This document shows, piece after piece, positions 1 through 64,000 of a stretch of 64,000 nucleotides of DNA. Each line of letters begins with the position of its first letter. Positions within the stretch are counted from its first letter, which is position 1. The notes under the pieces were generated by a model. That model worked only from the letters and a program-made list of their open reading frames with translations. It had not been told where the DNA came from and did not search any database. The DNA comes from Capitulum mitella. Lineage: Eukaryota; Arthropoda; Thecostraca; Pollicipedomorpha; Pollicipedidae. The stretch covers positions 15,704,970-15,768,969 of the forward strand of contig CP099841.1 of NCBI GenBank assembly GCA_030062745.1, in the 5' to 3' direction. The position numbers and the translations under genes were made by a program.

Positions 1-484
1 TGAATGTTGTTAGGTTACAAACTTGTCTTGATGTGATTAAAGGGAAAGTGTCTAATCTTTTCGGTTTTCCAAAAAGACATTCCAGCGGATACTCGAACCA
101 AGCTATGATTTATGACAGCAATAAAAAGCGCATCTGGGGCTTGGATGATTTTTGATTTTTTTCAAATCCGTAATATCGATAGCTGCACGGATGTAAATAC
201 AGCACTAAGGGACGGTAGCAAAACAAACCAATCAGCGGGCTGGAAGCAATCAGTACGTGATACAAAAAATAGCGCATCTAAGACAAAACAGGATCACAGA
301 ATGCTCATATGTGCATGTAGTCATCTTGTGTTACGAATGGGTACCGGCAGTTTCAACCAAGGACAACTTTGCATACCTGTGGTATGGAACTTTCCAAAGG
401 ACATTTTTGGTATGGGACCCCATAGCAATATCTTGATCCATTCATGTATGTCCTTGCTGTGTAAAATAATGTACTGTCATGGGC
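1..484. other. No supported feature
   Basis: This stretch has moderate base composition and only short chance reading frames. I see no splice-bounded coding segment, repeat unit or RNA signature in it. Confidence 0.5.
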
Positions 485-630
485 GTCGATTTCTGTAAAT
501 GATTGGGAGAGCCGAGCCGACTGCCCGACAATCTAACCTCCCCCAAATGTGGGTTTCTCAATGGATCTAGCCCGTTTAATTTTGACCAACGGAAGTTTAG
601 GAAGTTTTTTGTTCCTATATATCAAGTAAA
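485..630 (+). repeat. Dispersed repeat R1, copy 1
   Basis: The segment begins with a 'tgtaaatgattggg' type start, passes through a run of Cs ('cctccccc') and ends with 'ttttgaccaacggaag'. The same order of blocks occurs at 9047-9190 ('ttttgaccgaaggaaa'), and the first half recurs at 11258-11345. Three diverged same-strand copies point to a dispersed element. I cannot define its true ends or its class. Confidence 0.6.
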
Positions 631-657
631 AAATCGTATTTATCCCATGTGCATGTG

Positions 658-693
658 TATATATATATATATGTATATATATATGTATATATG
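658..693. repeat. (TA)n / TATG microsatellite
   Basis: A tract of alternating T and A is interrupted by two TATG units. It is a simple repeat without coding content. Confidence 0.9.
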
Positions 694-1265
694 GAAGGTT
701 GAAAGATAGATACATCACTAGACTTTGTTCTTTACTTTCTGTCTGTGTCTTATCTACTGCAGCAGGTTTTTTGCTATTTCCCACTTCCCCTCAGAACCGA
801 CAGAAAATATTGGGTGGGACCAAACCAACATTGGGTGCACCCAAAACCCACCAACACTGGGTGGGCCAGGGTCCTCTCAAAAGAATATAAATTGACACCT
901 CCGTGTACTGTAGGTACATTATGCCAAGTTTCAAGGCCTGATGAATGAATTTCTCCATACCTAAAATTTCTTCCAATTCTACACCCATGGTGTTAACGGC
1001 ACTTGTTTTAACAAACTCTGATTCCTTCTCATTTCTTTGTTCTAAGTGGGGCGTAGTTTTGTAAAATATGTTCGAGGGAGGCGGGCTGAGCAAGGAAAAA
1101 AGCTAATCCTACCCACAAAACTGACAGACTTCTTCATGGAGTTGACCCACCTCCTTTCCAAAGTTGGGAGGGGGTTTGAACCAAAGTTTGGGGGTTTGGG
1201 CCTCCGCCCCCCCCCAACCAAATAGCAAACCACATCCTTGGCTCTAGGCTTGCACATCTGATATG

Positions 1266-1308
1266 AAATGATACCAAGCACAGGCTAGACCTGTGCTTGG
1301 TATCATTT
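1266..1308. repeat. Perfect 19-bp inverted repeat (hairpin)
   Basis: The arms at 1266-1284 and 1290-1308 are exact reverse complements across a 5-base loop, ctaga. The arm reads from AAATGATACC to GCACAGG. Such a perfect stem in otherwise decayed sequence is unlikely by chance and could be a recent foldback insertion or a templated inversion. No T-run follows it. Confidence 0.85.
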
Positions 1309-1859
1309 GCAATGTTAGCTGATTCCAGATGGAAGAGCCAGGTTCAAGACAAAATGTGACTGCCATGTCGGTTTCAGTTTGGCAGTTCCATGCTTGGGTG
1401 AGTTGGTTATTTCTTCCTCTGAGACAGTTCACTCCTTTATTTATGAACATATTTTTGCTTACAGCAGCCAGCAACGTAAACTGTATGGATTTGTTACACC
1501 AATCTGTAGAATCAAAGAACATTTAGTAAAAGAACTATTAAGTCATTTTCATAGAGTACATCAGAATGCAACTCCTTTACACAATCAAACATTTGGAAAT
1601 TTGATTTACTTGTGACAATTTCCATCATCCATCTCACGGTACATGGTAAACCCGGAAATGCCAGGTGCAGCCGCGGCAAAAAATACTAAATAACATGCAA
1701 AAAACAATACCCTATTTCAGGTGGGGATAGCTCGGCTGGGGTGTTTGACGATTAGTATCATCCTGCGTTGTGTGGGCTATCCGCCGACGATTCCCAGAGC
1801 ATAATTATGAGGGGTGCAACGGCTTCCGGAGCGTGCTCCAGGAGCTTTGAGCCACCCAC

Positions 1860-2500
1860 AGTCCCCCCCCCCCCAGCGCCAACTGCTCGGTGCCCTGCGG
1901 CGGCGCCGGCCGCTCCGGATGCGCCGACTCCTCGGTGGCGCCGTTAGTTCTCGATGTGCTGACTCTTCAGCCAGGCTGCCGCCGGCGCTGGCGGTGCTGG
2001 ATGTATCGACTCATTCACGGCGCCGGCCGCTCCGGTCGCGCCGACCCCTCTGCGCGCTCCGCGGCGGCGCCGGCGACGCCGAATGCGCAGACACCTCGGC
2101 CACTTTGGCAGCGGCGCGGACAGCGCCAATTGCCCGGCGCGGCGGCGCCAGCCGCTCCCGCTGCGCAGGTTCCTCGGCCAGCTCGCCGTCGGCGCCGGCG
2201 GCGCTGGATGCACCGATTTAATTGCGGCGCCGACCGCTCCCGTCGCGCCAACCCCTCAGCGCGCTCCGCGGCGGTGCCGGCGACGCCGGATGCGCAGTTC
2301 TCAGCCAGTACCGCGGGAACGCGGGCAGCGCCAACTGCTCGGCGCGTTGCGGCGGCGCTAGCCACTCCAGATGTGTCAACTCCTCAGCGAGCTCGGCGGC
2401 GGCGCCTGCCGCGCCGGAAGTACCGATCCTCCGCGAGGTCGGCAGCGGCGCCGGCCGTTCCGGGTGTGCAGACTCCTCGGCGACTCGATGGCGATGGCGA
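1860..2500. repeat. GC-rich degenerate tandem array
   Basis: The region is dominated by blocks such as GGCGGCGCCGGCCGCTCC and GCGCCGACTCCTCGG, repeated with variation at roughly 70-80 bp spacing. It opens reading frames in several frames on both strands, as expected for GC-rich repeats lacking AT-rich stop codons, so the long alanine/arginine frames here are not good evidence of a gene. It is locally rich in CpG. A CpG-island-like function cannot be excluded. Confidence 0.6.
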
Positions 2501-3660
2501 CCGCCTCAGTGATACCGCAGATGGGCTTCCCGTTGCTCCTCTGAACGAACTGATGTCTTCCGCCGATGGTCGGGCACCAGGGTTTACATAGGAATGCAGG
2601 CGTGGTGGACAATCGGACAACTTCGGACGTGGGCCAGAGATGGAAGCCTCTTTCCTGAAAGCCATCAGCTGGAGCATCTCCGCAACGTCCGGGTAGCCCT
2701 TTAGAGCTGTCTCTTGTCGAAGGGCGACCTTTCTCTCTGTCCGTCTGTGCACAGGTACTAACCTGTAAACAGTAATTGGTTGTAGGCATGTGTGATGACT
2801 GACCAGCTTATATCTGAACAATGCATCGCCTATCAAAAAGACAGTGTATAGCCTGCAAATGGCCAAGTGCAATCAACTGTTGATTCCAGCAAGCACTGCC
2901 ATCACATGCTCAGCATGTGACTGTACTATGAACATGGTACATGTGAGTTATCAGCTGGGCTCTAGATAGCCCTGCTAAAACTACTGTCACTTGTTAGTAT
3001 GCACACCCACAAGGTGAGTTCAGATTTGGACTATTCTGATGGCATCAACAGTTAGCCAATAGACTTATCCGCGCCTTGCCAGTTGCCACCAAAAGTAAAC
3101 TGAAGCATTTTTGCAAATCTCTGAACTGGCATCACACTTGTGCAACACACCCACTAGGTTTGCAACAGGTTTGCGATAACTGCTGTTGGCGCCAACAGAG
3201 TAATGTTGTGCAAACAATATTATTTCTGATGTTCCTTATATTGAAAGCTACTGGAAACAGTTTATTCTGCTAATGCATGGCAGGCCACATGCCAGTTGAT
3301 AATGCCAGTAACATCTGACCTCATGATAGTGTCATTTAGCCTAAGGACATTGGCCAACCCCTAAAGCCAAGTTAATTCATCTAACACACTTTACCATTTA
3401 TGGTTAGATCTGCACAATTATGTACTTCTTGCAGCACAGTTAATGATATGGGTAGCAATGTTCAGATGTTCATCACGCAAATAGCCACCATTATTTTGAT
3501 GTTACTGTCCCATGTAAATACCTATTGTCTGTCCACCATTGACTGGTGGGCATCATTTCATATACACACAATAACATTAACCCACAAAAAGTGGTGCATG
3601 TGAGTGCATCATTGCTGTTTTTTGCCTGAATAGGTTTAATCTAAACATCAGTCAATTTCT
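2501..3660. other. No gene seen; contains a 16-bp palindrome
   Basis: I find no supported coding segment. The perfect palindrome CTGTTGGCGCCAACAG lies at 3183-3198. The rest is unremarkable spacer. Confidence 0.5.
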
Positions 3661-4368
3661 ATGACAAAAATCAACAAGCAGTGTGGTGCATGCCTTTTTG
3701 TTAGCTGCCTAAGTGATGACTGGGAGGTTGATATGCCAAAATGGCAAATGGGCTGTTGTCAATTTTGCACTTGCCAACCAGCAGTCAACAAAATAGCAGC
3801 CACTACACTGCATGTGAATTTTTTGTTCAGACACCCATCAGCCATGCTTGACTATTGGCATTGGTATTGGCATTGGTTTCAAAAACAGATTCAAATATTC
3901 ACTACAAAAGAAAAGAACAACAGAGCTAATGCTGAAGTGGCATACAAGAATGTACAAGAAAGAACAGCATCACTGTTGAGCTCCATAAATGTGGTGCTGG
4001 GACAGAGAACACAAATATTAACAATGCAGGCATCCATATCATTCCAAACAACAGTTTCCAGTATCCAAAGAAAAAAGGAACTTACGACCTATCACGGAAT
4101 ATTGATGAGAATCCTCTATCCTTGCTTTACGACTAAGATTGTTACTAAGTCAACTGCAAACTTTTGTATTCACAAATATTTGTTTTTTTTCAATCAGATT
4201 TGCCCTGGCATACAAAGCTTTGTATCTTCAAACTTTGCCCAGTCACAACCTGAAACACACAATCTGGAGTACAAGGACACAAACAACTGTCCAAGACCCA
4301 AGTCTGAGGAAATTCCAATATATTTCTCAGTTTGGGGTGGGGCAAGCTTAGCCAGCCGTGGTACTTGA
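3661..4368 (+). other. Unrecognised 235-codon open frame
   Basis: This ATG-to-stop frame is 235 codons long and one of the longest in the window outside repeats. I recognise no domain. The translation is rich in His, Trp, Cys and Gln without a regular cysteine pattern, and no signal peptide or membrane segment stands out. A frame this long is only mildly unexpected by chance in 64 kb, so it may be spurious or a remnant of an unknown element. Confidence 0.12.
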
Positions 4369-7300
4369 TGACAGCATCGAAATTTCACTTGTATATGTTG
4401 CATGGACCCAAGTTTATGTCTGGACTACTAAAACATTAAAGTATCACACTTTTGGCAGTTGATTTGCAGTAAGCTGCCCAATTTTTACCGAAAAATACAC
4501 GCTATATCCAATCAGCTCCCAATCTGGAACTTGGGGAATTCTCAAAACCCAAATTTGAATTCCGATAACACTAATTATGATCTATCGTTCGCTATTTGAA
4601 GTTACTGAATATCTATCATGTAGCCAAATACTTACGAGGTTAGACAAACCATAAGATAACCTCATTCGTGACAGGGACATGTACACGGGTAAAGAATGTG
4701 GGTAAAAAATCATTGAACAAAACCTTCGCAAACAGTCAAAACCCCGTACGGTGGGCAAGTTTTTACCAACATACCTCTGTACGGCCTCGGCCGCCAGGCT
4801 GCCGAAATTGACGTGTTCACAGTCTGCTGTCGTTGCCGATCAGCTGGCAACTCGAAAGATGATTCGCTGGGGTTAACGATGTGTTATTGGAGCTATCGGT
4901 CCCACTTAGTGGCGAAAAGGAGCTGGAGTAAAACCGATAAATCTGTGCTGGCAGCACGGTGCTGGAGTAATGGGAATCATCGGTAAATATTTGGCCGTCG
5001 TAGGTCAACGAAGGCGTTTTGGGGGAAACGAATGATACGTGACGATTGAGGCCAGTGTCCTCTTTGGATTGCACGTATACAGCTAAAATTCGAGATTTGA
5101 CTAGACACACTCCCTTTAACGTCGTGAAAGTACGTCGTGGGCACGTTACTCTCATGGCCTCTGTGCTAAACCCGATTTTTGGCGCAAAGCCTTCGATATT
5201 CTCTCACAAAATGATCACGTTCGTTTCACACCATTATGAGTCGCATTGTTCCCAAATCACAAAAGATGGCCTCACCAGTTTATTCTCTCGTTATAATGCA
5301 ACACTGTAACAGCGTTGTCAGCGTACGTTGTGACAAATTATATTTTGACCTCTGTGGCGTTTTCGACACAAAACGACAGAAATCGACTGGCACACCTTTT
5401 GCTGTAGTAAACTTCAGTATTGGTGTATTAATCATTAAAACTAAATGCGGGAACAAAACGTTTTGGGGTTTCGTTATCAGCTGTATGCATTTATCTAATG
5501 ATAGGCTTTCGTTATCACAAGTATGCATTGATCTTTACCAAATTTGGCAGACTTTCGATTGGTGTCACTCTCACCTCAGTAACTCTTTCGGTTCCCCAGA
5601 CCTTGGGGGTCTCAAAAAACTTCAGCTATGGTAAAATGTGCACCTCCAAAATGAGCATTTACAACAGAAACGCTATCTTTTTTCTTTTCTATATATGAAG
5701 CCAATATTTGGGGTTTCAGTTCTGTTGAAAAAAAAACATTTTCACGCTCACCGAAGTTATCGGAGACCACGTGGCCGCAGGTCCTGCCGTAACTTTTTTA
5801 TTATTTATCATATATGGATGATGCGATCAATAACTGTTTCCTTGAAGCTTTGCAAGCTCAAAAAGATTTAGCACAGTCATCTGTCATCCAGTAAACCTCT
5901 GTAGCAGGACCTCGCAGAAATGCCTGAAGTTCTAACTCCTAAACCGTTGACCTTATCGAACTAAAATTCGCACAGATGGATGCTGTGCATAAGACAACTC
6001 TACAACCAATTTTGGTCAAAATCAGAGACATGACGATGGACAATACCCCTTTGCCATGTCGATTTGTCATGGAATGTCCCAACGGTTTTTTAGGATAAGC
6101 TGTGACTTCCGTCAGGGACCATCCATCTTACACCTGGTAACAATGCATGACACTGGGCTGGAAAATTCGGCTGGAAAAAAACTTAGGAAGGAGGAACGGG
6201 AAAATTTCGGACGACCGTCGGTGGTTTTGGTAGGCGGAAGTCTTGACCACCTGACCATCAGGTTTATCAGGCCTGGTATAATCTTCATCCTTTGAGATAT
6301 TCATCTGTTACATAGCGTGCCATTCCCTATTTTGTAATAATCTGTTGGCATTCTTGAACCGCTCATGTACGATGCCCGTCCCTGATACGACAGTACAAAA
6401 ACGTTACGATTTGTTTCTATACGGTATTTTACCATTTTAATGTTAGTTGAAGTTCTTATTTTTCCGGTTCTAAATCGAGCGTCGGTTATTTGTTCACCCA
6501 ATATGTTGTCTCACAATATTATGCCATTCCGATAAATATCGCTCATCGATATTTACCCATATTCGATATTCTAGCCTTTGGTGTTTTCCCGTTTGACATT
6601 CGTCTGTCGACATGTACCCTGTTTGATATTTGGCTTTGACATTTTGTTTTCAATATTTTTGCATTCGGCATTATCGTAGTCATGCTAGAGAAATACAAAT
6701 GATCCCTCTTAAGCACCTTCCATAAATTATGTAGCAAAGGCTTATTATTGGAGCTTCACCAGTAGTGTAAGATATGAACCCAGCCTTAAATGCGTTGTGG
6801 ATCGATGTTTAAGCACTGGAGGTATGCTTAACAGGGTATATGAAGCACCCTTGAAATATTAATCTGTTGAAGATTTATAGTATCACCCATTTTGGGCATT
6901 GCTGCACCGTGTATTTTTTGTACTGGATTTGTGCTAGACAGTTCGTGGGGGTGTGTGTACTGCAGCCTAGTGTTGTAAAGTGCTTCAAGTTCTATATCAT
7001 TGGGTGGAAGGAACTGACTTCAGTCACAGTTTTCATCTGTATTGAACGTGGGGAGGAAAAGGTATGTCCCTTGTCCTCAGCCACATTTTCTTGGTTGTTA
7101 CGTGGGCTGTCTTTTCATGTGTATCTCATTTTCCGTGGGAATCGTTGTATGTTACCATCAGGATGTGCTACACTGAGGCCAACATTTGCATTGAGGAGTT
7201 TTGGTGTTATCCCACATTCCCCCCGCACACATTGTCCACTGCTGATTGCTTGGTCTGTTTCTGCCGTGTCAGATGCTGCAGTCCCACACCCCGCCCGTGA

Positions 7301-8230
7301 GGTGCTGTTTATTTTTTAGATTACTTGGGCTGCCCACGCATCCCAGAAATACAGCTATAACATTACCCTTATGGAAGGCCGCGACTGTATCATATCACTG
7401 CAAACCAGCAACAGGTTTAACAATTTGCTATTTTACAGTGCATGTTAATTGTTAACTGGCATTCATGATATGCAAGGTGGTTCAAGCGCATCTTTCCCCT
7501 ATAACACTGGCTTATAACATAACTGCATTTCAGCAGATATGTCATCTTAGTGTTATAATCCACTTCCCTCCCAACGGTTAACCTACCTTACTTATGTGCA
7601 CAAAATGACTAGATTCTCGATTCCCAGCCCTATGTGTGATTTATCACATTACGCCACACGAACTCCGCTCGTACTAGCCCGTTTCCATGACGAGATTGGA
7701 TTACAAGTCGGATTTCCCTCGGAAGGGAAATCATGATTTCAAGTTGCGTTTCCAAGGCCATACACAGCAAATCCGGATTACATTCGAAATTTCGGAGTCC
7801 GGATTACGTCGGGAAATCTAGGATTAGCCGCCAATTATGGCGCATGTGTGGCATTTCCCTTCAGAATGTACGGAAATCTATTCCATAGTAAATTACCGAA
7901 TGGACTGGGTTTGCTGTAACAGACTGGTGTTATGTGACATTTGAAAACATTGTAGTGCCAGTTTTCTTGCCAACAAGCCGTCAACAGGCAAGAAACTGAT
8001 ATTGGTGCTAACTCGCCCTTCGCAGGACACCAAAACCAATGCGGCGCATGATGCTTCCAGTCCATTGGTAATCCGGATTTCCCCGCGAAATACACGTCTA
8101 CGATGCAGGCGCCGCTTGCAGACCAGACGCACCTCGTACAGATCAGACGTACCTTGTATATTTAGTGCCCGCTCTACGGACCAGACGCTCGTAGGGTGGT
8201 CCTGCTCCTATTCGTCTGACTAAAAAATGC
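4369..8230. other. Intergenic spacer without recognised genes
   Basis: No supported exon was found. At about 6480-6680 short blocks like 'tcgatattt' and 'tttgacatt' recur at irregular spacing of about 20 bp, suggesting an old, very degenerate tandem array. The reading frame at 6867-7319 has no recognisable domain and is probably chance. Confidence 0.4.
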
Positions 8231-8235
8231 ATCGA

Positions 8236-8255
8236 TATATATATATATATATATC
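8236..8255. repeat. (TA)n microsatellite
   Basis: A short run of alternating A and T. Confidence 0.85.
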
Positions 8256-8479
8256 TTTAAATCCGTAAACATGTTAGTGAACTACCAATTTCATTCTAAG
8301 TAGATGGCATCTTAGCTGGGGATTGGTGCCCCCAGAGGTTGGCGCTCCGGAACGAACACCCCTCCCCTCCACTTTTTGTCGCGCTTCTACACCCTTGACT
8401 AGGGTCCAGTGTGGGCGCATCTTCGCCGAGTAAGCTCGCTGCTTCAGCGTAGACGCAGCGTTGCCCATTATGCCCCACG

Positions 8480-8910
8480 TTCCATTGTCAGCATGCCGTC
8501 AGTGATTACGCCAGCCGGTTCAATATCGGCGCACCATCGCCGAATGTCGGCGTACCTTCATCGATGCCCCAGCCGCTCGAGTGTCGACGCGCCGTCACCG
8601 AGTGTCGGCACACCATCTCCGATTACTGCAGTCGTGACGCTGTTGGTGCACCATCAAGGAACACCCCTGCCGTTCCAGTGTTAACGCACCGCCGCCGAAT
8701 GTTGGCGCACCGTCACCAACTGTCTGGGCACCGTCACCGAGTGTCGGCACACTATCATTGATTACGCCAGCCGTGCCACTGTCGGCGCACTATCACCGAG
8801 CACCCTTGCCGGCCCAGTGTCGACGTACCACCATCGAATGTGCGCAGACATCGAATGTCTGCGCGCCACCACCGAATATGCGGACCGTTCCAGTGTCGGC
8901 ACATTCGAAA
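8480..8910. repeat. Degenerate tandem array, unit about 35 bp
   Basis: Blocks of the type GTCGGCGCACCATCACCGA and 'cagtgtcg' recur about a dozen times, separated by variable 'ccgttcca' or 'gattacgcca' segments. The array is too diverged to count units exactly. Open frames within it on both strands are by-products of the repeat. Confidence 0.65.
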
Positions 8911-9046
8911 TGGACCACGATATTCACTGACAACCTCCGTATGCCAGTGCTGACCAAGAGTTTCAGATGACTGAATGCTCACGCTGTAACAATGCAAACG
9001 CTAACCACCATCTGCATTCCCGGAGAAATGGCCCTTATCCATGGAT

Positions 9047-9190
9047 GTCGTTCTGTGTAAATAACTGGGTGGAGGGCGGGGAGGCAGCTGAGTTTCCGGT
9101 AACTGAAACTCCCCCATGGGCATTTCGTAACAGGTTTGGCCCGCTTCATTTTGACCGAAGGAAATTTTGACTTTTTGTTCTTATTCGTGA
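9047..9190 (+). repeat. Dispersed repeat R1, copy 2
   Basis: It shares the block order of the copy at 485-630: the 'tgtaaat' start, the C-rich middle, 'cgtttgg/ccgctt' and then 'attttgaccgaaggaaa'. Confidence 0.6.
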
Positions 9191-9269
9191 GATAACAAGG
9201 TCGTAAGTCGATCCGATCAACTTTTACAGATTTCAGTCGACCCAATTATATTTTACAAATACAACAACA

Positions 9270-9760
9270 CAGCTTTTCTTTTTCATGTCCCTGGCGCCGC
9301 CGATGCCAGCATTATACAAACCATTTAATACGTTTTCTACTTCTTAAGTATGACATATTTAGTAAAAAGTAAAGTATTTTCGATTCCTGCTGATTCAGTC
9401 CTTTTTAATCCTTTCATTTTTCAAGCCCGGTGAACACTAAAGAATTTCCTCTAAATTCTAGGCGTATGGACCAAAGGGAAAATTTCCATCGATGAGCTCT
9501 CGATTCGTGCGGATTGCATCACAATCAGCCCATAAACACTGGAGTCAGAAGAAGTCAAAAATATTCCTTTCCGACTTTTGCTCCCTGAATCCACCCCTTT
9601 ACAGTTTTCCAATTTTTCCATGAAGATGTACTTACGTCATGGCGAATCGATTGCCGTTTGTTACGATGAAAGCGGACCTGTAGTTCTCGAGATATCAGTG
9701 GTCATAACCCCCCGCCATACGGGAATCCACCCTTGCGTTACGCGTAGGGAATAGGGCTAA
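9270..9760 (-). mobile_element. TTAA-element family A, truncated inverted copy
   Basis: Read on the minus strand, it starts at 9760 with TTAGCCCTATTCCC, a one-base-degenerate form of the terminus TTAACCCTATTCCCGG of the complete element at 14501. It continues with the shared blocks 'ctcgagaactac', 'cgtaacaaacggcaatcgat' and 'gaatcgagag', and stops near 'agggacatgaaaaag'. The other end is missing, so this is a truncated copy in opposite orientation. Confidence 0.65.
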
Positions 9761-10340
9761 TGCGCGATTACAAGGAGCTTTTCGCCCCACTTCGCTTGCC
9801 TGCGACAGCAGGCAACTGAAGTGAAACAGAGACTTGAAATTTTCACTGCCTGCCAAGAAATGTTTCAAATACCATGCATAAAGGAAGGATGGAAGGGACG
9901 TTATAGATTTAGCCGTAAGCTAAAAGGCTTTGTGGGAAAAAAGACTGGAGATCTGAGTGAGGACACCGATGATGGGGTCGCCGAGTTTACCACACCGGGG
10001 GCCGACGGCACGCACTGCTCCGACTGATGGCAGCAGAAACAGCGCAGGCACGGAGCAGGCGTGACGGAAAATGACTAGGCGTGGAACCAGGACCGGTCCC
10101 CAGCTGTGTTTAATTTGACGTAAGAGTGACGTCACATCATTTGGTCCTCACTTCATGGCGTCTAACGGACACCTGAATATTTGTTTCAAATCTCTGAAAT
10201 GGCTGCCATTGTATTGGGCATCCAGCATTACCGGAAAATTATTTTAAAAATGCTCTTACGATTTCAAAGAGTAGTCGTATCGGTCCTCATTAGGTGGTGA
10301 CCCATCGAGGTCATCACTTCGAGGTCCTTGCACGTATAGG

Positions 10341-10380
10341 TGTGTGTGTGTGTGTGTGCGCGCGCGCTCGTGTGTGTGTT
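10341..10380. repeat. (GT)n(GC)n compound microsatellite
   Basis: A run of GT is followed by CGCGCGC and more TG. A similar structure occurs at 11404-11490. Confidence 0.9.
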
Positions 10381-10435
10381 GGTAAAGACTCCGAGCCGAA
10401 GGACCCGTTACACCCATTCGAAGAGAGGTCCGTTT

Positions 10436-10471
10436 GCAAAGCGAGGACCGGAAAGCCGGTCCTCGCTTTGC
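10436..10471. repeat. Perfect 16-bp hairpin with AAAG loop
   Basis: The arms at 10436-10451 and 10456-10471 are exact reverse complements (GCAAAGCGAGGACCGG) around a four-base loop. It lies just upstream of the repeat starting near 10489. The stem is GC-rich and would be very stable. Confidence 0.85.
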
Positions 10472-10487
10472 TGACCATAGAAACGCC

Positions 10488-11255
10488 ATGGGCGGATCCA
10501 GGATTTCGCCAAGGTGGAGGGGGGGGGGTCGAATGGTCAATGCGGGGCCCCTCCCGGCCGGAGACCCTCATTTTTTTTTGCTCTTCAGATATGAAAAAGC
10601 ATTGATTTGCTCGGGTCCAGGCTGAAATAGTTGATGACATTATGCGTTTTTCTGAGGTGTTAGGTATCCGAAAAAAATTCAAGCGCATCACTTCATTTGA
10701 GAAAATCCTAAGTTTTGTCCCCCTACAAAGTGGCCAAAATACAACAACGGCGGGATTTTAGGCGGCTGCGTCCATTCCTGTACTTCAAATGACGGTATCT
10801 GGTCCAGAAACCACTCTGCCCCCTCGTAGATTCTGGAGACTTTTTTGCTAGCTTTTTGGTGGTCTCGGGACTTTGACGTCTGCCGCGTCAGGGTCCTATA
10901 GTTGTCTCAGGTTCCTGTTACAGTTTCACGTATCCCTCGGGACGTCTCAAGCACTCCTGTGACAGTTTCAGGGACATCTCGGACAGTGTCATGGACCCAT
11001 CTGGAAGCTTCAGGGACACTTAAGCCATCTAGGGTTCCTTCTTGTCGTCCCTGGGGAATTTTCGCCATCTAAGAAACCCTTCAGGCAGTAACAAGGGCCC
11101 TCCACCAGTCTCGCTCTGTCGTGACAGCAGCGCCTCTGGCTTGGCCGTTTCAGGAGCTGTCTGGACGTTTCAAGACTTAGTAGTTTCGGAGCCCATCTGG
11201 TCGTCTCAGTGGGCCCCCTGCTGTCCTAGGTGCCCTTCTTGTCGTCTCTGGCAGG
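10488..11255 (+). mobile_element. Dispersed element R2, copy 1, hAT-like terminus
   Basis: It begins with GGGCGGATCCAGGATTT, a form resembling the ends of many hAT-type non-autonomous elements (family resemblance, from memory). It shares a long collinear segment with 12924-13270: 'cttttcagatatgaaaaa', 'ccctacaaagtggcc', 'gggattttaggcgg' and 'ttttttgctagctttttggtgg'. After about 10870 it passes into a degenerate tail of roughly 30-40 bp units containing 'tctcagggNcc'. The far terminus was not identified. Confidence 0.55.
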
Positions 11256-11257
11256 GG

Positions 11258-11345
11258 TAGAGATTGTGTAAATTATTGGGGAGGGGCTGAGATGAAGGCC
11301 TGACAACCTAACTCCCCCCAAAAGTGGTTTTCAGCATTTGCTATT
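11258..11345 (+). repeat. Dispersed repeat R1, copy 3 (partial)
   Basis: It matches the 5' half of the copies at 485 and 9047 ('attgtgtaaattattgggg', then a run of Cs) and then diverges. Confidence 0.5.
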
Positions 11346-11403
11346 TTATACTTTTTATCATTTATTAAATAGCTTGCGTTGATAGAGTGACCTTTCATAT
11401 ATA

Positions 11404-11490
11404 TGTGTGTGTGAGTGTATGTGTGTATAGGTGTTTGTGTGCGTGTGCGCGCGCGCTCGTGTGTGTGTGTGTGTGCGTGTGTGTGTGTTA
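11404..11490. repeat. (GT)n microsatellite
   Basis: Two long GT stretches flank a GCGCGCGC block. The tract is a simple repeat. Confidence 0.9.
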
Positions 11491-12917
11491 TTAGGTCATT
11501 TTACACTTTATTTCATACTCTTCCTATCTGTGCTCTATTGTGGTCACTACTTTTGTAATTATTGTCCATTTCTCTTGTTATTACAGGCAGACAACAAGGG
11601 AACAAATCAACATGGGGTGCATGCATGTAGAATTGAAAGAAATTTTGGCATGGAAAAACAAACTCATCGAACCCTGAAATCTGACGTCGATAATGTATTT
11701 AGATAATTCTATCACAAAAAGAAAACACATGAATGTGTGAAAATACTGATGTGGAATTTCATACCAATAATTATTTTTGGTATGGAAAGCTTCATTCCAA
11801 GGGCATATAAAGTTTCGTCCCTGATGGGGGACCGTGACCCCCGCAAAGACATACAGAGTTCCGCCCCTGGCATTGGGTATGATGAGATGGCTTACGAATT
11901 CAATGCCATGGTGAGATAAGCTATTCTCAAGCGTGTGACCTCAAATCAAAATACTCCATCTGGAGTGACATAATTTCGGTTCAAAACGGAACTTTCATCA
12001 AATCGTAGTCAACTGCAACGGATTTAATTCCGATCAGATTAGGAAGCCGTTCAGCCCTTACCAGTTCACATTGACAAAAAAGTTGTAATTTAGGGTGGTG
12101 TCCTTGACTTTCGTATTTGGTCTCGATGCGTACTAATCGTCGCCGCAACAGGCAAATGAATTTTATAACTAAATTAACTGACGTGCGAGGTAACTACAAC
12201 ATTGGGTAATTAGGACAATGGAGACATATTGGTTAGTTATTCGAGTTCTTGTTGTATTTTGCGCCGTATTTTAGGCATCATTTATGTGGTGTATCGATAG
12301 TGCATGTTTTCCTTTGCTGTCATTACCTTTGAAGTGTTGAATTCTTTTTACTCCTAAAGACTTATTTGGTAATGGATTTAAGTTAAACTGCCTCGATTCT
12401 ACCTATTACCATTGGATGCAACGGTCCTCATCCTGATATGCTAATGATTGTCATGTTATGATAATAGGTGTAGCAAAAGGTATGTATAGGATGTCATGGG
12501 ATGGGAAAAGCAATGGGTATTCTAGGCGCCGGCTTCTCACTTCTCATAACTCCAGGAATCCGCGTAGTTGGCAAGCCGTATTGGCACCAAAAGATGCGCA
12601 ATGAAAAAATAGCCCGATCCAAGGCGTTTTGTGACTTCTAAACATTGCAACTTCGCCAAAATAATCGCCTGAAGCGATCGAAATACCCACCGCCTCCACA
12701 ACTACCACGATCTCGAAACACGGAACATCTTTACGAGACAGATCAACGTGAGCCACCAAGGATCGACGGTTCAGAAGGCCTCGTGAAATATTACGTCACC
12801 GAAGCATTAACTAATCGCAGCAGTCTCGAAACTCAAAATAGGTTAACACTGGCAATGAAACGGAACAGGAAGGTGGACTGGGACCGAACAAGGACAGTCG
12901 TGAGTGTTTGGGGAAGA
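11491..12917. other. Spacer without recognised genes
   Basis: No exon, repeat copy or RNA gene could be supported. Short open frames here have no recognisable domains. Confidence 0.4.
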
Positions 12918-12923
12918 GGCAAG

Positions 12924-13540
12924 GGCGGATCCAGGATTTCTACAGGGGGGAGGTGGGGCTCCCCTCCCGGCCTTGGTCCCCATTTTTTTGCTTTTCAGAT
13001 ATGAAAAAAGAAACGCTGATCTGCTAGGGTCCTGGCCGAAATATTTGATATAATTTTGCGCTTTTGTGGTATAAAGTAAGCGACAGAATCCAAAAACGTT
13101 GCCTCGTTTAAAAAATTTGCGTCTCGTTTCCCTACAAAGTGGCCGAAATACGACACCGGTGGGATTTTAGGCGGGTGCATCCCTCCTACTTGAAATATCG
13201 TTTCTGTTGCCCAGGAGCCCCTCTGCCCCGTCGTAACTTATTGAGACATTTTTTGCTAGCTTTTTGGTGGAATATTGGTCTCTGGGGAACATACTGCCAT
13301 CTCAGGGGTCTTTGTCAGTTACAAAAGACCTTTTGGCGGTTTTAGGGCCCCTGCGCAGTGTCATGGGCCCCCTGAAAGTCTCCGGTAGTCTCCATGGCTG
13401 CATCAGGGGTCTCCCTCTGTTACATCGGGTATATCGAGCAGTTTTAAGCCTTTCAAGCCGTATCAGGGGCCTTTGTTGGAGCTTCAGGGGCCTCACTGAC
13501 AGTCTCAGGGGATCTTTGCAGTACCAGAAGTCCGTCTAAC
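12924..13540 (+). mobile_element. Dispersed element R2, copy 2
   Basis: This is a same-strand copy of the element at 10488. It opens with GGCGGATCCAGGATTTCTAC, runs through the shared core to 'ttttttgctagctttttggtgg', then enters the tandem tail of 'tctcaggggNcNttt' units (about 13270-13540). Confidence 0.55.
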
Positions 13541-13879
13541 ACACTCGAGGGCAGAAACGCAGCCAGCCTAAAATTTCGGAGGGTCCTCGTCCAGCGGCGG
13601 GCCACCTCGCTTCATGTGGGCCCCCTGGACAAAAATATTTAAACATAGGGTTTCACAAGAGGCTCGCAGAGGACTACAGCCGACCCAAAATTTTGGGAGT
13701 TACATGGCCAATGGTGAGCCCGTATCGTATGAATGCGGTGAATTAATATGCGTCCCCAGAATGAAACAGCCCGTGAAAATTTCACGACATTAGCCGTTTG
13801 CCGTTCCTAAACGTCATGAGTTACAACCAGCTAGCTTTTCTCTGATTGTCGGTGATTGCGCAAAAACAGTTTTTTTTAC

Positions 13880-14470
13880 CGCAGGCGACCACAGCTCTCA
13901 GGGTGCTCCTCCGCAGGGCGTCAGGGGGCTCCTCTACACGCCAGGGGCCTCTCCACAGAACGTAAACAAATCCCTCCACAGTCCGGCAGGGGCCTACAGA
14001 CGGCGGCAAGGGCCCAGGCATGTCAGAAGGGCTCCTTCATGCCGACAGGGGACCAACTACAGGCAACCAGAAGGCCCTTTCCGACCGGCAGCGGGCCCTT
14101 GCAAGCTGGCAGGGCCCCGTAGAACTGCAAAGGGTCCCTCCACAGACTAGCAGGGAACCGAAGGCTGGAAGGTGCTCACAGGCCGCTAGGGAGCCTTGCA
14201 GACTGGTAGGCGGTCCCTACAGGCCGGTATGGGCCCAAAACGCCGGCAGAAGACCCCCTATAGGCCGGCAGGTGACCCGTGCAGGCGGGCAGGGCCCCCT
14301 GTAGGTCAGCAGGGAGCCACCGCAGCCAGCAGAAGCCCTGCAGACTGGCTGGGGGCCCCATAGGCCGGCAGGGGGACCCTGCAGGCCGGCAGGGGGACCC
14401 TACAGGCTGGCAGGGGGCGCGCACAGGCTGACAGGATATTACAGACCGACAGGGGGTCCCCTGCAGGTCA
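13880..14470. repeat. GC-rich minisatellite, about 24-25 bp unit
   Basis: Units of the form 'ggccggcagggggaccctgca' recur through the region and are most regular near 14350-14420. The array becomes more degenerate toward 13880. A TTAA element has inserted at its right edge, and similar tail sequence resumes after that element at 15730. Confidence 0.7.
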
Positions 14471-14500
14471 GAAGGGGTCCTTCTGTGGGCTTGGACCTCT

Positions 14501-15726
14501 TTAACCCTATTCCCGGAGGGCTAGACGGTATGGTCGATTCCCGGCAGGGGGGGGAGGATTCGGCCCCCCCCCCTGAGATCTCGAGAACTACTCGTTCTAC
14601 GTCCGATTTCATCGCAACAAACGGCAATCGATTTGCCGTGACGTGAACTACATTTGTATTAAAAAAAAATTCAAAATTGTGAAATTTCTGGATGCAGGGG
14701 GGCAAAAATGTCAAAATGGGGGTACTTTTTGACTTCTTATAACTCCGTTGTTTATCGACCGATTTCGATGAAACTGATGAATCGAGAGATTATGGATAGG
14801 GCTTTTACCATGGGTCCGCAAATCTGAAATTTTTAGAAAATTCATTGGCGTTCACAGGGTTTTCAAAAATAGAAGAAGTGGTTTTCTAACAGCTGAATGA
14901 ACAAAAGAGGCAAAAACACTTTTTTTTGGCTTCTGCTAGTCATTTTATACTAAAGAAGTACAAATCGCATTACAATGTTTGTGTAATATTAGCATAGGCG
15001 ATGCCAGGGACATGAAAAAGGGGAACTGTCATAGTCACACGTTTCTCAGATCAACTTGTGACCTTTGACCTTAAATGACCTCCAGTGACCTTGGGGCCAC
15101 TTGGAATGATCTCGTGTGCATTTAATATTATCCGTAAACGTTTTCAATCATTGGAATTCACTTTATTTCAAAAATTTCATTTTATGGCTATTGCGATATA
15201 GGGTACGGGCACTGACATTTTAGGTCATAGCTCCGTGACCCGACCTGATATCAAGCTGAAACTTGGTACACAAGTAGAAGGCACCCTTCTACATCATATA
15301 TATTCCGGGTTTGGCATTTGAAAAAAAACGGCGCCGAAATTATTGCAAAAAAACAAATTTTGACTTTTGACCTTGACCTGACCTTGTAAAATGACCTCAG
15401 GTAAACAAAATTACGTCTGCACATTGCCCAACTATTTAGCTATACATCCATATAACGTTTTAAGTTCTATCTTAAAAACTCTGTTTTTGGCAGACATTTT
15501 CCTTTTACCCTCAACATGGCCAAAAATGGCATGAGGTGCCTCCCAAAAACGTTGCCTGGCTCCGCCCCTGAACCAAAAAGAATTTTGAAATTTTGTCATG
15601 GCGCGTATAAAGAATATTTAGGAAAAGTCACGAAGTTTCGTGAAGCTGCATTAAAAAGTTTGGAATTGGCAAGCAAAAAACCCGAGGGGGGGCGGATTCA
15701 GCCCCCCCTGCCGGGAATAGGGTTAA
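14501..15726 (+). mobile_element. Complete TTAA element, family A (piggyBac-like MITE)
   Basis: The element starts with TTAACCCTATTCCCGG and ends with the exact reverse complement, a 16-bp perfect match including TTAA at each end. Subterminal 'ggcaggggggg' blocks are also mirrored at both ends. TTAA target sites followed by CCC are the known hallmark of piggyBac-superfamily elements. It is 1226 bp long and encodes no transposase that I can see, so it would be non-autonomous. Its interior contains repeated TGACCT hexamers (for example about 15059-15090 and 15363-15394). Related partial copies lie at 9270-9760, 16690-17300 and 43130-44227. Confidence 0.75.
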
Positions 15727-16040
15727 GGGCTCTCATGAACCCTTTGTCGTGCTGAGATCCATCTTGCGTTCCCAGGGACTCGGGGCTCGCATGCCATTCC
15801 AAGGGCCCCTCCGCCGTCATACAGACTCAGTCTTCATCTTGGCTGTCTCAGGAGCCCTGGAATCTGTAAGGGCCTTGTAAGCCCCTTGTAAGGGCCCCTT
15901 CTTGAGGTCTCAGGGGAAATCTGCCGTGTTGAGGCCCTGTTATGGTCTCAAGAACCCTTTGGGAGTTTCAGGGGCTCTTTCATGCATCCCAGGGGTCGTC
16001 TAACCCTCCTAGAGGCCCCCTGACTGCATCACAACTTTTT
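15727..16040. repeat. Degenerate 'tctcaggggcccc' tandem tail
   Basis: This repeats the type of units seen at 10870-11255 and 13270-13540, and appears to continue the array interrupted by the TTAA element at 14501-15726. Confidence 0.5.
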
Positions 16041-16689
16041 TTTTACCTTTTTATCAAGAACTTTTCCACAGACCCCGTAAAACTTAAACTGGGCGCCTTC
16101 GGAGCCCATTTGAGTCTGAGACGGACCCCTCCGGAGCCAGCCCGAGAGGCGCTCCTTCTTGGTTGGTTATTGGGGCTTAGGGGCGCACCGACTTCAAGGT
16201 CTTTTCTGGATGTTCTTTCGCTCTTGAGTTATAAGAGCATAAAAATGGCAAATGCGAGTAATTAAAGCTATTGGGTGCCTGGAGTTGGCCGAAAGGCAAG
16301 CTAAAAATCAGTAGTGCTTATTATTCGATACGAGCTGTTATCCTTCAGTGCTAGATCAACAACGCACGACTGGCCCCTAAACCCAGGAAGCTGCGGCTGC
16401 GCGTGTAGGGCGTGCAAGTCTAGAATGTCAGCGGGAGCTTCCCGTCACACGAGCAGTCCGTAGCAGACAAACGGCAGAGTCAGAGTCATAAGAGTCATGT
16501 GCTGTCAAGATTGGTCTCATGGTTACTTCCGCTTGAAGTCGGAGTTGAGTCCGGAATGAGTCGACCTCCGGCTTGTGAAAGTGAAATAGGCTCCTTCGAA
16601 AATTCGCGTGGAGTGGGGTCGGAGTTGGGTCAACGGTATTGGTTACAAACATGGGCGAGTCAAATGAAAGAGAAAAATGCGAGTAACAA

Positions 16690-17300
16690 AACAAATACCC
16701 CTATTCTGACGTCTCCTTTGGGTACGTCCAGCATATGGAAAAGTCCGCTCTATTTCGAAAATTCCATTTACGGCTGTTGTGATATAGGTTACGCACAATG
16801 ACATTTTAGGCCATATCTCCGTGACCCGACCTGAATATTAATCTGAAACTTGGTACACAAGTAGAGAAAACCTTTTTGCGTCATGTGTGTTCCGGGTATG
16901 GCATCTGGAGAAATAGCACTAAAAGAATTACTAAAAAAAGTAAAAAATCGACCTTTGACCTTCACGTGGCCCTGTGAATTGACCTCAGACTAACAAAGTT
17001 CGATTTGCATGATTGGCCAGCTGTTAAGTTATAGACTCATTATGTTTTAAGTTTTACCTTAAAAACGCTTTTTTGGCAGCCATTTTCCTTTTATTCTCAA
17101 CAACGCCAAAAATGACCTAAGGTGACTCCCAAAAACATCGTTTGGCTCCGCGCCTGAGCGACTTGCGAAATTTTGTTACAGTATGAAAAGGGGTAGTGAG
17201 GGAAAGTGACCAAAATTCGTGAAGATTCGTCAAAAACCATGGAATTGGCAAGCAAAAAACCCAGAAGGCGGATTCAGCCCCCTTCCGGGAATAGAGTTAA
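16690..17300 (+). mobile_element. TTAA-element family A, 5'-truncated copy
   Basis: It is collinear with the 3' half of the element at 14501: 'ggctgttgtgatataggttacg', 'catatctccgtgacccgacctgaa', 'cttggtacacaagtaga', ending CCGGGAATAGAGTTAA at 17300. The left terminus was not found, so it is truncated or degraded. Confidence 0.65.
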
Positions 17301-17303
17301 TTT

Positions 17304-17378
17304 TGTATCACTCCTGAAGATGACTTATGGCAAACCTATGGCCGAAGCATTGCTTTTGTAAACACACACAGGCACAGG

Positions 17379-17432
<54 letters not shown>

Positions 17433-17480
17433 CAACTTTTGGCCATAGGCATGCCATAGGCCATCTTCAGGAGTGATACA
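17304..17480. repeat. Inverted repeat around (TA)n, hammerhead-like motif
   Basis: Arms of about 40 bp (17304-17344 and 17440-17480) are imperfect reverse complements and flank a (TA)n tract at 17384-17429. Each arm contains CTGAAGA, and the plus-strand arm continues to GGCCGAAGC. The block order CTGAAGA, short GGCC stem, then a GAAAC-like end resembles the hammerhead-ribozyme core found in Penelope-like retroelements (known from the literature). Here the core is degenerate, so ribozyme activity is doubtful. Confidence 0.5.
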
Positions 17481-18343
17481 GAATTATGCTACAAGATACG
17501 AAATGCTAAAGCACGCGCCAGTCAAAAGCCCGTCTCGGAACTGCAGACACCGTAACATCGCGTCTGCCATGGGCGCTACTGATCTGTACGGTAATCCAGA
17601 TCAGTACCTCTTACCAAGGTAGTCTGCACTGTGGCTCATCAAGGAAATTTATGGACAGGGGTGTCTTTTCAGACTGTGGTTAGATGGCTGCAAAAAGTCG
17701 TTAAAGCACATTTTCCACGACACCCTGGTCAGTTGTGGCACTTCGATGCATAAAAAATTAAACGTGCAGCGATGGGCGATCATTGCGCGCCGCCCCTCGC
17801 CATTGCATGGATGTATAGTCTTCAGATTTCCTTTCTGGCATGGTGTACTGCGTGTCCGGCATACAATATATCGATAGCATTTTTTGACTTTGGATGCACG
17901 GCCCAGAGTCGCTCCTCTTCAGTAAGGTTACTGAAGATGCCCATGAAAAATAAGGCACCAGGTAATTGGCGCAAAACACGGGCCATATGAAGATGAACTG
18001 GAAAGAAGCACTAATCTTGCCGGCGATCTCGGTTTCGGTGTTATAACAGTATGATGCCTGGGGCCGCCCCTGTGTGACTTTGACCCACAGGCCATGTGCA
18101 GCGAACCCGGGCCGAGCAGTAGAATAGAACAGTCTGGAACGGGACGCACTGACTGACGCCTGACGAGACACATGACTTCACACAAGACTACGGCGCTAAT
18201 AGTCAAACATGACTGGTACGTCCATGAAGGATGCAGAAAGTAAGCAAATCTAGAACAGGACGCTTGCGTGCTCACCATACGGCGACGAGTTTGTGAACCC
18301 TGTGTGATGGCGTTTGGAGGCAAGGCGTGAGTTTAACTAGCCT

Positions 18344-18725
18344 GTGTTGTCGTTTGGTGCGTACACCAGACGACTCGAGCAACGTTGTGTTGCTAATGGC
18401 ATTGATGAAGACAATGTTACAAGACGACGAGCGATATTTCTGAGTGTGGTTGGCAGCAGCACTTTTGGGTCCCTGGAAGACCTGGTCGCTCTAGCAATGG
18501 TGGGGGCCAAGTCCTACAAGAACCTTGCGGCGATTTTGTGCTACCATTCTGAGCCACAAATGTCGGAAATGGTGTTAAGGTTCAGGTCCATTCCTGCCTT
18601 GGCACTGCCGACGAAAATGCTATTTTGCACCTGGCAAGGTTGCGCAAGTTAACCAAGCCTTGCCAATTTGATCTCGGTGTGCTGGACGAGATGCTGCCTG
18701 ACCGCTCGGTGTACGGGATCTAGCA
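18344..18725 (+). pseudogene. gypsy-type gag remnant
   Basis: The first frame (to 18652) resembles the start of retrotransposon gag proteins: an aromatic-rich opening, 'RRAIFLSVVGSSTFG', then 'LEDLVALA' and 'SYKNLAAIL'. A frameshift follows, and another frame continues with 'LRKLTKPCQFDLGVLDEML', typical of the capsid C-terminal region. It is broken and cannot make a full product. Confidence 0.65.
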
Positions 18726-18797
18726 CGAGCGGCTGCAGTCGCGGCTGCTGAGTGGGCCGCGGCTGACTGGTGGCAGCCGTGGAGATCGCCCAGGCCC

Positions 18798-19370
18798 ATG
18801 AGCAGGCGACCGCCAGCGCCGCAGAGCTCGGTGGCCGGGAAGAGCCGGCTGACGTCATCCTCCGGCTGGAGGGAGCTGGACGGAGAGGACAGCGGGCGGC
18901 GCCTCTGGACGACAACAGCGACAGGCGCCAGCCGCGGCGTGACCACGCTTCAGAGGAGCGGCGTACCAGCGGGCGCGACAGCGGCCGGCGGGAGCAGCAG
19001 CAGCGAGACTTGCCTGAGTCGGCGACACGTCTCGGCGGCTTGTCCGTTCCGATCGCGGCGCTGCTACGCGGCCGGTGCCGCCGGCCATGCCAGGGTGGCC
19101 TGCCGTGATCGGGCCCCTCAGCGCATCCGACGAGTCACGGAGGAAGAGTCATCGCAGGCGACTGCCTCTGCTACTGAGGAACACCTGGTGGCGCAGGCGA
19201 TCGGCTGGTGGCGCGAGCGAGCGAGAAAGCCGTCTTTTCTTTGTCGAGCCCCGTCAGTCCAAGTGGGTAAGGAGCGTAAATCTGCTTTGATGGTTAGCGT
19301 TGCCCTCGACGGTCAGCCTATGCAGATGGAGCTGGACGCGGGGGCGGCGTTGTCTGTATGCTCTGAGTAG
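18798..19370 (+). pseudogene. gag C-terminus and aspartic protease remnant
   Basis: The open frame ends with 'VSVALDGQPMQMELDAGAAL', the N-terminal half of a retropepsin-type protease. The expected catalytic triplet Asp-Thr/Ser-Gly reads Asp-Ala-Gly here, a change that should abolish activity. The upstream part is GC-rich and arginine-rich, and I cannot identify a zinc knuckle. A stop codon ends the frame soon after the active site. Confidence 0.6.
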
Positions 19371-19448
19371 GAGTTTAACCGCACGTGGCCAGTGAATAGG
19401 CCCGACATTAAACCGTATAACAAAATGTTTCAAACTTACAGCGGTTAA

Positions 19449-20420
19449 GTGCTGTCGTTGTACGGCCAGGCCATGGTGAATGTTCGCTACGGAGACCAGC
19501 GTGCTCATCTGTCACTGATTATTGTCAGGGATAAAGGGCCGTTTCTGTTTGGACGTAATTGGCTGTCACATTTTAAGCTGGATTGGCCGTCCATATTTCG
19601 TGTGACAAACGACTGTCAGGTTAGCAAGATTTTGACAGAGCTCTCTGAAGTTTCCAGTCAGGGCTTAGCTTGTTACAAAGGTGCAGAAGTGAACATCTCG
19701 GTGCATCCCGACGTAAAACCGAGCTGCTTCAAGGCTCGCAATGTCCCATTGGCTTACCGCGACCAGGTGGAAGCTGAGCTGGAAACCAAATGCAGCAGGG
19801 GCTTTGGGAGTCCGTCAGACGCGGTAACTGAGTGGCTGCTTTGGTTGTCGTACCAAAGCCTCAGGGGAAAAGTCGTTTGTGCGTTGACAGCAGGCTCACA
19901 GTGAACAGAGTCGCCCAAGCAGATCAGCTTCCGTTACCGCGTGTCGAGGAGCTGCCATCCGGTTTAGCTGGTAATCAATACGGTGTTTTCTAAGACAGAC
20001 TTGAAGTCCGCTTACATTCATAGTACTGAACGAGAATTCCCATATTTGACGGTAGATACATCGGAAGGGCTGCTGCGGCCCACACGCATCAGTTCCGGCT
20101 ACGCCTCAGCGTTGTCACTCTTTCAAAGGACCCTGGCCACGTCGTTGGCGGGGATACCGAGGGGCTGCGTGTTCCTTGATGACCGTGCGGAGTTGCGTCA
20201 GGTCCTGCGTCAGCTGAGTGATACAGGTCTCGAAGCCAGCAGAGGGAAATGTTGTTTTGGGATGGAAAGCGTAACCTGTTTGGGCAACGAGGTCGGCGGG
20301 AAAGGTGCAGAGACCACGGTTGATAAGATACGGGTGCTCCAGAGGCGCAAAATGCCTCGGAGCTTCGTTGCTGGCTGGGACTCATCAACTACTACGGCAA
20401 ATTTCTGCATGGTGTAGCGA
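19449..20420 (+). pseudogene. Protease C-terminus and reverse transcriptase remnant
   Basis: After the stop, the frame resumes with 'LFGRNWLSHFKLDW', the protease C-terminus, and then the RT start ('KARNVPLAYRDQVEAELE'). Later segments show 'FSKTDLKSAY' and 'GCVFLDD', the latter matching the RT catalytic box (usually YLDD or FLDD). They are followed by an RT thumb-like 'TGLEASRGKCCFGM'. Frames change at about 19860-19990 and 20340. Residues normally following the catalytic box are deleted. Confidence 0.65.
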
Positions 20421-20929
20421 GCACGCCGCGTCCTGCTCCGTCAAAATCAGCCATGGTAGCGTACAACCGCTGGAAGGAGAGTCTCTGAGAACGCAGGACG
20501 CAAAACTTCTCGTTTAGAACCCTCCAGTCCTGGCCAAGGGTGGAAAAGGCGGTGTTTTTGGTGTTGAAGAATAACGGAAAATGCCTGGTCCAAAAACATT
20601 TGATACTCCAAAGTATGATCTTGTACCTCCGTCAAAAACCTGCATTATAACCATCTTGACAAATTTTTAAGTCTGTAAGCGAATGACTCTGTCTCCATCC
20701 AGTAAGAGGCAGGTATGATGTCACAGTTGACTTACACTAAGTACACAGACTTAAACCAGTATAACTGTTTGCAAAATTTTGCATTCCAAAACAAAAATTA
20801 CACTCTGACACCAAGAACAACAAACAAATTTCCAACCTTAGGGCCTGGCCCATTTTGACCCGAAGCTGCCAGTGATTCTGGCTTGTGACGTCAGCCCGGT
20901 TGGGCTGGGCTGTGATCTCAGTCAACAGA

Positions 20930-21160
20930 CGAGGCGAGGATAACCTTCTACTCCCGGTCGCTGGATGGAGCCGAGAAACGTTATTCTCAGAGAGAGAGAG
21001 AGAGGGCTCAGATGGAAGCGACGGTTAAAAGGTTTTATTATTATCTGGCCGGCCGTCTGTTTTTTTTTGTACGGACAGATCATAAGCCTCTAATGGGACT
21101 GATAAGTGAGAAGAAGCCTCTCCCGCTGATTGCTTCACCTGGTGTGATTCGGGGGCCCTG
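20930..21160 (+). pseudogene. RNase H remnant of gypsy-like element
   Basis: Short segments read 'YSRSLDGAEKRYSQ' and 'FVRTDHKPLMGLISEKKPLP', matching the RNase H region that follows RT in Ty3/gypsy elements. An AG-repeat (about 20992-21005) and frame breaks interrupt it. Sequence between 20560 and 20930 looks unrelated, so an insertion or deletion separates it from the RT. Confidence 0.6.
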
Positions 21161-21780
21161 ATGCTTGGCGCTTATGATGGTCGCTTGGAGGACGTTCCCG
21201 GGCCAATCAGGCTCACTGTGTTGCACTCAGCAGACTTCGCCTGCCAGCTGTCGCCAGTTTGTCGAGCCCTGTGCCTGCTGAGACGATTCATCTTACAACT
21301 GAATATCTTATAACTTGCTGCCGCGGGAAGCGTCGCAGCCCGATCGACTGCAATGTTCGTTGTATTTACAGGAACGTATTGCATGATTAAACGTCGCATA
21401 GGTTTACAGAAGATGTTTGCAGCAGTGCCTTGTTTTCCTTGCTATGGCGGGTTGGTGTGCTAGTAAGTAAGCATCGTGGTGTAGGAATGATGCCTGATGG
21501 CGCCTCTGCGTGACCTTGACCGGCTGGCTCCGTCCTCGCCGCGGGCCGTGTGAGGCGAGCCCAAACCGGGCACCTGCCCAATAGAGCAGTCTGGAACGGG
21601 ACTCCTGTGTGCTCACCACAAGTATCTGCACTCGGACTCGTCTCGGACTTTCTCCACTAACGTCTCGGCCTTTTCGTCCGGGATTCGAACACAGAATCGC
21701 TTTTTTAGACGTGTATCGGATTAAGGTTTTGGAATCCCGCTGTCTGGGAGACACGGAATCGGGCCGAGGCTCGGACCTAA

Positions 21781-21813
21781 AGCACATGGACTCAGCCCTG
21801 GAGTCCATGTGCT
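21781..21813. repeat. Perfect 13-bp hairpin
   Basis: AGCACATGGACTC at 21781-21793 is the exact reverse complement of 21801-21813, with a 7-base loop. It sits just 3' of the degenerate LTR. Confidence 0.8.
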
Positions 21814-22590
21814 GCTTCCATTTGTCAACTCCTGTTTCGATTTCCCGTTCATCCTTTCCATTACTTTATATCTGGACATTTTTTAAACTGTTACTTAGGA
21901 GTCAAAATGCTCCAACATCCAAGGCTTCCCTTTGATGGATTTTGTACCCATCGTAATCCAAACATTGACGGCAAAGGTTTTTGGTGGTTTATATTTCAGT
22001 ATATTTTGTAACACGGCAAGGCAAACATGATCACAGTTCAGTACCAATATCCACACCATTTTTCGTAGTCCGTTGTTACTACAACAGCACGTTGGAACTA
22101 CAGTAGTAGTTCGTTTGTGCTATTCAGCTGCATGTATGCGGCTGAATTCACACTATCCTTAACACATTCTCACCTCTTTAATCCTGTTAAGCCGTTGATT
22201 TACCTCATTTTCAGGCTTCCCTAACAAACCCATAGCGAAAAGGGGTAAGAAACATGTCATCTGGGTGTTATAAATGAAGATTCGATCGTATAAATGAACA
22301 TAAATGCTCGTTGCTACACATGGGTCTCAGGGATCATGTGAGGCACCAGCATCCATTTTCCTGTTTTCCATTACAGGCATAAATGTTAAAATTGGATAAG
22401 TAAAAGCGATACAAGCTAGTGGTTAATTCACGCTCCGTGCGTTGGTTACTAAAACAGCCCATTGTTTCGTCAGAGCAAATTTTGGGCCACTATGTCATGG
22501 CGACAGACGTGATCAGACAGGCTGTCTTAGCCTTACGTCTCATATTCATTGCAAAAATAACTGGGAATCTTGTCTTATTGAGAGGGCGTC
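21814..22590. other. Spacer downstream of chitinase-like gene
   Basis: No coding segment could be supported. No canonical AATAAA on the minus strand was found just downstream of the stop at 22806. A minus-strand ATTAAA is present near 22170-22178 but lies more than 600 bp away, so the polyadenylation site is unknown. Confidence 0.4.
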
Positions 22591-22597
22591 TTAATTG

Positions 22598-22672
22598 GGA
22601 TATATAATATACTGGGATATAATATATTGGGATATAATATAGTCGGGATATAATACAATATATTAGGCTATG
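22598..22672. repeat. AT-rich tandem repeat, about 16-bp unit
   Basis: About four imperfect units of 'gggatataatatatt' type occur in direct order. Confidence 0.75.
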
Positions 22673-22805
22673 TACAATAATAATTGGGAGGCGAGTCTCA
22701 CCCCGTGATACGACAGCAATCTTCAAAACAAACGAGTAAGCTACGTAGAGCGATTTTTCCATGGACCGTCACATCAGCTTGTCGCCAAACGATTCCAGTG
22801 CTGAC

Positions 22806-23613
22806 CTACTTGCCAGGGCTGCCAGGATTGCCTGGGTTCCCCGGATTGGGTGGATTCGGGATCTGGAATGTGGGCCTGAAAGGCAGTTTCGGTGGCGTGA
22901 AGGAACTGAAGGAGCCGAAATTCCCCGGACGGCCGAAGTTGCCAGGACGGGTGAACTGGCCCGGTCGGTTGCCAGGCTGACCCGGCAGGCCAGGTTTGCC
23001 CGGTTTGCCCGGCCTGCCAGGGATTCCCGGCTTTCCCGGCTCCCCCGGCTGTACTGACTGGAAGAACTGCGTATCGCGAGTGACTCGAACCTTGGCTAAT
23101 TTGCTGCCGTTCAGGCTGTTTCGGGACGCTGAGATGAGTGAAGCCATGGAGCGCTCCAAAATGTCCAGGAATCTGCTCTTCTCATATTCCGTGGTCTCTG
23201 ACGAGCCGGATTTTTGCCGCAATGCTTCGAATTGCTCGAGCTGTGCGATAAAATTGCTCTTTTCTGCCTCGTTCAGCGATGATGAGCTCGATCGGAGGCC
23301 AGAGCCAGATGGCACGCTGCTACTGGTAAACATAGCGCCCAGGGATGGCTGCGCTTCACATGCCGGCAGCAGCCACGCCCAGATACACAGGAGGTTTTCA
23401 TTGTCGAATCCCAGTCCATAGGGACACTTGAACTCCAGTTTGGTGAATGTGCCATTACTGAAATAATCGCGACAAAGATAGAAGTACTTGCAGTTGTTCT
23501 CATCGGCAGAATAGCCGTCTTGTGTGCAAGTGATTTCCTGCCTTTTGACGGGGCGGATCTCGGTGGATGAATTGCACGGCGTTGTTGCCGAAGCCCAGGT
23601 GCATGCTTCCCAC
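22806..23613 (-). CDS. Chitinase-like gene, exon 8: CBM14-2 and collagen-like tail
   Basis: The acceptor TTTTGCCTTTCAG precedes 'WEACTWASATTPC', which completes the first CBM14. The second CBM14 has cysteines at 473, 485, 491, 507, 520 and 529 ('CKYFYLC', 'FKCPYGLGFD'). A Ser/Gln/Glu-rich segment follows, with possible helix at 558-612, and then eight consecutive Gly-X-Pro triplets from about residue 634. The rest of the tail is Pro/Gly/Asn/Phe-rich and ends 'PGNPGNPGSPGK' before TAG. The stop overlaps a donor-like AA/GTAGGT, so a further collagen exon cannot be ruled out. Confidence 0.85.
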
Positions 23614-26600
23614 CTGAAAGGCAAAACAGCGTAACTGATATGCAGACCTCACAGTATGACTCATTGCGTATGTGACTACGACGAAACCAACATTCCTACT
23701 GAATGTTTATGATGTCGGCTCGCCTAACAAACAGCCTTTTCAATGCAGGGCGTATTTTAGTCTCACCTGCTGATGCCCCAGGAAACCTCAAGCACACGTA
23801 GTCTGTCAGCTGCACTATTGGCTTGAAATAGAACACGAGCTAGATAGGAATATCCTTTCTTTCACATTCCCCTGAAGCACTGTTTTTCTCTGTTGCATGG
23901 CCACAGTATTCCAGCGCGCGCAGCACAGTCGGGCAGACGCAGACATGCCGGGGTCGGGCCTCACTTGTCGTCGAACACCATGGTGCCGGGGCACTGGTAG
24001 AGGAAGAGCAGGGCGCCGCCGGCGACGTGCGGCACGCAGCGCTCGTACTGGTCGCAGCGGCTCGGCCGCCGGTGGTAGCCGGTGTCGGTGCACGAGCGGC
24101 GCTCTGGGCCGGCCCGCACCGGGCCGCGGCCGGCCGCCACCAGCCGAACGGCGGCTGGGCGCAGGCCGTCGCTGCCCGGCCTCAGACGGCGCTCGGCGGC
24201 GGCCAGCACCTGCTGAAGACGGCGCCGCAGCTGGCGGCGGTCCCCGGCGGCACTGTCTCGCCACCAGCTGACGACGCCCGCCAGCGAGCGGCGGCCGCAG
24301 TCGGCGTCAGCAGCCACAGAGTCCACCGCCACGCCCGGCAGATCCCGCAGCATCGAGTACAGCGTCTGCCACCGGCCCCAGGACGCAGTCAGTGCTGGTG
24401 CTCAGACAGAACAGATTCCACGGAAAGTCCACGCCAAATGTGATTTGTCCTATCCTAGAAGTATTATGACTGCTTTGGAAGACATTTGGTGACCTTAACA
24501 TTGACCTGAGGTGACGAAATTCATTTAGTATTCCTAGCTTCTTCTTGACCTAATCTTGCTCTTGTTTTATTTTTCATAACCTAGGAATTTTTGACATCAT
24601 GGGCTTTTTCACAAATACCAGTCCGATGACAAGGAACCTGGAATAGGGGCTCAGTTCGATTTCTCATCATGTATTACCATTGATAAGGCCATTCAAGTGC
24701 TGGCCACCAACCACTGACCAGCCGCCCATTGCGTACCTTCACGGCAACACTGACTTCATCTTCGTAAGCGACCCACGACTGATTGAAGAACGCGTACGGT
24801 GACGTCATGTCTGCATCCCGACGTTCCACCCAATCAGCGTTGAGCATATCGCAAAGCTGGAATGCAACAAGATGTTTTAAAACAAGCCCGTCAAAAGTGA
24901 CGAAAATGGTGGGTTGGAGGCCCACAGGTACCCTGAGGATTGTCCAGTCCTGGGCTTTTTTAGATGAAAATCTGCAGTGATTCACATCTGCACCTTGAGT
25001 TAGGCTTCTCGAGCCAGTTTGTAGGTTATCACAGCTTTATCGCTGTCGTCAAATGATGCTACAAGCTCAATGATATTCAGAAGTGAGAGGAGGGCACCGC
25101 CAATCCACCGCATGCGGCATACGCAACGTTGGCTCAAATGACGGCACCTGGTGGCAGATAGAATGCGGAAACCGGCATTAGGACCAGATCGCAGAGGAAA
25201 TTGTTAACAGTTTGACTGCTGTTGACTGACTTTTTCATGCCACTAGATCTAACTGTTAAAATTAACACGCGCAAAATGAACCCATCCCTGACGATATGAG
25301 GCTTTCCCTTAGCTGGTCAGAGTAGGAACAGGGCAGGTATTGACCTCCTGTCTGCTGAGGAGGGTCGGAGGACCGAGTGCTGGAGAGCCGGCTGTTGTCC
25401 GCTGGCGCTGCGTCAGCCGGTACAGCAGACCGGCTGTGGACACCGTCATCACCAGCCGGCGGGAAGGCACTCCTCGAGCCACCAGCAAGTCCAGCAGCGC
25501 GTCCTGAAGCGGCAGAACTGGCTGAACGTCCGCTCAGACATCACTCTCAGACGCGACATTCTTTCTCAGGACGATACAGCGGCTTCAAAACGACCCAAAA
25601 CGTAACCAGTCGGCAAAATGTCTCATTTCCGCGAGTTAACGAGGGCCTTGGTTCATTGATTATTTACGCACTTTATTGCCGAACAACTACAGTCACTTTC
25701 CTTAATCCCTCAGCGTCCTACCTCAAAAACGCAATTACCTAATAGTCAAAAATAATCGTACGTGCTCTCGGGCTTTAGGCATGGGTATGAAAATAAGCAG
25801 TCTTCGAGAGAAACCTTGCTTTACTCGCAAACATGTGCACATATATTGGGGCATTCCACGTGAGATCGACCAGAGGGTAACACACCATAGTCTCAGATCG
25901 TGATGGAATTTTTTCCGGTGGGTAATTTGTGGCTGGGATGTCAGACTTTCACTTCTCAGCTCCGTCTGACGTAGGGTTTTTGCGCCAGAGCAGTTCCAAA
26001 ATTTTAACTGTCATGATTTTTGGCCAAAACCATTGTGACATACTGTGTATTATTTCAGTAACCAATGACAACATTTTCAAAAACTGAATGTCGCTGTGAC
26101 GAGGATAAAATGCTGCGATGTTCAGCTATTCGCATTTTCCAAAGTTCCTTTTGGTTTTTATTTGAACTTAAAATCTATTTTCAAGGAGAAATTTTGGGGG
26201 TGCGGCCAGCGATTTTGATTCAAACTGTGAACATGCAAAATGTTCTCCGAAAGGTTTTGATTCGTTTTAAATCGAGAAAGTTTGCCCGTTTTCTTGCTAT
26301 GCACTAAACATTCACTTATAATTCACGACATATTGGCTGAAAATATCCTCGTTGAGCATTTGCGCATCCGTTCCCGGCATAAAACGACATAAAAATTACA
26401 GGTATAATTGGCTTATGGAGAGCGTGTCAGCTCATCACGTGATGTTGCTATGAACAAACCCTGAATAGAAATAGAAACACAGGTACTACGAACACTCGGT
26501 GGCGTTCGGGACGCAATTGACCGTAAACTTCAAAAAATGAAGTTCTCAATCGATGCCGTCGCGCACTGGGCAGTGGGCAGACGGTGCGGAGAATCCAATC

Positions 26601-29600
26601 GGCCTGGGTGCCAAAATGGACAGAGAAGTATGGAAATGAGGGTAGTTGATATGCTTGTCACCATAACATCACTGAAATATTCTTCTTGGATAAATATGAC
26701 GTCTGTGTTTGGCACCGTAGTTTGAGACCGGTGTCCATTTGTTTCGAAAATACTGTAGGCAACACAGATTGAACTATGGGCAACTGCTAACTCAGGACGG
26801 CATCATTGTTTTCCAAACCACGCGGAAAGAGCTGACGTGCAAGTCAGTCAGTCTTTGTAAAAGACTTTAAAGACTGTCAGTTTTTGTAAAAGACTGAAAT
26901 GACCTGGCCTTCTGGATCGCTTCTTAGCTTCTCACTGAGCACGCCAATTTTTCATCCTTTTCCCGGCGATCGAGAACGGCGTTTTTAACACTGCTGAAGT
27001 GTTTGGACACATCCCCCGAGATTTTTCAGAACAGCGAGAAAACAGTGGAGCGTGGCGCTTCCAAAGTCTCAGTATATTTTTCAGATCTATTGTGCACGTT
27101 CTGGACAAACATTGGTTTTGGGTCGGCCCGGATCATTGACCTAGGTCAGGTTAAAGAGACTTATGTCAAAAATAGTTCAGACTGCCATAACATTAACAAA
27201 TTGAAATAAATCAGGTTGAGTTTTGGTGCATGACCTTATCTTGCCAATGATCTTCAAACATTTATTTTAGGATTTCTCGAAATGGTGAGCTCAATAACCT
27301 GGTTTCAAGGAATGTTTTAGCCATTTTTCGGCAGATTTTATTTCCTGTATTTTTTCATCTTCCAACTTTTTCGGGGATAGAGAGAAAGAGATATTTCGGG
27401 GATAGAGAGTTACAGCAGATCGCCATGAGCATAAGTGAAAAATCGGCTGACTCAGTCAATGCTTTGGAGGTCAGTCCGAGGTCAAAGTTATTTTCCTTTT
27501 CCATCTCGCTTCTGGGCTAATTGTAAACATTAGTCCTGATGTGTACCACTTATCGCACTGTAGGGATCAAGGTCACTTGAGGTTTCTGAAGGTCATCTCG
27601 ATTCAGGGACCTATTTGAGCGCAAAATAGTTTGGTTTGGAAAGTTTAAAACGCACAGAAAATGATTTTTTTAGTACTTTGACGTATTTTTGGATATGAAT
27701 TTACCAATAAGGGGGTGGTGGTGGGTGATCTAAGCCCCGTCCATTATAAAGCACATGTGTCAACCACAACACCGTCGTGACTTCTTGCAAACTATGTTCA
27801 TACGGTTGGGCTGACAGGGTGAGGCAGCAGGCAAGCTTCGCCTGCTAGTGTTTGGCGGAAGATCGCGTCGTAAAACCACAATTCTTATTTGTGGGTGACA
27901 ATGAAGCTTTTTTAGTAAACTGATTTGTTTTCCATGAAGATGTAAGCTCTTCTTGTAAGGCCCATCCATCAGGGTTCTTTTTATTTTTCCCTATGGCTAC
28001 GGGTCGCGAGTTGGAAAGCAGGGGAGGGTGTTCAGACGCCCCCTGGTACGGGAAAGGTGGGTCTAACGGCTGGTATAGGGCGGATTAAAACAGGCACACA
28101 ATCTTTCCAATCGGCCCAATCGACGGTCAATCAGTCGACAAATCTGCCCCCCCAAAAAAAAAACAGAAGTAGACAGACGAAACAGCTTGGTATGATCAGT
28201 TTAACGCCGTCAGCTGACTGCACTTTCGGTCCAGTCCGTTGAGGCGTCATGCCATCGAAATCTGGATGGCGTCATTCCGTTTGTCCATGGAGTCCGCGTC
28301 GGGCGAGTCCGCGACGGATTACCGTTCCTGTAAGCTGTGCTTTAGCGTTTTACCACCCCCGCGACGCACTTCCCCGTGACGTGCAGTGTGGATCAAGGCC
28401 CATGCTAGATGGCCATCTATCGTGGGAAAAAACTCATAACTACATCTTCGCAGCGGCTGACAGTTGACGATAAACATGGTGAAATGACGGAATGTCTGCC
28501 ATACAAATGAAATAAAATATTGACCTTCGGATGTTCGGAACCATTTTATCCGGACGTTCATGCTACTTTTTGCCGGTGCAGGTCGGAAATCCCCGACAAG
28601 GACGTTTTCTTTGAAACCAACGCGATTTTGACGCGCGATGTGCAACATTAAAAACAAAAATGGGGAATTTTTATGGATTATAAGACAAATCAGAACTCTT
28701 TGGGGAAAATTTGACTGTTGAAGTTTTCAATCGGAATCATTGGCCTCGCCTTCGAAATTTGACCTTGAAAATATGTTTAAAGGTCGAATGAAAAGGGAAA
28801 GACGTTTTGGAAAATGCGAATTGCAGAAGCATGCGGTATTTCGTTTTAATCAGAACGATACCCAGTTTTTGAAAATGTGTTGATTGGTTACTGCAATAAA
28901 ACGCATTACTTCATCAAAGGCTCATTTCAGTTTACCAGTAAATTACCAAGTAATGATATATACTATGATAATATCAAACAGTAATAATAATAATTGCCAA
29001 ATTTAAAAAATCAGGTTTATCTAGCGCAAAAAATTGGTCAAAAATTGACCGAGTTGAGGATTGATAATATGAAATCTCAGTCACAGATTATCCACCGGAA
29101 CAAAGTTCATCAAGGTTTGAGACCATGATGTGTTAGCTTTGGAATTGCCTGGTCGATTTGTCCTGGAATGCCCCTATTAAGAATGTCCCAACGTTTCTGC
29201 CGTGAGCCTGAAAGATGAGTCGCCTGAAAATGGCCTATGGTTGAAACGTTGACTGTTACTATTCACATTTGTTGCGTGTAAACTTTCCCGGTACAAAGAA
29301 GGCTGCATATTTTCGAAAACACAACTACCTTTTGTAAAAAACAAAAACAAAACGTAATAAACGGTTTCTCATGTCATCATAGGTGAGGTTGTAATGACAA
29401 CGAAATGACACAATGACCTGAATCAAAGATCCGGTTTTCGGTCGTTATCTTAAGAAGGTACATAAGAACGTACATACGTTTTCCGCAGAACCCTAACAGA
29501 CTACGTATTATAGAGATTATTTAGTTAAGTATGGTTGGAACTGTCATTATGTAGTCTCATTTGTTAAATAAGGACGTATTTGTGCAAAAACGTGATGCGA

Positions 29601-32600
29601 GGTGAAACCATTCCATAATCGTCAGTCTCACGAGAAGTTTAAAAATGGTTTATTTGCTATCCTATATTGTCACAGTTTATTAAATATACATGTTATATAT
29701 ATAGGTACATAAAGCAAGCATCAGTCCTATATTTGTCCTAGAAGGGGATACACTGATTCTGCGCAAATCTAAGAAATGGCCAACATTGATATCACTTGAC
29801 GTCACTCGTAGCTTGCACAACCTGGTAACTGGTCTTTTTGTCATCCCTCATGAACATCTTGCGAGCCAACTCAGAAGAAAAATACAAATGGCATAATCCT
29901 AACAAGACACGAAAACTGCCCTATCATTCTGTTTGTGCCTCATATGAACTGACCTATAGTGACTAGGTACACTGTTTCTTCCCCCCCCCCAAAAAAAAAA
30001 ACTGTGTGTTCAGCTAGAGATGCTGAAAACTGGATTTTGCTGGTCGGGAATTAAATTGGGAAGAGCCAAAATGGGGAGATAAAAATCCTGCAATATTTCT
30101 TGGGTTCACGTTTCTTAGGTGGTCGTCACCATTTAACATTATCACCGAAACTGGAGACAACCAACGGACGTTTATGGGGCCTCAAGATGGCTATCGATTG
30201 TCATTGATTTGATTTGATTGTCATTGATCAATGACACAAGATTGCCATTTTATTCACTGAGATCTGTCCATGGCTGCTCGGGACAAGTGGGTACGTAAAA
30301 ATGAAAGCAAAACGTTTCGCTCTATACTTATTCGAAATACATCACTAGGGTCAAGAGCTTTAAGAAAGATAAAGAAATGCTGTTTTATTTCGTGACTGAG
30401 ATGCATGGTGAGTTTCACAACTTCTTCATCGAGCACAACTGGTCGTTTCGTGATGTCAGCTTAGTATTCATCTCCATTTCGGCTTAGCAAGCTTACAAAA
30501 AAACGAATGGAAGTGCGCTTAGACGTACCACTCCGGCCATGTCACCATCTCCGATCAGACGGGTCAGCTGACGGGTGGCGTCGGCCGGGCTGTCTGCCAA
30601 GTCGGCCCCCACCACCAGCCGGTCCACCAGACGGCCAAGTGAAGTCAGGTTATCAAGGGCGTCCAGTTGGCGACTGTCTGGCGCCAGCCGCACGTATACC
30701 AGACCGCTGTCAATTGGCAGCACCGCCCGAGTCCTCTGAAACGTCCGACAAACACACCGGTCACAGCCAATCAACATCCCAGAATACCAGACCCTCATGC
30801 CACCGTACCAGCCTGTTGGGTCCCACCCCCAGTAGACCAGTCTGTTATGTCGGGTCACGCCCGCAGCGGACACTTCCCTAGCAGACGTAGGAGATCGCTT
30901 CATGTCGACCGGGCGATCTGTAAGTACGTCAGAAACCGCCGGTATTCGCCTGCCCACTCTGGAGATACTGGAGATACTGACATCTTGACCTTGTGTTGTC
31001 ATCGCTAACTTTATGTCACCATTTGGCCTTTTTTACCTTGATGAGGTGTAAGGCTACTATGTTTTATTGTGATATTAGACATTTTGTAATGTCTTTTATT
31101 TCTTTATTTTTGCGCATTACCTATATATACTAATGCCTTTCATTGCGATCGTTACGTTCATATATGTAGTTTTCTGCCTTTGCACGGGTGCACTTGAACC
31201 CACAATATTGGTCTCTCTGACTCACAAAGCTGGCTTAAGCACCCACAAACAATGAAATTATTCAATCTCCTGCAATTTCTAATTTTAATCTGTCTCTCAC
31301 TTTCTCCTTTTCTTTTCCTCCATTTTCCCAAAGGTCCTGAAATATCCATTTTGCGACACGTTCTTGATCCATTGTGCCCGATATAAGTTTTGTGCGCTGG
31401 CTACATTTCTTATGCTTCTGCTTCATTTTTCCCGGGTCACTTCATGCTTACTTGCATGCTTCCCCTATCGCTGAGGATGGCGAGCGTGTATCTTTTAGGC
31501 CTTCCTAGATAGTTAGTTTTAGCATTTTAACGTGACACTGGTGACATCTTGATGCCAAAAACAAACGCGTTTGAGATTTGAAAGCCATGCGGTGAAACAA
31601 AGCCACGTGAATTTTTCAAGTCAAGGTAAAATATTTCCACTTGACACGTCCTTCCCCCCTTCTAGGAAACCAAATATTCAAAGGTGGGGGAATGAAGCAT
31701 ATCTGGACCAGTCGCAGAGACGATGAATAGGGGTGTATTCAGATTTTGGCGTCAGGGGGTCCACTGGCAGGGTTGAAAGGGCTTAATTATGTATTATACA
31801 CATTACCATACATATGTACACTTTCTTTGGTGCTTAAAGGAATGTGGAATAGACCGCAAAGATCGTGAGATAATATTGTACCCAAACCTTACCTGTCGCA
31901 GTCAACTTCTTTTGTCAGATTTTCGGAATTTGTACTAAATTTTCCTCGTTTTTTAGATGAGCGCAAAATAAAGTGGCCCAAATCTGGGGAAATTAAATTT
32001 TTGGGTACGTTAGGTCTTTAGTGGTGCGTACTGATGAAGCAACTGCCTGTGCACACCCATAATCGTTTTTGGAAAACGACACGCCTGGTCACGTTCCCAA
32101 AACAGATAGTCGGTAAAATGTTCGACATCGCTGGTCGGGAAGCATACAAATGACTGCTTAGTGACCCAGTCCCCCATTCACTTACGTTTATCAATATTTC
32201 CAGGTTCTTCACGTCTTCGTTGTTGGAGAGCGCACCATAGCCATTGAACTCAACCCCGATGGCAGCGTTTTCTCTGAGGCTATGCCCAAGGCTGCTGATG
32301 AAATTGTCCATGTTCTCATTAGATGTCACCAGTTGCCGGAGCCGGCCCGATGACAAATCTTGTCCCAGGGACAATAGCCGCCTCAGATCAGTTCTGACAG
32401 GCTTAGCAGCCTTGCTCTTTGACCCTAAAACATAAAAAGATATGCCACGATGCCTGGTTATTAAGGCACCATGCATAGGCACGGCTTATTCACGCCAGTT
32501 TCCAGCATCCCAGTGATAATCGTTTTGCGTTATACAGGTTGAATAGGACCTGTATCTTCCCGCAAACAGAGAATCCCAAGTCCAACAAGTTGCTTGCTCA

Positions 32601-33735
32601 GATGGGTGGCATCTGGTTACTGATGCCCTAAGTTTTGCTTGTCCTGCATGACGTTTATGATTTTGCAGCCCACTACAAAATTTGGCGTCTCCAGAACTGA
32701 CGATTTCCAAACCAAATACCTGAACGGCAGACGGGTCAACCTCAGCATGTGCGTCCCGCACACACCTGGCTAAAACTGTTGACATGCAAAACAGCCATAT
32801 GTATCGACTACCATGTATCACGTGCTCCTTCCCGTCAATTTTCAGAATCCCAGGGGCAGTAGTTCTGCGGAAATGAAGGAAAAGCATTAATCTTGGACAC
32901 CTCGCGCTTCACATGCAAGTTTCATTCCGGATTTGGCCTGAATCCATCAAAGCTAATCGTCTATTTGCCCCTCAGTCTTTTCAAGCCATCGTTCCACCAA
33001 ACGGCGCCGTTTGCGTCCCGGAATAGAGGAACCATCAGAATCCATCAAAAACAGAGGGGTGTAAAAGTGGCGCACGGGCGTTGCATAGGACCCGTTACAT
33101 TCTGCCCATCACATAGGGTATCGATGGATAGCCCCAATGCTGGTCTGTCTACCCACCGAATTTCAGCCGCCTAGGTCACTACTGAAGACACCCGGAGGTC
33201 TCCGAGTCCAGATCGAAGCACGTGTCTGTGGATCGCCACATGGATTGCGCATGGATGACAACCATGAAAGCACGCATCCGCAAGCGGGGCCCATATTGTC
33301 ACCAAATCTTGAGTCAACAGATTCAATAGCACCTGCCGGTTGACCTGTACCCGAGAGTAACTGAAATTTCCAGAGGTCCGGCTTGCGCCGGATGGCACAT
33401 GCCATACGCCACGAATCGCTTCAGTACCTGCACCACAATTTTTCAGCCCAGTCGGGACACCCGATGGTGCCCTTTGTGGCGATCGGCTGGCGCGTTCGTG
33501 CGCTGGAGGCTCCGAAGCTTGGACTCACGAAAACACTTACAAAAATTACGATCTGAACGTTTTCGGAACAGCCGCCATGTATGAAATCTCACTTCTAAAA
33601 ACGTACAAAGCACACTTTCAGCCTCTTCGATTTAGAAAAATCTACGCTGAGCAGCGATACAGCTCGGTCCATCCCCTGGTGTGGTGCGCTCCGCTTTTAT
33701 CTTTCGATATCGGTTTTACGATCCCTTTCCCTTGT

Positions 33736-33775
<40 letters not shown>

Positions 33776-33788
33776 TATACATATACAT

Positions 33789-33830
<42 letters not shown>

Positions 33831-36800
33831 GATGCCTGAAATCGTGGCAACTGTTTTTCAATGAACAGATGGATTTGCTCATGATGTTGCCGGTTTGCGC
33901 ATGTCAGCAGGATATTGACTCCAACCCTACCTGCTTCCTACAAATTTTTGTCCACTGATGCTTTCCGATCTTGATTCTACCAACAACGAGTGGATTTCAC
34001 TTCCGCTCAACCGGGGGCGAGGGGTTCTTGAGGACCCTATTGGGTTTTCTAAACATAGCGCAAAAACGAAAAAGCTAGAGACATGTCAGGCCACTGACCT
34101 ATTTGACCTTTAAGCAAGGCATGTCAAAATACCTTTAGGCATCTGCCAGTCTTTGTCAAAAAGAGATACTGACAAACGAAAAATGCCACACGAATCCCTA
34201 ACCCATTCTCTACATTATGTATCTGAATCTTTCAGAAGACTGTGTGACCTGACCGTATGTCAAACGTAACGCGATGCTCATTTTGGTCTTTCTGACAGCA
34301 GTTACAGGAGATTAAGGCGCTGTCTAAGGGCCGGAAGCTTTTTTGGACAAGAAAATGTATGTAAATCGTGCTGTACGCCCTTTGAATAATACAACATATT
34401 GTTTATAAGGAGCCAATGACCTGACGTCAGGTCAGCTCGTTACAAATTTGGATAAACGACAAAATGGATATTAAATTTCTTTGTCACTCACTTCTTGTGA
34501 GGCATGATAGGTGTACATCTCAGTTTAAACTCGTGAGGGCTTTGGAATGGCATGATCCGAGATGGCCTGACGTGGTCTGATATCATTTTAGAGGTCATTT
34601 GTCGCCTGGGACGTCCTAGCATCCCATGAATTGTTTTAAGACAAGGTATACAGTTGTTTCATATGTTTACTTTTACTCACTTTTTAGGTACAAACCTTCA
34701 ACCAGCCTTGAAACAAGCTAACCTTGCATGACTGTGTTGAACGTAAGAACTGCATTGACGATAGGTTGTTTGCATGAGTTCAGACGTATTTCAATATGTC
34801 GTTTCGTTTTGAGGCACCGTGATTTTTGGAACGGGACAGATACATTTTGTCTGTTATGGTCCTTAACCTGACCTGATCTGACCTTTCCTTGACTTCCATA
34901 ACATTCATGAACGCATCAGCATGATTAAAGCGATCAAATACCGTTTGTCTGGCATTTGCACCTTTACCCAATCGCAAGGTAGGAATGTTGTAAGATTTGG
35001 CCTTAATCGAACCGATATGACTCAGATGACCTATATTAACCTTTTACTGATAAACATTGCCATATCTGACCAAGTATTTGTAAAGGTGATCCCGAAACGT
35101 ATGCCTGAAGAGACTATATTTGCAAGTTTCGACAAATCAATGTTGCTCACTGGTTGTTGGCCTGACCTGACATGACCTGGGGAGCATCAAATTGTTTTAT
35201 GCTAATGGAAAAACGTTTTGGCACTTCATGACCATTACTGGCACTGGCACTGGCATTTTGGCGCTGATCATTACTCAAGATCAGTCCATATAGCCATTTC
35301 CATTGCCTTTGTTACCCGCATACTATGGAAGCCATGACATGGCTTTGCTTAAGCTCTTGATCCTAAACTGCTGATCCAGAGCCAATAAATATGCATTCAT
35401 TCTTTATAGGATTTGCTTCCGATTGGTGTTATTCCTATACCCGCAGCTCTCTCAGTTCTCGAGATCCTGGGGGTTCTCGAGGACCCCTCAGGAAAGCGAA
35501 GAACGATTCGGACAACCGGGAGTGCTCGGACTAACCTGCGTCCAACTGGCAGGCGGCGACTACGACTACGCCCGACTGGGGGGGAAGCGGTTGAGCGACT
35601 CACCTCTGACTCACGAATGGTTGGCTGCGCGAAAAAAAGCACACCGTTGGAAAGCTGGTGACAAGCAGAGCTCGAAACTGGCCTGTTTTTTTCGGTTTTG
35701 GATAATATGTAAGCCATTTACGCCCTACGTACGTTCTCTCATACCCGACTGTATGACACCGAGAAACGGCATGGGTCTCAAGGGTTGTGATTGATAAAGT
35801 GAAGGTACGAACGAACAGGTAAAAGTCCGCAGATGCCGATACACGTCTAATTTCTCCGATCTGTAGAACATATACACGAAAACGTCGAGTTGAAGACACA
35901 GCGATTATCGTGCCACTGCACGGCGGGCGTCGGTGCAGAACGCGGGAGGAAATTAACAGGAAATTAATTTTAGCGTTTTTCCATTTTGACGGCAGACACC
36001 TTGCAAAGCAGCGTTTCTTGATGCTAATGGTTCTTGTGATGGTTTTCCATGCTTAAATTTTCAAATAATTCAGTCTTTATCAGTGTACACAATTAGCGGG
36101 GCTTTATTCATAAAAGCTTATTTATTTCCAACATACGCAATTTTTTAGATCTTTTTAGCATCTTGGTATTATTCGCAACTGTAAGAGCTAGTTCTGTTGT
36201 TTTTTCTGCGTTCCAGGTCACTCATTGCTGATTTTGTTGGCGGTGAATTTTAGCTCATAACAGTTATTTGCGACCCGACCTCAGGCTAATGGTTGGAGGC
36301 GACTGACATTTTGCCCACTGACGTTAACTGGATGTCTGCATCATCCAACGTTGAAAATGTTACAAACGTTCCATCAATTTCCGCAAAACGACATGCCTTG
36401 AAATTAGGGTTGACTTTAGGTCACTGACCTGGAAGTTTACGAAAAATCTGAGACTACAGTTTTGTTGCATTTATCAGAGCTCTAATCAATAAAAATTTTA
36501 ATGTGACATGCTTTCTGAAAACGTTACAGAGCGCTGAACTTTTTTGGACATACGTCCGCTTGACTTGACCTAGGTCAAACATCTGACCTGACCTGAGGTC
36601 ATCTTTTGATATAACATGCGAAAATAATCCACTAAAAAGTGCATAAAATTTCATGGCACTGTGTTTGTTCGTTCTCTTGCAGTCTTGGAAAAACCACAGG
36701 GGGCGGTCAACCGCCCTCCTTAGTCGGGGCCGGGTTAACCCACCACTGACTGGGTGAGGGGGCGTTTACCCCCCCCCCGTGCGTTTCTTGGATATCTTCC

Positions 36801-39800
36801 AAACGAATAAACAAAATTGATACACTGACTTGTAGGGTCATCCAAAGATGTCAGATGGAGGTCACTATCGTGTTTGAGGTACTCCGAATATGAAACTACA
36901 AAATGTTGCAAAGTTTCATGTTTACGGTGATTGGGGCAATTTCAAGTATCTTTCTGCGCCCGAGGCTCTTTCAAAGTGTCATTTTTAAAATCTCCGTGTC
37001 AAATGGAAACGCACCGCATGACACGTTCCAACATAGGTTCAGTCTGATCTGACCTGTGGCCTTGACCTTGCATGACCTTGGTCGGGTGGCACTTAGAGTG
37101 TGAACTTAAGCTTCCAAGAACATATTACCAAGGAAACTTCAGTTTCGTTCTGCTTTTCATTGTGATTAGGCGACTTTGGAGAAAATGGTCACTTTTCCGT
37201 GTATGACCTGACCTGCGACATTATCAGTGGCTCTAAAAAAACAAAGAAAATGCACATGACACAGGGCCGCAAGGTTCGGCGCTTTCTATTGCCATTTGAA
37301 TCAGCCGAATCAGACAATTAGTACTCGAGATAGACAAGGAGGGTGTTAAACTCCTCCCCCCGTCAATGTCAGGTGGCCAATGGTACCAGTCAATGCCGGG
37401 ATAAATGTACACATACGCACCGGTTATTCTGAAGTCTCTGGCGATGTCTACTCCTGGTAAAACTAACGTTGAGCAGGTGCATGTTGCTGACTTTTCCACG
37501 CCGTCATGACTTTCTCCAGTGTAGCAGATTACCTCAAGGCCATTTCGTGGACTGGGACAAGCTGTAAAAAGATTTATGCATCTTTAGATGGAATACATGA
37601 TCACGTGCACTTTTTTCAACGAATGATGTTGTCACTGCCAGCGTGCTAATCTTGTGCTGCTGTGGAGACAGATATTGCTCTTTTATTGCCTTGATAATGA
37701 TGTTGTAATATGCCGGGTGGAAACACATGCAGTAATAGTAAATAGGAATAGAGAATGAAACGACTCTGGGAGAAAATTACGTGCTTACTTTAGAATGGTG
37801 GTGCTCTTTGAGAATACATCAAGCCTGTCATTAAAGCCTATTTTTGAGACTGGTCCGATGCTAACTGCGTTTGTGCTTCAACCTGAATGATCTTCATATG
37901 CACTACTGCTGTTGTAACGTATGGAAACATTCATCGCCCATGTAATGATGCTGAAAAAAGCGTTTTTAGACAGGAGTTGAGCACACAATAATATGAATGG
38001 GATATCGCTGTTTTCGTGCTTCTCAGCATCAAGATGTATCAGTCAATAAGCACCTGATTTGGTCCGCAGCGCCTGAAGGCAAAACTGACCTGACTGAAAA
38101 ACAGCGAGAATATTCGATGTAGTTGATTACATATCCCAGCTGGGGTAGGCTGAAAATACCCTTGGTTTGTCCGTGTGCACAGATTTGATCCCATTTACCG
38201 TCCGATTTTGAGCGCTTGCATTGCATGTATGCGGATAATGGGAAAGACTAGGAATCATACAGGAGCTCTTCGTTGTTTTTGAGGTCCCACCGAAACATGC
38301 AAAATTTAGACTCGGTGTTTTACATCGCAGAATTGCGTGCACTGCATGCAGTGGACAGCCACTCTCAGAAGCCAAGCCATCTAACCATTAGCAACGTGAG
38401 CCATTCCCCCTCTGTCCGGTCGACGGTGTAGAAGAAACGGGACTTGGTCGATGGCCCAAATCCTTTGAAATGATTGCATTGACTGTCAGACGTTAAATCT
38501 TGCGTGTACTGTTTTTTTTCTGGTATTTTCACTGAATGCCGCCATTTCGGCTTAAGCGCCGATTTCTAAGGTTTCGTCAAATTCGGACGGAAACCAAAAG
38601 CACTTCCCACTGGAGACAATGCTTTGAAAATCCATGCTATTAGGGATGCCCGAGTAGGTATACCGTACACACGTACACTACGTACACGTAGGTACGTACC
38701 GTAAGCTAGCGGCCAGGCTGACACGAGACAACCGGCCCGATTGGCTGCCAAAAGCATAGGCGCACCCGAGAACAAGAAGACATAGTACCTGACCCCTGCC
38801 TTGGGCCATCGATGTTAATTTTGCCGTGTTATTTGCGTTTAAGCTACTTTTAACGTGTTAACTTATGCACATGGGTGCGTTCCTAATCGGAGAAGCGCGG
38901 CAGACGGCAGGCGTGCATGAATCCGACTGTTCTGGCTGTGAAAACTCCAGGATGACTTCTATTGTCGCATTTGCATAGTGGTGTCCTTGCGGGAAATTCC
39001 CACCAAGCACATTATATTGGTGAAGCTGAAAATCTACATGTTAATAGGCGCATATCCAGGAGGGGTTCAGGGGCGCATTCCTCTTTCGTTGTTTTTTTTT
39101 CTAGATTTTTCATTGTTAACAAAAATTTGGTTTCTTCAGTCTCTGTGGTGCACTTTTTATAACAAAGGATCTATTTCCGAATATCCGGGATTCGCACCTG
39201 ATGACCTTCCACCCCTTGCATTGCTGGCACGGGACAAAGCATGGAATTTTTAGGCGGACATGCACCGTTACAGCTCCTGATCATGTCTACGGGGAAGTCT
39301 GTGTTTTCTCCCATGCCATTCCGATTGTCCATAATCCTGCATCCTTGACTAAATTTTTACATTAACTGTTGTCTCTCAACGGCAGTTATTTTTCTGGCTT
39401 CATCTTAACCCAGCACCGCCTGGAGAGGTATCAAACAGGGCACCCCTCGATTTTTCGTGAATAACTTCCGAACCGTTAGAGACAGCCAGACAAACTTTCA
39501 GTACCTGTTCATCAATCTGTTTTACATATTTTGACACCAAAAGCATTTCCATGCTAGGCCAGATCATGAAGATATGACGCCATAAATGAATCCTTGCCTG
39601 CATGTTTTCACAGCTTCGGGCGGTGGGGAGAACATGTTTGTTTTTCTTTGTTTCGTTTTTTTGTAATATTTCCGAATATAATGCATCGATTATTTGGATT
39701 TGAATAGGAAGCGGTCTCCAAAAGGCTTTACAACCAAGACACGTCAACGTTAGAGGTCACGTCAGGTCATATGCATGATGACCGTTGGACTGTTGCATTG

Positions 39801-41677
39801 GAGGTGATAGACGTGGCTGCCGCTGACCTTCTCCATCGTTGAAGCTAGGCAAACAAATCCATATGCGCCTTTTAGAAAGGTTCACCAAATGCAGCGTAAG
39901 GTCATGTCAGGTCGCGTCATGGGTAGATATCAAAACGAAATAAAATGCAACGTCGCCTGCGAAAGCTCGTTCAGCAGCAGTAGAAAGTAATTACTGTTCC
40001 CGGTCAGAAAAAGGAAATGATAATCTGTCCCCACCTGGCTTAACTTTGGCCCGATAAAGGACAGAGAGAGTAGATGTAATTTCCCGAGAGGTCATTTCAG
40101 ATCTGCAACTGACGCATTTAAGTATCCCAGCGAGCAGTTATTGCTCTTTGTCAGAAAGAGTAATGCAACCTTATCTGACCTGACCTAGACTGATCTTGAC
40201 TGGACGAAAAGCAGGTAATGCAAAACTGATCATCAGATGGCTTCACTTCAGGCCTAAGAACAGTATTTCACCTGATCTAGGTTGACCTTGGCCAGACATT
40301 GTTTTCCGTTTTCGCATGCTTCTAATGCAGAAGATCGTGACCTTTCGTTTGATACCCAGTTGAAGGCTCTAAGACCAGTATTGCCTCGTGTTATGCATTT
40401 GATATGGCCTGTGGCGTCATTAGTCACGTGATCAGGGCTAACACAGTATTTTCTGAATCGCAAGACTCAGGGCTATCAGTTGGTTCAGATACGGCGGTTA
40501 AATCCTGAGATATCCTGAGAGCAGGGGGTGCCCTTTTTGACACCCCCCAGGCGATGGCAGGTACAAAAACACCCCAGGTGGTGCCGGGTTAAGCTGTGTT
40601 TGTACCGTGGCGTTCCACTCATGTTACAACGCGCCACCCTCCCCGTTCGGCAGCATCGGTCGAAATGACCTGACGCGCGGTAAGTCCGTCCTCCGGTAGC
40701 GGGCGAGGTCCAACCCTGAATGGATAACGTCATGTCTCCGTAGCCTTTGTCCGGGGTGCTGAGTCACCATGATTTTTGTAACATTGAGTGTCTGTTGGAA
40801 TGCATCCTACTCGCTGTCCGATATCGGGAAAACCTTTTCCGTAAATCCTCGCTTAACCTAAAAGGGTAATACTGAAAGTTCCGTCAACATAAAGCTATAA
40901 TTATCGAATGAATCAAGAAAATTCTGGGGCCAGTTAAGCGTCGTGAGAGAAGTGAATGCGTGATTCAAAATGTCAGGACCTGGCCATGCCAGGCATTACG
41001 CGCTCTGCAGAGCTCAGGTTATGTGTCTTTGCATGTTTTTTCTTTCTTTTTTTGACTAGTGGCTCTTTTTTCTACGTTGCGAATGCAACGTATCGTAAGA
41101 AAATCGTAAAGACCTGCTGAGTAACGCTGTATTTTTGCTTGCTGCGACACAAGGCGATTATCAACACAACACGACATCTTCAGATGGTATGGCCTTCGTG
41201 GTTATTCACGCGTCAGCTTTGTTTCCGGATGTCACGCGAAGACGTTTCAAGGTGTTCGTGATAAGCCCCTGTAGGGATCTACTGTGGCTTTTAGCTCATT
41301 AAAAGCCCCACTGAGGGAGTTATACAGCTTTCTCTTGCATTTCAACATTCCTTCCATCACGACAGAAGACAGCTAGCATATGTAAACAATGCAGTGTTCA
41401 TCCTGCATATGCATGTGCTCGTCAAATGGTTGAGTAAAACCCGTTTGGTGAAATATTATACATGTAAAATGCCACCGACGAGTGTAGTCAGGGGCATGAA
41501 AATTACATATGTATTCAATTATCATTGACTGAGTCCAGTGCTGAAAAAAAACCTGCTTTGGGTTTTAGCCCTTTTGTTGACGACGCATATCTTATGACTA
41601 GTACAACACAGACCTTTGACGACTGCAGACGAAATCCATAGCAACAGAAAAGCTACGACTTTCTGCGTATCTGCCAT
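22806..41677 (-). CDS. Secreted inactive chitinase-like (GH18) protein with two CBM14 domains and collagen-like tail
   Basis: Eight coding exons (41677-41614, 37561-37421, 32424-32186, 30735-30529, 25503-25345, 24856-24737, 24365-23965, 23613-22806) join with consistent phases into 712 codons. Residues 1-22 are a signal peptide. Residues 28-345 follow the GH18 chitinase fold block by block: 'EVICYTG' strand, 'RRLLSLGQ', the catalytic-strand position, 'LVDRLVVGADL', 'GVPSRRLVMTVSTAG', and 'SPYAFFNQSWVAYEDE' near the end. At the catalytic motif (usually DxxDxDxE) the sequence is IGVEFNGY, so all four acidic positions are altered and the acid/base Glu is Tyr. Two six-cysteine CBM14 chitin-binding domains (402-457, 473-529), a possible helical segment (about 558-612) and eight Gly-X-Pro triplets follow. 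It is probably a secreted chitin-binding lectin rather than an enzyme. Exon structure and domain order are seen; function is inferred. Confidence 0.85.
23965..24365 (-). CDS. Chitinase-like gene, exon 7: GH18 end, linker, CBM14-1
   Basis: The exon starts with 'TLYSMLRDLPGVAVDSVA', the last GH18 helix and strand (usually GGxMVWxxDxDDF). A strikingly GC-rich stretch then encodes an Arg/Ala-rich linker (about residues 345-400). The first CBM14 domain begins at Cys402 ('CTDTGYHRRPSRCDQYERC') and continues into exon 8. The acceptor GGTGGCAG has a weak pyrimidine tract and was chosen because it alone keeps the phase. The donor is CAA/GTGAGG, phase 2. Confidence 0.75.
24737..24856 (-). CDS. Chitinase-like gene, exon 6: C-terminal GH18 block
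   Basis: Forty codons lie between acceptor TTGTTGCATTCCAG and donor AAG/GTACGC, phase 0. 'LCDMLNADWVERRD' matches 'EICDMLxxGATxxWD', and 'SPYAFFNQSWVAYEDEVS' matches 'VPYAYKGxQWVGYDDxxS', so this is the most conserved part of the domain. Confidence 0.85.
25345..25503 (-). CDS. Chitinase-like gene, exon 5: 'GVPxxKL' block
   Basis: The acceptor TTCTGCCGCTTCAG precedes 'DALLDLLVARGVPSRRLVM', a close match to the GH18 segment 'WLSxGAPxxKLVLGVP'. 'AGSPALGPPTLLSRQE' then matches the segment 'APALGPG...YYE'. The YGR motif of active enzymes is replaced by TAG. The donor GAG/GTCAAT is weaker than the others, but phase and homology both support it. Confidence 0.75.
29196..29260 (+). repeat. Degenerate hammerhead-like / Penelope-type motif
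   Basis: CTGAAAA at 29224, a GGCC/GGTT stem with TAT loop and GAAAC at 29243 repeat the block order seen at 17304-17480. The core G of CUGANGA is replaced by A, so this copy should not self-cleave. Confidence 0.4.
30219..30236. repeat. Perfect 18-bp palindrome
   Basis: TGTCATTGATCAATGACA is its own reverse complement. The left half (TTGTCATTGATT) is also present just upstream near 30199-30210. Confidence 0.8.
30529..30735 (-). CDS. Chitinase-like gene, exon 4: central GH18 barrel
   Basis: The acceptor GGACGTTTCAG and the donor GTG/GTACGT enclose 69 codons, phase 0 at both ends. 'VLPIDSGLVYVRLAPDS' fits the strand that reads 'LTAAVSP' or similar in chitinases. 'LVDRLVVGADLAD' fits the YVDFINVMTYD block, in which the usual Tyr-Asp substrate residues are not conserved. 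Confidence 0.8.
30736..32185. other. Intron 3 of the chitinase-like gene
   Basis: The intron runs between phase-0 splice sites. No repeat copy or second coding segment is recognised in it. Confidence 0.5.
32186..32424 (-). CDS. Chitinase-like gene, exon 3: dead catalytic strand
   Basis: The acceptor TTTTTATGTTTTAG and the donor AAC/GTAAGT are both strong. The 239-bp exon contains 'LRRLLSLGQ' (the LLSxGG block), 'NMDNFISSLGHSL' (the RxxFI helix) and 'AAIGVEFNGYG' where active enzymes have FDGxDxDWEYP. The two last glycines of the SxGG block are also altered (GQ). The exon ends with 'NLEILIN', matching the helix after the catalytic strand. Confidence 0.85.
32725..33597 (+). repeat. Dispersed repeat R3, copy 1 (about 0.87 kb)
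   Basis: It is collinear with 58270-59112: 'cctcagcatgtgcgtcccgc', 'cctgaatccatc', 'gtgtctgtggatcgccacat' and 'ccgccatgtatgaaatctca' occur in the same order. The copies are clearly diverged. I recognise no protein coded by it. It lies inside intron 2 of the chitinase-like gene. Confidence 0.75.
33739..33829. repeat. (TA)n microsatellite with ACATATA units
   Basis: The tract is about 90 bp of TA repeats interrupted by 'catatacatata' units. Confidence 0.95.
34417..34434. promoter_or_regulatory. Palindromic TGACCT pair around CRE-like core
   Basis: TGACCTGACGTCAGGTCA is a perfect 18-bp palindrome: two nuclear-receptor hexamers in everted order with TGACGTCA at the centre, the cAMP-response core. 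It is intronic and embedded in TGACCT-rich repeat DNA. Function is inference only. Confidence 0.3.
35446..35660 (+). repeat. Dispersed repeat R4, copy 1
   Basis: 'ctcgagatcctgggggttctcgaggacc' type sequence followed by 'gcgaagaacgattcgga' recurs at 42770-42960 ('ctcgagatcatgggcggttctcgaaaacc', 'gcgaagcaaggcgtgattcgga'). The two copies lie in the same orientation. Confidence 0.6.
36418..36430. promoter_or_regulatory. Perfect PAL1-type ecdysone response element
   Basis: AGGTCACTGACCT is an inverted repeat of AGGTCA with one base between, the ideal binding site of the EcR/USP (RXR) heterodimer. It lies in intron 2 of the chitinase-like gene, 991 bp downstream of the end of exon 2 in transcript direction. 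A second palindrome, TTGACCTAGGTCAA, is at 36565-36578. Surrounding DNA is rich in single TGACCT motifs, so chance or repeat origin is possible. Confidence 0.4.
36695..36790. other. Back-to-back GGGTTAACCC junction
   Basis: GGGTTAACCC at 36732-36741 has TTAA flanked by CCGGG on one side and CCCACCACTG on the other, as if two TTAA-type elements met at one target site. A 7-bp stem, GGGCGGT/ACCGCCC, lies at 36701-36716. Neither element could be delimited fully. Confidence 0.35.
37421..37561 (-). CDS. Chitinase-like gene, exon 2: GH18 N-terminus
   Basis: A strong acceptor, AAATCTTTTTACAG, precedes 141 bp read in phase 1 to phase 1. The translation opens with a cysteine after the signal peptide and contains 'GLEVICYTGESHDG', the first strand of a GH18 barrel (usually VVCYY or similar), then 'CTCSTLVL' at the place of the usual CTHxxYAF block. 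The donor is ACCG/GTGCGT. The region between this exon and 'LLSLG' is shorter than in active chitinases. Confidence 0.8.
37562..39404. other. Intron 1 of the chitinase-like gene, downstream part
   Basis: There is no further coding segment of the gene here that fits between the signal peptide and exon 2. A segment at 39040-39100 ('ggcgcatatccaggagggg') resembles the start of element R2. Confidence 0.4.
39405..40592 (+). mobile_element. Complete TTAA element, family E (piggyBac-like MITE)
   Basis: It starts with TTAACCCAGCACCGCCTGG and ends with the reverse complement of TTAACCCGGCACCACCTGG (17 of 19 bases identical). A second subterminal block, AGGGCACCCC, is mirrored as well. The element is 1188 bp, shows no transposase, and contains TGACCT hexamers. 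A diverged partial copy is at 60925-61290. It sits in intron 1 of the chitinase-like gene. Confidence 0.7.
40593..41613. other. Intron 1, upstream part
   Basis: No repeat family or coding segment is recognised between the TTAA element and exon 1. Confidence 0.4.
41614..41677 (-). CDS. Chitinase-like gene, exon 1: signal peptide
   Basis: The ATG at 41677 opens 21 codons, M-A-D-T-Q-K followed by 'VVAFLLLWISSAVV', a typical hydrophobic signal peptide. The start context has purine at -3 and G at +4. The donor is AAAG/GTCTGT with phase 1, matching exon 2. A strong acceptor-like TTTTTCACCCTGTTCCAG ends about 14 bases before the ATG, so a separate 5' UTR exon probably lies further upstream. The link to exon 2 across 4 kb is inferred from phase and protein logic. 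Confidence 0.7.
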
Positions 41678-42769
41678 GGCCTTCCCCTATCTGGAACAGG
41701 GTGAAAAACACGCATCATTAGGCTGAAAACTAAACAGGCATTATTCAGTTTCGCGACGGGTACTTCTGTCCAAACGAGCACAGAACAAAACCGTTACGAC
41801 ATAAATGAAGAAAATGCCAGATGATGTCAAAGCACTTAATCTTTTAGGTTTATCGTCTAACACATATAACATCAGGCAAATAAGGATTAATAAACAGCCT
41901 GGGTCTTCATAAAAGGTTGCCCATGCCCAGTAGTGTTGGAGGAGACGTACGGGATTGGCTCTCCTTAACCCAGTGCATCATGCTGATCGCAGGGTCCAAT
42001 GCACCGGCCCCAGAACAAAGCACCGCGGCTAGTGCAGGTGCATCGAAACGAGGCGTCCGCAGGCAATACTGAGTAGCAAATGTTACGCCTCGGGCACGAC
42101 ACTTGGAACATTTACAGGCCGGTTCGTTAGACAGTCATGTGTACGGGTTCTTTGGATGATGTCTGCACTTGGTATGCCTATCGTCCTTCGAAGCAAAGTG
42201 GTCATGTTGTCAGCACTACAGATACCACGTTACTCCTCCCAAAGCAATGTTATGCATCGTGCAACAGGGCGAAATAAGGGGAAGGCCCATCGCCCAACTC
42301 TTGGCTTAGACATACCAGGAGTACATTTACCGTGGTTCAATCGGGAAGGTTTTAAAGATCCCTTGCGACTTTAAAAAGCGCAATACCAAAAGAACTAATC
42401 ACGTGAAATTTTCAATAGCTGTGGGCGCATTGTTTCTACACTTGACGACAAAACTTCAAAGTCAGAATGCATTAGGCCACTGACGTATTAGAGCGCCAGT
42501 GCTTGCAAGAAATGATGTAGACATATCAAGTTTATCCTAATTCACAACCCATTAACTGCAAGGTTTGTATTCCTAGTTTTTCATCAAATTATTTCACCAA
42601 ACCTGAGGTCAACCGTAAAGCGATTCGTTTTGACCTCGCTACCGAAAACAATTTATCAGTATTTACTGTTACATAATATATCATATGACTGGGCACATCA
42701 TGTAACCATTACGCGCTTACGCGTGCCCATATTCATTCTCTCTCAAATTTGACGAGCTTTCCGTGGGTG
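41678..42769. other. Upstream region of the chitinase-like gene
   Basis: This should hold the promoter and probably a 5' UTR exon, because a good splice acceptor precedes the ATG. I see no convincing TATA box at an identifiable distance. A TTAACCCAGTGC at about 41967 could be another TTAA-element end. Confidence 0.35.
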
Positions 42770-42960
42770 TGAGTCCCAGCTCCTAAGCTCGAGATCATGG
42801 GCGGTTCTCGAAAACCTCTTCCCCAGCGAAGCAAGGCGTGATTCGGACGCTTAACTCTCACCAGGCCGGCATCCGATTCAATCTTCGTCAGGCCGAGGGA
42901 AGGGAGAGGGGTCCATGAGCATCTTCCGCCTCCCCCAGTATCTCGAGAACTATAAGCCGC
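42770..42960 (+). repeat. Dispersed repeat R4, copy 2
   Basis: It matches the copy at 35446-35660 in the 'ctcgagatc', 'ggttctcgaNNacc' and 'gattcggac' blocks. Confidence 0.55.
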
Positions 42961-43129
42961 ACAGAAAAAGCAAAACATTTTGGATAGACCTTCACGAAAC
43001 TAGAAGAAAGCATCAAGATTTAGTGCAATCAGGTTCGTACTGAAGTCACCGCAGGTCATCTTAGGTAAAATCATCTGTTCAGATTTTTGCCTCAAAAAGA
43101 CAGTTAAGTGCATTGAGGTCTAAACTGTG

Positions 43130-44227
43130 AAAGAGCCGTCCGATTGTAAAGTCACGAGCATTTCAACGCTTAATCCTGAGAACATAGGGATACGGGGGCA
43201 AAGGCAGAAAGACAGGATTTTTTTTTACTTGTTACAGCGCCGATGTTTGTGGAACGATTTTGATGCAACTGATATGAATCGAGAGCAAATCAATGGTGTT
43301 TTCCCTAAGTCCACATGTTTATAACTTTGGCATAGTTCATAGGGGTTAGGCGTTCACAGCCCTTGGGATATTAATGGCGTATGTTTCGGAAAGCTGAATA
43401 AACATAAAACGTTAAAATCTTTTTGTTTTTAGTTTGCACGGGAAATGCTGCGTTAAAAAAGTACAAATTATATTACACTGTTTCTAAAATTCTAGGACAG
43501 GCAGTGGCGTGGGCATGACAAAGGGAAATGTCGTGGTCGCATTTTCGTCAGGTCACCTTATGACCTTTGGTTTACTTGACCTCAGGTGACCCCAACGTCA
43601 CACAAAACGGCCTTGGGTACATTTTATATTGTTTGAAAACTATCCCAACCATTTGAATTGACAATTCTAAAAGTTCTGTCTTGACCATCGTGATATAGGA
43701 TACGTGCGCGGATATATTCAGGCTATAGCTCCGTAAACTGATCGGCTATCAGTCTGAAACATGCAAAACGAGTAGAGCACTTTCTGAACTCATTTGTCTT
43801 CCGGGTCTTCAGTTGGAAAATAGCGTCCAAAAAGCAGTACATAAAGTCAAATATTTACTTCCGGCCTTCATATCACATTGTGAAATGATCAAAGGTCGAC
43901 AAAAATGTTTTGTACGTTTGACCGAATGTTCGCTTATGTATGCATATAAAGTCTAAATATCTATCTGAAAAACTGTATTTTGGCAGACATTTTGTCCATC
44001 TTTAACACGGCCAAAACAGACTTTCGGTGCCTCCAAAACAGTTTTTCAGGCTTCATTTATTTTGCCCTTGGGCAAAACAAAATTACGAAACGTTGACTTA
44101 GCACCTAGAAGGAATGAACAGGAACAGCCGCCGGTTTTCGTGACGCTACTTAAAAAAATTGAAAATGGCCGGCAAAAACCGGAGGAGAATGCTTCTGAAA
44201 CCTTATCCCGTATTGGAACAGGGTTAA
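43130..44227 (+). mobile_element. TTAA-element family A, diverged copy
   Basis: It is collinear with 14501-15726: 'gattttgatgcaactgatatgaatcgaga', 'catgacaaagggaaatgtc', 'tatagctccgtaa' and 'ggcagacatttt'. It ends ATTGGAACAGGGTTAA at 44227, with TTAACCC preserved at that terminus. The left terminus is not recognisable. Confidence 0.6.
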
Positions 44228-44733
44228 GCATGTTCGTCTTCACGTGATATGATTGTATGGCTGCGCAACATTTGACTGTATATAATGACGTGTATTTAGC
44301 TTGGTTCTTGATAATTAAAAACACCGATTTTGAGCATTAACATCGTGCTCATGGGTACACAGAACCACTGCACTCTTAACGTCGCTGAAGTAATCAATGA
44401 GTATATGATACTTAATAACAGGACATTAACTTTCTGCAAAGGGTGCAAAACATTATTGTATTGCTTAACCCTCGCCAATACAGGGCGGGGGTGCAACCCC
44501 CTGAGGTTTTCTCAAGTCGCCCAGAACGACTGCTTTAATCGCTCTGAAATTTCGCATAGCGAAGTGTTAAATCTTGTTACCCATTATCTAAAAATTTTGG
44601 TTCAGTGCCTAAGCAGGTCACTGACCGGTAACCTCTGTTTCGAGAGCATGACATCGAGAAGTCACGCTTCGGCGATGGTCTTTATCTGATAGTAAACGTT
44701 AAAACATTTCACGAGACTCAGTCCGACTAGATC

Positions 44734-44928
44734 TTATACATGAGTGTCACCCATAGAGTCGATGACCTCCGCACTGCAGTCCTTACTTGGTTCAAGTTCA
44801 TCTTGGGTCAAAATCATGGCATGGAGTGAAGTAATTGGCCATTTATGTTCTTTTATCGACCTCAGATGGATTACGGTGTAAGCAGGGGCGTTGTTTTGCT
44901 TAAAGATATTTGAGTCCTTCTTTATCAC
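44734..44928 (-). pseudogene. Possible Tc1/mariner transposase fragment
   Basis: The minus-strand frame contains 'IFKQNNAPAYTVIHLR', which recalls the 'QQDNAPxHTA' block around the second catalytic Asp of Tc1/mariner transposases. The Asp is Asn here and the rest does not match, so this is a weak call. Chance similarity is possible. Confidence 0.15.
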
Positions 44929-46500
44929 CTTATCACTTTATCACTTTATCACTGGAAACCGGATTCCACGGGCATGACCCCATTAGAAGTCGCACGTAAG
45001 ATCACTGTTTGACCTAAAGGGGTGAAGCGGGGTGCCATAGTGTGGCTAAAAGACCAAGCTACACGCTGGTTTTTTCGTCGCTCTAGCACGTCAGGTTCGG
45101 AACTGGTGTTGGGGGTGGGTCGTGCCTACCCCCCATCCATCGCTCCTTCCATTTGTGGCATTGAAGAGTAAGTAATGTAAGCATTGTGTACCTGCTGAAA
45201 GATGGATTTTTGTTGAGGTTCTACGCCCAAAAAAATGTCATCAACAAAAAGACAATGATGCAGCATCTTGATGTAAGTCCTGCAGGTTCTTGTTTTTAGT
45301 TTTTCGTTGAGGTGGTCATATGAGAGAAAAGCGTTGTACTTGATCATCTCGCCAGTTTCCCTTGTTCACCTCGGCAATTAAAGGAGCAGCTAGGCTGCCA
45401 GTCCGACCATCTCCGATCATCGAAAGCAGCGATGAGTATTCCTCCACTGCCCTCAAGGCACAGCAAATTCGTAGTATGTATTGCATTATATTGCACATTG
45501 CATACACATTGCATTGCATATGTAGCATTCATAATTTTCCTGGCGTTAGGCGTAGGTCCATTCTGACCGCCAGAGCAGTGATATAATGACAGAAACCCCA
45601 AATGATGAATTTTTTTGAAATTTCAAGTTTTGCTGCACGTTGCACAGTGCTGCACAATACTGCACAATGTTGCAGAAACAGGCGATACCTTGAACCTGAA
45701 TCAGCACACTACAACGCGACCCGACAATTCAGAACTCATACATGTAACCAATTTCATAGATGTGACAGATCTTGCATGTATTGGAGGCCAATTGCAGTAA
45801 TGGTCATACAATTCCATAATTCTGTTTCGTTTCGAGTCTATGGCATCATCCTAGGAACGTACCGGCAGTCACTCAAAGAAATAAAAATTAGTACTGAGAA
45901 TCAGTAACATAACAAGAATGACATGAGCGCACCATGACTGAAGATCAAAACGAGGCCCAGCTAAACAAGAAGGAAACGTGGGCAATCGACCAAGAGGAAA
46001 CGCTGCCACATTCATGATTTAAGACACTCATGATCACTCTAAACCTTACGTGAAATGGTAGTTTCAGAACGATTTCTGAGTGAAGCACCGGATGGATGTA
46101 AATGGAAAACGTATCAATAGGAAGCACGAGGAATTCTCTTTCGAGTTCGATCCTTTTCATCAATGGTGGATGGCAATCTATTCGAGAATCGAAAAACAAT
46201 GACGTGATGTTGAGGTGTTTTGTTGATCCCTATGGTGTACAATCAGGTAACTCGCAGGCAGCAGGGAATGAGATGGAAGCGCTGTAGCGCCCTCAAGTTT
46301 TTTTCGCTCTCTAAAACATTTGTAGAGTGCGACTATATGTACTGCATTTATAACTGCACATTAGGTTTGCCACACTTTGCCAGCCCCCGCCCCTCCCCTC
46401 CCACTTTGCCGGCCCTTCATGATGTCAAATTTTGGTAACGCCTTGAACTGTACTGATCAGTCTGTGGGTGGGAAACAGTCGCCACGTTCCCCTGCCGCCG

Positions 46501-47003
46501 TGGCCGGGGTAGGTGAGGCGGTACTGACCTGTCTGTGGCCGGGGTAGGTGAGGCGGTACTGACCTGTCTGTGGCCGGGGTAGGTGAGGCGGTACTGACCT
46601 GTCTGTGGCCGGGGTAGGTGAGGCGGTACTGACCTGTGTGTGGCCGGGGTAGGTGAGGCGGTACTGACCTGTCTGTGGCCGGGGTAGGTGAGGCGGTACT
46701 GACCTGTGTGTGGCCGGGGTAGGTGAGGCGGTACTGACCTGTGTGTGGCCGGGGTAGGTGAGGCGGTACTGACCTGTCTGCGGCCGGGGTAGGTGAAGCG
46801 GTACTGACCTGTCTGTGGCCGGGGTAGGTGAGGCGGTACTGACCTGTCTGTGGCCGGGGTAGGTGAGGCGGTACTGACCTGTGTGTGGCCGGGGTAGGTG
46901 AGGCGGTACTGACCTGTCTGTGGCCGGGGTAGGTGAGGCGGTACTGACCTGTGTGTGGCCGGGGTAGGTGAGGCGGTACTGACCTGTCTGTGGCCGGGGA
47001 CCA
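46501..47003. repeat. 35-bp minisatellite, 14 full copies
   Basis: Units start at 46501 and every 35 bp to 46956, with a partial unit at 46991 and no indels. The unit contains GGCCGGGGTAGGTGAGGCGG and GTACTGACCTGT. Variation is mainly a C/G switch (TGTCTG or TGTGTG), a single CGG for TGG and one A for G. Because 35 is not a multiple of three, a 105-bp super-period keeps several long frames open, which explains the 225-253 codon frames on the minus strand. They are not taken as genes. Confidence 0.95.
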
Positions 47004-48464
47004 GGCGTCGGAGGAGGACGTGCGGTCAGTCCTGCCGGGCGGCTCCCTGAGCGACGACTGACCAGTCTGGCTCGGCGCCGTCCGGCTCCGTCCGGCACCC
47101 GGGGAGGGGGAGGCCGTACGGAGGGGAACCGCACGACCCGCCACGATGTCGGGACTCCAGAGGGACCATGCCGTCTGATGTGCCATCGGCGGTCGACTTA
47201 ACCAGGGATTTAACAGGACTGTACTGATGCTGTACCACTGGACTGGTGCTGTTTCTGGACTGTTCCCAGTTTTCCGGCTGTTCTAGAACTCAGTCTGCAC
47301 TGTATGGGGCTCTTACCAGGGTCGTAAGGAGACTTGTACTGAATCTGTGCCTATTTATTGATTTATTTATTTCCCAAAATCACCAGCAGGGATAAAACCT
47401 CACGGACAGGTGACGTAAGATGTAGAACCATGCCGCAACATGAAGTAAGATGTAGAACATGCCGCAAGACATTAAATCACCAAGCAGTAAAAAAATAAAA
47501 TGCGTATGACTACATACGAAACATGTGTGTAGGTACATTACAAAAAAGGGAAAAAGAACGATGCCATCCACGGATAAGACAGACGGGCACTGAGGTCAAC
47601 AAAGATAAGATGCGGTTTAGGACGTGAGACTGAAGCGTGCCTAAAGTACTCCTAAAGAATCAACTCCATAGCAACGCCATTGGCTAAAAAAGTGGCTGTT
47701 GCCGTAAGGAGTCTACAGAACAGAGATACACTATAGTACTACTAGTAGAACAGAGATAAACTAATCGTAAACGACACGTACTGACACGACATAGTACAGC
47801 AGGGGAAATAATCGCCGAGTTCCAGTCGACCTAGAGGTACTTGCGTAAAAAAGTAGCCAAGTAAAATATGAGAATATACTTTCCCCTTTAAATGTTTATG
47901 ATGAAAAGCTGATGATAATGCTGCACGCTCCGGGCACACTCTTCGGGCATTCGGAGATGAGACTTTGAAGTAGACCGGAAGGCGATCATATGCTAAGGAA
48001 TTTCAATGGGTCTGGAGGCTGTGCGAGACGTAAATCAAGTGAGAAACTTGTGCTGCACTAGACTGGGCCGCATTGTGTTGAAATCGGCCGCCCCGCCCAG
48101 ATCATGCAGCAGTGTTCCAAAACAGATCTATCGTAAGCAAAGTGCCCCCACTGAATCCTGATGTACCTGAGCCTGTCTGCAAATACCTAATTAGCAGACC
48201 GATATCTCGGTTAGCTCGACTAATAGTATGCGAGACGTATGTGTGTGTGCGGGGAGGGGTAACATGATAACTGCGGACGGGTTTTGGACTCGGGAACTGA
48301 CTGGCTCTGTACTCAACCACGGCTACATAGTCGCCATGGTGACCCCTTTCACATGGACCCTGTACGGGGATGTTTCTGGCGGTTGATCCTGAACCCCATC
48401 TCGTGCCGCTGTCAGATTACCCGCCCAGCTGCCGCTGTCAGATTAATCGGCCGATGTGACTTAC
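47004..48464. other. GC-rich flank of minisatellite and spacer
   Basis: 47004-47170 is GC-rich and unique. On the plus strand it could encode a short C-terminal exon (GACCAG acceptor, then 'ASEEDVRSVLPGGSLSDD' and stop). On the minus strand it could hold an exon containing 'EPDGAEPDW', faintly like the chitinase DGxDxDW motif. Neither is proven. No feature is seen from 47240 to 48464. Confidence 0.3.
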
Positions 48465-49549
48465 GAGAAGCCTGTGAGGCCTTCCCGCTGCCAGCGCGGT
48501 GAAGTCTGGACCGCCGGCGCTCGCCACCAGCCGGATCTGGTGGCTGCCGCTCTGCCTCTGCCGAGTCCTTGGCCGCTGGTACGGCGCTGCTTGGAGCAGC
48601 GGCGGACTGCACGGCATTGCCCAGGCTCACTAATATGGAGTGGCTCAGCGACGACAGTCCTACCGCGAAAGTAAACGAATAATACTGCCGCGCGCGTCGC
48701 ACCGCTCTCCACCCAGGCTCTGCGAGCTCAATCATGCTCGTCCGTCAGTCGTTCCGCTCTTCTTGCTTTGCTTACCGATGCACACAACCAGTTCCTCTGT
48801 ATCTATCGCATCTTCTCCCAACATGACAAAGTTCCGACGATTTTCTGCACCCGGTTTAGTGTCACTCAATATATTCCCAGCGAGCCAACCGCACCGTATC
48901 ACATCATTGCATTGCTGACGACCCTTGGTATTTTGTATTTTCCAGCGGCTGCAAGAATACGGCGCGTTAGCAGTAACGTTACTGCGAAGCATGGTTTTTC
49001 CACAGCCTAAGTGGTATTCTGGTTGCTGAGAACACAAGGCGGTGTGCTGGACGGCCAAGGTCGGACATTCCAGAGCTATCCAGGGCGCTGCACTCCCCTG
49101 TCCGCCGACGGCAGCCTCAAACGTAGATCGAGCAGGTCTGTCCGTCAAGATATTGTGTTCGTGGAGCTGGGGTAACCCCGCCATTTATCAGACCAGCAGT
49201 TCTCGGTTTTCCCAGTGTGCACGATGTTTTAGCAGAGACAACACCTTTTGGAAGTCAAGTCTTCCAGTCACCGCGGCCCACGCTCTGTTCCGATAACTGA
49301 GCAAAGCTGGGGCGTTTCAGGACAAATCGACTAAAACATATCATAGTGTTACATTTTGATGAAAATTTGCCCTAAAAGTAATATATGGTCCAGATTTAGG
49401 TTTTGTGTTTTATTTTCAGCTCGATTAGATGAGCATTGAAGCAAATACGGCCGAATACATTTTCAGAATGATGGCGATTTGTGGGAAATGTGCTCCAATC
49501 TATGGCGTATATAGCAAAAAAGAATGATAGCCTAATTTTAGCTAAAAGT

Positions 49550-49960
49550 TCATACTGCTAGCAGCATTTTTGTGTCTTGAAATGTTTTGTATACAATTCA
49601 CCGGGTAACGTTGTTTTTAAGTCAACTTTGTAAAATGTGGCCACCGCAAGGCCGTGACCTCGTTCATTGTGCACCATCGGACACATTTATAAGATGTTTA
49701 AAAACGATCAAAGGCATTCAAAAATATGGCTTATTACATTTTCAGCTCAGCTAAAGTGATTTGATTCAATTACCTTGAACACCGACCTCTGATATTTTAA
49801 AAAAGTTTTAATCTTCATCTTTGTTTTTGGAGTTTTGACATTCGTAAGCAAAGTTCTATCAGCGTGCCAATTTTCAGCCAGATCGCGAGAGTTCCGATCA
49901 TCAATCTACAGATTGGTATAAATCTGCTGCTAGCTTCACAAATTTTTGTCAAACTGGCAG
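49550..49960 (+). repeat. Inverted repeat R5, left arm
   Basis: The segment is nearly the reverse complement of 52375-52790: 'gtatacaattcaccgggtaacgtt', 'gtgcaccat', 'cagcgtgccaattttcagccagatcgcgag' and 'tctgctgctagcttcaca' recur inverted. The arms are about 0.4 kb and flank about 2.4 kb containing a poly(A) tract and a TTAA element. Similar shorter copies also lie at 51945-52090 and 52980-53130. Confidence 0.75.
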
Positions 49961-49990
49961 CAGATATAAAAAAAAATATAAAAAGAAATA

Positions 49991-50274
<284 letters not shown>

Positions 50275-50600
50275 TTGGCACGCTGACAGAACTTGGCTTA
50301 GGCATCTCACAACTCCAAAAGCAAAGGTGGACATTGGAAACTTTTTGAAATATCAGAGGTCAAAGTTCAAGGTCATTTAAGCAGAGCATTTTGATTGAGC
50401 CCAGATTTGTAGACTAATAAAGCCCGATCTAAGCATTCTAAAGCCATAAAAGCTAAGATGGACTTTTGTCCTGAATATCAGAATATATAATGGTATTGCT
50501 TTGACCTCGGATATCTCAAAAAGCGTCAAATGTCCAGCTTAGCTTTTCTGGCCTCAAAATGTTTAGATCAACCTTCATTATCTGCAAATTTTCGGCTCAA

Positions 50601-51928
50601 TTAACCCGCGCAGTGGAAGGGGTTTTCGCGCTAACGCGCACTGGAAGGTGGCACAAAAGTGTTCCCTCCTCCGATCTCGGAAACGGAAAAAGCTAGAAAA
50701 ATGAAATTTAAAGGACGGGTGGTACTATATCGATTTACATTGTGTACAATTTTCATGATCTTAGGTCAACATCTTCAAGGTCAGATGGGATGCAAAATGT
50801 CAACTTTGGACACTTTCTCGGGCCGTACAGGACATTCCGTACGACTTTTCGAACAAATCGGGAAAAGGGTGTTTTTTTGGCCGTTCAAACATGGAATACA
50901 ACAATCTCTATGCATTTGGCGTCTTGACTGAGGATTTCGGGTTGAGGTCATGTCAGGTCATTGACCTATGGCGTCATTTTTCGTCTTTTGTAGATCAGAT
51001 TCCGAGCAACACGGGATAGTTTGAGTGTAAATAACGACGCTACACATATCTTTTGGCCAATTTTCAATTCAGGTACCCAAACATCGATACATATGGTCAC
51101 TTCCAACGTTTATATTTATGTATGTATGTACATGTATATATCTATACTTATGCGAGTATCAATGTGCCAAGCGTGTTTTTGGTAGGGTCTTTCAATGCAT
51201 ATTTCATACAGATCGACATATTACAAAGCAAATCTGGACCAGGTCACAAAAAGTTGCCCTTAACCTTTCATAACCTTGACCTGAAATGACCCTGGAATAT
51301 ATAAGCGTATCCATGTGGGCACATGTGTCTTTATTAGGGTCTTTGAATGCATATTTCATACAAATCGACATGTCGCAAAAAAATCTGCACCAGGTCACAA
51401 GATATTTGACCTTGGATGACCTTTAATGGCCTTGAGCTCCACCGACCTTGGTATATGTAAGCGTATCAATGTGCGCACACGTGTTTTTATTAGGGTCTTT
51501 GAATGCATATTTCATACAAACCGACATGTTGTAAAGCAAATCTGGATCAGAGCACAAGCTGTTTGGCCTTGACCTTTGATGACCTTGACCCTTAATGACC
51601 CTGGTTTTGGTCTTGGTACATCCATCAGCTTATTCCCGAATGACGTCGCGTGATTGTGTTCACACGGCAATCTTAAATAGAACGCTGGTTATTTCACAAG
51701 TTCCAGATTGTCAGCGACAACAGTCGTTTCCGTTGTGTTTGCCTGACTTCAAGTGCTTGAAACTTCAAAACTTTCCGGTCGATTTTCGATTTTTCTAGGT
51801 CAATCGACGGGTTATCCAATTGCCATAAATGTCACAAAGTAGCAGCAACTAGCTCCGATCCGCTCTCGAGATATTCAGGAAAAACAGGTGGAGGTCACAA
51901 AAAGTGCCCCCTTCCAGTGCGTGTGTTA
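50601..51928 (+). mobile_element. Complete TTAA element, family G, copy 1
   Basis: It begins TTAACCCGCGCAGTGGAAGG and ends with the reverse complement of TTAACACACGCACTGGAAGG. It is 1328 bp, collinear with 54242-55627, and lacks a visible transposase. Internal sequence has tandem 'gggtctttgaatgcatatttcatac' blocks (three copies, about 51180-51540) each followed by TGACCT-rich DNA, and a perfect AGGTCATTGACCT palindrome at 50955-50967. Confidence 0.75.
50955..50967. promoter_or_regulatory. PAL1-type nuclear-receptor site inside TTAA element
   Basis: AGGTCATTGACCT is an inverted AGGTCA pair with one-base spacer, as in ecdysone response elements. The sister copy at 54595-54607 has a single change (AGGGCATTGACCT). 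Activity is unknown. Confidence 0.3.
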
Positions 51929-52374
51929 AAGTGCTTAAATAACCTTGAACTTTGACTTCTGATATTTCAAAAAGTTTCCAATGTCCACCTTTGTTTTTGG
52001 AGTTGTGAGATGCCTAAGCCAAGTTCTGTCAGCGTGCCAATTTTCAGCCAGATCGTGAGAGTTCCGAATATCACTGTATAGAATGGTATAACACTGACCT
52101 CTGATATCTCAAAGCGTTGAATGTCCACCTTGGTTATTGTGGTTTTAGAACGCTTGGATCAACCTTGATTAGTCTACAAATTTTCAGCTCAATCAAAACA
52201 GCCTACTTAAATGACCTTGAACGTTGACTTCTGATATTTCAAAAAGTTTTCAGTGTCCACCTTAACTTTTGGAATTTGGAGATGCCTAAGCCAAGTTCTG
52301 TCAGCGTACTAATTTTGAGCCAGATCGCGAGGGCCCGGAACATCAGTTTACAGATTGATATATATCTGCTGCCA

Positions 52375-52790
52375 GTTTGACAAAAAATTGTGAAGCTAGC
52401 AGCAGATTTATATCAATCTGTAGATTGATGATCGGAACTCTCGCGATCTGGCTGAAAATTGGCACGCTGATAGAACTTTGCTTACGAATGTCAAAACTCC
52501 AAAAGCAAAGATGAAGATTAAATTTTTTTTTAAAATATCAGAGGTCGGTGTTTAAGGTAATTTAATCAAATCACTTTAACTGAGCTGAAAATGTAATAAG
52601 CCATATTTTTTAATTCCTTTGGTCGTTTTCAACATCTTATAAATGTGTCCGATGGTGCACAATGAACGAGGTCAAGGTGTTGCGGTGGCCACATTTTACA
52701 AAATTGACCTAAAAACAACGTTACCCGGTGAATTGTATACAAAACATTTCAAGGCACAAAAATGCTGCTAGCAGCATGAACTTTTTGCTG
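52375..52790 (-). repeat. Inverted repeat R5, right arm
   Basis: This is the reverse-complement partner of 49550-49960. See that entry for the shared blocks. Confidence 0.75.
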
Positions 52791-52979
52791 AAATTAGCTT
52801 ATGGTTTGTTTGCAGCCAGATCCTGAGAGTCATGAATATTAATCTATAGCATGGTATAACTTCGACCTTTGATATCTCAAAAAGCGTCAAATCTGCACCT
52901 TTATTTTTGTCGTTTTGGAATGCTTAGATCAACTTTTATCAATCTGTAATTTTTTAGCTCAATCAAAAAAGTCTGCTTA

Positions 52980-54120
52980 AATGACCCTGAACTTTGTCCT
53001 CTGACTTTTTAAAAAGTTTTTAACGTCCACCTCAGTTTTTGGAGTTTTGAGATGCCTAAGCAAAGTTTTATCAGCGTGCCAGTTTTCAGCCGGATCGCGA
53101 GAGTCCCGAACATCAATCTAGACTGATATAAATCTGCTGGTAGCTTGACAACCTCTGGTACGAGGCGACCATCAGCCCGACTTTGCTGATAAACAGATAA
53201 CAGTCAGCACTGAATAAGAGTAACAGTAGTTACTGTAACAACCTGGTGAGTTCGGTGCATTGGAGCATAATGCATCATGTTAGATTTTCACGTTTCGGCC
53301 AGCGCCGGACGGCACGTGACACGTGCCGGAGTGTCCAATAGGTTTTTTCTGTGTTTTGGGCCAAACAAATCAAACGTCGACGCCGGCCGCATCGGTTCGC
53401 TTGCCGGCGCTTCATCTCGCCAACGTCACGGCGCACCGACATCAAACTGGATGTGTTCGACGCAAAATCGAATGGGGAATCACATCATGTGTAAGGTGAC
53501 GCGTCGCAACCGCTACGTGACACGTGCTGGCCGCGGAAACACAGAAAATGGCCAGTTTTCAGCTTTTCCAAAATAGGGTACGGCTAAATTCAACCGTCAA
53601 CCGTAGCGATTCGGCGACTTTCCCATCTGTTGCCACAAGGCACCGACTGCAAATGATTCCCCATGATCGACCTCGTGTGCCGCACGGGATAGCCACGGCA
53701 CGTGCTCAGTTGGAAAATGCTGGAAAAGTTTCAAATCGATTGTCTTTACACTGTCATATAAAAGGCACGCAATCCCATTTTTCGGGCTGAAATTGATGTC
53801 CAGCCGATAACCCACTCATTTGCCGCCTCCATGGTATCATTCGCTAACCTGGTGTCCGAAAAGTTTTGTGCCACCACGCAAACCGTGAACGGGCACAACT
53901 CGTGATTTGGGCCGTTTTTCCCGTGAGCCGGCAAAGCAACCAGTGGCACAAGTCTTCCCCATCCTACGGTTTGAAAATCGGCGCCCCTGCTGTGAGCCGC
54001 GATGGCGAGAATTGGTTAAGGCGTGCGCTGTGCGGTTTTTGACTGAGATGGGACTGGTTTAAAACCAGGTGGCCGCGGCAGTTTTTCTGTCACTAGTCTT
54101 TGAATGGAACAGTGGTCACG
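52980..54120. repeat. R5 partial copy and repeat R6, copy 1
   Basis: 52980-53130 is a partial R5 copy. 53420-53600 ('gaatggggaatcacatcatg', 'acgtgacacgtgctggccgcggaaacaca') is matched by 55908-56050 in the same orientation, defining repeat R6. No gene is recognised. Confidence 0.5.
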
Positions 54121-54241
54121 AACTAAAATGAAATGATTGGATCGTGCTGCATTTGAGGATGTTGTCCAATTTCGGGACTTCAAACGTTTCAAAATCAATG
54201 TCGCTGGGCATGTCGGTAGGGGCACATTTAGCAACAGGTAC

Positions 54242-55627
54242 TTAACACGCGCAGTGGAAGGGGGTTTCGCGCTAACGCGCACTGGAAGGGGAGCACAAAA
54301 TTTCCCCCTCCGATGTCGGAAACGAAAGGAGCCAGAGCCATGAAACTTTACGGATAGATTGGGGCCATAATGACTGGCGTAGAGCGCAGTTTTCATGACT
54401 CTAGGCCAATATCTTTAAGGTTAAATGGGGTCGAAAAGGTCGACCTGGGACACTTTTTCATTCCGTAAAAGTCATTCCGTGCGGCTTTTCGAGCGAAACA
54501 GGAACAGGGTGCTTGTTTGAGCGTTAAAACGTGAAATACGACAATTTCCATTCATTTGACGTCTTTAGTGAGGATTCCGGGTCGAAGTCATTTCAGGGCA
54601 TTGACCTATGGCGTCATTTTTTCACTTTTGCAGATCAAATTTTGAGCAACAGAGAACACTGGTGTAGCTTGAGTGTAAATAAGGGTGCTAAACGCATCTT
54701 CTGGCGTATTTTCAGTGAAGATAGTCAACGTCGGTCCATTTGATCACTTCTAGTATTTACTAACCTCCGCAAGCTCAAAAGAAGTGAAACGAGGTCATTG
54801 ACTTTGGATGAAGTTTTTTGTTCAAAGTAGGTTTATGTTAACTGTTTGTGCAAAAGCTATTTTGTTATAATAAACCCAATTACACGATTTGATTGTTGCG
54901 GAACGTGAAAATGATATGTATTTATGTGTATATATATGTATATGTATATGTATATATATGTATGTATGTATGTACATATATATATATATATATACACACA
55001 CGCATCAGTGTTGTAGACAAGTTTTTATTAGGGTCTTTGAATGAATATTTCGTACAAATCGACATGTTGCAAAACAAATCTGGACCAGGTCGCAAAAATA
55101 GTTAACCTTGACCTTTGATGACCTTCACCTGCACCTGACCCTGGTATATGTAAACTTATTAATGTTTTGCGCACGCCTGTTTTTATTGGGGGTCTTTGAA
55201 CGCATATTTCATACCAACCAACATGTTGCAAAGCAGATCTGGATCAGGTCAAAAGTTGGTTGCTCTTGACCTTTGATGGCCTTGACCTTAATTGATCCTG
55301 GTTTTGGTTTTGGTACATCCATCACTTACGCCCGAATGATGTCGGCTGATAATACTCAAACGGTTATCTTAGGAAGAACGCTAATCCTTTCCCAAAGTTC
55401 CCATTTGTCAGCGACAGCCTTTATTTTCATTATATTTGTTCGATTTCAAATTCTTCAAATCTCAAAAATCTCCAGCTGATTTTCCCTTTTTCTGCGTCAG
55501 TCGACGAGATATTCAATTGCTATAAATGTCACAAGATAGCAGCGACCAGCTCCAATCTGTTCTCGAGATATTTAGGAAACATAGGTGCGGGCAGAAAAAT
55601 GCTCTCTCCTTCTAGTGTGCGTGTTAA
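54242..55627 (+). mobile_element. Complete TTAA element, family G, copy 2
   Basis: It starts TTAACACGCGCAGTGGAAGG and ends 'agtgtgcgtgTTAA'. It is collinear with the copy at 50601-51928, including the 'gggtctttgaatg' blocks. It is 1386 bp. A (TA)n/TATG microsatellite lies inside at about 54918-54992. Confidence 0.7.
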
Positions 55628-55652
55628 AAACAAACCGAATTGCGGCGAAAAA

Positions 55653-56060
55653 TGGAATGGAATGATTGCATCGTGCTGTGTTTGAGGCGGTGTCCAATTT
55701 CGGGATTTCAAACGTTACAAAACCAATGTCGCTGGGCACGTAGGTAAGGGCAGATTTAGCGGTAAATAGCCATTTAGCCACATTTAGCCACAGTACATAA
55801 AAACAGACGGAACTGCACCGAAATCGACAGTGTTGGACTTGGGCCAACCCGTTATACGTTCCTAATCGGGCCCACGGTGGTCGCACCGAAACGAAAACGA
55901 CTTCGTCCGACAGAAAATCGTTCGGTGAATCGTATCATGCAAAACAAATGTGCGTTGGCAGCGACAGGCGCCACGTGCTGTGGCACAAGGCCACGGAAAC
56001 ACTAAATATGGCTGTTTTTCAAGGCTTACGAAAAAGGTAACGTATAAATTAACCGGGAAT
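55653..56060 (+). repeat. Repeat R6, copy 2, with 100-bp direct duplication
   Basis: 55653-55755 duplicates 54133-54232 ('atcgtgctg', 'tgtccaatttcggga', 'tcaaacgtt', 'aatgtcgctgggca') on the other side of the TTAA element. 55908-56050 matches 53437-53600. The TTAA element therefore appears to lie within or between copies of R6. Confidence 0.6.
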
Positions 56061-56519
56061 TATCACGAACCCATCGCACGCGTAGTTTATGCACGGAAAA
56101 GTGAATATTGACAGAAAGATCTGTTTTGTTCCCGTTCCTCAGGCTGGAACAAAATAATCCGTAATACATTTGTGCCTAATGGAAGACTGTAGCGACAGCA
56201 TTCGAGACCATTTCGAAGCCCCAGTTAAACGCCCCGCACAACATCCCGAACGCGGTCAAGGTCAGGCCGCTTTCGCCCGAGGCGCAGCAGGTAACCGGCT
56301 AGCAGCCAATCAGAGTCCGGCTCAGAACGTACGGACCCGAACACCAAACAGTCTTCAACGAAGAGCATGACAGCACGTTGAAAGTGGCACTTTGGGAATG
56401 TAAACAATTCCTGTGTTATTGTGTTCTGGTTGAGCGTTGACGTCTGCAATTGCAAGTGCTGTTTAGAAATGTTTGCGTGAGCACATCTTGTGGAAGTGTT
56501 TCGACTGTTATCTGTTTGT

Positions 56520-56720
56520 CATTTCGCGCCACCATGAGGCGCCAGACGAACGGAACCGACCGGTGAACGGCCGCCGAGCGGGTCCGGCGGTGACGCGAGG
56601 CCCAGCACGAGGCTGAGCTTACCGCCGAACTTGAGCACCGAACTGAAGCGCGCAAGGCGACTGTCGAACGGTGCTGGGGTGGTACCTTGAGAACTTTGCG
56701 GATATCAGACTGCGGACGCT
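56520..56720 (+). pseudogene. Decayed repeat-type ORF ('AAERVRR...REAQ')
   Basis: The plus strand reads 'MRRQTNGTDR', stop, 'TAAERVRR', stop, 'REAQHEAELTAELEHRTEAR'. The style resembles the arginine/glutamate-rich 'AAExxEQRxxRLARxRE' repeats known from some transposon-linked proteins. Two stops interrupt it. The identification is tentative. Confidence 0.2.
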
Positions 56721-56920
56721 TGGATCATCAATCAGAAGCCGTTTGTTGGCGATGAAGCATGCAATGCTATTCTGGGACGGTCTCGGGGCCAGTTCGATCA
56801 GCTCTTCGGCCGAACCTTTATTCGAATGCAAAATTCGACCGCGCAAAAAGATAAATGCGCGCCGGCGAAAACGGCCCAAAAAGCAGTTGGAGTGGCCACG
56901 CATCCGGTTTGTGGCATAAG

Positions 56921-58265
56921 TACATGGGGAACTAAGGGCTCACGTTATGGGAGTACATGCGCACGAAGCGCGAGGACCTAGTGGGGGCAAGCTCATTGCG
57001 GCGTTGTGTTGGGGTGTTGCCATGAGAATTTCGGGGACACCAGAGAGCCGTGTGTTTTTTTCCCAGCGAAGCGCGCGGAAGGTCGTAGGGAAGCCGACCT
57101 AAGGCCGTCGGCATCCGATAGGTGGTCGTAATGCGTCCGAGAAAGGCATGCGCTTTGTGGCGTATCGGGGTATCTTGGGGTCACGTTTTGGGGAGGCTGG
57201 CCGAAGGCCGGCGGCTCCCGCTAGTCCGTCTCACTACAGTTAAAAAATAAGGAATAAATCAAGAGAACTAGTCCATTTGACGTACAAGGGAAGTCGGCAA
57301 TTTCCTTGCGACTCGTGTATCAGGGACGCTGTGCCTGTATCAAAGGCCCTGTGTCCGCGGCGCTGGGGCCCGGTGCTTATGTAGCAGATTTCTGACTGGT
57401 TGTGATTGTTATACTAGTGATGGCCTCGTTTGTGTCAGTTTTTCTCGCCAGTTGCAATATCAGTTACTAAGGAAATCTTCAAGTGCAAAACCTCTATTCT
57501 TGACGTAAATTTGCAAACCAAACAAACAAACCAAACCAAGCAAACCTACACGATCACCCACACTATTCGGAGACCCTTCAGTTGCAGGTTCCAAAACGGA
57601 ATATGTTTCATGATTACAATCGACTCGCTTCATATGCCATCTACAAACGGAAGTGGTCTACTCCGAAAGGTACAGTAAATGAACGTGATGTGAACCAATA
57701 AGAAACGGCTCTGTAATCGAGCGGAGGGTAAACCGGTGGCGTGAGGACGAAAACCGTCGGCTGGTCCAATCAAAGTTATTGGTGTCACCTTTGGATTCCA
57801 AGAAACATCAGATGTTAATCTTCATTGTTTGTCGCTTACACTGACATTTTCACGGGAAGCCTCGAATCACATTACTAACAAAGAATGTCAACAACCCCAT
57901 TGTTACTAGAGGTAAGCCAACACGTTACACGGTTCGTTTGGGGTCAAAATCGAGGCTTTGCATCGCATGCAAACCTTTGCAACGGCTTAGTCCCACCATT
58001 ACCCCACTCATAAGTAAAAGGTACTTGCAAGCCATATTGCCATTCACGCAACGGCACAAGTGAACAGTGGAAGAAATCTGCATAACAATGGCGCACTGCG
58101 AGCCAAAAAACTTCTCCGCGGCCGGTGCGGCTCGAACCCGTTCTGTCGGATTCCCAAACATGCGTCATAGCCATCCAGCTACCACCGCCAGTCAGCAGGT
58201 ATTGTCTGGAATGGGATCACTCCGTACACTGCATATGTCGCCCAGCTGCAGATGTCAAGCCTGAA
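56921..58265. other. Spacer; tRNA-like B-box fragment
   Basis: No gene could be supported. At about 58122-58140 'gcggctcgaacccg' recalls a tRNA T-loop (GGTTCGAAxCC), but no A-box at the right distance completes a tRNA. Confidence 0.35.
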
Positions 58266-58269
58266 TGAC

Positions 58270-59112
58270 AAGCGGGTACACCTCAGCACGTGCGTCCTGC
58301 ACACACCAGGCTGAAGCTATTGGCGTGCAAAATAGCCTCAGGCATCGAGTGACGCGTATGACATGCTCCTGCCCGCCAATTGTCACCTTGACAGCAGTAG
58401 CCGTTTGCGGCAATGAAAGAAGGGTGTTAATCGCTTAGGCAGCTCGCGTTTAACGTGTAGACTGTACTCCCGTTTGGGCCTGAATCCATCGAAATGGATT
58501 GCCCAGCTGCCTGCCCGCCTTAACCAGTCATGATCGCACCAAACTGCGCCGCTTGCGTCCCGGCCATTGATCCACAATAAACACGGGTGTAAAAGGGGCG
58601 CACGGCGCGCTACACGTGACATGTTGCACCTTGCCCATCGCATGTGATACCGTTGGATAGCCCTAGTTCTGGTCTATCTACCCACGAAATTTCAGCCGCC
58701 TAGGTAACTGTTTCCAGCATTGGGAGGCCTCCAAGTCCAAACCGAAATACGTGTCTGTGGATCGTCACGTGGATGGCACGTGGGTGCCAACCACAAAAAG
58801 TGAGTACCTGCAAGTGGGATCCACGCTGCCATCACGTCTTGAGTCGACAGCACCCGCCGTTTGACCTGAGCTCGTGACTAATTAAATTCTGCAGAGGTTC
58901 GGCTAGCGCCATATGGTACGTGCCACCTGCCACGACTTTCTCAGAAACTTGCACCACAATCTGTCCGCCGAGTGGGCGCACCCGCCGGTGCCATTTTGTC
59001 GCGATCGGCTGGTACGTTCGGGCGTTGCAGGCTCCGAAGCTTGGACACACACACATACACAAATACCTTGACGTGAACTTTTCCGAGCGACCGCCATGTA
59101 TGAAATCTCACT
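58270..59112 (+). repeat. Dispersed repeat R3, copy 2
   Basis: It is the same-strand partner of 32725-33597, ending with the identical 'ccgccatgtatgaaatctcactt'. Confidence 0.75.
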
Positions 59113-59185
59113 TGCTGTTTGATTCTGAATTAGTCATTGATTGTTTGATTCTGAATTCACTTTACCTGTTTGATTCTGAATTAGT
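59108..59185 (+). repeat. Three direct copies of TGTTTGATTCTGAATT
   Basis: The 16-base word occurs three times at about 30-bp spacing, immediately after repeat R3 copy 2. Confidence 0.85.
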
Positions 59186-59359
59186 GATGTGACCATGGAC
59201 GTCACAGACGCCATTTGTCTTTGACGATTAACTTTGGCCTTGAAGAGCTGAACTGCTGAACTGTTTTAATGGCAGATATCTGTAGAAACTCTTCAGAATT
59301 TTATTACAAAACTACTCCAGAAAAGAACAAGTTTCGAGTAAGGAACATAATTTTGTTAC

Positions 59360-60260
59360 AGTTCATAGAACGGGCCCGGTGCCCGTGCAAGAGACCTGAT
59401 GCCCGTGTTAGGGGCAGATTTTCGAATGAGGATCCCGGCACCAATGGTGACAGGCCCCGGTGTCCATATCAGAGGCCCAGAAACCCTGCCAGGCGCCGGT
59501 GATTTTGGTGACAGGGGCCCGGTGCATGTGGTCATGGCTGGAGATTTCTGAAGATCTGATTCGGTGATGGATTCTGGAGACCGATTTCGGGCATGGAGAT
59601 CCGAAATTGTTTTTTGGGGAGAGGGGTCCCATACAGAATTTCAGACCGCTTCTTTCCAGTCATTGCCAAAGGCCCAAATCAAAACTTCTGAATATTGGGC
59701 GTCCGGACCCCCAGACTCCCTCCCCGAACGCCAGCCATGATAGGGGGCTCGTGTCACGGTCGCCATTCTATGTTAGGCCTTGAATATTGGGCGTCCGGAC
59801 CCCCGGACTCCCTCCCCGAACGCCAGCCATGCATATGGCGCTAGGGCCCTGGTACTCGTGTCACGGTCGCCATGTCCGTGATGTTAGCGGCCTGACGCTA
59901 TGTCAGGGGCCCGGTGTTCGTGGCAGGGAAAAAAGGTTCGATAAAAAAAAAATTCCTGAGGGGCAAGGCCCTGTGCCAGCTGGACCCACCGTTTGTCAGG
60001 GGTCCAATAGCCGTGCCAGGGGCCCGATATTGGTTGTGCTAGGGGCCTGTTGTTTGTTTCTCGGCCGCCGCGTCCATGGTGCTTGGAACGGAGATTTCGC
60101 GCAAGGACCGCGGTATTCGTTTCAACGGCCCGGTGTTCCAGGCGCTAAGTGGTTCCCGGCAAGGGTCGCGGTCTTTTACAATCGCGCAACTTTTGTGATG
60201 TTTGGAGTCGGCGCTCGCGCCCGCGATGTTCGTGTGGGGGCGTGGCGTTCATGTTAGGGC
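59360..60260. repeat. Degenerate 'ggggcccggtgNNcgtg' tandem array
   Basis: Words such as 'aggggcccggtgttcgtg' and 'gccaggggcc' recur many times. A 45-bp class duplication, 'tgaatattgggcgtccggaccccc' followed by 'actccctccccgaacgccagcca', occurs at about 59690 and 59783. Long frames here are repeat by-products. Confidence 0.6.
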
Positions 60261-60924
60261 AAGCCCACGGGGGGTTCTGTTATAAAATCATAATTTTATG
60301 GCCCAAAAATAAAAATTCGTTGGAACTTTCGACACGCACGTACCATTAATGATTCTCTTTGCGTTATCAAAAAATGCGCTTTTCTATGTGAATACATTTA
60401 TAATATAAGAATACATCTTGAGATACAAGCAGGTTGCTATCCACTGAGAAGAAGAGTCCAAACATGTAACGCTAACACCAGACCTTATCCCTACATTTCC
60501 TGATCTGAATCTGTCTCTGACAACATACGGGAGTCTTGCCCTGACTTCCATGTTCAGGCTTGACTGAATTCTTAGCGATCACGGTTAAGTGCCGCAGCAA
60601 TTGTAATATTGCGCTTGTTATAAATTTTGCGCTTCCGCCATCACGAAGTTATGAAAATTATGTTGTTTTTTTGCGGAAAGGACTATGGATATCATTGCAT
60701 GGTACGTTGTCCATGCAGTGCATTTCTGTTCATTTCTTTGCATGACTTTCAAGGAAAACTTTCTAGTTACGGAGGCCTGAGGAAATCAAATGAATGAAAT
60801 CTGAAGTTTTATTTTCTTATGCGGGACCCATTATGGGGGCCTGTCCCTATCGGTGGGCCCCTCCGAAAATGAACGCCTAACTGTGCCACTGGTTCTATGT
60901 TCTCGTCAACAGAGGGCTAATGTG

Positions 60925-61290
60925 GCATCAACTCAGCACTGCCTGTGAGTGTTCCAAAGGCCACCCCTAGGTTTTCCGTGAGTACACATTCGAACCGTTC
61001 GAGCCAAAATTCCAGTACCTGCCAACCAATGAATTTTACCTAGTCTAACATCAAAACCATTCCAGTGCCACGTCAGGTCATGGGGATATGACGCCATAAG
61101 TGCACCCCTGCACGAGGTGAAACGTGCATACCTCTTCACCACGTTTCACCTCTTCAGACGGTGGCTCGAACTTGCTTCGTTCTTTGATAATATTCGCGAA
61201 TATAATGCATGGATTATCGGGACGCAGGACGTGGTCCTTAGGAGGATATACAACCGTGTCACGTCAGCATTAGAGGCATAGGTGTGGTTT
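60925..61290 (+). mobile_element. TTAA-element family E, partial copy
   Basis: It is collinear with 39405-39780: 'cgaaccgtt', 'cagtacctg', 'gatatgacgccataa' and 'cgaatataatgcatNgatta'. The terminus is degraded ('atcaactcagcactgcctg'). Confidence 0.6.
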
Positions 61291-61689
61291 TGGAAAATGG
61301 TCGTGGGTGCCTAAAAGGCATATGGAGGACATCCATACATTGCGTAACGGGGAGGGGGAGGGGTTTGTGGTACAGCGTTTATGCCTAAAGTTCAGGGAAA
61401 TGCATTTAAAAAGGTAGTATGGGGGTTAAATTGCAGAAGGATGTGTTACATAAATCACGGACGACTGTATGCCAGCGACCTCCTTGAAGGGAATCTGTTT
61501 ATATCTGATTATCTGTTTTTCCGTCACCCAGAGATTGCAATTATTGCATTTATCGACAGTGCTGTCGGTGCGCGAGATACAATAACGTAGTACTAGAGAA
61601 ATGAACCAATCAGCGAGCAGAAAATACATACGTGGGCAAACTTTGGATGCACTCGATGCTTACCCAACACACTGCCTTGCTGTGCCAGA

Positions 61690-61837
61690 CGCAGTTATAA
61701 ATGGCAGCGACGACAGTTTTGAAAATGCATACTTGCGGAAGAAATTCGTGGAACTGCAGCGGTACTTGCCTGCTTACATGATGGCCGCCTTCATAACTTC
61801 GATGTTCGTTATCTGCTATCAGCTTCGACATCGCTGA
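61690..61837 (+). CDS. Possible C-terminal exon with membrane anchor
   Basis: The frame ends 'FVELQRYLPAYMMAAFITSM' then 'FVICYQLRHR' and stop, i.e. a hydrophobic segment followed by a short basic tail, as in tail-anchored proteins. A possible acceptor, GTGCCAGACGCAG, lies just upstream. No homology is recognised and no partner exon was found, so this may be chance. Confidence 0.15.
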
Positions 61838-62392
61838 GGCTAACGATACTAACACGTTTTATCGGCGATTTCAGGGGTGAAAAGAAACTGGGGTAAATAG
61901 ATAAAACTCGGGTTGGCAGCCAGCGTACTTACCCCAGTAAAACATGGGCTAACGAGAGCGAACTGGCAAGAATGAATGATACCATGTTTCGATTCATGAA
62001 AATGTCCTCTTCAACTGCATGTGTACAATTAAAAATCGCGACCTGAGTGGATACACACCAGTTAATGCAGGACCTTGTTCCAGGACCCAGCTTGACACAA
62101 TTTTATTTTGAAAGTGGTGGGGAAAAGCAATTGGTGGGTGACAATGGGATAAGTAAGTGCCGATTATTGCTGATAAAGCTGACTGCAGGTGGTCACCGTC
62201 ATGGGCCTGAGAATATAACTGTATTTGAATATTTAAACATACTTTGAGTCGTGGATGCCCAAGTCGTGTTGTGGGTGCCCATTTCCACTTTGTGGGTGCC
62301 GGGGCACCCACAAAAAGATAGGAAACCACACCCCTGATGGGAGGTCATGCTAAACCACATGCATGATGATAATTGGACATCATTTGCATTGA

Positions 62393-62455
62393 CAGGGCGA
62401 TCCCACAATCTTGCGCTCCGAAGCCAAAGCACTTACCGACTGCGCTAACGCGGCC
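62393..62455 (-). repeat. tRNA-derived sequence (SINE head or tRNA pseudogene)
   Basis: Read on the minus strand it has a perfect polymerase III A box (TAGCGCAGTCGG) preceded by GGCCGCGT, then a tRNA-like anticodon-arm region and a weak B box (GTGGGATCGCC). The B box and acceptor stem are degraded, so a working tRNA is unlikely. No tail repeat is visible. Confidence 0.4.
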
Positions 62456-63717
62456 GATCAGTCATCTGGCATACCAAAAAAAAAAACTGGGGAATCTGAT
62501 GCAGGCATGTTTTCACCTGATACGCCAAAGAGTTTGGCTCATGTGACGAAAAAAGCTACCTAGAATGCCAAAAGGCACGGGAACGAACTATCATAAAGCG
62601 TTACATTGACTGCAATCTGTTGATGGGGAGCTGAGATATAGTTCTGCGAAAATAAGGCATTCAACACGCAAACTCTATGGGCTGGTAGGAAAAGTACGCC
62701 ATGGAGCGCTTTTGCTGCCAAGTAACTTCGGTGAGGGCCGCTCGGGACTATAGATTGGTGGTAGACCGTTTCAGATCTGATGATAAGACCCTGGAACAAT
62801 GGGGGCCTCCTTTTTAACACCCTCAGGAGGTCTCAGATTCGATTTGATATTCGTTTTGATTCGTTCAGATTCTCAGATACGCCAGGCGGTGCCGAATAAA
62901 ATTAACTCACTTTTCGCTGGAGAGGGACTACTTTTGGGCTGGGGCTGCGGACCCACAAATTACTACATCTAATTATGGCGTAACAGGGGCGGAAAATGGC
63001 GTGTTGTTGTATGCAAAGGTTCCGTCTAACCCTCGTGGTCTGATCAAGTGCAGGCACGTAGCCAAAGAGGACCAGGGGGGCCATACCCCCCCGAGCCGCG
63101 CGGTCTAAACCAGATATTCAGGAATTCGCAGGAATACGGAAGAATGATAATACATGCGATGAAAAGGCAAACATGTTTTTGTCGTGCATGAAATATGCGG
63201 TCATTACATGAAACTGCAGCTTTTTGTCATTATCATCATCATTTTGTCACATGCGTCCGGCACATGACAAAATTTGACTCTTGCCCCCCTCCCCCCGAGG
63301 AAAGTCCTGGCTACGTGCTTGCCATAATGGTATGACGTCGTAGATTGCCTGCATTTAAACAGACATGGACTCACATACTTGCTTATGTTCCATTAATGTT
63401 GGGCATTATCCTAGTTCTTATATGGGTGTGTAATTGAAACTAGATAAATAATTAAGGTTCAGCTGTAATTATGAACAGAATGCTTGTCAGAAATGTCACA
63501 TTCTCATAAGGGGGAAGGTATATTTGAGAACTGCTCTTCTAAATTGTTGAGTTATCTATCCACACATGTTTTGGTGTTCTAGCATGAAATCTGTCTGGAA
63601 CCTGGTATGATTGTCTGGATGCTGTTGAGTCCAGAAACAAAATATGCTGCTTTTTATGCCCTCAAACCGTATCTTTTAATGATTTTTTGTGGAATGTTAC
63701 TGATTTATCTTCACAGG

Positions 63718-63965
63718 CAGCAAACATGCCAGACTCAGATAAAGACTTAACAAGCAGGTCCGATAAGGTTTCCGTGGCTGCAAATATTGCAAATCCCGCC
63801 ATTACGCGATGTGTTATGTTACGTTCAAAAATATCAATATTTCTGGCCAGGTTGCATTTCGGCCAGTCAGATTGCACTGCGACCAATGTTATCTTTAACA
63901 CTCTTTTCAATATGGTATTTCTCGCAGGAGCAGTGGAACCTTTGCGAAGATGGGAGAAGGGGTGA
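63718..63965 (+). CDS. Possible exon with start codon near window end
   Basis: A strong acceptor, GATTTATCTTCACAG, ends at 63717, followed by an ATG at 63726 and 80 codons to a stop ('MPDSDKDLTSRSDKV...'). The minus strand is also open across most of it, so strand is not certain. I recognise no domain. Confidence 0.2.
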
Positions 63966-64000
63966 CAAACAAACGATTTTTACTCTGTTTCTTTCCGTGC

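Follow-up and report, generated by a model that had tools for sequence, protein, structure and literature searches.

The 64-kb stretch of DNA analysed here, referred to below as the window, carries on its minus strand a pseudo-chitinase gene at 22806..41677 (the window gene). Eight exons, read from 41677 down to 22806 with consistent phases and no internal stops, join into a 712-aa frame that predicts, in this order, a signal peptide, a degenerate GH18 domain, two CBM14 domains, a helical segment and a tail with Gly-X-Y triplets. Two relatives served as references for the gene model, namely the Pollicipes pollicipes protein LOC119113905 and a second gene on contig C14 of the same genome (the C14 paralog).

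Exon 1 (41614..41677, as all others on the minus strand) would encode the signal peptide MADTQKVVAFLLLWISSAVVK and ends in a phase 1 donor. It was placed without homology, by its phase, a hydrophobic stretch and a donor score that was the highest of 13 ATG-donor combinations; a competing combination at 38809-38686 has a donor score of -0.2 versus 1.6 for the chosen exon. The predicted signal peptide supports the earlier proposal of a secreted protein. The GH18 domain starts in exon 2 (37421..37561), and the intron between exons 2 and 3 matches that of the C14 paralog in alignment column and phase. Exon 3 (32186..32424), whose acceptor was corrected by comparison with Pollicipes and C14, holds the former catalytic motif, AIGVEFNGYG, at 32263-32234. 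A longer junction of exons 2 and 3, giving 733 aa, was rejected, as it reads 21 aa of intron and both relatives have the shorter form. Exon 4 (30529..30735) covers the GH18 beta-6 region and was included in the intron comparison with C14. Exon 5 (25345..25503) continues the GH18 domain; its donor, GAG/GTCAAT, is weak (0.2), but an intron occupies this position in the C14 paralog as well. Exon 6 (24737..24856), also GH18, includes SPYAFFNQSWVAYEDE and is 60% identical to Pollicipes. The end of the GH18 domain and the first part of CBM14-1 lie in exon 7 (23965..24365), and the rest of CBM14-1, CBM14-2, the helical segment, the tail and the stop codon in exon 8 (22806..23613). All six comparable introns, those between exons 2 and 8, occupy the same alignment column and have the same phase in the C14 paralog, and the Pollicipes protein aligns over the exon junctions. 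An initial sequence-only reading of this DNA proposed eight phase-matched exons, without listing them; the eight exons given here form one open frame of 712 aa, with two relatives of the same domain order.

Remains of a retroelement lie at 18702-21158 on the plus strand, 1.6 kb past the 3' end of the window gene, with an RT_RNaseH match in the frame 20916-21158. On the other side of the gene are a 35-bp tandem repeat at 46500-46999, with 14.3 copies at 97% matches and all three minus-strand frames open, a 270-base A run at 50005-50274 (93% matches) and a 156-bp tandem repeat at 51156-51604. Whole-frame scans, which genes with short exons can escape, covered both strands between 42 and 52 kb and the minus strand between 52 and 62 kb and found no Pfam family at E 0.001.

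Whole-frame Pfam scans also miss the GH18 domain of the window gene, because its exons are short. In the joined model Glyco_hydro_18 matches with 54.5 bits (E 1.9e-14, profile positions 2-311 of 317, cut-off 29.6), and hhalign gives a probability of 98.9 against six GH18 proteins of the same genome. CBM_14 reaches 49.3 bits in two stretches, above its curated cut-off, and both domains carry six Cys; CBM14-2 spans aa 473-529 (23358..23528, minus strand). The domain search that the earlier reading had called for returned the GH18 and the two CBM14 domains that it had named. The helical segment (aa 559-613, 23106..23270, minus strand) was judged by eye from the sequence. AlphaFold2, run on the Pollicipes protein as a single sequence without an alignment, gave a mean pLDDT of 36, too low to bear on the fold either way.

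The DxxDxDxE motif with its catalytic Glu, which defines GH18 enzymes, is absent from the window gene and from both relatives, in agreement with the earlier description of a GH18 domain without its catalytic motif. The corresponding region reads AIGVEFNGYG in the window gene, DGVEINAAS in C14 and DGVEVNADS in Pollicipes, and the position of the catalytic Glu is occupied by Gly or Tyr (depending on the alignment), Ala and Asp, respectively. A reference gene of the same genome (L001) looks active, with FDGLDLDWE, GGW, MAYDYH and MVWSV; relative to it, the window gene lacks the GGW Trp, and its MxYD strand and last Trp strand read VVGADLA and VAVDSV, respectively. In all three proteins the GGW Trp is missing, the beta-6 Tyr is gone and the beta-8 Trp is replaced by Asp. 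In the window gene and Pollicipes the beta-6 Asp may have survived: the profile alignment pairs it with Asp, though the gapless alignment to CHI3L1 does not. The beta-1 Trp is kept in C14 and Pollicipes (CYTEGW) and absent from the window gene (CYTGESH).

In the mammalian chitinase-like lectin YKL-40, W31 and W352 touch the sugar, according to the accessible part of PMC11190707. An Asp occupies the position that we took for W352 in all three proteins, and at the one taken for W31, placed by means of CYYGSW in L001, the Trp of C14 and Pollicipes has been lost from the window gene; the groove Trp residues expected of a YKL-40-type lectin are therefore not present in the window protein. These losses make chitin binding in the usual groove of the GH18 barrel unlikely, and the CBM14 pair, not the dead barrel, is probably the chitin-binding part. 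The earlier suggestion that the dead GH18 itself binds chitin is not supported: the window protein has lost the catalytic motif along with the beta-6 Tyr and the Trp residues of GGW and of beta-8.

Relatives were sought in a collection of 5.8 billion proteins, the roughly 8000 candidates sharing most words with the query being scored in each search. Among these, LOC119113905 (P0001) was the only match. A search with its residues 30-560 returned the same protein alone among the ~8000 candidates scored, and a search with the two-sequence alignment returned nothing among ~8000, P0001 lying outside the length range of that search. With this number of candidates scored per search, the lack of other relatives is weak evidence of absence. 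LOC119113905 is annotated as uncharacterized and partial (1044 aa) and is 46.6% identical to the window protein over 610 aa. It shares the GH18 domain, the two CBM14 domains and the Gly-rich tail, so that the domain order that was to be looked for in other arthropods is present in P. pollicipes; it differs in a longer Gly-rich tail, an RVRR site and the retained beta-1 Trp.

The search of the window gene's own genome (477 Mb, 16 contigs; 38 candidates, all scored) revealed the C14 paralog, whose exon 2 acceptor fits phase 1 and whose exon 1 was not found. Identities are 302/630 between the window and C14 proteins, 301/687 (43.8%) between window and Pollicipes, and 442/639 (69.2%) between C14 and Pollicipes. 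Because the last value is the highest, C14 and the Pollicipes gene look like orthologs and the window gene like a separate paralog, and the duplication that gave rise to it probably predates the split from Pollicipes. These identities also make it most likely that the animal is a barnacle. No Pollicipes ortholog of the window gene was present among the ~8000 candidates scored. All 18 Cys upstream of the tail, 12 in the CBM14 domains and six in the GH18 domain, are identical in the three proteins. The CBM14 domains are the better conserved part, with 64.3% and 71.9% identity between window and C14 versus 49.0% in the GH18 part, and 57.1% and 70.2% versus 47.6% between window and Pollicipes. A rough NG86 estimate for the window gene against C14 (dN 0.46, dS 1.31, pN/pS 0.55) suggests constraint.

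Among the other GH18 genes of this genome no group stood out as the nearest, the six best of nine matching frames scoring 41.1, 40.6, 36.1, 34.9, 34.6 and 28.8 bits. One on the same contig, at C3:15859367-15882886 and thus at a distance of about 110 kb, was considered as a close relative and rejected, its best match having only E 0.039. Four GH18 genes (L002 and L003 on C3, L005 on C5 and L006 on C15) have the catalytic Glu changed to Lys (DWK), and two of them, L002 and L005, show a CBM14-like tail; judged from the Lys substitution, the four represent another type of pseudo-chitinase in this animal.

The tail of the window protein is 83 aa long and contains nine perfect Gly-X-Y triplets (aa 634-660, 22965..23045, minus strand), eight of them Gly-X-Pro. 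A perfect run of nine, the longest in the tail, was reached by none of 2000 tail shuffles, and the 12 Gly-X-Pro of the tail by one of 2000. The short Gly-X-Pro tail described at the outset is therefore real as a pattern beyond chance, and it is collagen-like in this sense; the Pfam Collagen profile scores 22.2 bits, below its cut-off of 27.2. No further Gly-X-Y runs were found on either strand of the window, two plus-strand matches being the reverse of the same tail. Gly-rich tails with Gly-X-Y runs occur in all three proteins, with up to 12 triplets in Pollicipes. Between the helical segment and the tail, C14 and Pollicipes have RVRR followed by SPQW; the window gene has RVTR, as RVTRD at 23073..23087 (minus strand), near the place of the furin-type site of its relatives in a region where the alignment is loose.

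In C14 the tail consists of three open stretches in different frames, the third ending at a stop codon, with 384 + 1131 + 1052 = 2567 codons in frame and Gly-X-Y runs as long as 15, 17 and 13 triplets, respectively. The shifts between frames could reflect errors of assembly, small introns or damage. The tail is mostly Gly-rich, and a unit of ~95 aa occurs in it in 14 good copies and a weak one; the search for this unit scored 150 of 351 candidates, and the remaining 18 of its 33 rows were weaker (E 1.5e-6 or worse) and lay elsewhere. Along C14:10298124-10306187 (L025, L026 and L033) the ~95-aa units are followed by GGAGRPGGGAGGRGPGG-like repeats and then by 11 GDRGQA units.

We consider it somewhat better than an even bet (probability about 0.55) that the window gene encodes a secreted, non-enzymatic protein of the chitin matrix, most likely that of a barnacle. 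From what is known of the family, we infer that its CBM14 domains bind chitin, and the pair would anchor the protein there. The anatomy further suggests that the dead GH18 barrel could have been kept as a rigid scaffold or a protein-binding surface and that the Gly-rich tail could connect the protein with further components of the matrix or with more molecules of its own kind. The whole would act in building or holding a chitin matrix instead of cutting it, a role like the one suggested for the insect Idgfs. Against such a role it can be held that the window tail, being short, could matter little. A broader and more tentative proposal, which we regard as speculative, is that barnacles made a family of chitin-anchored fibre proteins from a chitinase, with a collagen- or silk-like tail of up to ~2,570 residues grown by tandem duplication; the window gene would be the short-tailed member, and GH18 plus CBM14 would dock on the chitin of cuticle or adhesive.

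Among the alternatives, the one that survives best, while still improbable, is that a proprotein convertase cleaves a precursor at RVRR/RVTR and so separates the chitin-binding body from the Gly-rich tail, each then acting on its own. The RVRR-SPQW of both relatives, placed between helical segment and tail, speaks for it, and the window gene, which keeps only the minimal R-x-x-R, speaks against it; for the body part it is compatible with a matrix protein. Rather less probable is the trimerising, collectin-like stem of the sequence-only reading, which would make the protein a soluble lectin of immunity or adhesion with three sets of CBM14 (and GH18) heads. A collectin joins a collagen stem to a C-type lectin domain, and Pro in the Y position of Gly-X-Y can be hydroxylated. 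The nine triplets, with Pro in Y in eight of them, stood up to shuffling, and runs reach 12 triplets in Pollicipes and 17 in C14. The stem is, however, short and C-terminal, is followed by non-collagenous residues and stays under the Pfam Collagen cut-off; no C-type lectin family matched the window protein in Pfam at E 0.01, and the Gly-rich tails of the relatives are interrupted and run to hundreds or thousands of residues. Trimerisation by such a stem is thus possible and weakly supported.

It is unlikely that the window gene is decaying towards a pseudogene after losing the long tail and a further groove Trp. Its shorter tail, the absent beta-1 Trp and two weak donors would fit such decay; its 712 open codons in consistent phases, the full set of 18 conserved Cys and the excess of dS over dN do not. 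That the model joins exons of unrelated genes is very improbable, for although the joins are predicted from DNA and the largest introns measure ~5 kb, the domain order common to the Pollicipes protein and the C14 paralog and the agreement of every comparable intron already speak against an artefact for exons 2-8.

The preferred reading, that of a chitin-matrix protein, can be set beside what is reported from barnacle adhesives and shells. Table 2 of PMC8371367 lists as chitinases four proteins of the P. pollicipes adhesive, with CBM_14 and GH18_chitinase-like domains; the accessible part of the same paper reports none of such chitinases from the A. amphitrite adhesive. One chitinase is reported from the A. 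amphitrite shell matrix in the part available of PMC11293433, and the corresponding part of PMC7177777, on the P. pollicipes cement proteome, mentions none.

Neither a description of a dead GH18 joined to a CBM14 pair and a collagen-like tail nor a mention of LOC119113905 was found among the papers listed from the literature searched, which omits most subscription journals; within that scope the domain order appears to be undescribed. Judged from the three sequences, the order is real and conserved, and the kind of protein, chitinase-like and CBM14-bearing, is a known one. This order bears on the role of non-enzymatic GH18 proteins in the arthropod matrix. In it a lost enzyme is combined with a collagen-like tail and two chitin anchors, and the two paralogs that show it have tails of very different length. 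The animal is most likely a barnacle, which fixes a chitinous body to rock, so that a linker from chitin to fibre is directly testable.

To our knowledge, insect Idgfs consist of a single GH18 domain with neither CBM14 nor a collagen-like tail, and YKL-40 (CHI3L1) has no CBM14. Crustacean group 4 chitinases resemble the window protein in their two chitin-binding domains (PMC8002005), and the word collagen is absent from the main text of that paper. Mammalian chitinase-like lectins (YKL-40/CHI3L1), which gave the best GH18 matches in the PDB, share the inactive GH18 domain with the window protein and differ from it in the groove, where the W31 and W352 of YKL-40 stand, by our placement, against a lost residue and an Asp. 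The two CBM14 domains set the window protein apart from the Idgfs as well; it is like them in being a non-enzymatic GH18 protein with a suggested matrix role, the Idgfs having been suggested, in the accessible part of PMC4738247, to be structural proteins that maintain the matrix.
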